The position numbers and the translations under genes were made by a program. 42,969 nt of DNA, from assembly GCF_014698305.1 (NCBI RefSeq), contig NZ_JACJST010000036.1, positions 1 through 42,969 on the forward strand, given 5' to 3'. The notes under the pieces were generated by a model, which saw only the letters and a list, made by a program, of their open reading frames with translations, did no database searches and was not told where the DNA came from. Position 1 is the first letter of the stretch. Every line of letters begins with the position of its first letter. Shown here one piece after another: positions 1 through 42,969 of the stretch. The DNA is from Anabaena lutea FACHB-196. GTDB lineage: Bacteria; Cyanobacteriota; Cyanobacteriia; Cyanobacteriales; Nostocaceae.

Positions 1-159
1 ATTTATTTAACATTAATTTCAGAAAAATATTTTAGCGATGCCTGTTTTTAACTTGGCGATCGCACTTTTTTTGCCCCACCTCACAAAATCGCGTTGCTCC
101 CGTTCTGTTTTGTCATCTGTTCAGTAATACTGTTTTCATACTGAGTCAATCATTAAATC

Positions 160-212
160 AAGCCTACAAGCGGAAACCGAAGAAAATCGGTAACTCAGTT
201 ATAGGCTTTTTG
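160..212 (+). terminator. Two-stem terminator-like RNA structure
   Basis: AAGCCTA (160-166) pairs with TAGGCTT (202-208), followed by a T-rich tract. An inner hairpin ACCGA/TCGGT (176-180 with 187-191) lies inside it. It could end a plus-strand transcript entering from the left of the window, or act on the convergent minus-strand gene that stops at 219. ACTGAGT at 140-146 can also pair with ACTCAGT at 193-199. The rest of 1-218 contains a HIP1 site (56-63) and no gene I can support. Confidence 0.5.
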
Positions 213-218
213 TTTTAT

Positions 219-1784
219 CTAATCTAAAGCTTGTAGTAAATCTTTACCACGTTGGTAAATTTCCCGTGCGTAATCAGTCCAAGCACCTTGTCCCCAATAT
301 CGAAAACAACTTGTTTGCAGCAACAAGTTATGTAATAAAACTTGGCGGTAGTGAGTTTGTCTGGTGATAGGTTTATCTGAGTTGGTAGACAATAACTGCT
401 CAAATTTATGATGAAATAATTTGCTTAATTCATACATGGGAGATAAAACATTTTCGTATCCTTGCACCCAACTAATATGATTAGTCCATGACGCGCCATC
501 CAGATGAAAATTGGGGTTAATCTGTTTTATTTCTTGAATGGCATTTTCTACAGCCTCTGGTTGAAAATTATCTGCTGAAATTCGCTGCCAAATTTGATGT
601 TGTCCTACTGGTTGACAAGAGGGAAAGTCTTCAGGTTGACAACCAGCCGCAGCCAATAATTCTAAATATTCTGTTCCACAAACCCCGACAACACCTGTTT
701 TACCTATTTGTCCCCAAGCTTGTTTGAAACCGCTGGGAAATTCATTCATCATCACACCTCCATTTTCACCATCACCTATTTGGCTGACGATTGGTGGTAC
801 TAAAACATTTCCTAATTGTTGTTTAGATAAGGTTTTAGCTTCATAGTATGGCTGCATTTGAGCAACTAATTTAGTATCTGAACCTTGGGTTTTAATCAAG
901 GCTGTAATACTAATTGTTTCCCCTTGGGAATTACGAGCGATTAAACGATGTGGTAGATGTTTTTGGGTGATAGGTTCACCACTGATTTGTTCTATCGTAT
1001 GTTCTTGAACAAGTAACCAGCGATATCCACATTCTTTGAGGGCTTTGATAAATGCAAATAAGGTATCTGGGTGATTTGGTAGGTGCATTTCTGGAGGTGA
1101 AAATCCTTTCACTCGTCCTAATGCTTCCCAACCAAAAATTGCCGCAAACTGATGTTGCCAAGCGATGATGTGCAGTTTAATATCTGGTATGGGGGTGGAA
1201 GGAATGACGGCATGACTCCACATTGTTCCCAACCACTCTACATAAGGCTGATAAGTAAAATCACAGGTGATGCGTTTAAGATTGTCGAGAATGTCACTCC
1301 GTCCCATTTGCCGAAGTCCCCACAAAAGATTACCAGAATAGTCCAACATCACACGGGGGTTACAGCCTTGATTGACTAATTCAGGAATAAAGTCTCCCAT
1401 ACGGCTGTAACAATTGGCAAAGGGTCCAGCATTATGGTTGTCTCCTTCGTGCTGATGTTCAAACATATATTGCAGATTGCTGATGTATGAACCGTTATGT
1501 CCAGCTGGTATAGTTGGTTGGTGCATATGCAGTGCGATCGCAAATACAGCATTGACATCTGCTAATTTGATATTAGTTGTTGGTAAAAATACGGGCGCGT
1601 CATGATTAACTACAGAAAGCACTTCTGTTTCCCAACCAGAAATATTTGGTAAATCATCGATGATTTCGGGTAAAGATGGGAGATTGGTAAGGAGTTTCAG
1701 CATTTCTGGTTTTTCCGCAACGATGTCTAACTCCCAGATATTCCCACCTTTGGGTTCTACTTCTTGATGAAGTTTGTTTACCAA
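219..1784 (-). CDS. Glycoside hydrolase family 57-like protein
   Basis: This 521-residue protein probably acts on alpha-glucans such as glycogen, a common role of GH57 enzymes. The HMHQP motif (about residue 86) matches the first GH57 signature, and GFSPPEMHLP (about 227-236) matches the conserved core around the active-site barrel. The first 80 residues are less typical and may form a separate segment. There is no signal peptide, so it should be cytoplasmic. It lies 41 bp downstream of rsmH on the same strand and may be co-transcribed. The substrate cannot be read from the sequence, and some GH57-like cyanobacterial proteins are uncharacterised or inactive. The family call is firm; the activity is inferred. 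Confidence 0.8.
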   Translation of the reverse strand: MVNKLHQEVEPKGGNIWELDIVAEKPEMLKLLTNLPSLPEIIDDLPNISGWETEVLSVVNHDAPVFLPTTNIKLADVNAVFAIALHMHQPTIPAGHNGSYISNLQYMFEHQHEGDNHNAGPFANCYSRMGDFIPELVNQGCNPRVMLDYSGNLLWGLRQMGRSDILDNLKRITCDFTYQPYVEWLGTMWSHAVIPSTPIPDIKLHIIAWQHQFAAIFGWEALGRVKGFSPPEMHLPNHPDTLFAFIKALKECGYRWLLVQEHTIEQISGEPITQKHLPHRLIARNSQGETISITALIKTQGSDTKLVAQMQPYYEAKTLSKQQLGNVLVPPIVSQIGDGENGGVMMNEFPSGFKQAWGQIGKTGVVGVCGTEYLELLAAAGCQPEDFPSCQPVGQHQIWQRISADNFQPEAVENAIQEIKQINPNFHLDGASWTNHISWVQGYENVLSPMYELSKLFHHKFEQLLSTNSDKPITRQTHYRQVLLHNLLLQTSCFRYWGQGAWTDYAREIYQRGKDLLQALD

Positions 1785-1825
1785 TAAGTCTCCTCTTCTT
1801 TGCGTCCCTCCCCCCGCGTCTCTTC

Positions 1826-2731
1826 TTAAACAGCCACTACTCTTTCTGCTATCCTTAATTTAGCGGAGCGCGATCGCACATTTTGAGAAATTTCTTCTTC
1901 ACCACCAATAATTGGCTTTTTTGTCAATACTTTTAACATGGGAGAATTTCTTAACCCGTGTTTCACTAATCTATCTTCCAAACTGTGAAAACTAATAATG
2001 ACCATTCTTCCACCGGGAACCAGTGCTAATGGGGCTTTTTCTATCAAGGTTTCTAGCACTTTTAACTCATCATTGACAGCAATTCGCAAAGCTTGAAAAA
2101 CGCGGGTAGCGGGGTGAATTCTCCCATGACGGTATTTAGGGGGGACAGAATATGCGATCGCATCAGCCAATTCTGTAGTAGTCTGAAATGGGCGTTTCTC
2201 CACAATTCGTCTCGCAATCCGTCGAGAAAGTCTTTCCTCACCATATTGAAAGAAAATATCTGCTAATTCTTTTTCATCCCACTCATTAATAATATCCCCA
2301 GCAGTAAGCGTCTGTTGCTGGTTCATTCGCATATCTAAATTTGCAGTATTTCTAAAACTAAAACCTCTGTCTGCATTATCTAAATGATAGGAACTCACAC
2401 CTAAATCAGCTAAAATACCATCACAAGTATTGTCTGGAAAATGATAATTAGCAAAATTGCTGTGAATAAAATTCACCCTATCTCCAAATTCGGATAAATT
2501 ATCTTTTGCCGCTTTTAAAGCATCTAAATCTTGATCAACAGCAGTTACTTTTACATCTTCAGCAGCTTCTAAAATTAACCGACTGTGGCCACCACCACCA
2601 ACAGTTAAATCTAAATAATGTCCACCAGGGTGGATATTTAAACCTGTAATCACTTCTTGACTGAGAACAGGAATATGAGAAAATGTAATTTCTTCTGAAT
2701 CTATTAGGGTTTGTAAATCTGATTGCATCAT
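1826..2731 (-). CDS. rsmH: 16S rRNA (cytosine(1402)-N(4))-methyltransferase RsmH
   Basis: RsmH (MraW) puts the N4 methyl group on C1402 of 16S rRNA in the ribosomal P site, using S-adenosylmethionine. The 301-residue length is normal. Near the N-terminus HIPVL is followed by the SAM-binding loop [10 protein letters not shown] (residues 41-50). [10 protein letters not shown] and the C-terminal [15 protein letters not shown] block are family signatures. Two adjacent ATG codons (2731 and 2728) could each be the start. In many bacteria this gene sits in the division/cell wall cluster; here it does not, being followed by a GH57 gene and preceded by an HNH gene on the same strand. Confidence 0.95.
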
Positions 2732-2762
2732 TTATTTATTAATAATATAAATTAAGCATTTT

Positions 2763-3215
2763 TTATTTTTCTTGACATGGATCATCTATAGGTGGATGCC
2801 AACCGGCTGTTAACCAAAGTTGGCGAGAACTTAGAATAAACCCATCATCATGATTTTGATCATTAAAATCAAAACGATTACAAGTTGCACGACCTATAGG
2901 AGTTGTCCCAATGATATTTAACCCATTTTTTGTCCATATAAAATGATCTGACCAATTTTGATTTCTAGGATTAAATAATGGAACTTCTGTTTGTGTTTCT
3001 GTATCAATCCCAGTTCTAAAATTATATCGCCTTTGATTACAACGATGACAAGCTAAAGCTAAATTATTCAGGTCATCTGATCCCCCTAAAGATTGGGGAA
3101 TAATATGATCAATGGTAAATGGTGTTGCATTTGAGCGTTCTGGTGAGTGACAATATTCACACAAGTATTTTGCCCTTTTGCGGACGTTTAAACGAACAAA
3201 ATTATTAATAACCAC
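2763..3215 (-). CDS. HNH endonuclease
   Basis: This 150-residue protein has a classic HNH nuclease core: CEYCHSPE near residue 19, then the DHIIPQSLGG catalytic segment and NLALACHRCNQRR. The two CxxC pairs should bind structural zinc and the DH pair is the metal/catalytic site. The C-terminal half contains WSDHFIWT and IGRATCNRFDFND, as in the small cyanobacterial HNH proteins. Its start lies 2 bp after the stop of the 83-residue gene upstream, so the two are probably translated together. Possible roles include DNA restriction, homing or phage defence; the sequence does not decide between them. There is no intron or intein nearby to suggest homing. Confidence 0.88.
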   Translation of the reverse strand: MVINNFVRLNVRKRAKYLCEYCHSPERSNATPFTIDHIIPQSLGGSDDLNNLALACHRCNQRRYNFRTGIDTETQTEVPLFNPRNQNWSDHFIWTKNGLNIIGTTPIGRATCNRFDFNDQNHDDGFILSSRQLWLTAGWHPPIDDPCQEK

Positions 3216-3217
3216 AA

Positions 3218-3469
3218 TTAAGAAGCAAGTTTAGCGTTGATAAAACTGAAGATTTTTTCTAATTCCAATAAACCAGCTAATTCTGCTTGTTCATCTGGAT
3301 TCAGTAAATTTTCTTTATTCTTTTCTAAGAGTTCCTCTAAACGAATCTGTAACTCTTCAGTAAAGGAAAAAGGTCGAAATTGATCTGAAAGATTCAAGTT
3401 TATTCCATTTGGAAGCCAAGATGATGGTTGTTTCATTAATTCTTTCATAGAAATCTCCTTAATTGACAA
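3218..3469 (-). CDS. Small protein paired with HNH endonuclease, function unknown
   Basis: I cannot assign this 83-residue protein to a named family. It contains SSWLPNGINLNLSDQFRPFSFTEELQIRLEELLEKNKENLLNPDEQAELAGLLE split over residues 17-66, where the second half is strongly helical and acidic, with the NPDEQAEL pattern seen in small cyanobacterial antitoxin-like or regulatory proteins. An AAGGAG ribosome-binding site lies just upstream of the ATG on the minus strand (around 3475). The 2-bp gap to the HNH gene suggests a two-gene operon in which this protein could be a partner or inhibitor of the nuclease; that role is only inferred from layout. Confidence 0.7.
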   Translation of the reverse strand: MSIKEISMKELMKQPSSWLPNGINLNLSDQFRPFSFTEELQIRLEELLEKNKENLLNPDEQAELAGLLELEKIFSFINAKLAS

Positions 3470-3636
3470 TTTTGGTTAGCTAAGTTTAGATAATACGTTT
3501 GACTTATTAAACTGTAACTGCTTTTTGCTGTGCAATGACAGGATTGAAATCAATTTCCTTCCAATCTTTAAATAATTCAGCAATTTTTTTCAGGTGTAGT
3601 AAAATCTTTTGTGAAATTTTGATAATGAGTTAGTAG

Positions 3637-3663
3637 GGTGCGTTAGTGATAACGTAACGCACC
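3637..3663. repeat. Palindromic repeat, GGTGCGTTA arms
   Basis: GGTGCGTTA (3637-3645) and TAACGCACC (3655-3663) form a perfect 9-bp stem around a 9-nt loop. This TAGGGTGCGTTA-type palindrome is a familiar interspersed repeat in Nostocales intergenic DNA. It has no T-tract and is unlikely to be a terminator. The rest of 3470-3734 contains no gene I can support. Confidence 0.6.
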
Positions 3664-3734
3664 GTCTTTAGTTATGAAACTTCCATGAAAAAGCTGTTAA
3701 AGGTCTATCAATCCTGTATTTATTCATCCAATGT

Positions 3735-3972
3735 CTATTTATTATTTTGCTGTTTGATTGCTTGTTTTACCACTTCGATATCTAACTCAAATATCCGAGC
3801 AATTTGTTCTACAGTTAGTCCCTCATTTAACAGTTTAGGAATCGTTTCTAACTTCGTTTCTTCTTTTACTTCCTGATAAAATCGAGTTTGCTGCCATTCT
3901 GTTAATCCAAACATTGCTTCTAACTCCTGACGGCTATTGGAGTAATGTGTAAAATATCGTGTCTGTCTTCAT
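3735..3972 (-). pseudogene. Remnant of a DUF2887/Rpn-type (PD-(D/E)XK) gene
   Basis: Reading the minus strand, an ATG at 3972 gives MKTDTIFYTLLQ and then a stop. This resembles the N-terminus of DUF2887 proteins, a PD-(D/E)XK nuclease-like family related to Rpn transposase-like proteins. In another frame the same DNA runs SNSRQELEAMFGLTEWQQTR and on through FYQEVKEETKLETIPKLLNEG to a stop at 3735, which is the C-terminal tail of that family. The whole nuclease core, roughly 200 residues, is missing, and head and tail are joined out of frame. It is an internal-deletion remnant with no expected function. Confidence 0.75.
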
Positions 3973-3988
3973 ATCTTGTTGTTAACTA

Positions 3989-6900
3989 TTATTCTAACGG
4001 AAAACCGCCATATTTTTCAATTATTTTATCAACATCTGCCATCGTCTTGATAGTTTCCGATATTATAGAAATAATATTTTGATAATGAGTAAGATCATCA
4101 AAAGTTAATTCTCTCCCTTTCCTATCTTTCAGCCATTTTTGACAAACTTGATAACCACCTATATAAAAATTCCATATTTGTGGCGGAACTTGATCAAAAT
4201 ACTGTTCAGAATTTATCCAAACTCGTTGATTAGGTTCATTATATTTAACTTGTTCTACAATATTAGAACCAGCAATAGGATAAGTAGAAATTTCTAATCC
4301 TGCTTCTTTCATTAGATGTAATTTTACTAATTTATCTCCTTTTCCGACTAACTCCCAAAAAAGCACAGAATTGGAAGTTAAAGGAACACGGGGAAAATCA
4401 ATTTTCAAAAATTCAGCGTAGCGTTGTCGGTAAGCAGGAGAATGAAAGACAGCGTAAATGTAATTTAAAATATCCTCTGGACCAAAGGTTTTAGATTTAT
4501 TACCTTTTCCATCAAAAATAAATTCTAAACCTAGTTTTTGGGAAAATTCTGTGATAAATTCTGGTGATAAATTTGGTCTACGTCCTCCAGGTGCATTAGT
4601 GGGTTGGTGGTCAAATAAAGTTGGAGTATCGGTTGGGTAAAGGTAGAGAGGGAAAATATTTGCATTATCCAAAGATGAAATTATACATTTATCGGTAATC
4701 TTATCACTAACAAAAAAGTTAGCAGCAATTTCATTTCGTGGTCTTCTTAAAGTGGCTAAAGCCAAGTTTTCACTTTTAATCATATGATTCATAATATCAC
4801 TTCTAGGCATACAGTGAAAGCCTCTACTTTTTCCTGTATAGTAAGTAAATCTATTATCAAATGGTCGATATAGGATTGGAAAAATTTGTGATTTAGATAA
4901 GCCTGAATCTTTAATGTCTTCTCGTGCTAAAATTATTGTCCAGTCTCTTGCATCTTTTTCTAAATCAAAGTGAATTCTAGCATCCTCTGGTGATAGTTCA
5001 ACAAATTTATTTATAGTTTTCCAAAGTTGATCTTGTGTAAAGTGAATCGCCAATTTATCTCTTGCTGTATATAAACCTACTGAATTTTTGGAAATAATTT
5101 CAGTTATGCTTAAGTTTCGATTATATTCAATTTGTAAATTAATGTCGTTGGTTTTAAATAAATAAAATTTAGTATCAATGTGCAATTGCTCCCAATCAGT
5201 CGAATTAATATCATTTTCTGCTAACCAATGATACTTACCACCAACTAACTGTTTACTTTCATTATAAATCTCTCTCACACCCCACAAATCAGCATGATAA
5301 ACCGTTGCTGACTTTTGCTGACTATTTTGATATTTAATAAAAATACTGATTGCTACACCTTGCTGAATATCAAAAACGTTTTTATCCGGTGAACCGTCAG
5401 GACAAACTTCTTTCTTCTTACTATTACCATGTAAATCTAAAACATAAATTTCATCAAAAGTTTGCATCAAATTTTGACGCATACCCCGAAACGTTGGATT
5501 ATCTAAATAACCATGATTCGTAATTAAAGCCACAATACCATAACCAGTTTCCGAAACTCGATGTTGAGCAAAACGGATAAACTTTACATAATCATCTAAT
5601 AATCCTTTAGGGTTTCTTTCTCCTAAAGGTTTCCCGTCTACTTGATAATAATCCCTAACTAATCCGACAATCCAAGGGTCAGTATTTACAGATTCATAAG
5701 AATAAGGTGGATTTCCTAAAATTACCATGACAGGAACATCTTGTTTTACATCCTTTGCTGCTTCTGCTTCGTCTCGAATCCTGTTCATAAAACCATCAGC
5801 AGGTGGAATCTGAAAACCTTCTTGTAAAGTATTAGTTAAATAAATCCTTAACCGTTCATCAGAACTAAAATCATAACCCAACTCTTGCAACTGTAGCCCT
5901 AACTTCATGTGTGCTACAGTATAAGGAGCCATTAATAATTCAAACCCAAATAATCGGGGTAATAAATGCTGACTCACATAACTTGACCACATCCCCTTTT
6001 GAGATTTAAAATTATCATAAATATAATCAATAATACTGTGCATAAAAGTTCCCGTACCCACAGCAGGATCGAGAATCAAAACTTGATGAGTTTCCATAGT
6101 TCCCTCACCTTGAGGATTAGGAACTTTAATCTTTTTAGAATCTGCTAAACCCTTACTAATATTAAACTTATTTTTGAGAATATAATCAACACTTTTAACC
6201 ATATAAGAAACCACAGGTTCAGGAGTATAATAAACCCCGCGTGATTCCCGCATTTTCGGATCATATTCCGCCAAAAACGTTTCATAAAAATGAACAACAG
6301 GGTCTTCTTTGCGGCTACGTTTACCAAAATCCTTCAGAATTTCTGCCATTTCCGTTTGGTGCAGAATATTCGCTAAAGTATCCACAGCCCAATTAATTCT
6401 TTCATCTAAATCTGGTCCAGCAATTTGTCCAAATATACTTCTTAGAAACGGGTTAGTTTTTGGTAACTTAAACGCTGCTGTTTCCCGTGAAAAATTACTG
6501 GAATTATCCGTATTACATCTGGCTGCAAACAACCCATAACAAATAGTTTGGGCGTACATATCTGCAAATTGTTCCCCAGTTAAATCCTTAATTAATACTC
6601 TTTCAAAAGATTCTAACTGCTGACGTAACATTCCCCCTTTATCCACATCATTTAACGCCGTTTTAATCGCATCTCGAATCAACTGCGCCAAACCACCCAT
6701 CCGTTTTGCTAAATCCTTCGGAGTTGTAACTTTAGGAACTTTAGTTAATAAAAATTGCCGCAAAAGTTGCTCAACTTGTTGCATCCCTTTAGCATCAACT
6801 TTGATTTTCTTATTTTTATCAATTATTCCCAAAGATGCAGATAACCTTAACTCTCCCTGGACATACCAACGAAATTCCAAATAATCAGTTAAAATCAAAT

Positions 6901-7183
6901 TACCCAAAGCATGAAAATAACGCCCCAACTGCGTCGTTTTTTCAACTTTCTTAAGAGAAATACCAACATCTTTAGCCTCAATATGCCCAACTTCCAAACC
7001 ACCTTGCATTACCACAAAATCCGGCGCACCGCAAGCAATTCGTTTAGGTTCATTAATAGCTTGAATACTAGAATCTAAAGACTCTATTAATTTATTCAAA
7101 GCTGGACGATAACTATGCTCAGTAGCATTTTGACCTTGATAAATTTGATTAACTTCTTGAAAGTATACTTGCAAATAATTCAT
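3989..7183 (-). CDS. Single-chain restriction-modification enzyme (type ISP/IIG-like N6-adenine methyltransferase)
   Basis: This large protein combines modification and probably cleavage. Numbering from the long frame that opens with GTG at 7330, the SAM motif DPAVGTGTFM is at 421-430 and the catalytic NPPY of N6-adenine methyltransferases at 540-543. Near the N-terminus, PD (103-104) followed by EAK (118-120) is a good PD-(D/E)XK nuclease motif. The C-terminal 500 residues look like the type ISP target-recognition region (LYRPFDNRFTYYTG, FHSPAYRQRYAEFLK). No helicase motifs are seen, so it is IIG-like rather than a full ISP motor enzyme. I prefer the ATG at 7183 (MNYLQVYFQEVNQIYQ, about 1064 residues), because the extra 49 codons upstream cross an interspersed repeat. 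The gene stands alone, as expected for a single-chain system. Confidence 0.85.
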   Translation of the reverse strand: MNYLQVYFQEVNQIYQGQNATEHSYRPALNKLIESLDSSIQAINEPKRIACGAPDFVVMQGGLEVGHIEAKDVGISLKKVEKTTQLGRYFHALGNLILTDYLEFRWYVQGELRLSASLGIIDKNKKIKVDAKGMQQVEQLLRQFLLTKVPKVTTPKDLAKRMGGLAQLIRDAIKTALNDVDKGGMLRQQLESFERVLIKDLTGEQFADMYAQTICYGLFAARCNTDNSSNFSRETAAFKLPKTNPFLRSIFGQIAGPDLDERINWAVDTLANILHQTEMAEILKDFGKRSRKEDPVVHFYETFLAEYDPKMRESRGVYYTPEPVVSYMVKSVDYILKNKFNISKGLADSKKIKVPNPQGEGTMETHQVLILDPAVGTGTFMHSIIDYIYDNFKSQKGMWSSYVSQHLLPRLFGFELLMAPYTVAHMKLGLQLQELGYDFSSDERLRIYLTNTLQEGFQIPPADGFMNRIRDEAEAAKDVKQDVPVMVILGNPPYSYESVNTDPWIVGLVRDYYQVDGKPLGERNPKGLLDDYVKFIRFAQHRVSETGYGIVALITNHGYLDNPTFRGMRQNLMQTFDEIYVLDLHGNSKKKEVCPDGSPDKNVFDIQQGVAISIFIKYQNSQQKSATVYHADLWGVREIYNESKQLVGGKYHWLAENDINSTDWEQLHIDTKFYLFKTNDINLQIEYNRNLSITEIISKNSVGLYTARDKLAIHFTQDQLWKTINKFVELSPEDARIHFDLEKDARDWTIILAREDIKDSGLSKSQIFPILYRPFDNRFTYYTGKSRGFHCMPRSDIMNHMIKSENLALATLRRPRNEIAANFFVSDKITDKCIISSLDNANIFPLYLYPTDTPTLFDHQPTNAPGGRRPNLSPEFITEFSQKLGLEFIFDGKGNKSKTFGPEDILNYIYAVFHSPAYRQRYAEFLKIDFPRVPLTSNSVLFWELVGKGDKLVKLHLMKEAGLEISTYPIAGSNIVEQVKYNEPNQRVWINSEQYFDQVPPQIWNFYIGGYQVCQKWLKDRKGRELTFDDLTHYQNIISIISETIKTMADVDKIIEKYGGFPLE

Positions 7184-7220
7184 AATTTGATCACAACTAT
7201 TAAAAAACTCTGCTTCTCTT

Positions 7221-7275
7221 ACTTTGCGCCTAACGTACTTCGTACTTCGCTTCGCTAATGCGCCTTTGCGTGAGA
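7221..7275. repeat. Interspersed repeat containing CGCCTTTGCGTGAG
   Basis: The stretch has the doubled TACTTCG unit, CGCTTCGCTAATG and CGCCTTTGCGTGAG. The last part is the reverse complement of the CACGCAAAGGCG-type element found again near 22231-22260. Such elements are spread through Nostocales genomes. It lies just upstream of the preferred restriction-modification start and in frame with it, which artificially lengthens that reading frame. Confidence 0.5.
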
Positions 7276-7554
7276 TAACAAAATTTAGCCAATTTACTAT
7301 ATCCCACAGGTAGAAGAAAAAAATCAGCACTCTTGATCGCTTATAGATCAGGCTTACCTATAATAATTTAAGAAGTGCAACACGATAAAACATCAAGTAC
7401 AAATCCGACCCTGCTATCCTCTCTTCAACATCACCCTGTAGAGACAGCAAGATTATCCCTACAAGCTAAATTTTGGCAGATCCGATAAATCTTGTCTGGT
7501 TAGCATCTTGGCGGTTCAATTCAAAAATGGCAATAACGGGAGAACAGCAAATCT

Positions 7555-8739
7555 ATGAGTAGAATAGAAACCCGCACTGAACCAATGGTGCTAAATATGG
7601 GGCCTCATCATCCCTCAATGCACGGAGTTCTGCGGCTAATTATGACACTGGATGGCGAGGATGTCGTTGACTGTGAACCAGTCATTGGCTACCTGCACAG
7701 GGGAATGGAGAAAATTGCCGAAAACCGCTCAAATATCATGTATGTCCCCTACGTCAGCCGTTGGGACTACGCTGCGGGGATGTTCAACGAAGCAGTCACT
7801 GTTAACGCACCGGAAAAATTAGCAGGTGTGGCAGTTCCTAAACGCGCCAGCTACATTCGCGTGATCATGCTGGAACTAAACCGCATTGCTAACCACTTGC
7901 TATGGTTTGGCCCTTTCCTCGCTGACGTTGGCGCACAAACTCCCTTCTTTTATCAATTCCGGGAACGGGAGATGATTTATGATTTGTGGGAAGCAGCCAC
8001 AGGTTATCGGATGGTAAATAATAACTACTTCCGCGTTGGTGGTGTAGCTGCTGATTTACCCTACGGTTGGGTAGACAAGTGTTGGGAATTTTGCGAATAT
8101 TTCATCCCTAAAGTTGATGAGTATGAACGCTTAGTTACCAATAACCCGATCTTCCGTCGCCGTATTGAAGGTTTGGGTATTATTACTCGCCAAGAAGCAA
8201 TTAACTGGGGACTTTCTGGCCCCATGTTACGCGCTTCGGGTGTGAAGTGGGATTTGCGGAAAGTTGACCACTACGAATGTTACGACGACTTCGACTGGGA
8301 TGTACAGTGGGAAACGGAAGGTGATTGTCTTGCCCGTTACATGGTACGGATGCGAGAAATGCGCGAATCCGTGAAAATCATCAAACAAGCCATCCAAGGT
8401 TTACCGGGCGGACCTTACGAAAACCTGGAAGCCAAGCGGTTAATGGCTGGGAAGAAATCTGAGTGGGATGCTTTTGATTATCAATTCATTGGTAAGAAAG
8501 TTTCACCTTCATTTAAAATTCCTACAGGTGAAATCTACTCCCGTGTAGAAAGCGGTAAAGGTGAACTGGGAATTTATTTAGTTGGTGATAATAACGTTTT
8601 CCCCTGGCGGTGGAAAATTCGTCCAGCAGATTTCAACAACCTGCAAATTCTCCCTCATTTATTACGGGGGATGAAGGTTGCCGACGTGGTGGTAATTCTC
8701 GGTAGTATTGATGTGATCATGGGATCTGTTGATAGATAA
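7555..8739 (+). CDS. ndhH: NAD(P)H-quinone oxidoreductase subunit H (NdhH)
   Basis: NdhH is the 49-kDa-type subunit of the cyanobacterial NDH-1 complex, which passes electrons from ferredoxin to plastoquinone in respiration and cyclic flow around photosystem I. It sits in the membrane-peripheral arm at the quinone site. The 394-residue length is exact for the family. Hallmarks include [15 protein letters not shown] (residues 14-28), [13 protein letters not shown] and the C-terminal [24 protein letters not shown] lies about 11 nt before the ATG. It is a single gene, not in an ndh operon, and a hairpin terminator follows at 8774-8806. The 224 bp upstream (7331-7554) should contain its promoter, but I see no clear -10/-35 pair. 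Confidence 0.98.
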
Positions 8740-8773
8740 TTAATCACCGCATTAAGCCACTGTTTACTTTAGT

Positions 8774-8806
8774 AGAGACGTGTTCACTCGCGTCTCTATG
8801 TTTTTT
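8774..8806 (+). terminator. Intrinsic terminator of ndhH
   Basis: AGAGACG (8774-8780) pairs with CGTCTCT (8791-8797) around a 10-nt loop, and a TTTTTT tract follows at 8801-8806. It is 35 bp after the ndhH stop codon. Confidence 0.75.
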
Positions 8807-9195
8807 GTATAAAAAATATTTGTATAGCAGGAGTCAGGAGTAAAACCCTCTTGTAGTGCGAGTTTCATTATCAATTGATGTCCTAACCACCCTGTCCACG
8901 GCTATGCTTTAAAATACGGTTATATTGTTTAATATAAATTAATGTACTGAAATTAATATGTAAATCAATTTGAGAATGGACACCAAAATTTAATATTTAT
9001 ATGGATAAAGATTAATGCTAATAAAATTAATTATTTTTTAATATTTAGGAATATAATTGATATTAAGCCATAAAAATAACACACTTCACTACTGTATAAG
9101 ACAACTTATATTAGGTTCTGAGTGATTTTTTCTGAAAGGTCTGATAAGTTACTATATAAATTCGAGAATCTTTACTCAATAGTTATTTTAGACCT
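8807..9195. other. AT-rich intergenic region
   Basis: About 390 bp between the ndhH terminator and the GAF gene. It is very A+T rich from 8930 to 9190. I see no reading frame, repeat or RNA hairpin I can support. It should contain the promoter of the GAF gene. Confidence 0.5.
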
Positions 9196-9735
9196 GTGCA
9201 AATTCACCCTCACTCAAAATTTGAACATATCTCGAATCGGCATAATCAACAGGGTATGCAAAGATTGCTGAATCGCCTTGTGAGAAAAATGCAGCGGGAT
9301 GAGTTAGTTCGACAAACAACAAATCAACTCCGAGAATCACTCCAAGTTGATCGCGTAGTCTTATATTACTTTTATGAGCAATGGCATGGTCAGGTGACAT
9401 TTGAATCTTTGATTTCTGATGAATTTTCAATTTTGGGTTCAACGGGAGCCGATGATTGTTTTAACAATGAATACGCCGCTTTGTACTTAGGCGGCAGGGT
9501 AAATGCGATCGCTGATATTGAGTTAGAACCTATTGCACCTTGTCACCGCGATTTCCTCCGCAGTTTGCAGGTGCGCGCCAATTTAGTCGTACCGATTTTG
9601 ATTCCTAGAGGTTTATGGGGACTACTAATAGCTCATCAGTGTCATAAAACTCATGCTTGGTCGCCAGTAGAGATAGAATTAATGCAAACAGCCGCCCACA
9701 CACTGGCTACAGATCCTAACATCTTAGAAAGTTAA
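9196..9735 (+). CDS. GAF domain protein
   Basis: A 179-residue protein made of one GAF domain, the fold that binds bilins, cyclic nucleotides or small ligands. The pattern LVRQTTNQLRESLQVDRVVLYYFYEQWHGQV near residues 36-66 and NLVVPILIPRGLWGLLIAHQCHKTHAW near 130-156 match the GAFs of phytochrome-like and cyanobacteriochrome proteins. The usual bilin-binding Cys-His pair is not present in the expected central helix, so chromophore binding is doubtful. The frame starts with GTG; an ATG at 9256 (MQRLLNRLVRKMQ) is an alternative. There is no output domain, so it must act through a partner, or it is a sensor fragment separated from a larger protein. Confidence 0.75.
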   Translation: MQIHPHSKFEHISNRHNQQGMQRLLNRLVRKMQRDELVRQTTNQLRESLQVDRVVLYYFYEQWHGQVTFESLISDEFSILGSTGADDCFNNEYAALYLGGRVNAIADIELEPIAPCHRDFLRSLQVRANLVVPILIPRGLWGLLIAHQCHKTHAWSPVEIELMQTAAHTLATDPNILES

Positions 9736-9825
9736 CACCGTCTGCAACTTTTTGAAAACCTTGAATTTAGAAGCTAAAAGTTGTCACTCCTGTGAAAGTG
9801 TAAAATTTTGTAACCGATTAGATAA

Positions 9826-9920
9826 GTGATGGGATTTGGACAGACAAACAAATCGAAGGGGTGCTTTAAACCACTTCTGTCAGATTCCAAATCACAAACC
9901 TGATCTGCGGGAAACCAAGC
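9826..9920 (+). promoter_or_regulatory. Structured 5' leader of the symporter gene
   Basis: GATTTGGA (9833-9840) pairs with TCCAAATC (9886-9893), and GTGAT (9826-9830) with ATCAC (9891-9895) extends or competes with it. CAGAT at 9881-9885 can instead pair with ATCTG closer to the start codon. These alternatives just before the ATG look like a regulatory leader. It does not match a riboswitch class that I can name. Confidence 0.3.
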
Positions 9921-11276
9921 ATGGATAAAGTGGCGCTGAAAAAACACCTTTCATGGAAGCATATTCCTTTAGCATTGCAAATAGCGATCGCAATTATCCT
10001 GGCCGTAATCATAGGAAGTTTACTGAGTAGTCAAGCCACAAATAATGCCGACTATATCAACCATTTAGCAATTCCCTGTAACTTAATACTCAAGGCGTTG
10101 CGGGCTTTAGCAACACCACTAATTATGTTAGCCGTACTCCACGCCTTTCTCACCGCTGATATTCCAGGTAGATCCGGTCGTCGTCTAACAGTGCTACTAC
10201 TGACCAATACCACTGTAGCCATTTTCATCGGTCTTCTCGTCGCCAACGTTTTACAACCAGGTTCATGGGGTCGTCTTTCTGCACCCTCTAGCACCGAAGC
10301 ATCTAGCAAAACTCTCGACCCTTGGGGACTAGTTCAGGACATCGTACCAGATTCTATCCTCAAACCTCTGGTTGACAACAATGTCATTCAACTAATTTTT
10401 ATCTCCTTGGCTTTCGGTGTAGTTTTGCGTGCCTTGAAAGCACAACAAATAGCTGAAAGCAAAACATATTACCAGGCAATAGAGGGCGTAATTACAATAT
10501 TATTTGAGGCAGTCATCCGCATCCTGCACTGGATTATAGCTTTAGTGCCATTAGCAGTCTTTGGCATCGTTGCTAAAACCGTTGCCCTTCAAGGCTTTGC
10601 CCCCTTTAAATCCTTAGGAGCATTTATTTTAGCAGTATTGTTAGCTTTAAGTTTACAAGCCTGTTATTACTTGCTGCGAGTGAAATTTGGTTCTTGGGTA
10701 ACTCCCAAAAACTTCTTAGCAGGGGGTTCAGAAGCTTTATTAACAGCTTTTTCCACAGCTTCCTCAACAGCCACAACACCAATTACTTTTGAGGCTTTAC
10801 TATCTAAAATCGGTTTGCGGGAATCTTCTGCTTCTTTGGGGGCGCTAGTTGGTAGTAATTTTAATAATGATGGAACTGCCCTCTATGAAGCAATGTCAGC
10901 GCTATTTATTGCCCAAGTATTAGGTTTACATCTTTCTTTACCACAGCAGTTGATTGTTGTCATCACAGCTATTTTTGCTTCTGTTGGTGCAGCAGGTATA
11001 CCAGAAGCTGGTTTAGTAACAATGACCCTTGTATTTACTTCCGTCGGTCTGCCTACTCAATACATAGCATTGCTAGTGACAGTGGATTGGTTTTTAGATC
11101 GTTGTCGCACTGCTATTAATGTCATGGGCGATATGACTGTTAGCTGCCTACTTGACGGAAAGAAGCCTCTAAATACTCATATCGACACTTACAGCAGGGA
11201 ACAGGTGACCGAAGAGGACGCGGAGAGTCGCCTGTGTCCGACGTTCGACGCAAATGGTTTCAAGCCCCCGACTTGA
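9921..11276 (+). CDS. Dicarboxylate/amino acid:cation symporter (DAACS family)
   Basis: This membrane transporter should take up glutamate, aspartate or C4-dicarboxylates with Na+ or H+. The 451-residue protein has about eight hydrophobic segments. Re-entrant hairpin 1 is marked by the Ser-rich AFSTASSTATTPITFEAL, followed by GSNFNNDGTALYEAM and, in the last helix, DWFLDRCRTAINVMGDM, where the Asp, Arg and Asn residues form the substrate and cation site. The final 20 or so residues (ESRLCPTFDANGFKPPT) are not typical of the family and come from DNA that looks like the end of an IS200/IS605 element, so the original C-terminus was probably replaced. The transport core is complete. Confidence 0.9.
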   Translation: MDKVALKKHLSWKHIPLALQIAIAIILAVIIGSLLSSQATNNADYINHLAIPCNLILKALRALATPLIMLAVLHAFLTADIPGRSGRRLTVLLLTNTTVAIFIGLLVANVLQPGSWGRLSAPSSTEASSKTLDPWGLVQDIVPDSILKPLVDNNVIQLIFISLAFGVVLRALKAQQIAESKTYYQAIEGVITILFEAVIRILHWIIALVPLAVFGIVAKTVALQGFAPFKSLGAFILAVLLALSLQACYYLLRVKFGSWVTPKNFLAGGSEALLTAFSTASSTATTPITFEALLSKIGLRESSASLGALVGSNFNNDGTALYEAMSALFIAQVLGLHLSLPQQLIVVITAIFASVGAAGIPEAGLVTMTLVFTSVGLPTQYIALLVTVDWFLDRCRTAINVMGDMTVSCLLDGKKPLNTHIDTYSREQVTEEDAESRLCPTFDANGFKPPT

Positions 11277-11345
11277 GTCGTGGAGGAGAAAAAAGACATT
11301 CCTTGCTGGAATCCCCTGGCTTTAGACATGGGGTGTCCCCGTGTC
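11258..11345 (+). mobile_element. IS200/IS605-like right-end remnant
   Basis: Two hairpins follow each other: CGAC (11269-11272)/GTCG (11277-11280), with CC/GG extending it, and CCCC (11313-11316)/GGGG (11330-11333) with TG/CA inside. The sequence ends in GGGGTGTC. This arrangement resembles the 3' end of TnpB-bearing IS200/IS605 elements, where the right end overlaps the guide (omega/re) RNA. No transposase gene remains nearby. The symporter stop codon lies inside the first hairpin. The identification rests on pattern memory. The rest of the gap to 11491 contains no gene I can support. Confidence 0.45.
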
Positions 11346-11491
11346 TTCTTCAAAGGTGACTCTTGACAGAGTTGAAAGGCTATTTGTGTTTTTGCGTCTG
11401 TCCATTTGTATCAACCTTATAAATGATAAACACTGTCTGTGCGTCCCCTACTCCCCGCGTTCTTTAACTTTTACCTGAAATTGCAAATTTT

Positions 11492-12697
11492 ATGGATTCC
11501 CATCCCGCACTGTGTCAAGCTATAGCCAATCGCATTGTCACCAATCCTCAGAAACGAATTACCTTTGCTGAATACATGGATATGGTGTTATATCACCCCG
11601 AATATGGCTACTATTCCAGTGATACAGTCAAAATCGGGTTTCAAGGTGGTGATTTTTTCACATCTTCCAGTCTTGGGAATGATTTTGGCGAATTACTGGC
11701 TGTGCAGTTTTTCCAGATGTGGCAGATTTTAGGGCAACCAACGCCTTTTTCTTTAGTGGAAATGGGAGCAGGTTTTGGTATTTTGGCATCTCACATTCTC
11801 AATTACCTAAAATTACAGCACCCAGATTTTTTTACCGTACTCGAATACATCATTATTGAGAAATCGCCAAGTTTAAGGCAAGAACAGCAGCAAAGGTTAC
11901 AAGACCAAAATGTTCGTTGGTGCAATTTGGAAGAAATAGCTCCCAACTCAATTATTGGTTGCTTTTTTTCTAATGAATTAGTAGATGCTTTTCCCGTTCA
12001 TCAATTCACTCTAGAAGCAGGAGAATTGCGGGAAATTTATGTGACTACGTCGCAGAACCTAACCCCCGAAACCCCTTCCCTGTTAGGGGAGAAGTCAAAT
12101 ATTGAATTTATTGAAGTATTAGGTGAACCATCTACGCCGCAGTTAGCAGCATATTTTGATTTGGTGGAAATTGAATTAAGCCAAAGTACTTATGCAGATG
12201 GTTATCGCAGTGAAATTAATTTAGCTGCTCTTGATTGGTTGAGTATAGTGGCAGACTGCTTGCAACGCGGGTATGTGTTAACAATTGATTATGGCTACCC
12301 TTCCAGCCGTTATTATAACCCCAGGCGATCGCAAGGAACATTACAGTGCTACTACCATCATCGTCATCATGATAACCCTTACATCAATATTGGGCGACAA
12401 GATATCACCGCTCATGTTGATTTTACAGCTTTAGAATCTTGGGGTAAAAAGTGCGGTTTAAATTCAGTTGGTTGGACACAGCAAGGTTTATTTTTGATGG
12501 CGTTGGGTTTAGGTGAACGACTAGCCACCCTTTCATCTCAAAACCAACCTCTATCACAAGTGCTAAACCGACGGGAAGCATTACACCAACTAATTTCACC
12601 CACGGGACTGGGCAGTTTTGGAGTTCTAGTTCAAAGCAAGGAATTAACGGCAAAACAAGCCTTGCAATGCTTGAAGGGATTAACCATACCAGGGTAG
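11492..12697 (+). CDS. MidA/NDUFAF7-family SAM-dependent methyltransferase
   Basis: A 401-residue class I methyltransferase of the DUF185 family. Its mitochondrial homologue NDUFAF7 symmetrically dimethylates an arginine on the 49-kDa subunit of complex I (NDUFS2), whose cyanobacterial equivalent is NdhH. GDFFTSSSLGNDFGELLA (53-70), the SAM loop LVEMGAGFGILAS (88-100) and FFSNELVDAFPVHQF are family signatures; LTIDYGYPS and QDITAHVDFTAL follow in the second half. A target on NdhH is a reasonable guess, and ndhH lies 2.8 kb upstream, but this is not shown in cyanobacteria by the sequence. The gene is monocistronic by layout. Confidence 0.85.
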   Translation: MDSHPALCQAIANRIVTNPQKRITFAEYMDMVLYHPEYGYYSSDTVKIGFQGGDFFTSSSLGNDFGELLAVQFFQMWQILGQPTPFSLVEMGAGFGILASHILNYLKLQHPDFFTVLEYIIIEKSPSLRQEQQQRLQDQNVRWCNLEEIAPNSIIGCFFSNELVDAFPVHQFTLEAGELREIYVTTSQNLTPETPSLLGEKSNIEFIEVLGEPSTPQLAAYFDLVEIELSQSTYADGYRSEINLAALDWLSIVADCLQRGYVLTIDYGYPSSRYYNPRRSQGTLQCYYHHRHHDNPYINIGRQDITAHVDFTALESWGKKCGLNSVGWTQQGLFLMALGLGERLATLSSQNQPLSQVLNRREALHQLISPTGLGSFGVLVQSKELTAKQALQCLKGLTIPG

Positions 12698-12806
12698 AGG
12701 TTAAGGTAAAAGGTTAAAACTCTATTTAAGAATCCTGTATTAGTCTTTATTAGACTAGCATAACAGTGATTACCTTCAACTCTCAAACCTTAATTTAGTA
12801 ATAACT

Positions 12807-12902
12807 ATGACTGCTCACGACCTACTTGTGCTAGTAACTCTACTTAGTCCCGGACTCCTGCTTTCAATTATAATCATGGCTACTTTTGCCGCAGGTGGCT
12901 GA
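12807..12902 (+). CDS. 31-residue single-span membrane peptide (candidate small ORF)
   Basis: An ATG at 12807 opens a 31-codon frame, MTAHDLLVLVTLLSPGLL followed by LSIIIMATFAAGG, ending in TGA. Residues 6-29 form one strongly hydrophobic segment with a Pro-Gly in the middle, and the N-terminus is short and polar. This is the size and shape of the small subunits of photosystems, cytochrome b6f and NDH-1, but it matches none that I recall (PetG, PetL, PetN, PsaM, PsbX, PsbY, NdhP or NdhQ). There is no strong ribosome-binding site. The codons are well-formed and the frame sits in an otherwise empty 325-bp gap. Confidence 0.5.
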   Translation: MTAHDLLVLVTLLSPGLLLSIIIMATFAAGG

Positions 12903-13022
12903 TGTCTGGAACATGAAAAGATGGGGAAATGGCGCGAATAAATAATTAAATAATTACTTACTTCCCGGTTCCCATTCCCCAATGACCAATGACTAATGAC
13001 CAATGACAAAGGAACGTAAAAC

Positions 13023-13901
13023 ATGAAGGTTGCATTTCTGGGAACTGGATTGATGGGACTACCGATGGCTCAAAGGTTATTAGCCGCAAATGTAGAGCTA
13101 GTGGCCTACAACCGCACCCCAGAAAAATTAGCACCACTACAAGCAGCAGGGGCAGAAATTGTCACAAAACCACGTCAAGCAATTCGCTCTGCTGATTGTA
13201 TAGTTCTTATGCTATCTAATGCCGCAGCTATTTATCATGTCTTGCTCACAGATACTTCTTGGCACACTTTATCAGGGCGCAGTGTCATCCAAATGGGGAC
13301 GCTGACTCCTCCAGAAAGCCAAGAAATCAGAGATGCAGTAGTTGCAGCAGGTGGTGAATATATAGAAGCGCCCGTACTCGGTAGCATCCCGGAAGCTGAA
13401 ACGGGTAAGTTAATTGTGATGGTAGGTGCGGAACCAGAACAATATCAACGTCACGTCAATTTACTTCAACATTTTGGACCAGAACCATTACACATCGGTC
13501 CTGTGGGATCTGCCTCAGCCCTGACACTGGCACTAAATCAACTCATTGCTTCCCTCACTACTAGCTTTGCTCTCAGTTTGGCTTTTGTCCAGATGCAAGG
13601 CATTGATATAGACTTGTTTATGCGAATCCTGCGCGATAGTAAACTGTACGCGCCTACCTTTGATCAAAACCTGAAACGGATGTTAGATGGCAATTACACT
13701 AAAGCGAATTTGCCCACAAAACAATTGATCAAAGAAATAGATTTATTTATCTCTGAAGCTAAATCCCTTGGTTTGAATCTCAGCAGTATTGAGGGTGTAA
13801 GGCATATCTTACAGTCAGCAATGAAAATGTCATATCCAGAAGATGATTACTCTTCCGTCTTTCCCGCAATTCGGGAATGGGGTGAAGTTAGTGGTGGGTG
13901 A
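13023..13901 (+). CDS. Beta-hydroxyacid dehydrogenase family protein with altered catalytic Lys
   Basis: This 292-residue protein belongs to the 3-hydroxyisobutyrate dehydrogenase/glyoxylate reductase group, which reduces short aldehydo- or keto-acids with NAD(P)H. The Rossmann motif GTGLMG is at residues 7-12, followed by NRTPEK after the second strand, which suggests NADPH preference. EAPVLGSIPEAETGKL (about 115-130) is the substrate-binding segment. In the family the catalytic Lys stands four residues before a conserved Asn; here that position is Thr168 (ACA codon) with Asn172 intact. The enzyme may therefore be inactive or altered. AAAGGAAC lies about 8 nt before the ATG. Repeats of AATGACCAATGACTA type precede it at about 12980-13010. 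Confidence 0.85.
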   Translation: MKVAFLGTGLMGLPMAQRLLAANVELVAYNRTPEKLAPLQAAGAEIVTKPRQAIRSADCIVLMLSNAAAIYHVLLTDTSWHTLSGRSVIQMGTLTPPESQEIRDAVVAAGGEYIEAPVLGSIPEAETGKLIVMVGAEPEQYQRHVNLLQHFGPEPLHIGPVGSASALTLALNQLIASLTTSFALSLAFVQMQGIDIDLFMRILRDSKLYAPTFDQNLKRMLDGNYTKANLPTKQLIKEIDLFISEAKSLGLNLSSIEGVRHILQSAMKMSYPEDDYSSVFPAIREWGEVSGG

Positions 13902-13903
13902 TT

Positions 13904-13938
13904 GAAGGCAGAAGGCAGAAGGCAGAAGGCAGAAGGCA
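13904..13938. repeat. Heptamer tandem repeat (GAAGGCA)x5
   Basis: Five exact copies of GAAGGCA follow directly after the dehydrogenase stop codon. Short tandemly repeated heptamers of this kind are characteristic of heterocystous cyanobacteria. Confidence 0.95.
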
Positions 13939-13989
13939 GGTAATAAAAATCAGTAGAAGTTATTCTCCCCCTCTGCCCCCCTGCTCCTC

Positions 13990-14523
13990 TTAAAATGGAA
14001 TGTCGTCGGGATCGGGTTCGGCTTCTGTGACGGGCTGATAGGATTGACGTTCAAAATTTGCCGGTTGATAGGTGGGTTCGGGGGTGATTGGCTGGGGTAC
14101 TGTACCTGTAAAAGTTGTCGCTGGGGTTGGTGCTGGCTGGGTTGATTGGTATGTTTCTGGAGGACGCTGTGCTGGTGGTGCTACAGTCGCCACTGGTTGT
14201 GGACTCGGATTCGGATTCATACTTTTGCCGATAGCATGAATACGTTGTACTGTCAACTCAGCACGTTTTTCTTTGAAACCTTCGGGACGGTCAAAAGTAT
14301 TCATCCCTAAGCGCCCTTCGATGATCACGCGATCGCCTGATTGGTAAGTTTGATGAATTTCTTTTGCTAAATTACCCCAGCCGACAACTTTCAAAGGGTG
14401 TGAAGGGTCATCTGGTCGCACTCCCGGAACATGAACGATCATTTCCGTAACTTCTAACCCATCGGGTGTGTGACGCAGTTGGGGCGCGTCATAAATTTCT
14501 GCCATTAAAATACAACTGTTCAT
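13990..14523 (-). CDS. ssb: Single-stranded DNA-binding protein
   Basis: An SSB of about 177 residues that coats single-stranded DNA in replication and repair. The start I prefer is the ATG at 14523 (MNSCILMAEIYDAPQLR), as in other cyanobacterial SSBs; an upstream ATG at 14547 would add eight residues. The OB fold covers about the first 100 residues (VTEMIVHV, LKVVGWGNLAKEI, VIIEGRLGMNTF). A Pro/Thr/Gln-rich linker follows, then the acidic tip DPDDIPF that recruits partner proteins. Cyanobacteria often have more than one SSB; this one lies next to a decayed mobile gene, so it could be the accessory copy. Confidence 0.92.
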   Translation of the reverse strand: MNSCILMAEIYDAPQLRHTPDGLEVTEMIVHVPGVRPDDPSHPLKVVGWGNLAKEIHQTYQSGDRVIIEGRLGMNTFDRPEGFKEKRAELTVQRIHAIGKSMNPNPSPQPVATVAPPAQRPPETYQSTQPAPTPATTFTGTVPQPITPEPTYQPANFERQSYQPVTEAEPDPDDIPF

Positions 14524-14579
14524 TTTGTTTTCCGCGAGATACCCCATGTTCAGCGAAGCAACATGAGGAGGGATAGCGT

Positions 14580-14614
14580 GTTTAATTTAATGGTTCGATG
14601 CCATTAAATTAAAC
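14580..14614. terminator. Perfect 14-bp inverted repeat between ssb and the IscB remnant
   Basis: GTTTAATTTAATGG (14580-14593) and CCATTAAATTAAAC (14601-14614) flank a 7-nt loop. The hairpin contains the stop codon of the minus-strand IscB remnant. A second hairpin with CATGTT/AACATG arms lies at about 14546-14565, in the ssb 5' region. They could terminate transcription of the remnant or be the outer end of the inserted element. Confidence 0.45.
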
Positions 14615-14928
14615 ATTTTCCGAGTTGACAACACGATTAATCCCGTGTTTCGCTGTATCAATCGGACTTTCTTAGCTGTACATTGCCCAAACCTTTTCCA
14701 GTTACAATCACTAACTGAAACGTGTTTTTCTGTGTCGCCGCTTACCCAACCAAAAAATGATTTCTTTTGAGTCTGAATATCAGATGGTTCGGCTATTAAT
14801 TGAACATAAAAAATACCTAGTTTGTTAAATTTGCCAATTGCAATACCAGATTTAATCCAACGTCTAGCGCGACTTGGCTTTGTTGGCATTAACGGAATAT
14901 TTTTTGCTGCAATCACAGGTACTCGCAT
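14587..14928 (-). pseudogene. Truncated IscB-like RRXRR protein
   Basis: From the ATG at 14928 the frame reads MRVPVIAAKNIPLMPTKPSR, then ARRWIKSGIAIGKFNKLG and FYVQLIAEPSDIQTQ. This is the RRXRR domain that opens IscB, the RNA-guided nuclease ancestor of Cas9. In full-length proteins a RuvC domain (GIDPG...) comes next, with HNH in true IscB. Here the frame jumps straight to FFGWVSGDTEKHVSVSDCNW and KVRLIQRNTGLIVLSTRK, which resembles the C-terminus of cyanobacterial RRXRR proteins. The nuclease domains, roughly 250 or more residues, are gone. A longer frame opening at 15051 has 41 extra codons that do not belong to the family. Confidence 0.7.
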
Positions 14929-15195
14929 AAAGAGATAATCCTTGGAGTAAGCGAAAAACGCGGTCTTGGGCTTTGCCCAAGTGGAGCGATTTTCCCAGAC
15001 AAGTTTAAGTCCCCTCGCCCAATCAATCCAGAATGTCTTGTCTTTAAACAACGACTGAACAAACAGTCTTGCAGATAATCCAAACTGGGGAAGTATTTGG
15101 AAGTGCGTATCAGGATTGATCTCAGTGGGCTAGTCAAACACGTAAGATTTGTTTCTTACAAGCCCCATCCCTCTTCAGGGTGGGGTTATTGACAT
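14929..15195 (-). ncRNA. Possible omega RNA and left end of the decayed IscB element
   Basis: IscB guide RNAs are made from the DNA just upstream of the gene. Here, read on the minus strand, the 267 bp upstream begin with a strong hairpin (CCCCA/TGGGG plus CCCT/AGGG, about 15163-15185 on plus) next to TGTCAATAA, as at an IS200/IS605-type end. Next comes GTAAGA/TCTTAC (about 15142-15159) and, close to the gene, a perfect 7-bp hairpin CTTGGGC/GCCCAAG (about 14965-14981). No long reading frame is needed to explain it. I infer an omega RNA region; expression is unknown. Confidence 0.45.
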
Positions 15196-15424
15196 ATTTC
15201 TCCTCATCAGTCAAACTTTACAATATTTCCACATCATAGATTTATCTATGGGGTTACTTAAGGATTTAGCACTTCTAAACTTTATAGCAGGAGATTAAAA
15301 CCACATTTGATCACAAAAGTCAAGTGAGAACTTTGAACAACTATAAACAGCTGTTCATGAACTGCACCTGACTGAAACGAGCATTTTATTCTGCATTGAG
15401 TAGTACTAATTTACCATTAAAAGA
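15196..15424. other. Intergenic, no gene seen
   Basis: About 230 bp between the IscB-element end and the FAD monooxygenase stop codon. I see no reading frame, tRNA or strong hairpin. ATAGATTTATCTAT near 15235-15248 is a weak palindrome. Confidence 0.4.
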
Positions 15425-16639
15425 TTAAATCTGGACATGAACTGGAAAAACACCTAGAGCAATTAACCTTGCCGGCAGGTCACGTAAGATAGGTAAACGC
15501 AGCAGCCAAGGCGGTTGAAATGTTTGATTTTCCGTAAGAATGGGGGTAAAAATCTGTTTTTGAATTAAATTTTGAAAAGCTTGAATCAGACGTGTTGGTA
15601 ACTCTCGACGCTGCTGTACTTGGGCTAAATCGCTGACTTCTACATAACGTTGCTTGAGTGATTTACTGAGGACATTGGCAGTCACCACAGCATCTTGAAT
15701 TGCGTAGTTTATGCCTACACCACCTACAGGGGACATGACATGGGCAGCATCACCGATGAGTAGCAGTCCGGGAAGATACCAGCGTTGAACACGGCTAGAC
15801 TCTACTGAGAGAAAAGCTACCTGTGACCAATCTTGTAAATTTTGGATACGATTATTTAGTTCTGGGATTATCTCCACAATAGACTTTCTCAACGCCTCTA
15901 AACCAGCGGTACGCAGTTGTTGATAACCACCTTTAGGAATAACATAGGCGATTTGCCATTCTTCACCACGATTTAGCATAACGACAATGTGACCAGCAGC
16001 AAAGCGCCCCATTCCTCCCGCAATTTCTTCTGACTGACGGGGAAGACGAAACCAAAGCACATCCATTGGTGATGAAGTTTCAATTGACTCAAAGCCGCCT
16101 AATTGCCTTAAGCGTGAGTGTCGTCCATCTGCACCAATTGTAAGTATGGCTCGGACTTCATGCCAGCCACCTTGTCCACGATAACGCACACCTTGAATTA
16201 CACCATTTTCTGCAATTAGTTCTTGGACATTTGCTCCCATGACTAAGTGAAAATTAGGGTATTTTTGGGCTTCTTGGGTGATGAACTCCAAGAATTTTAC
16301 TTGGGGAAGCATCATGATATAAGGGTAGCGGGTTTTCAGGCGGCTAAAATCTGCTAAAGTCACAGTATCTTGGGGAGTTTGTATCTGAAGGCGGTGCATT
16401 TTCGTGTGAGGTAGTTGTAAAATGCGATCGCTCAAACCCAACTCTTCCATAATCTGCATTACCGACGGGTGAATAGTATCACCTCGAAAATCCCGGTCAA
16501 AATCCTTGTGTGCTTCTAACAGCATCACAGAAATCCCCTGACGCGCTAACAGCAGAGAAAGTACAGCCCCCGCCGGTCCACCACCAACAATGCAACAATC
16601 AGTAGTTATTACGTCTACGATCTCGTGAGCATCATTCAT
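15425..16639 (-). CDS. FAD-dependent monooxygenase-like oxidoreductase
   Basis: A 404-residue flavoprotein of the PHBH/UbiH fold (FAD_binding_3). The dinucleotide-binding motif VGGGPAGAVLSLLLARQG is at residues 18-35 with the ribose-binding LLE soon after, and the second FAD motif LLIGDAAHVMSPVGGVGINY lies near 295-314. FRGDTIHPSVMQIMEELGL after the first motif is typical of the aromatic hydroxylase branch. Such enzymes hydroxylate phenolic or polyketide substrates with NAD(P)H and O2; the substrate here is unknown. No biosynthetic neighbours are present. The start has AGGAGG (about 16652 on plus, complement) just upstream. Confidence 0.85.
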   Translation of the reverse strand: MNDAHEIVDVITTDCCIVGGGPAGAVLSLLLARQGISVMLLEAHKDFDRDFRGDTIHPSVMQIMEELGLSDRILQLPHTKMHRLQIQTPQDTVTLADFSRLKTRYPYIMMLPQVKFLEFITQEAQKYPNFHLVMGANVQELIAENGVIQGVRYRGQGGWHEVRAILTIGADGRHSRLRQLGGFESIETSSPMDVLWFRLPRQSEEIAGGMGRFAAGHIVVMLNRGEEWQIAYVIPKGGYQQLRTAGLEALRKSIVEIIPELNNRIQNLQDWSQVAFLSVESSRVQRWYLPGLLLIGDAAHVMSPVGGVGINYAIQDAVVTANVLSKSLKQRYVEVSDLAQVQQRRELPTRLIQAFQNLIQKQIFTPILTENQTFQPPWLLRLPILRDLPARLIALGVFPVHVQI

Positions 16640-16801
16640 AAAACCTCCTGAAAACTAAGGAGGGAAACTTCCAATTATACCTTGTCACAATAATTTTAAT
16701 AAATTAGACCTTGGCATCTGGAGCATGAGATAAAAACCTAATCATCTCCACCTAACATATAAAATTAAAGCAAAAGACAAATCTGAACAAAATCACACTC
16801 C

Positions 16802-19237
16802 ATGCGTATTTCTCTAAATTGGCTACGGGAACTAGTAGAAATAAAACTTACTCCAGAAGAACTAGCCGAAACCTTGACAATGGCAGGTTTTGAAGTTGAA
16901 GATATTGAAGATCGCCGAACTTGGGCAAATGGCGTAGTTGTAGGAAGAGTGCTTGAGCGTCAACCTCACCCCAATGCAGATAAACTCAGCGTTTGTACAG
17001 TAGACATTGGTGCAGATGAGACTTTAAATATTGTCTGTGGTGCTGCTAATGTCTGTGCAAATATTTTTGTCCCCATTGCCACTACAGGGACTTATTTACC
17101 AAATATCGATTTAAAAATTAAACCAGCCAAACTACGCGGTGTCCCATCTAACGGGATGATATGTTCTTTAAAAGAACTTGGTTTACCCACTGACATAGAT
17201 GGTATTCATATTTTCACCGCAGACAATCTCACCTTGGGTAGTGATGTACGTCCCTTGTTAGGTTTAGATGATGTGATTTTAGATGTGACTGCGACTGCTA
17301 ACCGTGCTGATGCTTTATCTATGGTGGGTATCGCTAGGGAAGTAGCAGCTTTAACAGGTGGAAAATTATCTATTCCCGAATCCACAAAAGTAGAAATTAT
17401 CAAAGGTACAGGAAACTTAACTTTAAAAATCTCTGAACCAGAAGCTTGTCCGGCTTATATCGGTACGGTAATAGAACAGCTAAAAATTGCTCCTTCTCCA
17501 GAATGGTTACAACAGCGTTTGCGTTCTGCTGGAGTCAGACCAATTAATAATGTAGTTGATATCACTAACTACGTTTTGTTAGAACGGGGACAACCTCTCC
17601 ACGCTTTTGATCAAGAACGGTTAAAATCTGTAGCTGGGGGTGAAAAATTAACTATTGGTGTGCGCTTTGCTGATGTTGGCGAAACTCTCAAAACCTTAGA
17701 TGGACAAACTCGCAATTTATCAACTCAGAATTTGTTAATCACCGCTAATAACAAAGCAGTGGCTTTAGCCGGTGTTATGGGTGGAGAGGAAACGGAAGTT
17801 CATGAAGGTACGCAAAGCCTAGTTTTAGAAGCGGCTTTATTTGATTCTGTAGCTATTCGTCGTTCTTCTCGGAGTGTAGGGTTAAGAAGTGAGGCTTCGG
17901 GTAGATATGAACGCGGCGTAAATCGAGCAGAATTAGAAATCGCTTGTCACCGGGCTTTATCATTAATCAGTGAATTAGCAGCAGGTGTAATTGTTCAGCA
18001 AGAAACTGCTGATAGTCGTCCTGAATCTTCTACTTGGTTCCATTCTATCGCCCTGCGTTTAGATCGAGTCAATGACGTACTCGGACCGATTGATTTGGGA
18101 GAAGAAACAGGAGAATTGCAAGCAAAAGATGTAGAAAAAATTCTGACTGCACTAGGATGTGAGTTGGTGAATACTGGTGAACGTACTTGGAAGGTGACAG
18201 TACCTCCCTATCGTTACCGAGACTTAGAACGGGAAATTGATTTAATTGAAGAAATTGCCCGTCTTTATGGCTATGATAAATTCTGCGATACTTTACCAGA
18301 AAAAACTGAACCTGGTTATCTATCTTTAGATCAGGAGTTACTTCGGAAGTTACGCGCTTCTTTACGGGCTGAAGGTTTAACAGAATTAATTCATTATTCT
18401 TTAGTTAAACCTGGAGAAAGTCAGCAAATAGTTTTAACAAATCCATTGTTTGCCGAATATTCAGCATTAAGAACAGATTTGATATCTGGGTTAATTGATG
18501 CTTGTCAATATAATGTAGAACAGGGAAATGGGGCGCTAAATGGTTTTGAAATAGGGCGCATTTTCTGGCGCGAAGAAGATGGTTTGCAAGAAACTGATAT
18601 GCTGGCTGGGATCATTGGTGGTGATGCCTCTTTGGGTAAATGGTCAAGAGGTGGTCGTGAAGAACCTATCACTTGGTTTGAAGCTAAAGGCATTTTAGAA
18701 AGTGTGTTTCAACAACTTGGGTTACAGGTGGAATTTCAACCAGACAACCGCGATTCTCGATTGCATCCTGGACGCACTGCTTCTTTGTGGGTGGGGGGAA
18801 ACAGACTGGGGACTTTTGGGCAAGTTCATCCTCAATTGCGACGAGAAAAGGGTTTACCAGAAGCAGTTTATGTGTTCCAATTAAGTTTGGATGTGCTGTT
18901 GAACGGGTTGGATAATGATGATTTGCTAGTTCCTAAATTCAAGTCATATTCTACCTATCCAGCCAGCGATAGAGATATTGCCTTTTTCGCACCTGTGAAA
19001 GTCACAGTTTCGGAAATTGAAAAGGTGATTACCAAAGCTGGAAAAGGTTTATTAGATTCTGTCGAGTTGTTTGATGAGTATCGCGGTGAACACGTTCCAG
19101 TAGGACAGCGGAGTTTAGCCTTTCGTTTAGTCTATCGTGCCAGCGATCGCACTCTCACAGAGTCTGAAGTCCAACCAGTCCACGATAAAGTCCGTAGTGC
19201 TTTAGTAGAAAAATTCGGCGTAAGTCTGAGAAGTTAA
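16802..19237 (+). CDS. pheT: Phenylalanine--tRNA ligase beta subunit
   Basis: PheT pairs with PheS in an (alpha-beta)2 enzyme that charges tRNA-Phe. The 811-residue length is normal for bacteria. The protein begins [20 protein letters not shown]; an OB-type tRNA-binding domain follows ([15 protein letters not shown], about 57-71), then the B3/4 editing domain ([26 protein letters not shown] split around 245-270), B5 ([25 protein letters not shown] around 465) and the C-terminal anticodon-binding FDX-ACB domain ([11 protein letters not shown] to the end). pheS is not adjacent, as is common in cyanobacteria. Confidence 0.97.
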
Positions 19238-19260
19238 TACCTGGGTAATTGGTAATAAGT

Positions 19261-19305
19261 AATTGGTAATTAATTAGAATTGTTTGATTTTATTAATTAC
19301 CAATT
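19261..19305 (+). terminator. 14-bp inverted repeat after pheT
   Basis: AATTGGTAATTAAT (19261-19274) and ATTAATTACCAATT (19292-19305) are a perfect 14-bp pair. GGTAATTGGTAATAAGTAATT just before it repeats the same unit, as in AT-rich Nostocales repeats. It may end the pheT transcript, though there is no clean T-tract. Confidence 0.4.
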
Positions 19306-19363
19306 CTCATTATCATTGCTATGATAGATATTAAACAACTGCTAAAGCTAAGGAGGAAAAATT

Positions 19364-19567
19364 TTGTACACAGCAGTAATTAAACACTCTGGGGATTGGT
19401 GGTTGGGTTGGATTGAAGAAATTCCTGGTGTAAATTGTCAGGAAGCAACGCGAGAGGAATTATTAGAAAGTTTACGCATTACACTGTTAGAAGCACTAGA
19501 ATTTAACCGTCAAGATGCTAGAGAAGCTGCGGGTAATGATTATGTTGAGGAAGCGATCGCACTATGA
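19364..19567 (+). CDS. hicB: HicB-family antitoxin
   Basis: A 67-residue protein with the short HicB fold: MYTAVIKHSGDWWLGWIEE, IPGVNCQEATREELLESL and a C-terminal helix. HicB neutralises the HicA mRNA interferase and usually represses the operon. A consensus AGGAGG (19351-19356) stands 7 nt before a TTG start at 19364. The stop overlaps the next start as ATGA at 19564-19567, the usual coupled layout. The order hicB-hicA is the reverse of the E. coli order but is common in cyanobacteria. Its toxin partner is interrupted here. Confidence 0.85.
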   Translation: MYTAVIKHSGDWWLGWIEEIPGVNCQEATREELLESLRITLLEALEFNRQDAREAAGNDYVEEAIAL

Positions 19568-19752
19568 AGCGGGGAGATTTATTACGCCATTTACAGGAGT
19601 GCGGTTGTGAGTTTATTCGTGAAGGTTCTCAACATTCTTGGTGATGGAATCCTGATAAAAACAGGAGATCAGCCATTCCTCGACATCAAGAAATTGATGA
19701 TATTCTGGCTAAAAAGATTTGTAAGGATTTAGGGATACCTTTTACCAAATGA
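19564..19752 (+). pseudogene. hicA: hicA toxin interrupted by TGA
   Basis: The frame reads MKRGDLLRHLQECGCEFIRE then GSQHSW, a TGA at 19642-19644, then WNPDKNRRSAIPRHQEIDD and ILAKKICKDLGIPFTK to the normal stop. HicA is a double-stranded-RNA-binding-fold mRNA interferase with a catalytic His in the GSQHSW segment; both halves of the family pattern are present in the same frame, and the TGA stands where family members have Trp (TGG). One point change thus inactivates the toxin. Readthrough or recoding of TGA is possible but not suggested by anything else in the window. Confidence 0.8.
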
Positions 19753-19760
19753 CAGGATAA

Positions 19761-19853
19761 GAAATTTCACCTAAATATAATGCTTGGGGAAAAATAACTA
19801 CTAAAGAATCAATTCAAGCAGCAATTACAAGAATGCAGCAACTTAGAAAATAA
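19761..19853 (+). other. Possible C-terminal gene fragment, unrecognised
   Basis: A short open stretch reads EISPKYNAWGKITTKESIQA then AITRMQQLRK before a TAA. It has no start codon and an in-frame stop directly before it, and looks like the tail of a decayed gene. I do not recognise the family. Confidence 0.3.
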
Positions 19854-20004
19854 GTTAATTTAGATAAAAGTTAAATTCGAGAAAAGATTGAGAAAGGAAG
19901 AAGATTTTAATGCAGTTTGTTTGAGATAGTAGAGTATTACTAAGTAAAATTCAACCTAAAAATTTGTTACTTAATTGGTTAAATTACGGAATTTTCGCTA
20001 GAAA

Positions 20005-20020
20005 ATACGGTTAACCGTAT
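20005..20020. promoter_or_regulatory. 16-bp perfect palindrome (candidate operator)
   Basis: ATACGGTTAACCGTAT is a perfect palindrome without a loop, the form expected for a dimeric repressor site. It lies 71 bp before the likely start of the small gene at 20091. Confidence 0.35.
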
Positions 20021-20090
20021 GGCAGATGTATTAGATTTTATCTAGCATAGGGAGAGTAAATAACAAATCAAACTAAAGTAGGTGCAAATT

Positions 20091-20312
20091 ATGATGGTGA
20101 AAAACCTTAACAAATATAAATTAATGGACAAAAAATTAGATGATGTAATTCAGTATTTAAAAAATGAGATATTAGAAGAATATGAGCTAAGAATTTCACT
20201 TTATGACGGTATTGATGATAATAAATTTCATAAAGAGCCACTAGAAAAACCTATTATTCTTTTATTGCATAGAGACAATATAGTTAAGTGGGTAGATATT
20301 TATTGTAATTAA
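20091..20312 (+). CDS. Small hypothetical protein
   Basis: I do not recognise this protein of about 73 residues. It is acidic and lysine-rich (MDKKLDDVIQYLKNEILEEY, then ELRISLYDGIDD and KPIILLLHRDNIVKWVDIY). The frame can open with GTG at 20082, but AGG at 20079-20081 is well placed for the ATG at 20091. A hairpin terminator follows at 20365. Its surroundings (hicAB, gene remnants, an actin-like pseudogene) are typical accessory DNA. The pattern LEEYELRISLYDG recalls small immunity or antitoxin-like proteins, but that is only an impression. Confidence 0.5.
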   Translation: MMVKNLNKYKLMDKKLDDVIQYLKNEILEEYELRISLYDGIDDNKFHKEPLEKPIILLLHRDNIVKWVDIYCN

Positions 20313-20364
20313 TGAACTTGCTCAAATAGAACTAATAGTTAAAGGAGATTAAACAAAAGTTCAC

Positions 20365-20406
20365 ACCCTTAACCGTTTGACATCAACAGTTAAGGGTTTA
20401 TTTTAT
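20365..20406 (+). terminator. Intrinsic terminator
   Basis: ACCCTTAAC (20365-20373) pairs with GTTAAGGGT (20389-20397), and TTATTTTAT follows. It ends the small plus-strand gene. Confidence 0.75.
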
Positions 20407-20412
20407 CATTGA

Positions 20413-21304
20413 TCATTTTTCTGACCTAACAGCGCGAATCTGCCGTAATTGACCTTCTCCATAAAGATACTGCCCTAAAGCATTAGCTTGGCGAGAAGGT
20501 GCAGCTAAATACGCATTTACCTTCTTTTCTTTCAACAACCTTTGCAAATCTTCCCAGAAAAACTCTCCACCACCACCCGTAATAATTACATGGGATTTGC
20601 TTGATGTTAGCAGAAATAAATGCTACATTACCTGGCTCACGACTAACACAGGCTTTTGTGCTGGTTCTACCTAAGTCAATACTAAGAATATTTTTAAGTA
20701 ATGGTTCTCTATGGTTATTCGTTACACTCTCTAAAAGAGTCTCATAATAATCATCAGGAATAATAATTAAGTTCTCTTCTATTTCTTCAAGTTCTGTCTG
20801 TAAATTGGTATGTCTATCAGTTAATTCATTAATAATTTTAGTTTTTTCTGTGATTAATTCTTTTTGCGTTGTATTTTCCGCAGTAAGTTCATCATATTTT
20901 TTCTGTAAATTATCATATTTAACGGTAAAATCAGTGATAAATTGTTTATTTCTGTTAATTAATTGTTGAGAATTAGCTAAATTATCAAGATGTTGTTTAT
21001 TCTCATCAGCTACTTGATGATATTCTTGCTCTAGATTTTCATATCTACTCGTTAATTCATCAATAATTTGTGTGTTTTGTGCAATTACTTCCCTAGCCTG
21101 ATTTAATTCATCAATCTTTTTGGTATTTTCATCAGTAAGTTGATGATATCCTTTTTCTAAATTGGTATATTTATCACTTAATTCATTAGCAATTTTTTTG
21201 TAATGTTTAGCTGCTTGTCTATTCTTACTTTCCGCAGCATAAGCAGCAAAAGCACCCATAGCAAGACCCATAACACCAAATAAAAAAGGAATCATCGGTA
21301 TCAT
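20413..21304 (-). pseudogene. Membrane-anchored coiled-coil/actin-like (ParM-type) protein with internal deletion
   Basis: The minus-strand frame from 21304 codes for a membrane segment (residues 4-24, IPFLFGVMGLAMGAFAAYAA) and a coiled coil (about 35-195) built of near-repeats starting ELSDKYTNLE, ELTSRYENLE, DFTVKYDNLQ and ELTDRHTNLQ, spaced 42, 42 and 35 residues. Then the first strand of an actin-like ATPase begins: LSIDLGRTSTKACVSREPGN. After ANIKQIP the frame is wrong and runs to a stop at 20483. In the next frame the DNA continues SHVIITGGGGEFFWEDLQRL, then KVNAYLAAPSRQANALGQYLYGE split, to a TGA at 20413, the C-terminal lobe of ParM/Alp-type proteins. Roughly 240 residues of the ATPase are missing. 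A functional actin cannot result. Confidence 0.75.
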
Positions 21305-21444
21305 ACAATTTTTAATGTATTATTTGCTATTTCTCCAGGAGAGATTAATACTATAAATTATACTAAATAATCCCTACTTATAATTGACTACAACTCACAA
21401 TACATCTACAATAAATCTTTCACCAAGACAAAAATAACAACACC

Positions 21445-21714
21445 ATGCCTAAATACATAATGTGGGGAACTTACTGCGAAGATGTCTTAGCAAAACGTGA
21501 CCCCTATCGTCAAGACCATTTAGACGGATTAGCCAAACAGAAAGAAGCTGGTGTTTTGATTACCCTTGGTCCGACTAAAGATGTCACACAAGTTTTTGGC
21601 ATTTATGAAGCCGAAGACGAAAACACCGTTCGTCAATTAGTGGAAGCTGATCCCTATTGGCAAAACGGTATTTGGACTGAATATTCTATTAAGGAATGGA
21701 TTCAAGCTTTTTAG
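21445..21714 (+). CDS. YciI family protein
   Basis: An 89-residue protein of the YciI/YCII fold (dimeric alpha-beta barrel). MPKYIMWGTYCEDVLAKRDP, RQDHLDGLAKQKEAG, LITLGPTKD and the C-terminal EADPYWQNGIWTEYSIKEW are characteristic; the conserved His is in the RQDHL segment and the Asp in EADPY. The family is linked to chlorinated-aromatic chemistry in a few cases but mostly has no assigned role. It is monocistronic and convergent with the next small membrane protein gene. Confidence 0.85.
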   Translation: MPKYIMWGTYCEDVLAKRDPYRQDHLDGLAKQKEAGVLITLGPTKDVTQVFGIYEAEDENTVRQLVEADPYWQNGIWTEYSIKEWIQAF

Positions 21715-21756
21715 TCAATCATAATTCATAATTTGTAATTAATTACGAATTACGAA

Positions 21757-21948
21757 TTATCCTTTAAGTGCTTTTCTAAAATTACGCCGATAGGATGGAT
21801 TAGCAATAAACAAAGCTGGCCATAACAAAGAAAAACCAATGCGATTTGGCAGACTTTGATTAAAGTTAGTTTTATTGAATCCAGTCCAAAATTTCCAAGC
21901 CCCACCGACATAAACCACTATCAAGCCAAGAATAATTAATTTACCCAT
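21757..21948 (-). CDS. Small membrane protein, conserved in cyanobacteria by appearance
   Basis: A protein of about 63 residues with one N-terminal membrane segment (MGKLIILGLIVVYVGGAWKFW) and a basic tail (SYRRNFRKALKG) that should lie in the cytoplasm. LPNRIGFSLLWPALFIAN could form a second, shorter hydrophobic segment. A GGGAG on the minus strand is best spaced for the ATG at 21948; TTG 21957 and ATG 21954 are too close to it. I cannot assign a function. Confidence 0.65.
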   Translation of the reverse strand: MGKLIILGLIVVYVGGAWKFWTGFNKTNFNQSLPNRIGFSLLWPALFIANPSYRRNFRKALKG

Positions 21949-21995
21949 TTCCATCAACTCCCTTAGTAACTGACAGAATATTAGCTAAGTAGAAA

Positions 21996-22107
21996 GGCAT
22001 AAATCAAGATAAATCTTGTGAGAAAGATGAACACAGTTCAAACTTTATGCCAATGCTCAATATTTACGCCGACTGACATAAGTATGCCTCACTTATGTAG
22101 GTTTTTT
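21996..22107 (+). ncRNA. Candidate structured small RNA with terminator
   Basis: GGCATAAA (21996-22003) pairs with TTTATGCC (22044-22051), enclosing AAGAT/ATCTT. A terminator hairpin follows: ACATAAGT (22076-22083)/ACTTATGT (22091-22098) and GTTTTTT (22101-22107). There is no plus-strand gene immediately upstream that needs this terminator, so a free-standing small RNA is possible. No known class recognised. Confidence 0.35.
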
Positions 22108-22648
22108 GTAGCCTGCATTAATCAGTCCTTTAGTTTGAGACTACTTATTTATCTGATTGTAGTGTAAGTTAATCTCATAAATTTCAGCTAGTACAAAAAT
22201 CGGCGTTGCTGATTAAGAGTATGATTTTGTTTCACGCAAAGGCGCAAAGTCGCAAAGAGTAAAAGTTTGAAACCATTGATTTTTTAATTTCATACTTCAG
22301 TTCAGCAATGCCCAAAAATCTAATAGTTAAAAAATTCTCTCCTGAATCAAAGAGTATTGCTATAGTTTAATGAGTAATTAAACTTATTTCTCACTAGATG
22401 CATCTAGTGGAAGTTCCTCAAAGATTAACATCCATAGGAGACTTAAGTAAGTAGGCGAAAAGAAATCAAACTATGTTAATTCAGGTAACAAATTTTGAAA
22501 TTGGCTCGTAGTCAGGGCTTCAGCCCTACTTGGAGGTCTAAAACCCTCTCTACAAACCTTTAATTATTTACGTTACTCTACTTAATAAAGAATAACATAA
22601 AGTTTATAACGGATACTAATGCAGTTCAAGCTGCAAATAGGAGGGTTT
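22108..22648. other. Intergenic region with interspersed repeats
   Basis: Contains TTCACGCAAAGGCGCAAAG at about 22231, a typical cyanobacterial repeat, and the palindrome AGGGCT/AGCCCT (22514-22527) within a GTCAGGGCTTCAGCCCTAC element. No gene seen. The promoter of the following sugar-nucleotide gene must lie here. Confidence 0.5.
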
Positions 22649-25177
22649 ATGCGTGCAGTATTGATGGCAGGGGGTTCAGGGACAAGGTTACGTCCCTTAA
22701 CTTGCGATTTACCAAAACCGATGGTTCCTGTATTAAATCGACCTATTGCTGAACACATCATTAATCTTCTGAGAAGACATAAGATTACGGAAGTAATCGC
22801 AACGTTACATTATTTACCAGATGTTTTACGGGATTACTTCCAAGATGGCAGTGATTTTGGTGTGCAGATGACTTATGCTATCGAAGAAGACCAGCCACTG
22901 GGTACAGCAGGGTGTGTAAAAAATATTGCTGAACTGCTGGATGAAACTTTTTTAGTGATTAGCGGCGATAGTATCACAGATTTTGATCTGACAGCAGCGA
23001 TCGCATTTCACAAACAAAAACAGTCAAAAGCAACTTTGGTTTTAACCCGTGTTCCCAACCCGATAGAATTTGGAGTGGTGATTACTGACCAAACTGGAAG
23101 AATACAGAGATTCTTAGAAAAACCTTCCACCAGCGAAATTTTTTCTGATACTGTCAACACTGGTACTTATATATTAGAACCTGAAGTTTTAGAATATCTA
23201 CCAGAATACACAGAATGTGACTTTTCCAAAGATTTATTTCCCTTACTACTCACCAGAAATGAGCCAATTTACGGTTATGTAGCTCAAGGTTACTGGTGTG
23301 ACGTAGGTCATTTAGATGCATATCGGGAAGCGCAATATGACGCACTAGCTAGGAAAGTAAAACTTGATTTTCCCTACCAAGAAACTTCTCCTGGTGTGTG
23401 GATTGGTCAAAATACCTTTATTGATCCTACAGCTAGAATTGAAACACCTGCTGTAATTGGTGACAATTGCCGGATTGGGGCGAGAGTACAAATTGAGGAT
23501 GGGACTGTAATTGGCGATAATGTCACCATTGGTGCTGATGCCAACTTAAAGCGTCCCATAGTTTGGAATGGCGCAATTATTGGCGATGAAGCCCAGCTAT
23601 CGGCTTGTGTAATTTCCCGTGGGACTCGTGTAGATAGACGCGCTCATGTATTAGAAGCTGCCGTAGTCGGTTCCCTTTCCACCGTGGGAGAAGAAGCCCA
23701 AATTAGCCCCGGTGTGCGGGTGTGGCCGAGTAAAAAGATTGAGTCGGGTGCAATCTTAAACATTAACCTGATTTGGGGCAATACCGCGCAACGCAATTTG
23801 TTTGGTCAACGTGGTGTCCAAGGTTTAGCTAATATTGATATCAGCCCAGAATTTGCGGTGAAATTAGGGGCTGCTTATGGTTCAACTTTGAAACCAGGTT
23901 CTAAGGTAACAGTTTCCCGTGACCAACGTAATGTCTCACGGATGGTGACTCGTTCTTTAATTGCTGGTTTGATGTCCGTAGGTATTGATATTCAAAACCT
24001 TGATTCTACAGCTATTCCTATTACCCGCACAGTGATCCCCACTATGGGAGTAGCTGGGGGTATTCATGTGCGTGTACACCCGGATCGCCCTGATTATATC
24101 CTGATTGAATTCATGGATGCCAAGGGAATTAATATCACTAAAGCCCAGGAAAAGAAAATTGAGGGGGCTTATTTTAAGGAAGATATGCGGAGGGCGCAAA
24201 GTCATGAAATAGGGGATGTGGCCTATCCCAGCCAAGTAATAGACCTCTACTGCACTGCTTTTGAGAAATTGTTGAATGTGGGAACACTTCGTAACAGTCG
24301 GGCAAAGGTAGTGATTGATTATGTTTATGCTGTGTCTGGGGCAGTTTTACCGCAAATGTTAGATAAATTTGGTGCTGATGCGGTGGTGCTAAACGCGAGT
24401 TTGAATAAAACATCAATGTCAACTACTAACCGCGAAGGACTACTGACACAATTAGGTCATGTGGTGGAAGCACTAAAGGCTAATTTTGGTGTTCAGGTAT
24501 CAGCTAATGGGGAACAACTGATTTTAGTTGATGAATCTGGCTACCCGGTGCGAGGGGAGACGCTGACAGCGCTGATGGTAGATATGATGTTGACATCTAA
24601 CCCTCGATGTTCAGTAGTTGTCCCAGTCCACGCTTCTAGTGCTGTAGAACAAGTCGCTCGTCGTCATGATGGTAAAGTCATTCGCACCAAAGCAAATCCG
24701 ACAGCTTTGATGGAAGCTTGCCAAAAAAATCCGAATGTAGTTTTAGGTGGTAGTGGGGAGACTGGTTTTATTTTTCCCCATTTACATCCGGGGTTTGATT
24801 CGATGTTCTGTATTGCTAAATTAATTGAAATGCTGACTATCCAAGAGCGATCGCTGGCATCTGTCCGCGCCGAATTGCCTCGCGTTATTCATAGAAATTA
24901 TACTATCCGTTGTCCTTGGACTGCCAAGGGGGCGCTCATGCGTTATTTGGTAGAAACTCACCCAGCCCAAAACCTGGAATTAATTGACGGGGTAAAAATT
25001 TGTCAGCCCTATGATGATAGTTGGGTGTTAGTTTTGCCAGATGCTAGTGAACCACTGGTACATTTATTTGTCAACAGTAGCGATCGCGAATGGGTAGATG
25101 ACAACTTGAGAAATTACCGCAACCGTGTTCAGACATTTGTGGAACGAGAACAGGAACATTACGCAGCTGAAGTCTAA
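22649..25177 (+). CDS. Fused mannose-1-phosphate guanylyltransferase-like / phosphomannomutase-like protein
   Basis: An 842-residue cyanobacterial fusion for nucleotide-sugar synthesis. Residues 1 to about 235 are a sugar-nucleotidyltransferase ([18 protein letters not shown], then [22 protein letters not shown] and [10 protein letters not shown] for metal binding). A left-handed beta-helix of hexapeptide repeats follows (about 250-360, [23 protein letters not shown]). The rest resembles phosphoglucomutase/phosphomannomutase, but the usual TASHNP phosphoserine loop is not evident, so mutase activity is uncertain. AGGAGGG at 22639-22645 supports the ATG at 22649 over the ATG at 22619. The products would feed exopolysaccharide or glycan synthesis. 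Confidence 0.88.
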
Positions 25178-25479
25178 ACTACCCTAACGTCGGCTATGTC
25201 AAGCAGGTTCAAACCCTTTACCACTTGCGGACAAAAATACTACATGATGCCTACGGCAGCAATAACTAAACAATTAGAATATATGAACATTACAGTCATT
25301 TGCCATTTGCTTTCTGCCTATTTGCCATCTTGTACTAGTCACTCATGCTAAACGAGAGTTAAACTTGGCTTCTAGAGGAAATTTTGATTGCTGACGGCAG
25401 TCCCTCAAGCAATGGAACGCAGTTGAACAGCAATGCTGACACTAGCATAGCTGAATACTTTTAAGCAGGTGGGTCAAGA
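25178..25479. other. Intergenic, no gene seen
   Basis: About 300 bp. I see no reading frame, strong hairpin or known repeat beyond the doublet TTTGCCATTTGCTTTC/TATTTGCCATC near 25300-25330. A GGTTCAAACC near 25208 resembles a tRNA T-loop but no tRNA fold surrounds it. Confidence 0.4.
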
Positions 25480-27054
25480 GTGATGAAAATAGCTGACACC
25501 TCAAACAACGGCACTGTGATTGAACCCCTAGATTCTGTAAATTCGCCACAATCGGAGCAGGCGAGTTGTCCCTTTTACTCAGTTGTGCATTATGAAAATA
25601 TGGCCGTGACTAATTTACCACTCCTGAACCCAGCCGCAGATGTTGACGACGGGCTGCACCCACAGCAAAATGACACCACCGTTGTAGAAGACTTGAACGA
25701 TAATATCCCACAGGACTGGGTAGCAGAACCTGACAGTGATCAACAAGCACTTGTAGACTCGGAATTTCAAAAGTTACTAGGATTGAATGAGGAGTTAACT
25801 ACAGCTAACGGTGATTTGTACAGTCAAGTAGAGCAGTTAAAACAAGAATTAGCTGAAGCAGAAAAGATTTTGCAATGGCAAAAAAAGCGCTCCAGCGTCA
25901 CCGATTCGATGCTAAATCAACAAACTCAGGAACTTGCAGCCGCCCAAGAGCAAATTCAGTCTCTCTTTCAACAGTTAGAAGCTGCTGTACAAACTGTTCA
26001 ACGTCAGGAAATTTTTATCGACACCCACAAAGCACAATTACAAATTAGTCAACAACGCCTAGCTCAATTAGAGCGCGAATGTTCATTGCTACAAACTAAC
26101 TACAATGAAAAGTCTCAGCAGTTATCCCACTCAGAAAATACTTGTCGAGAATTGCAAAGTAGACTTATGCGCCAACAACGCCAAACTTTGCAATTTAAAG
26201 CCGCGTTAGAAAAATGTTTAGATACATCTGTCCCTAACTATGACACTTTAGAGGATACAGCCCATCAGCCACAAGGCGTAACTGGTGGACAGACAAGATT
26301 CTCTAGAAAAGCGCGGTCTTTATTTCCTAATGCACAGCCCATTAAACCTTGGTCAGCAGAAGCAGATATTATGGGTGGTTTCTGCAACGGGCTACACCAA
26401 AATATAGATAATTCCTGGGCAGAACCTTCAACACCATGCTCACAGGAAAACAATGATTCTGCTCCCACTTCCCCATCTTCTGAGCATAGCTTAGATGAGG
26501 AATACACCCTGACACCAACACAACTAGCGGCCTTGTCAGCAGTTGATAATTCTGTAATTCAATCAGAAACTGTTTCTACTCCTAATGGCTCAAATATAGA
26601 TCAGCAATTGGAGAGTTTGATTCAAAGGTTTTTTGTCTCCCAGTCGGTAGATGATGTACAAAGTCATCAAGCTGATACACCTATCTGGGAACCCTCAGCA
26701 TTTACTTTGGAGAATAGTGAAAAACCAAAAGTTACCAGAGAAGAGAATCTAGCGACAGAAGATTTGCGGTTTTCTCCAACTCAGGAACCTCCAGTTACTC
26801 CCACTTCTCGACACCAAGAGACAAATGCTGTAGAAAGCGAGGACTATTGGTCAGAAGTCTCACCCTCTACATCGTCAAAATTGCCTTTGCACAATTTTTT
26901 CCCAGAACCATTGGGTGAATATCCGCAAGATCAAAAATCACCTTCCCCAGTGATTTATCCCCAACGTCCACCCAAAGGACGCAAATCATTAGCCTCTGTA
27001 GAATTGCCTAATTTTCGCCCCCATAGTCATGAATCAACAGTTAGTGACCAATAA
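25480..27054 (+). CDS. Coiled-coil protein of unknown function
   Basis: A 524-residue protein that I cannot place in a named family. Residues about 85-245 form a long coiled coil (LGLNEELTTANGDLYSQVEQ, then KQELAEAEKIL, QQTQELAAAQEQIQSLFQQL). The flanks are low-complexity and rich in Ser, Pro, Thr and Glu, so probably disordered, ending in PQRPPKGRKSLASVELPNF. There is no membrane segment or signal peptide. The frame opens with GTG at 25480, directly followed by ATG at 25483, which is the likelier start. Such proteins in filamentous cyanobacteria can form cytoskeletal filaments, but nothing here proves this. Confidence 0.75.
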   Translation: MMKIADTSNNGTVIEPLDSVNSPQSEQASCPFYSVVHYENMAVTNLPLLNPAADVDDGLHPQQNDTTVVEDLNDNIPQDWVAEPDSDQQALVDSEFQKLLGLNEELTTANGDLYSQVEQLKQELAEAEKILQWQKKRSSVTDSMLNQQTQELAAAQEQIQSLFQQLEAAVQTVQRQEIFIDTHKAQLQISQQRLAQLERECSLLQTNYNEKSQQLSHSENTCRELQSRLMRQQRQTLQFKAALEKCLDTSVPNYDTLEDTAHQPQGVTGGQTRFSRKARSLFPNAQPIKPWSAEADIMGGFCNGLHQNIDNSWAEPSTPCSQENNDSAPTSPSSEHSLDEEYTLTPTQLAALSAVDNSVIQSETVSTPNGSNIDQQLESLIQRFFVSQSVDDVQSHQADTPIWEPSAFTLENSEKPKVTREENLATEDLRFSPTQEPPVTPTSRHQETNAVESEDYWSEVSPSTSSKLPLHNFFPEPLGEYPQDQKSPSPVIYPQRPPKGRKSLASVELPNFRPHSHESTVSDQ

Positions 27055-27060
27055 CTAATG

Positions 27061-29124
27061 TCAATGACTAATTTGAGTGACGGCTTTTGGGTTAACTGGG
27101 ACTACCTGATTACGCCATAGTGGTTTGCCGGTAGAAATCGCATAATTAATGGTTAACAACTGTAACCACAGGGCTGGATAGCGGGATTCTAACCAAGTTT
27201 GGTTCAATTTCAGGAATTTGGGGAACCATTTACTCAGCACAGCACTGACTAAGGCATGACAACCGAAGTTGAAATAATTACCCAACCAGCGGACTAAATC
27301 CCGAAACCCAGCTAGTTGCCAAATCCACAGCAGCAAGGCTGGATTTTTCGTAGCTGCTTTTATTGCTAAACGGTTAAATGTCAACCAATCGCAACGATCC
27401 TTAATGAAATTATCTGCCACTTCTGGAGGTTCGTCTGCTAATAAGCCAAAAAAGGTATTAAGCATGGAGTTTACCCGTTGGGGAGCGATAAATTTGCCTG
27501 TGGGAACCATCATTCCTTTGGAAAATAGCCACGTTACGGAAACATTACTTTGGTAGGCGCGAATTTGATTTAAGTGGCGGAAACTGAGTAAGTTATGTTT
27601 CAGGGCAGTGTTTAAAAGTGTTGTTAACCGCTCTAAGTTGCGAACTAGGGAACCAAACCCGGTAAAGATTAGGGGTGACTGGAGTGAGGCAGCATCACCC
27701 ATAGCAATTAATCTATCAAAGGCAATTGTGCGATCGCTACTACTAACACTAAAATGCCCCGGTATATATCCAAAAGTCGGCTTTTTCCACACCAATTTGT
27801 CCAGATCGCAGCGACGATACTCTGGCAAAATCGTGAAAAAGTCCTCATACATCTCCAACAAAGAACCGGGATTTTTCACATTCACCTCATGGTAATGAAA
27901 TAAATAAATCGTCAGTTCTTCCCCAACTCCGGGAAACAATTCCCAAATCAACTGTCTACCGCGAGAGATATCGCCGTGACTGTAGAGAACATCTCCATAC
28001 TGAGAATCCCACACACCTGGCTCAAACCCTTTCTCAATTACTGCTCCCACCGTCGGACATACACTATCAAAAGCCCTACCACCATTTAATTGCCAAGCAA
28101 TAGGCGAAGCCGTACCCATTGCATCTACTAACAATCTGCCACTCACTTGCTTTTCATTACCACTAGGTAAATGCTTGACTAAAACCTTAACTTGTGTATC
28201 ACTGACATCTGCCCGAATAAATTCCGTTTCATCCCAAATATCACCACCAGCAGCTTGTAGCTTTTCTCCACAGATTTGCAGCAATTTCTCAGAATCTAAA
28301 GCTATATTCAGCACATTCGGCGTGTGTAAAATTGGTGATCTCAGGTGAGAGGGATTATTGCCATCAAAAAACTTATTAAATCCGTCTTTGTATTCCCTAG
28401 CAATAATTGTTTCCAATTCAGCATTTGTCAGCAAACCCAAATTTACCAAACATTGAATTTCATCACGGGAAATATTCCATTCTCGATTCATTCTTCCAAA
28501 GGGCAATCTTTCCACCAGCAGGACTTTATAGCCCAACTTAGCCATCACAGCCGCATGAATCGACCCTAAAGCCCCACCAATGTAAATCAGGTCATATTGG
28601 AGATGGGGATTTCTTTCTTCCTTGTTGCCTTCATAAAACACCACCTGACGAGGCTGCTGGGGATTTCTCACCCCTTCTCGCCAACGTTGCTCCCACCAGT
28701 AAGCACGCTGGAGATCATATTCCCCATTGGGCATTTTTTGAAAGTACTTGACAGTTAGGGGATAATAAGGTTCTAGCTGTAGAAAAATCGATTTTTGAGG
28801 ATCAATCTCTGGTGGTTCTGGATAACTATGGGGAAAGCGGCTTCTAATTCCTGTAGTTAGGCGTTGGAGAATTTGTCCCTCATTAGCAAAAGGTTTATCA
28901 GCCCAACGGAAGACCTTGAGATAAGTAGTGCGCTGTACCGACCAGACAAATACAGAAAGTTCATCTGCCAAATTTTCTTCAACAGACACAACAGGGTTTC
29001 TCAGGCGAAAACCGTCTACGGTCAACAATTTTTCTCCATACCCTGGTGCAAAATCTATTTGCAGCCAACTGCGTACAGCCACAGTATCGGTCGTAGGAAT
29101 TTCTAAGTAAAGAACTTCTTTCAT
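27061..29124 (-). CDS. cruA: CruA-type lycopene cyclase-like flavoprotein
   Basis: A 687-residue flavin-dependent protein. After an N-terminal region of about 175 residues, the FAD-binding strand-turn-helix YDLIYIGGALGSIHAAVMAK (177-196) is followed by VERLPFGRMNREWNISRDE, the hallmark of CruA/CruP. CruA converts lycopene to gamma- or beta-carotene in green sulfur bacteria and some cyanobacteria. GDAASLQSPLIFTGFGS further on is the second FAD contact. CruP, the paralogue, is usually shorter, so CruA is favoured. The active residues cannot be judged by eye. It is convergent with the coiled-coil gene, with 6 bp between their stop codons, and has no carotenoid neighbours. Confidence 0.7.
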   Translation of the reverse strand: MKEVLYLEIPTTDTVAVRSWLQIDFAPGYGEKLLTVDGFRLRNPVVSVEENLADELSVFVWSVQRTTYLKVFRWADKPFANEGQILQRLTTGIRSRFPHSYPEPPEIDPQKSIFLQLEPYYPLTVKYFQKMPNGEYDLQRAYWWEQRWREGVRNPQQPRQVVFYEGNKEERNPHLQYDLIYIGGALGSIHAAVMAKLGYKVLLVERLPFGRMNREWNISRDEIQCLVNLGLLTNAELETIIAREYKDGFNKFFDGNNPSHLRSPILHTPNVLNIALDSEKLLQICGEKLQAAGGDIWDETEFIRADVSDTQVKVLVKHLPSGNEKQVSGRLLVDAMGTASPIAWQLNGGRAFDSVCPTVGAVIEKGFEPGVWDSQYGDVLYSHGDISRGRQLIWELFPGVGEELTIYLFHYHEVNVKNPGSLLEMYEDFFTILPEYRRCDLDKLVWKKPTFGYIPGHFSVSSSDRTIAFDRLIAMGDAASLQSPLIFTGFGSLVRNLERLTTLLNTALKHNLLSFRHLNQIRAYQSNVSVTWLFSKGMMVPTGKFIAPQRVNSMLNTFFGLLADEPPEVADNFIKDRCDWLTFNRLAIKAATKNPALLLWIWQLAGFRDLVRWLGNYFNFGCHALVSAVLSKWFPKFLKLNQTWLESRYPALWLQLLTINYAISTGKPLWRNQVVPVNPKAVTQISH

Positions 29125-29297
29125 ATTCCGCTCACATCTCCCATCGATTTACTCACTACGACAGATTTAACAAAGGCAGAAAGTGCGCTAGACTCCGCCC
29201 TATCAGTTGCATCAAAAAAATTTAATTAAGAAAATTAAGAAATTTTAATAGTTTGTTAATTTTATTATTCATTTTAGAACTTCTGTAAACTCATACC

Positions 29298-29531
29298 ATG
29301 AATTATCCTATCCCAGACAGTCCCCAAGAAATTTTTGCACTTCAACAACAGCCAGTTGATGAAGAACTGGTAGCGGCGGTAATTGCCGGCGTAGTCAAGC
29401 TTGTGCGCTCTCAGGGTCAATCTTTGGAAGAATTAACTGCCCAGGTGTTAGCGGAAGACCCGATGTTAGATAGACAACAAAGACGCTGGCTAAGTACATT
29501 GGTTGCCCAAGCGTGGGAAAGTTTTCCTTAA
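29298..29531 (+). CDS. Small hypothetical protein
   Basis: A 77-residue, helical, acidic protein (MNYPIPDSPQEIFALQQQPV, VDEELVAAVIAGVVKLVRSQ, EELTAQVLAEDPMLDRQQRR). It reads as a genuine cyanobacterial small protein by codon use and composition, but I know no function. The gene is divergent from the CruA-like gene, with 173 bp between their starts and very AT-rich DNA just upstream. Confidence 0.7.
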   Translation: MNYPIPDSPQEIFALQQQPVDEELVAAVIAGVVKLVRSQGQSLEELTAQVLAEDPMLDRQQRRWLSTLVAQAWESFP

Positions 29532-30291
29532 TCCTCTTCTCTTTTGGCATTTTACCCTGTATGGACTAGTCCGCAGAGCAGAATTAAAAATTAAAAATAG
29601 AGCTTCCGGACTCCTTAAGGGATACAAAATTCAAATATGTTAGGAGTTACGCATTGACAAAGTAGTAAAATAGTGTATTGATAAAAAGTATCATCTACTT
29701 ACCAGATATCAGACGATTAGAGAAATCAGCAAACCTTCCGCAGCACAATGCAATCTGGAACATTACACTCTGTTTTTGCTATCAGAAGTGTAGTCATGTC
29801 TTGGCCAGAAGGGGAAAAGCTGCGGGTTAGTCACAATGCAGATTTGAAAGTTTATATTTATCGAGAACGATGCACACACCATCTGTTGCAGGAATGGGAG
29901 CAGCAGAATGTAGAGAACCTATGGCTCTGACTTTAAGACTGAATTTACCATGTATTACATGGAAAAATGAATTTTCTACTTTGACTGTTTTTTTGACCCA
30001 TAACGTGAGCTAAAAGCCCATTTTTTCATTCAAGTCACAGGATCTACCATCACGCTACATTTTGAATAGCACCATTTACTTCTGTAATTGCTCCATCACC
30101 ACCTAAATCATGTTTCAATCTTCAAAAAATCTTTAAAATTTAGAGATAATATTTCCAAGAGAACACAGCTAGAAGTTTGGCTGTTAGTTTGGACATCACC
30201 CAATTAGCGATTAGCACTGTTTACCATAGCAAAAAATAAAACATGAATAGAAATAAAACTCAGTAGATTTTTCTTAGTTAATTTAGAGCTT
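29532..30291. other. Long upstream region of the KaiC-like operon
   Basis: 760 bp. It contains TAGGAGTTACGCATTGAC (29641-29658), a common Nostocales repeat that includes TTGACA 16 nt before TATTGA, a weak promoter-like pair. An ATG frame at 29748-29930 (60 codons, MQSGTLHSVFAIRSVVMSW) has no ribosome-binding site and I do not accept it as a gene. The 20-bp element at 30117-30136 is listed separately. Confidence 0.5.
30117..30136 (+). promoter_or_regulatory. 11-nt-spaced direct repeat element, copy 1
   Basis: AATCTTCAAAAAATCTTTAA has half-sites ATCTTCA and ATCTTTA 11 nt apart, the phasing used by OmpR-family regulators. It is 155 bp before the KaiC-like start. A copy with one mismatch stands upstream of the bacteriophytochrome gene (38569-38588). 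Confidence 0.5.
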
Positions 30292-31998
30292 ATGGTTATA
30301 CAAAATACAACTACAAAAAGTAATCAGAAATCTTTGCCTAAATCGCCAACTGGCATTCAAGGCTTAGATGAAATTACTGCTGGTGGACTACCTCAAGGTC
30401 GTCCCACATTAGTTTGTGGTGCTGCTGGCTGTGGTAAAACCTTAATGGGAATAGAATTTTTAGTCCGTGGTATAACCGAGTATGGAGAACCAGGAGTATT
30501 CATTTGTTTTGAAGAAAACCCCGAAGAACTCATACAAAATGTTACTTCTTTGGGGTGGGATTTAGAACAGTTAATTCTTGACAAACAATTAGCTATTGAC
30601 CACATCCAGATCGACCCCCAAGAAATTATTGAAGCAGGTAGCTATGATTTAGAAGGTTTATTTCTTCGCATCGGTCTAATGGTAGATGCAGTCAAAGCCA
30701 AACGAATAGTATTAGATACTATCGAATCCTTATTTGTCGGTTTAAGTAACGCTGCTATTATCCGTGCTGAATTACGTCGTTTATTTAACTGGCTCAAACA
30801 AAAAGGATTAACAGCCATTATCACTGGAGAACAGGGGGAAAAGACCTTAACCCGGCAAGGTTTAGAAGAATATGTTTCTGACTGTGTAATTAAATTAGAT
30901 CAACGAATTTATGAAGAATTAGCCACACGAAGACTACAAATTATTAAATATCGAGGTTCACAACATGGTTCTAACGAATATCCTTTCTTAATTACTGATG
31001 ATGGCATTTCTGTCTTACCTATTACTTCCATTGGCTTAGAACATCAAGTCACAACAGAACGTATTTCCTCTGGTATTCCGCGTTTAGATAGTATGCTGGG
31101 GGGCAATGGATTCTTCCGGGGTAGCAGCGTTTTAGTTACAGGTACAGCAGGAACTGGTAAAAGCACTATAGCTTGCCATTTTGCTGCGGAAACTTGTCGT
31201 CAAGGAGAAAGGTGTTTGTACATAGCTTTAGAAGAAGCACCGCAACAAATTATTAGGAATATGCGCTCAATCGGTTTAGATTTAGAGCCTTATTTACAAC
31301 AGGGGTTACTCAATTTTCAAGCATTTCGTCCTACTGCTTATGGGTTAGAAATGCACCTGGTGAATTTACATCACTGGATACAGAAATTTAAACCTTCTAC
31401 CGTGGTTATAGATCCCATGAGCAACTTGATATTAAGCGGTACAATCAATCAAACTAAGATGTTTTTTATGCGGTTGATTGATTTTCTCAAATCGCAACAA
31501 ATAACAGTGTTGCTAACTAACCTAATTCCTGGTCATGGACTAATTAATCAGACAGAAATAGGAGTTTCTTCCCTTATGGATACTTGGATTGACCTACACA
31601 CTTTAGAAAGCAACGGAGAACGTAACCGACTCTTGAATCTTCTCAAATCTCGCGGTATGGAACACTCTAACCAAGTACGGGAATTTTTAATCACCAAACA
31701 AGGTGTAGAACTGCTAGATGTATATTTAGGGCAGGGAAATGTTTTAACTGGTAGTGCTAGAATTATTCAAGAAGCACAAGAAAAATTAGCAGCCAATCAA
31801 CGCCAACGATTATTAGAGCAAACAAGACGCGAATTAGAATACAAAGAAAAGTTAGTTTCCACGCAGATTTCTGCATTACAGGCAGAATTAGCAGCAGAAC
31901 AGGAAGAATTTCGCATTCTTACAGAACAAGAAACTATTAATAGTCAGAATTTAAGGCAATATAGCCAAAAACTAGCTCAATTACGAAAAGCCGATTAG
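30292..31998 (+). CDS. KaiC-like ATPase (clock protein paralogue)
   Basis: A 568-residue protein with two KaiC/RecA domains, the design of the clock ATPase KaiC. Domain CI has Walker A GAAGCGKT (43-50) and catalytic Glu pair E74-E75; domain CII has GTAGTGKS (284-291) and E314-E315. The stretch GVSSLMDTW puts Ser426-Ser427 where the Synechococcus KaiC has Ser431-Thr432, its autophosphorylation sites, so a phosphorylation cycle of the KaiC2/KaiC3 kind is possible. Beyond CII, residues about 490-568 add a coiled coil (EKLAANQRQRLLEQTRRELE) absent from standard KaiC. No kaiA is nearby; kaiB-like genes, a kinase and a regulator follow. It is therefore a paralogue, not the core clock gene. Confidence 0.88.
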   Translation: MVIQNTTTKSNQKSLPKSPTGIQGLDEITAGGLPQGRPTLVCGAAGCGKTLMGIEFLVRGITEYGEPGVFICFEENPEELIQNVTSLGWDLEQLILDKQLAIDHIQIDPQEIIEAGSYDLEGLFLRIGLMVDAVKAKRIVLDTIESLFVGLSNAAIIRAELRRLFNWLKQKGLTAIITGEQGEKTLTRQGLEEYVSDCVIKLDQRIYEELATRRLQIIKYRGSQHGSNEYPFLITDDGISVLPITSIGLEHQVTTERISSGIPRLDSMLGGNGFFRGSSVLVTGTAGTGKSTIACHFAAETCRQGERCLYIALEEAPQQIIRNMRSIGLDLEPYLQQGLLNFQAFRPTAYGLEMHLVNLHHWIQKFKPSTVVIDPMSNLILSGTINQTKMFFMRLIDFLKSQQITVLLTNLIPGHGLINQTEIGVSSLMDTWIDLHTLESNGERNRLLNLLKSRGMEHSNQVREFLITKQGVELLDVYLGQGNVLTGSARIIQEAQEKLAANQRQRLLEQTRRELEYKEKLVSTQISALQAELAAEQEEFRILTEQETINSQNLRQYSQKLAQLRKAD

Positions 31999-32054
31999 CC
32001 TGTTTTTTCACTTTTGTTACAGAAAAAATCTGACTCTATTCTAGGTCTGAGTAC

Positions 32055-32092
32055 CCTTGATAATTAGAAAATTAGATCAAGGTTTCTATTTT
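32055..32092 (+). terminator. Terminator-like hairpin after the KaiC-like gene
   Basis: CCTTGAT (32055-32061) pairs with ATCAAGG (32076-32082), followed by TTTCTATTTT. It could partly separate the kaiC-like gene from the kaiB-like genes downstream. Confidence 0.5.
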
Positions 32093-32164
32093 AGAACATC
32101 GGACAAGGCGTTAATTTAAAAACTGATAGCGCAGGGTGGTGTAAGGGACTTCCAGAAATTAAAT

Positions 32165-32192
32165 TATTTAATTTTAAGTATTTAATTTTAAG
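32165..32192. repeat. 14-bp tandem repeat
   Basis: TATTTAATTTTAAG occurs twice head to tail (32165-32178 and 32179-32192), 64 bp before the first kaiB-like gene. It might be part of a promoter region. Confidence 0.7.
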
Positions 32193-32255
32193 AGCGAAGA
32201 TGAGTATGAGATTCTTTCTCGACTATGATAATAAAAAATCTCAGGAAATTCTTTT

Positions 32256-32564
32256 ATGGAAGAACACAATATATTAGACGAATCAGCGATATGGAAATTA
32301 CGGCTATATGTAGCTGGACAAACACCAAAATCTGTGGCTGCATTTGCCAATTTAACAAAAATATGTGAGCAAAATCTTTATGGTAAATATCAAATTGAAG
32401 TAGTGGATCTAATGCAACATCCTCATCTAGCACGAGAATATAACATCTTTGCTATTCCCACTTTAATCCGTCAGCTACCAGTTCCTCTCAAGCAAATTAT
32501 TGGTGATTTATCTGACCAAGAAAAAGTATTAGTCGGTTTAGAAATCAAGCCAGTTATAAATTAG
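32256..32564 (+). CDS. KaiB-like protein
   Basis: A 102-residue protein with the thioredoxin-like KaiB fold. [20 protein letters not shown] matches the first strand and helix, [12 protein letters not shown] the second strand, [20 protein letters not shown] the cis-Pro segment, and [14 protein letters not shown] the last helix. KaiB binds the CI ring of KaiC after fold-switching and recruits output kinases. The usual acidic tail is missing, as in other short KaiB paralogues. It is followed by a second, broken kaiB-like copy. Confidence 0.88.
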
Positions 32565-32657
32565 CAATCATCTAGTAATTATGGCTGACGCTACACGGCT
32601 AGATGAGAAACCACACTCAATTTCTATATGATATTCATCGTTTGGGGGGAATAAGTT

Positions 32658-33017
32658 ATGAATAATCAAAATGGACAAGAGGATATAGAAGATTTAAGTG
32701 CTGAATTTAAACAACTAATTACAAAATCAGAAAACCCAATTTTTTGTTTACGACTTTATGTGGCAGGTGCTAATTATAATTCTCTGAAGGCTTTACAAAA
32801 TATAAAACAGATATGTGAAAAATATTTACCTGGTAAGTATCAGTTGGAAGTAATTGACATTTATCAACAACCTGGCTTAGTTTTGGTAGAAAATGTATTC
32901 GCTGTACCCACATTAGTGAAATAATTACCTCCACCAGTAAAAAAAATAATTGGTGATTTATCGAATACTGTCAATGTGCTTATAGGTTTAAATATTGCAT
33001 CCGATAACAGGGAATAG
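32658..33017 (+). pseudogene. Second kaiB-like gene with an in-frame TAA
   Basis: The frame gives FCLRLYVAGANYNSLKALQN, YQLEVIDIYQQPGLVLVEN and AVPTLVK and then TAA at codon 89 (32922-32924). The same frame continues LPPPVKKIIGDLSNTVNVLI then GLNIASDNRE to a TAG at 33017, exactly the missing KaiB C-terminus. The intact neighbour has Gln at the matching site, so one CAA-to-TAA change explains it. The 88-residue product lacks the fourth strand region and last helix. A GGGGGAATAAG sequence before the ATG is a reasonable ribosome-binding site. It has an N-terminal extension of about 25 residues (EDIEDLSAEFKQLITK). Confidence 0.8.
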
Positions 33018-33110
33018 GCTAGAAAATCTTTTGATATATCCCTTTATTATGATATTTTACCTCCTGTTACCTCAATTTCCTGCATATCAGATGAAAAGGA
33101 AAATTAAAAA

Positions 33111-35708
33111 ATGAATTTAGATAATTATTCAACCGAAGAATTATTACGAGAAATTCAAGTTCTGCAAACAAGGTTAAAAACATCTGAAGATACATTAGAA
33201 GCAATACATCAAGGTGCAGTTGACGCTTTTGTGATTGCTACTCCAGAAGGTGAAAAAGTATTTACGCTCCAAAGTGCAGATTACACCTATCGTTTGCTAA
33301 TTGAGCAGATGCATGAAGGAGCAGTTATTGTGACATCAGATGGAGGAATTTTATATGCTAATCAAGCATTTGCTAATTTAGTTCAGCTTCCTTTATCAAA
33401 GATTATAGGGTCTAAATTTCAACGATTTATTTTAGAGCGAGATGTTGATAATCTTCAAGCTTTGATGAAAATAAAAGATCAAGATTTAGCAGCAGCAGAT
33501 GAATTCTCGCTCATCAATATTAATCAACAAGAAATATCTGTTTACATTAATGCCAATAGCTTGAATATTAATAGTTATGAGATTACTTGCTTTATTGTGA
33601 CAGATTTAACCGAAAGACACCAAAATGAACAAATTATAGCTTCAGAGAGATTTGCTAGATCAATTTTAGAACAAGTGGGTGAATCTATAGTAGTTTGTGA
33701 CGAAACTGGGAAAATTATTCGTGCTAGTCAAGTTTTTAATAATTTATGTGGAACAAATCCTCTTTGGCAAAATTTTGATAATTTAATATCCTTATTTTTC
33801 TCTCATTTAGATTCAAATATTATAGCTAACATTATCCAATCACTGCCAAATGATGTTCCAGATATAATGCTCGAACATCGCTTTCATATCAATACAGTTT
33901 TACAGGGTCAGACTTATAATGGAGTAGAAGTTTATTTTCAACGTTCTGACGGTCAGCAATTTGATTTATTTCTTAATGCTCGTCCTTTATTAAACTCAAT
34001 TGGAGCAATTATTGGCGCAATTGTCAACCTTACAGATATTACAGAACGTAAACACCAAGAAGCAGAAATACACCAGGCCAAGTTGGAATTAGAAATAAGA
34101 GTTGCACAACGCACTGCTGAACTAACTGAACTGAATAAACATCTACTTATTAGCTTAGATGAGATAGAAAAAAAGCAACAAAAGCTTTTGGAACAATCTC
34201 AACTTTTGGATTTGGCTCATGATACAATCTTGACCAAAGATATCAACTCCTCAGTTATTACCTTTTGGAACAACGGAGGAGAGAAGATGTATGGTTGGAC
34301 AAAAGCCGAAGCCATAGGAAAAGTATCTCACAAACTTTTAAAAACCCAATTTCCGCAGCCATTAGCTGAAATTAAAGCTCAAGTTCTAAAATTAGGATAT
34401 TGGGAAGGAGAATTAATTCATAGTGATAGAAATGGCACTTCTGTAATTGTTTCCAGTCGTTGGGTACTACAAAAAGACGAGTCTGGTAAACCTGTTAAAA
34501 TCCTGGAAATGAATAATGATATTACAAAACAAAAGCAAAAAGAAGCAGACCTGAAGAACAGTGAAATCAAGTTTCGTTCACTCACGGAATGTTTACCTAT
34601 AGGTGTATTTCTGACTGATAAAGAAGGAAAAATTATTTATGTTAATCCTTATTATCAAATTTTTTCTGGACTAACTATGGCAGAAATTATAGGAGAAGAT
34701 TGGTTAAATTTTATCCATGCTGATGACCGAAAGAAGATATTAAAAGAATGGTTGATGATTTTAAATAATGCACCGAGAGATTTTTGTGAGTTAAATTTTT
34801 GTCATGAAGTAAAATATTTTCATCAAGATAATCAAATCCATTATGCACGAATTCATTTAGCCCCAATGTTGATAGAGCGGGAGAAAATGAGTGGTTATAT
34901 CGGAATTGTAGAAGATATAACTGAAATTCGTGCAGTTGAACAAATGAAAAAAGATTTTATCTCTATTGCTAGTCATGAATTGCGTACTCCATTAACAGCA
35001 ATAAACGGTGCTTTAGGATTATTAGCAGGTAAAGTTTATGATAACAATCCTGACAAGCGTACCCAAATGATTAATATTGCTGCTGCTCAAACAGCGCGTT
35101 TAGTTAGGTTAGTGAATGATATTCTAGCGTTACAGAAATTGGAGTCTGGTAATACAATTCTGGTAAAACAAAGCTGTGATGCAGCTGAATTAATTATAGA
35201 TTCTGTCAATCTCATGCAACCAGAGGCAGAAAAAAATCACATAAATTTCCAGATAAATACTATCTCAATCGAAATTTGGGTTAATCCTGACGCGATTATT
35301 CAAACTTTAACAAATCTGTTGAGTAACGCCATCAAGTTTTCTGCACCTTGTACTACTATTACTGTTAGTAATATCTTAGTTGATAGCCAGGAAACTCAAG
35401 CACAAATATTTGCTCATTTAACTAATAATTATTTACTTAATGTTCTATGTCCACCCTATGTCATGTTTCAGGTACAAGACCAAGGAGAAGGAATTCCAGC
35501 AGATAAATTAGAAACTATATTTGGTTGGTTTCAACAAGTTGATTCTAGCGATGCCAGAGAAAAAGGTGGTACAGGTTTGGGTTTGTCAATTTGTCGGAAT
35601 ATTATCCAACAACATGAAGGACAGATTTGGGCAGAGAGCAAATTAGGTCAAGGCAGCACATTTTTCTTTACATTACCACTGCGAGAAAATCACAAAGAGG
35701 ATACTTAA
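33111..35708 (+). CDS. Multi-PAS sensor histidine kinase
   Basis: An 865-residue soluble kinase with no membrane segment. A short N-terminal helix (TEELLREIQVLQTRLKTSED) precedes about four PAS domains (roughly 60-155, 165-305, 360-480, 490-605), with a coiled coil between the second and third (about 310-360). HisKA contains DFISIASHELRTPLTAINGA with His622; the HATPase domain follows with NLLSNAIKFS, DQGEGIP and GGTGLGLSI. It lies 93 bp after the broken kaiB-like gene and 6 bp before a CheY-like gene, so it should phosphorylate that regulator. KaiB- or KaiC-bound input, as for SasA, is plausible, but it lacks SasA's KaiB-like N-domain. Confidence 0.92.
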   Translation: MNLDNYSTEELLREIQVLQTRLKTSEDTLEAIHQGAVDAFVIATPEGEKVFTLQSADYTYRLLIEQMHEGAVIVTSDGGILYANQAFANLVQLPLSKIIGSKFQRFILERDVDNLQALMKIKDQDLAAADEFSLININQQEISVYINANSLNINSYEITCFIVTDLTERHQNEQIIASERFARSILEQVGESIVVCDETGKIIRASQVFNNLCGTNPLWQNFDNLISLFFSHLDSNIIANIIQSLPNDVPDIMLEHRFHINTVLQGQTYNGVEVYFQRSDGQQFDLFLNARPLLNSIGAIIGAIVNLTDITERKHQEAEIHQAKLELEIRVAQRTAELTELNKHLLISLDEIEKKQQKLLEQSQLLDLAHDTILTKDINSSVITFWNNGGEKMYGWTKAEAIGKVSHKLLKTQFPQPLAEIKAQVLKLGYWEGELIHSDRNGTSVIVSSRWVLQKDESGKPVKILEMNNDITKQKQKEADLKNSEIKFRSLTECLPIGVFLTDKEGKIIYVNPYYQIFSGLTMAEIIGEDWLNFIHADDRKKILKEWLMILNNAPRDFCELNFCHEVKYFHQDNQIHYARIHLAPMLIEREKMSGYIGIVEDITEIRAVEQMKKDFISIASHELRTPLTAINGALGLLAGKVYDNNPDKRTQMINIAAAQTARLVRLVNDILALQKLESGNTILVKQSCDAAELIIDSVNLMQPEAEKNHINFQINTISIEIWVNPDAIIQTLTNLLSNAIKFSAPCTTITVSNILVDSQETQAQIFAHLTNNYLLNVLCPPYVMFQVQDQGEGIPADKLETIFGWFQQVDSSDAREKGGTGLGLSICRNIIQQHEGQIWAESKLGQGSTFFFTLPLRENHKEDT

Positions 35709-35714
35709 GAAGTC

Positions 35715-36095
35715 ATGTCTACGAAACGGGTGCTAGTTATTGATGATGAAGAGGCAATTCAAGCTGTAATTCAGGGTTGCTTAGAAGATATTGCTGGATG
35801 GAAAGTTTTATTAGCTAGTTCAGGTAAAGAAGGATTGCATTTAGCTGAAGTTGAGAAACCAGATGGTATCTTATTAGATGTTTCCATGCCGCAGATGAGT
35901 GGTATTGAGGCACTCAAAAAATTGCAAGTAAATCCTCTGACTCAAAATATTCCGGTCGCTTTTTTGACTGCAAAAGTGCAGTCTGAAGACAAAAAGAGAT
36001 TTTCTCAGTTAGGGGTTGTAGGTTTGTTAACTAAACCCTTTAACCCAATGAATCTTGTGAATTTAGTGGCTGACTTATTCGGTTGGGAAATTTGA
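35715..36095 (+). CDS. CheY-like response regulator
   Basis: A 126-residue stand-alone receiver domain. The acidic pocket is DDE at residues 10-12, the phosphoacceptor is Asp55 (ILLDVSMP), and Thr85 and Lys107 (LLTKPFN) complete the switch. It starts 6 bp after the kinase stop codon and is presumably its partner. It closely resembles the regulator at 42359 in length and pattern (TAKVQS, KPFxP). With no DNA-binding output it must act through protein contacts or phosphotransfer, perhaps to the HPt-bearing regulator encoded next. Confidence 0.93.
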   Translation: MSTKRVLVIDDEEAIQAVIQGCLEDIAGWKVLLASSGKEGLHLAEVEKPDGILLDVSMPQMSGIEALKKLQVNPLTQNIPVAFLTAKVQSEDKKRFSQLGVVGLLTKPFNPMNLVNLVADLFGWEI

Positions 36096-36244
36096 CTAAA
36101 AATTAATAAGTTGTCTTAAAATGACTCCTGAATTTTAAAAATTAAGTAGTCGTGAAAAATAAATTTCATAGTTAGGAGAGGGAACAGGGAACAGGTAAGG
36201 TTTACAGAGATTTTTTCTTCAATAACTATGTGCAGCCTGGGTAC

Positions 36245-38110
36245 TTAACATTTTTGTAGTCGTTGCCAAATTCTTGTAGCTATTTCATTCTTATTCATGG
36301 ATTTACTAAAATAATCATCTGCACCTGCGGCATAAGCTTGAGAAATTATCTCAGGTTTACTATTAGTTGAGATAAATGTCACTGGTAGATTATGCCATTG
36401 AGGGTCTGTTCGTACAACTCGGCACAAATCTATGCTACTAAATCCAGGCATTTGTTGATTTAAAATTACTAAATTTGGCTGATTGCGATTTAATAATTGC
36501 AGAAAATTTTGAGCATCAGTACAGATGAATACTTCAATTTTATAGCTAGTTAATAGATTAGACAATTGGTGAAAAAATTTGTGTTTATTATCTAAAATTA
36601 AAACCCGATATCGGTAATTTTGGAATAGTGGTTGAATTAGAGTATTTACAGCTTCTAACACTGTCGATATAGGTAAGTTTTTATTCACAAAGAAACATCC
36701 ACCCCAACGAGTAAAATCTACTCTATCTGTGAGCGTATCTTTGGCTGTAAAAGCAACTACGGGAATTTTTGGTGTGTGAGTTGATAGTTCTTGCATGAAA
36801 TTTCGACCATCTTCACCCCTACCAGAGATGTTTAAATCTAATAAAATTACATCAGGTGGGGTTTGAGTAATCATTTTCCGGGCTACGTTGATATCTGTGG
36901 CAATTTCTACCCGCCATGTCCATTTATTCGTGTTAGCTTGTCTAGTTATACTCATGACCTCAATGCGGATTTGCTCGGCCAGCATCAAATCCTCGTCTAC
37001 AATTAACAATAATGGTGAATAGGCTATAAATTCAGTATTTGCTTGTGTTTTTGGTTCTAGAACAGTTGAAACTTTGCTAACTTCTTGTTGTATAGCTGTG
37101 CTTAGTTCCCTTGCTTGCTGGATGTCATCAGGATTCAAAACTGTCGGTTGCAATAAAATTTCTAATTGTTTTGCTTGTTCGGATATGTTTATAAAACCCA
37201 AACTTCCCAAACTTCCAGCTAATTTATGAGCAATCTGTTCAGCTTGATTTTTTAGTTCTATATCTGGTTGTATTGTTGATAAAGTAGCTGTAATTTGTGA
37301 TAATTTATTTGTTTCCTCTACGTAATATTTTTGAAATTTCTCCCATACTTTTGATGTAATGATTTGGGCGTTTTCTTCGGTATGTGTTTGCACACTCGCA
37401 GTATTTGACTGGGTAGGAGGTGAGAATTGCTCAGATTCACTGAGAGTTTTTAAGCGATATCCCAGACCATATACAGTTTCAATTGGATCTTCTGCTCCCA
37501 CTGCTTTTAACTTTTGGCGCAAACTCTTAATATGGGTACTTACAGTCCCTTCACCGGGAATTTCAGCAAAATCCCAGAGCCGATCTAAAATAGCTTGACG
37601 GCTAAATATTCGTTTAGGGTTCAGTAGAAATAATTCCAATAAACAATATTCTTTGGGTGTGAGATGTATAGATTGATTACCAGAATATACTCTTCCACTA
37701 GCTGAATCAAAGTGAATACCGTCCCAAATTATTTCCTGGGGAATAAAAGATTTACTGCGGCGTAGTAAAGCATGAATTCTTGCTAGTAATTCTTCTAAAT
37801 CAAAAGGTTTAGTAACGTAATCATCTGCTCCTGCTTCAAGTCCAATAATTCTTTCTGTAACTTGATTTTTAACCGTAATTAGCAAAATAGGAGTCTGACA
37901 GCCTTGATGTCGCCATTGTTTACATATACTGATGCCGTCTAATTTAGGCAGGACAATATCTAATATTATTAAGTCATACTCACACTGTTCTTGCAATTCT
38001 AACGCCATTTCTCCATCAGTAGCTAAACTAACTTGGTATTCATGAGCGGTGAGAAAGTTAGCTATTGTTTCACGGGTGATGCTGTCATCTTCTACTAATA
38101 GTATTTTCAT
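36245..38110 (-). CDS. OmpR-type response regulator with HPt and two further receiver domains
   Basis: A 621-residue protein with an unusual domain order: receiver 1 (1-118; Asp51, Lys101), an OmpR winged helix (about 125-222; ETVYGLGYRL at the wing), an HPt domain (about 255-350; His295 in AHKLAGSLGSLGF), receiver 2 (about 365-490; Asp425, Lys477) and receiver 3 (about 500-621). Receiver 3 has Asn551 in place of the phosphoacceptor Asp (LVILNQQMPG), so it should be phosphorylation-blind, while its Lys603 remains. It could act as both a phosphorelay hub and a transcription factor. It is divergent from the bacteriophytochrome gene across a 561-bp gap and convergent with the Kai-like operon. 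Confidence 0.92.
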   Translation of the reverse strand: MKILLVEDDSITRETIANFLTAHEYQVSLATDGEMALELQEQCEYDLIILDIVLPKLDGISICKQWRHQGCQTPILLITVKNQVTERIIGLEAGADDYVTKPFDLEELLARIHALLRRSKSFIPQEIIWDGIHFDSASGRVYSGNQSIHLTPKEYCLLELFLLNPKRIFSRQAILDRLWDFAEIPGEGTVSTHIKSLRQKLKAVGAEDPIETVYGLGYRLKTLSESEQFSPPTQSNTASVQTHTEENAQIITSKVWEKFQKYYVEETNKLSQITATLSTIQPDIELKNQAEQIAHKLAGSLGSLGFINISEQAKQLEILLQPTVLNPDDIQQARELSTAIQQEVSKVSTVLEPKTQANTEFIAYSPLLLIVDEDLMLAEQIRIEVMSITRQANTNKWTWRVEIATDINVARKMITQTPPDVILLDLNISGRGEDGRNFMQELSTHTPKIPVVAFTAKDTLTDRVDFTRWGGCFFVNKNLPISTVLEAVNTLIQPLFQNYRYRVLILDNKHKFFHQLSNLLTSYKIEVFICTDAQNFLQLLNRNQPNLVILNQQMPGFSSIDLCRVVRTDPQWHNLPVTFISTNSKPEIISQAYAAGADDYFSKSMNKNEIATRIWQRLQKC

Positions 38111-38671
38111 AACTTTTGTGGTTATATGGGTTATTTTTGAGAAAATTTAGAATAAATATATGTTTTTTAGGCGATAGCAGAAATATTGATGTTAAACAAG
38201 ATGAATAAATCCATATTACACAATATTTTTTAATCTGTTTTATGAGATTTAGGTTTATATTTTCTACAATAGAAAGAAAATGTATTGATTAAAGATTAAT
38301 AACTTCAAAACTTGGCTTTTATGTTTAAAAATATCAATTTTATAGCGAAATATGCAAATTTTTCCCTCTATCAGGCTTAAAAGCATAGGTTTTTATATCA
38401 ATTCTATGTGAAGTTGCAATATATCCATGTAGGGGAAATTCATGTAGCTTGCTTCCCGCAGGGTACGCGGATGGATGCTGATCAACGCAGATAAATCAAT
38501 TGATGGTATTTAAAATATCCTTCTACCCTGAGAAGAATCAAAAATGTTAAGTTTTTTATCATTTTTATAATCTTCATAAAATCTTTAATTTTTCTTTTCA
38601 TACTCAAGAAAATAGAATACTTTGTTGTCTTTCTTTTAGCACTTATCTTTATTATCTCTTGTGAGTCATTT
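38111..38671. other. Divergent promoter region, regulator/bacteriophytochrome
   Basis: 561 bp between divergent starts. It contains GTAGCTTGCTTCCCGCAGGG (about 38443), a common Nostocales repeat, the 20-bp direct-repeat element (38569-38588) and a possible -10, TAGAAT (38613-38618). No gene seen. Confidence 0.55.
38569..38588 (+). promoter_or_regulatory. 11-nt-spaced direct repeat element, copy 2
   Basis: AATCTTCATAAAATCTTTAA differs from the copy upstream of the KaiC-like gene at one of 20 positions and keeps the 11-nt half-site phasing. It ends 83 bp before the bacteriophytochrome start, and 24 bp before a TAGAAT that could be the -10, a usual place for an activator site. Confidence 0.5.
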
Positions 38672-41600
38672 ATGATCGAAACTGAGTTTTTAGCAAAAAA
38701 AACACCAGTAGACTTAACTAACTGTGATAAAGAACCTATTCATATTCCTGGCTTAATTCAGCCTCATGGTATTCTCTTGGTTTTACAAGCACCTAATTTA
38801 AATATCATTCAAGTTAGTGAGAATATTTTTGATATTCTTGGTATTCCTAGTGAGGATATATTAGGTAAAACACTCAAGATATTATTCAATAGTAAGCAAA
38901 TCCATCTCATCAAACAATCTTTAGCGGAATTATCTGAAACAATTAACCCATTAGATTTACATATTGATACTCAAACAGGCAGAAAGAACTTCGACGGGAT
39001 TATTCATAAATCATATGGATTCATCATTCTTGAGCTAGAACTTGTATCTCCAAAACATGATAATGGTGATTTTTTGAGTTTTTACAGCTTATTACAACCT
39101 GTGATTTGCAAATTGCAAAAATTGTCTTATTTGGATGAATTATGCCAAATCATTGTTAAAGAAATTCGTAATTTAACAAGTTTTGACAGAGTAATGGTTT
39201 ATAAATTTGATTCTGAAGGTGCAGGTGAAGTTATAGCCGAAGCTAAATTAGAAAGTTTAAGTTCTTTTCTTGGTTTACATTATCCACCTTCTGATATACC
39301 TAAACAAGCTAAACAATTATATACTCTTAATCCTTTGCGTCTCATACCGGATGTAAATTATCAAGCTGTAAAAATTATAAATATTGACAATTCAGTTAAT
39401 GATATACCTTTAAATCTCAGTGGCAGTGTTTTAAGGAGCGTTTCTCCCATACACGTTGAATATCTGAAAAATATGGGTGTAACTGCTTCAATGTCTATTT
39501 CATTAATCCGCGAGCAAAAATTATGGGGTTTAATTGCCTGTCATCATTATTCGGCAGCTAAATATGTTCCCTATAAATTGCGTACTGTTTGTGAATTACT
39601 CGGCAGGGTGATGTCTTTAGAAATTTCAGCGAAAGCAGAAAATGAGTATTTAGATTACAAAATTATTTTGAAAGAAATTTTGTCTGATATTTTATCGAAG
39701 ATTATCAAAAATGAAAATTGGATAGAAGTTTTAAGCGAAAACAGAAGTAAATTATTAGCATTAGTTGGTGCTGAAGGGGTAGCCATTTGTGATGAAAATA
39801 AGGTGATTATGATTGGAAAAACACCTGTATTAAATGAGATTAACAATATTTGTAAATTTTTAGAAGCAGATATTTTTCATCAAGGGGTAAGTGATTATCT
39901 TTATGAAATAGATTCTTTGGCGAAGATTTACCCAGAAGCAGAAAATTTTAAAAATGTTGGTAGTGGTCTGCTGGCAATTATGATTTCTCAGGAATATAAA
40001 CAGTATATTTTATGGTTTCGTCCAGAGGTGATTCAAACTGTTAATTGGGCAGGTAATCCTCATAAACCAGTAGATATAAGTGAAGATGGTACTGTGCGTT
40101 TATCCCCACGTAAATCTTTTGAATTGTGGCAAGAAACAGTAAAGTTAAAATCTTTGCCTTGGCAGCGATGTGAAATTGAAGTAGCTAAAGAGTTAAGAAA
40201 TATAATTGTGGGAATAGTTTTACAAAAAGCTGAGGAGATTTCTAAAATTCATCAACAATTAATGCTGGCTTTGAAAGCTGCAAAAATGGGAGTATGGGAT
40301 TGGGATTTACGGCAAGATCGGATTGTTTGGTCAATTGGTCATGATCAGTTATTTGGGTTAGTAGAACCGGAAGCTATTGTTTTAAAATCTTTGGTTGATC
40401 CACGAGATTGGCAATTTGTAAATTTAGCACTTAATCAGGCTTTTGTGGAGCAGCAAGATTATTATCAGGAATTTCGTGTGGTTTGGCCGGATGGGAGTAT
40501 TCATTGGATTGAAGGTAGAGGTAAATTTTTCTTAAACGATGCGGGTCAAGCGGTGCGATTTTTGGGAACTATGGTAGAAGTGAGCGATCGCAAACTGGCC
40601 GAAATTAAACTCCAAGAACTGAATGCAGACTTAGAAAACAGGGTGCAAAACCGGACTTTAGACCTAGAAAAGTCCCAAACGGCACTGCAACAACAAATCG
40701 AACGAGAACAAATATTTATGAGGCTGACGCAACAAATACGCCAGTCTCTGAATCTGGAAGAAATTCTCAATACTGCTGTGACACAGGTACGGAATTTGCT
40801 GGCAGTAGATCGAGTTTTATTCTATCGCATCACTGAGAATAGTAGCGCCTCTATTATTGCTGAGGCTGTTAGTAATCCATCCTTGAGTATTATCAACTCT
40901 GTTCATGCTCTAGATGTTCTTCCTCCAGAGTGTTACCAGCACTATCTCAACGGAGAAGTGACTATTTTCAATAATTGCCAGAATCAGGAAGTAATACCTT
41001 GGTGGGCTGCTAATTTAGGAGTAAATCAAGTTACAGCCCAGTTAGTAGTGCCGATTATTCAAGAAAGTCATCTGTGGGGACTCCTAATCACCCATCAATG
41101 TAGCGATCGCACAAAATGCAGTGCTGAGTGGCAACCTGGGGAAATTGATTTACTTCAGCAGTTAGCTAATCAAATAGCGATCGCTATTCAACAATCAGAA
41201 CTATACCAGCAACTAGAAACAGAACTGCGGCAACGTCAACAAATTGAAACAGCCTTGCGACGCAGCGAAAATTTGTTTCGTTCTCTCAATGAATTTGCCC
41301 CTGTTGGTATTTTTAAAACAGATGCTCAAGGAAAAATGCTCTATTGCAATCCTTGCTGTCAGGAAATTTGTGGCTTTACCCTCGAAGAATCACTAGGAGA
41401 TGGCTGGAAAAAATTTATTCACCCAGAGGATTTAGCAGTTTTTTTACCCCAATGGAATGCAGGAGTTGACACATACCAACAACTCTCTACTGAATTGCGT
41501 TTCATCCATGAAAATACAACCTTTCGTATTTGTCAGCTAGTTGCTGTGCCTATTTTTTCTGATAGCAGTAATTGTATGGGATATGTCGGCACTGTAGAAG

Positions 41601-42331
41601 ATATTACAGATGCTCGAAATATGGAGAAAATGAAAAATGAGTTCATTTCTATAGTCAGCCATGAACTGAGAACGCCATTAACTTCTATTCGTGGATGTTT
41701 AGGATTAATTACTGCCAGTACAATCAGAAATCAACCAGAAAAAATGCAAAAAATCTTACAAATTGCTACTAGCGATACAGAACGATTAACCAGATTATTA
41801 AATGACATTCTTGATTTAGAACGCTTAGAAAATAACAAATTTATCCTCAATCAACAATATTGCGATGCCAGTAACTTAATCAATCAAGCTATGGACTCGA
41901 TGCAAACAATAGCACAAGAAAATCACATTGATTTGCAAAGTTCAGCCATTTCTTCTCAAGTTTGGGTAGATGCCGACAGAATCATACAAGTTCTTGTCAA
42001 CTTAATCAGTAATGCCATTAAATTTTCTCCTGCTCATACTCAAGTAAAACTAAGTGTTGCAGAAATGCCAGAGAATTATTTATTTAAGATTCAAGACCAA
42101 GGTAGGGGAATTCCTAGCAATAAAATAGAAACCATTTTTGGCAAATTTCAGCAAGTAGATGCCAGCGATTCTCGCCAAAAAGGAGGCACAGGTTTAGGTT
42201 TAGCTATTTGCAGTCGAATTATTCAGCAGCATGGTGGCAAGATTTGGGTCGAAAGTGTTTTAGGAAAAGGTAGCACTTTTTATTTTTCTCTCCCTAAACA
42301 GTCCCAGCAGAAAATAGCACCCAATTTGTAA
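38672..42331 (+). CDS. Bacteriophytochrome histidine kinase
   Basis: A 1219-residue red/far-red light sensor. The N-terminal PAS has Cys18 in VDLTNCDKEPIHIPGLIQPHG split form, the biliverdin-attachment Cys of bacteriophytochromes. The GAF domain has PPSDIP (205-210, Asp208) and SVSPIHVEYL, where Ile260 replaces the Cys used by Cph1-type phytochromes and His261 is kept. The PHY tongue has PRKSF (479-483). After this come PAS (about 540-650), coiled coil, a second GAF (about 685-850, no bilin Cys-His), PAS (about 880-985), HisKA (His997 in SHELRTPLTSIRG) and HATPase. It resembles AphB/BphP proteins with an added PAS-GAF-PAS insert. A CheY-like gene follows after 27 bp. Confidence 0.94.
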   Translation: MIETEFLAKKTPVDLTNCDKEPIHIPGLIQPHGILLVLQAPNLNIIQVSENIFDILGIPSEDILGKTLKILFNSKQIHLIKQSLAELSETINPLDLHIDTQTGRKNFDGIIHKSYGFIILELELVSPKHDNGDFLSFYSLLQPVICKLQKLSYLDELCQIIVKEIRNLTSFDRVMVYKFDSEGAGEVIAEAKLESLSSFLGLHYPPSDIPKQAKQLYTLNPLRLIPDVNYQAVKIINIDNSVNDIPLNLSGSVLRSVSPIHVEYLKNMGVTASMSISLIREQKLWGLIACHHYSAAKYVPYKLRTVCELLGRVMSLEISAKAENEYLDYKIILKEILSDILSKIIKNENWIEVLSENRSKLLALVGAEGVAICDENKVIMIGKTPVLNEINNICKFLEADIFHQGVSDYLYEIDSLAKIYPEAENFKNVGSGLLAIMISQEYKQYILWFRPEVIQTVNWAGNPHKPVDISEDGTVRLSPRKSFELWQETVKLKSLPWQRCEIEVAKELRNIIVGIVLQKAEEISKIHQQLMLALKAAKMGVWDWDLRQDRIVWSIGHDQLFGLVEPEAIVLKSLVDPRDWQFVNLALNQAFVEQQDYYQEFRVVWPDGSIHWIEGRGKFFLNDAGQAVRFLGTMVEVSDRKLAEIKLQELNADLENRVQNRTLDLEKSQTALQQQIEREQIFMRLTQQIRQSLNLEEILNTAVTQVRNLLAVDRVLFYRITENSSASIIAEAVSNPSLSIINSVHALDVLPPECYQHYLNGEVTIFNNCQNQEVIPWWAANLGVNQVTAQLVVPIIQESHLWGLLITHQCSDRTKCSAEWQPGEIDLLQQLANQIAIAIQQSELYQQLETELRQRQQIETALRRSENLFRSLNEFAPVGIFKTDAQGKMLYCNPCCQEICGFTLEESLGDGWKKFIHPEDLAVFLPQWNAGVDTYQQLSTELRFIHENTTFRICQLVAVPIFSDSSNCMGYVGTVEDITDARNMEKMKNEFISIVSHELRTPLTSIRGCLGLITASTIRNQPEKMQKILQIATSDTERLTRLLNDILDLERLENNKFILNQQYCDASNLINQAMDSMQTIAQENHIDLQSSAISSQVWVDADRIIQVLVNLISNAIKFSPAHTQVKLSVAEMPENYLFKIQDQGRGIPSNKIETIFGKFQQVDASDSRQKGGTGLGLAICSRIIQQHGGKIWVESVLGKGSTFYFSLPKQSQQKIAPNL

Positions 42332-42358
42332 TTAGCAACAGAGGATATAAAAATAACA

Positions 42359-42736
42359 ATGACAAAAAAACGTATTTTAGTCATAGACGATGAATATGAT
42401 CTGACTCTGATAATTTCAATTTGCCTAGAAGAATTTGGAACTTGGGGAACATTAACTACTCAGAGTCCTCATGAAGGTATTACTTTAGCTCAAACTGAAA
42501 AACCAGATGCCATAATTTTAGATGTAATGATGCCGGATATGGATGGTGTAACTTTATTTAATTATTTAAAAAGTGAACCCAATACTCAAGAAATTCCAGT
42601 AATTTTGATGACTGCTAAAGTACAAAGCTCAGACTTAAAACTTTTTAACAGTTTAGGAATTAAAGGTGTAATTAGCAAACCATTTGACCCCTTGAAATTG
42701 GTAGAACAAATAACAGAACTTCTACAATGGAAATAA
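42359..42736 (+). CDS. CheY-like response regulator
   Basis: A 125-residue receiver-only protein: Asp10-Asp11 pocket, Asp55 phosphoacceptor (IILDVMMP), Thr85 and Lys107 (VISKPFDP). It lies 27 bp after the bacteriophytochrome kinase, whose cognate regulator it should be, as Rcp1 is for Cph1. AGAGGAT about 15 nt before the ATG is a weak ribosome-binding site. It is paralogous to the regulator at 35715. Confidence 0.93.
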   Translation: MTKKRILVIDDEYDLTLIISICLEEFGTWGTLTTQSPHEGITLAQTEKPDAIILDVMMPDMDGVTLFNYLKSEPNTQEIPVILMTAKVQSSDLKLFNSLGIKGVISKPFDPLKLVEQITELLQWK

Positions 42737-42969
42737 TGCTCTATGTATAGCCTGATAGAGTTTTCTAGTCTTGTGATGTACAAAATACCCTGCGGGTTCG
42801 CGCTAGCGTCTTGTAAAAGAAGAAAGCTATATCTACGTCTATCTACGTTTAATTATTAATGCTCTAATCAGGGTAAGCTCATCTAATTTGGTATAGTATG
42901 AACTTGACAAAAGAAACAAGATAAGCAGCAGGAAGCAGAGAAAAATTTTACTTGACATGACAGCAAAAG
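42737..42969. repeat. Intergenic tail with interspersed repeat
   Basis: CCCTGCGGGTTCGCGCTAGC (about 42789-42808) resembles the CGCAGGG-type repeat upstream of the bacteriophytochrome. CTATATCTACGTCTATCTACG contains a short tandem unit. No gene seen before the window ends. Confidence 0.4.

Follow-up and report, generated by a model that had tools for sequence, protein, structure and literature searches.

A group of kai genes lies beside a bacteriophytochrome gene in Anabaena lutea FACHB-196, raising the question of whether the two work together and, if so, at what level. The window, the whole stretch of DNA that was analysed, comprises positions 1-42,969 of contig NZ_JACJST010000036.1 (assembly GCF_014698305.1; genome 6.06 Mb). 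From the sequence alone, an island at 30292-42736 had been described as genes for a KaiC-like protein, a KaiB-like protein, a broken KaiB-like protein, a PAS kinase and a receiver, followed by a five-domain OmpR-type regulator on the other strand, and then by a bacteriophytochrome kinase and a second receiver. Open reading frame analysis and domain profile searches verified the order and domains of all eight genes. Each kinase gene is followed directly by a receiver gene of its own, and the regulator gene, on the minus strand, is convergent to the plus-strand kai operon. Rfam and tRNA scans returned no matches. The description of the island as lacking kaiA holds for the cluster but not for the genome, where contig C9 carries kaiA next to a gene with a KaiB domain. 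The window's contig stops short of the gene for a further receiver, RR140, which is the next island gene in genomes G191 and G441; in A. lutea RR140 lies on another contig and is counted here as the island's next gene. The gene order in loci L031 and L192 suggests that the window's contig adjoins contig C21; an overlap between the two was looked for and not found. The island has two layers, an old one consisting of the kai operon with its PAS kinase, and a young one consisting of the regulator and the phytochrome kinase/receiver pair.

A KaiC2-like operon with its own kinase

The KaiC-like protein (30292..31998, plus strand; 568 aa, two ATPase domains) contains two PF06745 stretches (E 9.3e-117), and its nearest PDB relative is Rhodobacter sphaeroides KaiC. 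The test for a KaiC2-type protein used features given in the available part of PMC5520375, namely two phosphosite serines and a catalytic EE and P-loop in both domains. Alignment with the genome's own KaiC1 and with R. sphaeroides KaiC places Ser-Ser at the phosphosites and the EE and P-loop in both domains; at the sequence level, the C-terminal extension also aligns with the tail of the R. sphaeroides protein. The island protein scores 362.6 bits against the canonical KaiC profile TIGR02655, under the curated cut-off of 546.25 bits. Judged by these sequence features, it is a KaiC2-like kind and not a canonical KaiC, in support of the earlier proposal of a non-core Kai module, here one with its own kinase and receiver.

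The first KaiB (32256..32564, plus strand; 102 aa) is intact. The second (32658..32924, plus strand), which adjoins the kinase gene, is indeed broken: an in-frame TAA ends the reading frame at 88 aa, the product matches only positions 1-57 of the 82 in PF07689, and the frame continues for about 30 codons past the TAA with KaiB-like residues. This is the sole internal stop among 87 KaiB rows, and it may be a sequencing error; in G191 the second KaiB is intact. Because the truncated KaiB is the one adjoining the PAS kinase, coupling of Kai to the kinase may have been lost in this strain, and the break argues against an intact link between them.

The PAS histidine kinase (33111..35708, plus strand) carries a KaiB-linked N-terminal module (residues 1-165), and the single-domain receiver RR1 (35715..36095, plus strand) is encoded immediately 3' of it. 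The module lies just 3' of a kaiB in all 24 cyanobacterial places where it was found, and KaiC, KaiB, KaiB and the module are also adjacent in Chloroflexi, Acidobacteria and a Pararhizobium plasmid. Among 53 loci, 30 have two KaiB genes and the module, 2 have two KaiB genes only, 16 have one KaiB without the module, and 5 have one KaiB with a module match. One duplicate was removed from this tally, with L087 and L141 counted once as a single locus, and 12 of the 18 loci of one set were taken; the other six are a stub (L078) and duplicates of other contigs (L063, L064, L069, L070 and L071). The second KaiB and the kinase module thus go together, and finding them together across several phyla suggests that such a KaiB may work for the kinase. 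A second-KaiB lineage exclusive to the kinase was rejected, since its tree group also takes in single KaiBs from loci that lack the module, seven in all (L037, L039, L043, L047, L054, L056 and L057). SasA kinases have an N-terminal KaiB-like domain. Assignment of the PAS kinase to the SasA type was also rejected: a profile search found no PF07689 match in it, and its N-terminus is modelled as a helix plus PAS (mean pLDDT 75.5, a prediction uninformative on partner binding).

The RcaC-type regulator and the phytochrome kinase

RcaC-type regulators contain an HPt domain, and the island regulator (36245..38110, minus strand) has one. Profile searches identified three receiver stretches, Trans_reg_C and Hpt, in the order receiver, OmpR/PhoB winged helix, HPt, receiver, third receiver. 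The HPt histidine is kept in all 62 aligned rows (61 loci plus the window, every row retained). The earlier five-domain description stands as to receivers, winged helix and HPt; it needs a correction at the third receiver, which has Asn551 where most homologues have the phospho-accepting Asp (Asp in 55 of the 62 rows, Asn in 3, and Glu, Gly, Gln and a gap in 1 each). The regulator is linked to the kai operon in five related loci (the window, L031, L062, L064/L032 and L192). It is not specific to Kai, a possibility that was rejected: homologues are widespread (E 1e-100 in at least 102 of 195 genomes of the order, with up to six candidates per genome scored), and Kai genes lie near only 2 of the 57 other RcaC-type loci among the matches listed, both in the same genus. 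The L-box is the consensus target site of RcaC. None was found near the island, with 2 matches at up to 3 mismatches versus 6.06 expected by chance, and the L-box was rejected as the island's target site.

A bacteriophytochrome combines a PAS-GAF-PHY sensor with a chromophore-binding Cys near the N-terminus. The island's phytochrome histidine kinase (38672..42331, plus strand; 1219 aa) has the domains PAS_2, GAF, PHY, PAS_3, GAF, HisKA and HATPase, with Cys18 in the N-terminal region and no Cys at the GAF position; it is thus a bacteriophytochrome kinase with predicted pigment binding. Its receiver, RR2, is encoded at 42359..42736 (plus strand). Among the loci examined, the full layer of regulator, phytochrome kinase and receiver is found only in the window and in G191, so the neighbourhood is not confined to this genome, an outcome that would have refuted the earlier proposal. 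Cylindrospermum sp. NIES-4074 has the Kai genes and the regulator but no phytochrome with them. Conserved adjacency extends to the regulator, in the five related loci, but not to the phytochrome, and a conserved Kai-phytochrome pairing was rejected because a phytochrome is present in only 2 of 32 KaiC2-type loci, both in a single lineage. The congener G441 has lost the phytochrome coding region; there, a stop at codon 293 interrupts the PAS kinase gene, and RR140 is truncated. The phytochrome kinase therefore looks like a late, easily lost neighbour of the kai operon, not its conserved partner.

A direct repeat shared by the kai and phytochrome operons

A direct repeat, ATCTTCA-N4-ATCTTYA, with an 11-bp period, lies upstream of both kaiC and the phytochrome gene. 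The first copy, ATCTTCAAAAAATCTTTA (30118..30135, plus strand), is a predicted regulator site 156 bp before the kaiC ATG, and the second, ATCTTCATAAAATCTTTA (38570..38587, plus strand), lies 84 bp before the ATG of the phytochrome kinase. These are the two exact copies in the window, versus a mean of 0.00 in 100 shuffles. The 6.06 Mb genome has four exact copies and none of a reversed control; three precede the genes for KaiC, the phytochrome kinase and RR140, and the fourth is on contig C19 without a clear target. The repeat is found 154-156 bp before kaiC, with 0-1 mismatch, in all five regulator-linked loci; because it was derived from an alignment of four of them, only the RR140 sites (in this genome and in L031) and three sites in G441 are independent. 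At the 29 loci without this regulator clade, the repeat was not found before kaiC. It persists in G094, whose regulator has lost both C-terminal receivers and kept the DNA-binding part, and it is absent from L042, L084 and L087, loci of other families in which RcaC-type and Kai genes are neighbours.

At 0-1 mismatch this genome has 14 sites for the repeat versus 5 for the reversed pattern, and a wider regulon built on 1-mismatch copies was rejected, as the 7 of 10 sites inspected gave no coherent target set. Across 996,192 bp of other RcaC loci there are 0, 6 and 39 matches at 0, 1 and 2 mismatches, versus 0, 1 and 16 for the reversed pattern; near matches are in excess there, and therefore only exact and 1-mismatch sites before kaiC were used. 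The repeat common to the kai and phytochrome operons is a new element described here. That both carry this rare, operator-like repeat suggests that one regulator controls both operons, and these sequence data support their co-regulation.

A shared site may be read in other ways. Its reader could be another OmpR/PhoB-type protein, since regulators of this family are numerous, two exact copies occur in each of three genomes without a linked regulator (G077, G035 and G181; against 0 to 2 exact copies of the reversed pattern per genome), and the C19 copy has no clear target. This appears unlikely given that the repeat precedes kaiC only where the regulator clade is linked and is kept in G094 alongside the regulator's DNA-binding part. 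It is similarly improbable that the island is decaying in the genus with little function remaining. Close kin do carry different lesions, the second KaiB stop in the window and the damaged PAS kinase, phytochrome and RR140 genes in G441; however, seven of the eight window genes are full length relative to relatives, the repeat sites keep a fixed spacing to kaiC, and G441 retains the site before its lost phytochrome gene.

A somewhat better case can be made, tentatively, for two independent two-component systems that the regulator controls transcriptionally, with the phytochrome kinase signalling via RR2 only and never to the HPt protein. The receiver gene directly 3' of each kinase fits this arrangement, as does the distribution of the phytochrome pair, which in L031 forms a block separating the regulator from RR140 and is missing at that position in L062 and L064. 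Of the 57 other RcaC-type loci among the matches listed, 49 have no full phytochrome near (more than 300 aa aligned at 45% identity or above, within the fetched stretch). The remaining 8, in four families, amount to about ten times chance (an estimate based on three to four such genes per 6.5 Mb), which argues against independence; five of them belong to one genus, however, and signalling genes cluster.

A candidate relay and its relation to known systems

The preferred reading, with a probability of about one half, is a KaiC2-type operon joined to an RcaC-type relay, whose regulator acts through the repeat on RR140 and on the kai and phytochrome operons, with the phytochrome as a later input. 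The kai operon (KaiC, KaiB, KaiB, PAS kinase and receiver) would be a KaiBC timer or switch of the KaiC2 type, probably with a timing function, joined to the phosphorelay regulator in one Nostocaceae lineage. The regulator would bind the predicted site and, by controlling its own input genes, close a feedback loop. Both kinases would feed a common phosphorelay, each passing phosphate via RR1 or RR2 to the regulator's HPt and from there to its N-terminal receiver, a direction proposed by analogy with RcaE, RcaF and RcaC; the phytochrome kinase would be a dispensable second input. A more elaborate version is distinctly doubtful: one RcaC-type relay would take input from both a KaiBC hourglass and a phytochrome sensing red/far-red light, its output site before the two operons and a receiver gene of the relay would make it a feedback-coupled light/time switch apart from KaiABC, and the KaiB by the PAS kinase would act as a detached SasA-like sensor subunit.

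In the canonical clock, Kai output passes through the kinase SasA to the OmpR-type regulator RpaA. The island has the same general layout, with a kinase that lacks a KaiB domain match. In KaiBC hourglass timers a C-terminal coil joins two KaiC hexamers. The R. sphaeroides (Cereibacter) hourglass, as covered in the accessible text of PMC10076222 and the annotated region L158, likewise has a Ser-Ser KaiC with a C-terminal extension, a KaiB followed by a kinase, and no kaiA in the cluster; it has one KaiB and an HWE kinase, whereas the island has two KaiBs and a PAS kinase of the HisKA type, together with a receiver and the RcaC-type regulator. Kinase genes directly 3' of kaiC or kaiB have been published before; the portions consulted of PMC4794148 and PMC3164672 describe kaiC-kaiB-PAS/HK operons and kaiC contexts and mention neither a second KaiB paired with a kinase module, nor an RcaC-type regulator, nor a shared operator. 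The RcaE-RcaF-RcaC system of chromatic acclimation and the RfpA-RfpC-RfpB system of FaRLiP, in the sections available of PMC8256508 and PMC4390838, also combine a phytochrome-class kinase, a CheY-like receiver and a winged-helix, multi-receiver regulator; the island differs in the joined Kai module, a third receiver without Asp and no L-box nearby. Myxobacteria have BphP in tandem with KaiC, and the authors hypothesised a link (PMC11832031); there the KaiC types are others, few occur with KaiB, and the excerpted text describes no RcaC-type regulator. A literature search for KaiC and RcaC together returned a sole match that, by its title, concerns nanoparticles.

The role of KaiC2-type proteins in cyanobacteria is called unclear in the part of PMC5520375 at hand. 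At this locus a kinase, a receiver and a regulator can each be named, a short DNA site with few genomic copies is open to direct testing, and the close relatives that have lost different parts of the island provide a natural experiment.

Gene layout and Kai proteins

Gene calls and a domain search bore out the placement and domains of the eight genes that the sequence-only reading had assigned to the island (30292-42736). Its "broken KaiB-like" gene also held up: the second KaiB (32658-32924) stops at 88 aa with an in-frame TAA, and the same frame continues with KaiB-like codons. This internal stop occurs in 1 of 87 KaiB rows, that of the window; five relatives aligned beside it and the congener G441 have a sense codon there, and the stop is possibly a sequencing error. 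The A. lutea genome has kaiA outside the window, five KaiB-domain genes and five PHY-domain genes, the window's included in both counts. On its contig C9, canonical kaiA and another PHY-domain gene lie about 17 kb apart (72659-73195 and 90177-90506); the distance is about 10 kb in genome G094 and 15 kb in G191. Elsewhere in the window are a Type ISP restriction-modification protein with N6 methylase and specificity domain (3989-7330) and a 273-aa ORF (20483-21304), coiled-coil-rich by eye with a sub-threshold Pfam match only, which may be a cut gene.

The closest PDB relative of the window KaiC is R. sphaeroides KaiC (best E 1.4e-197; all other KaiC 4e-114 or weaker), with which its C-terminal extension aligns. 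The protein scores under the canonical KaiC cut-off, and its alignment has Ser-Ser phosphosites and catalytic EE pairs; by the criteria for the KaiC2 type in PMC5520375, its sequence marks it as KaiC2-like. An order-wide search gave 32 places at 60% identity or more, followed by a gap down to about 40%. The KaiC of G191 (L031:15142-16845) is six residues shorter, with a stop near the end. In a KaiB tree with few columns and unsettled bootstrap, the first copies fell into a group of 36 rows (support 100/94). Most second copies formed another, weaker group of 35 rows (80/70). This second group includes seven KaiB genes that are the only ones at their loci, where the kinase module is absent.

The kinase module and the KaiB pair

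Residues 1-165 of the PAS kinase (33111-35708), predicted to form a helix plus a PAS domain, have 23 invariant columns across 14 sequences. Used as a query, this module was found at 21 or more places in at least 20 of 195 genomes of the order (E 1e-15), and at 16 or more places, three of them new, in at least 15 of 367 genomes of the phylum (E 1e-12); more copies may exist, since only the best 18 and best 10 candidates per genome, respectively, were scored. kaiB lay upstream in all 24 cyanobacterial places found; its distance from the module was 14 to 1,025 bp in a 53-locus comparison, and roughly 50-110 bp in a further set. kaiC was absent from the fetched stretch at module loci L138, L139, L140, L084, L087 and L194 (G214). 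In G477, the kaiC match beside a KaiB pair is split, with about 1 kb between its two parts (L195:2496-5172).

In the 53 loci, one duplicate having been removed, two KaiB genes accompanied the module in 30 and occurred without it in two (L045, L051), while a single KaiB stood without the module in 16 and with a match in five, two of these partial (L160, L161); no probability is attached to this coincidence because the loci are related. The order KaiC, KaiB, KaiB, module recurs outside cyanobacteria in a Chloroflexi locus (L073), four Acidobacteria (L075, L076, L077, L079) and a Pararhizobium plasmid (L159), and was not found in the Spartobacteria locus L074 or in R. sphaeroides. The HisKA half of the kinase had no match in the non-cyanobacterial loci, which thus share the N-terminal module only. 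PMC3164672 and PMC4794148 already describe kinase genes that follow kaiC or kaiB. SasA has a KaiB-like domain, whereas the module has none.

The regulator and the phytochrome kinase

The minus-strand regulator (36245-38110), one member of a large family, has three receivers and a winged helix, matching the RcaC architecture described in PMC4390838, plus an HPt domain additional to that description. The HPt His is present in all 62 aligned rows. At the phospho position of the third receiver, Asp occupies 55 rows, Asn three, and Glu, Gly and Gln one each, with one gap; the Asn rows (window, L031, L062) are all Kai-linked, and G441 has Asn too. The Kai-linked regulator of G094 (L032, L064) lacks both C-terminal receivers. 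The Kai-linked clade thus does without the last receiver, which fits an in-trans donor such as the island's receiver RR1, by analogy with RcaF, the in-trans donor for RcaC in PMC8256508. An RcaC-type gene is in the fetched stretch of 4 of 32 KaiC2-type loci (window, L031, L032, L042); in another family, such genes adjoin KaiB-kinase pairs without kaiC (L084, L087).

The phytochrome kinase (38672-42331) has a PAS-GAF-PHY core. The position of the cysteine is a guide to the pigment, and a biliverdin type is likely here because the protein has an N-terminal Cys18 and, at the GAF position that is Cys in the nearest structure, Ile. Among the best three candidates per genome, homologues at E 1e-250 occurred in at least 2 of 195 genomes. 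L031 has regulator, phytochrome kinase, receiver RR2 and receiver RR140, in that sequence; in L062 and L064 the regulator adjoins RR140 and the phytochrome is absent; G441 has lost the phytochrome coding region and kept its upstream repeat and RR2. The simplest reading of these arrangements is that the phytochrome was inserted in an ancestor of the lineage and later lost in G441. Both congeners observed carry damage in the island, and its least stable part is the light sensor of the sequence-only reading.

A shared direct repeat

Alignment of upstream regions gave a single common block, ATCTTCA-N4-ATCTTYA, a direct repeat of 11-bp period. OmpR/PhoB-type proteins bind direct repeats of this kind. 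The window has two exact copies (mean 0.00 in shuffles), before kaiC and before the phytochrome kinase, and the A. lutea genome four, with none for the reversed control; the other two are on contig C21, 41 bp before RR140, and on C19, with no clear target. Beyond the repeat, the kaiC, phytochrome and RR140 sites have little in common but A/T by eye. On C21, RR140 is followed by another PAS histidine kinase, in which a receiver domain is matched in part (L168:1203-2804); in G441, RR140 matches over its first 47 residues only, close to the start of that kinase.

In L031, L062, L064 and G441, copies of the repeat with at most one mismatch stand before kaiC and RR140, and also before the phytochrome gene, or what is left of it, in the loci that have either. 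The repeat lies 154-156 bp before kaiC in all five regulator-linked loci, which are related and four of which supplied the pattern. At 0 or 1 mismatch it was absent within 500 bp upstream of kaiC in all 29 other loci, one of which has it at 2 mismatches. Across ten other genomes of the family, exact copies number 0 to 2 per genome, and so do reversed ones; G077, G035 and G181 have two exact copies each, and the linked regulator was not seen in them. Genome-wide, the 1-mismatch level is weak (14 sites versus 5 for the reversed pattern). At that level, two genomes carry copies upstream of related genes, some 0.8-0.9 kb away (L173:1983-2000; L167:3766-3794, overlapping as a triple repeat); the next gene appears HetC-like.

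Sequence comparison gives good support to the neighbouring regulator as the probable joint controller of the Kai and phytochrome operons, and a putative common phosphorelay is plausible.
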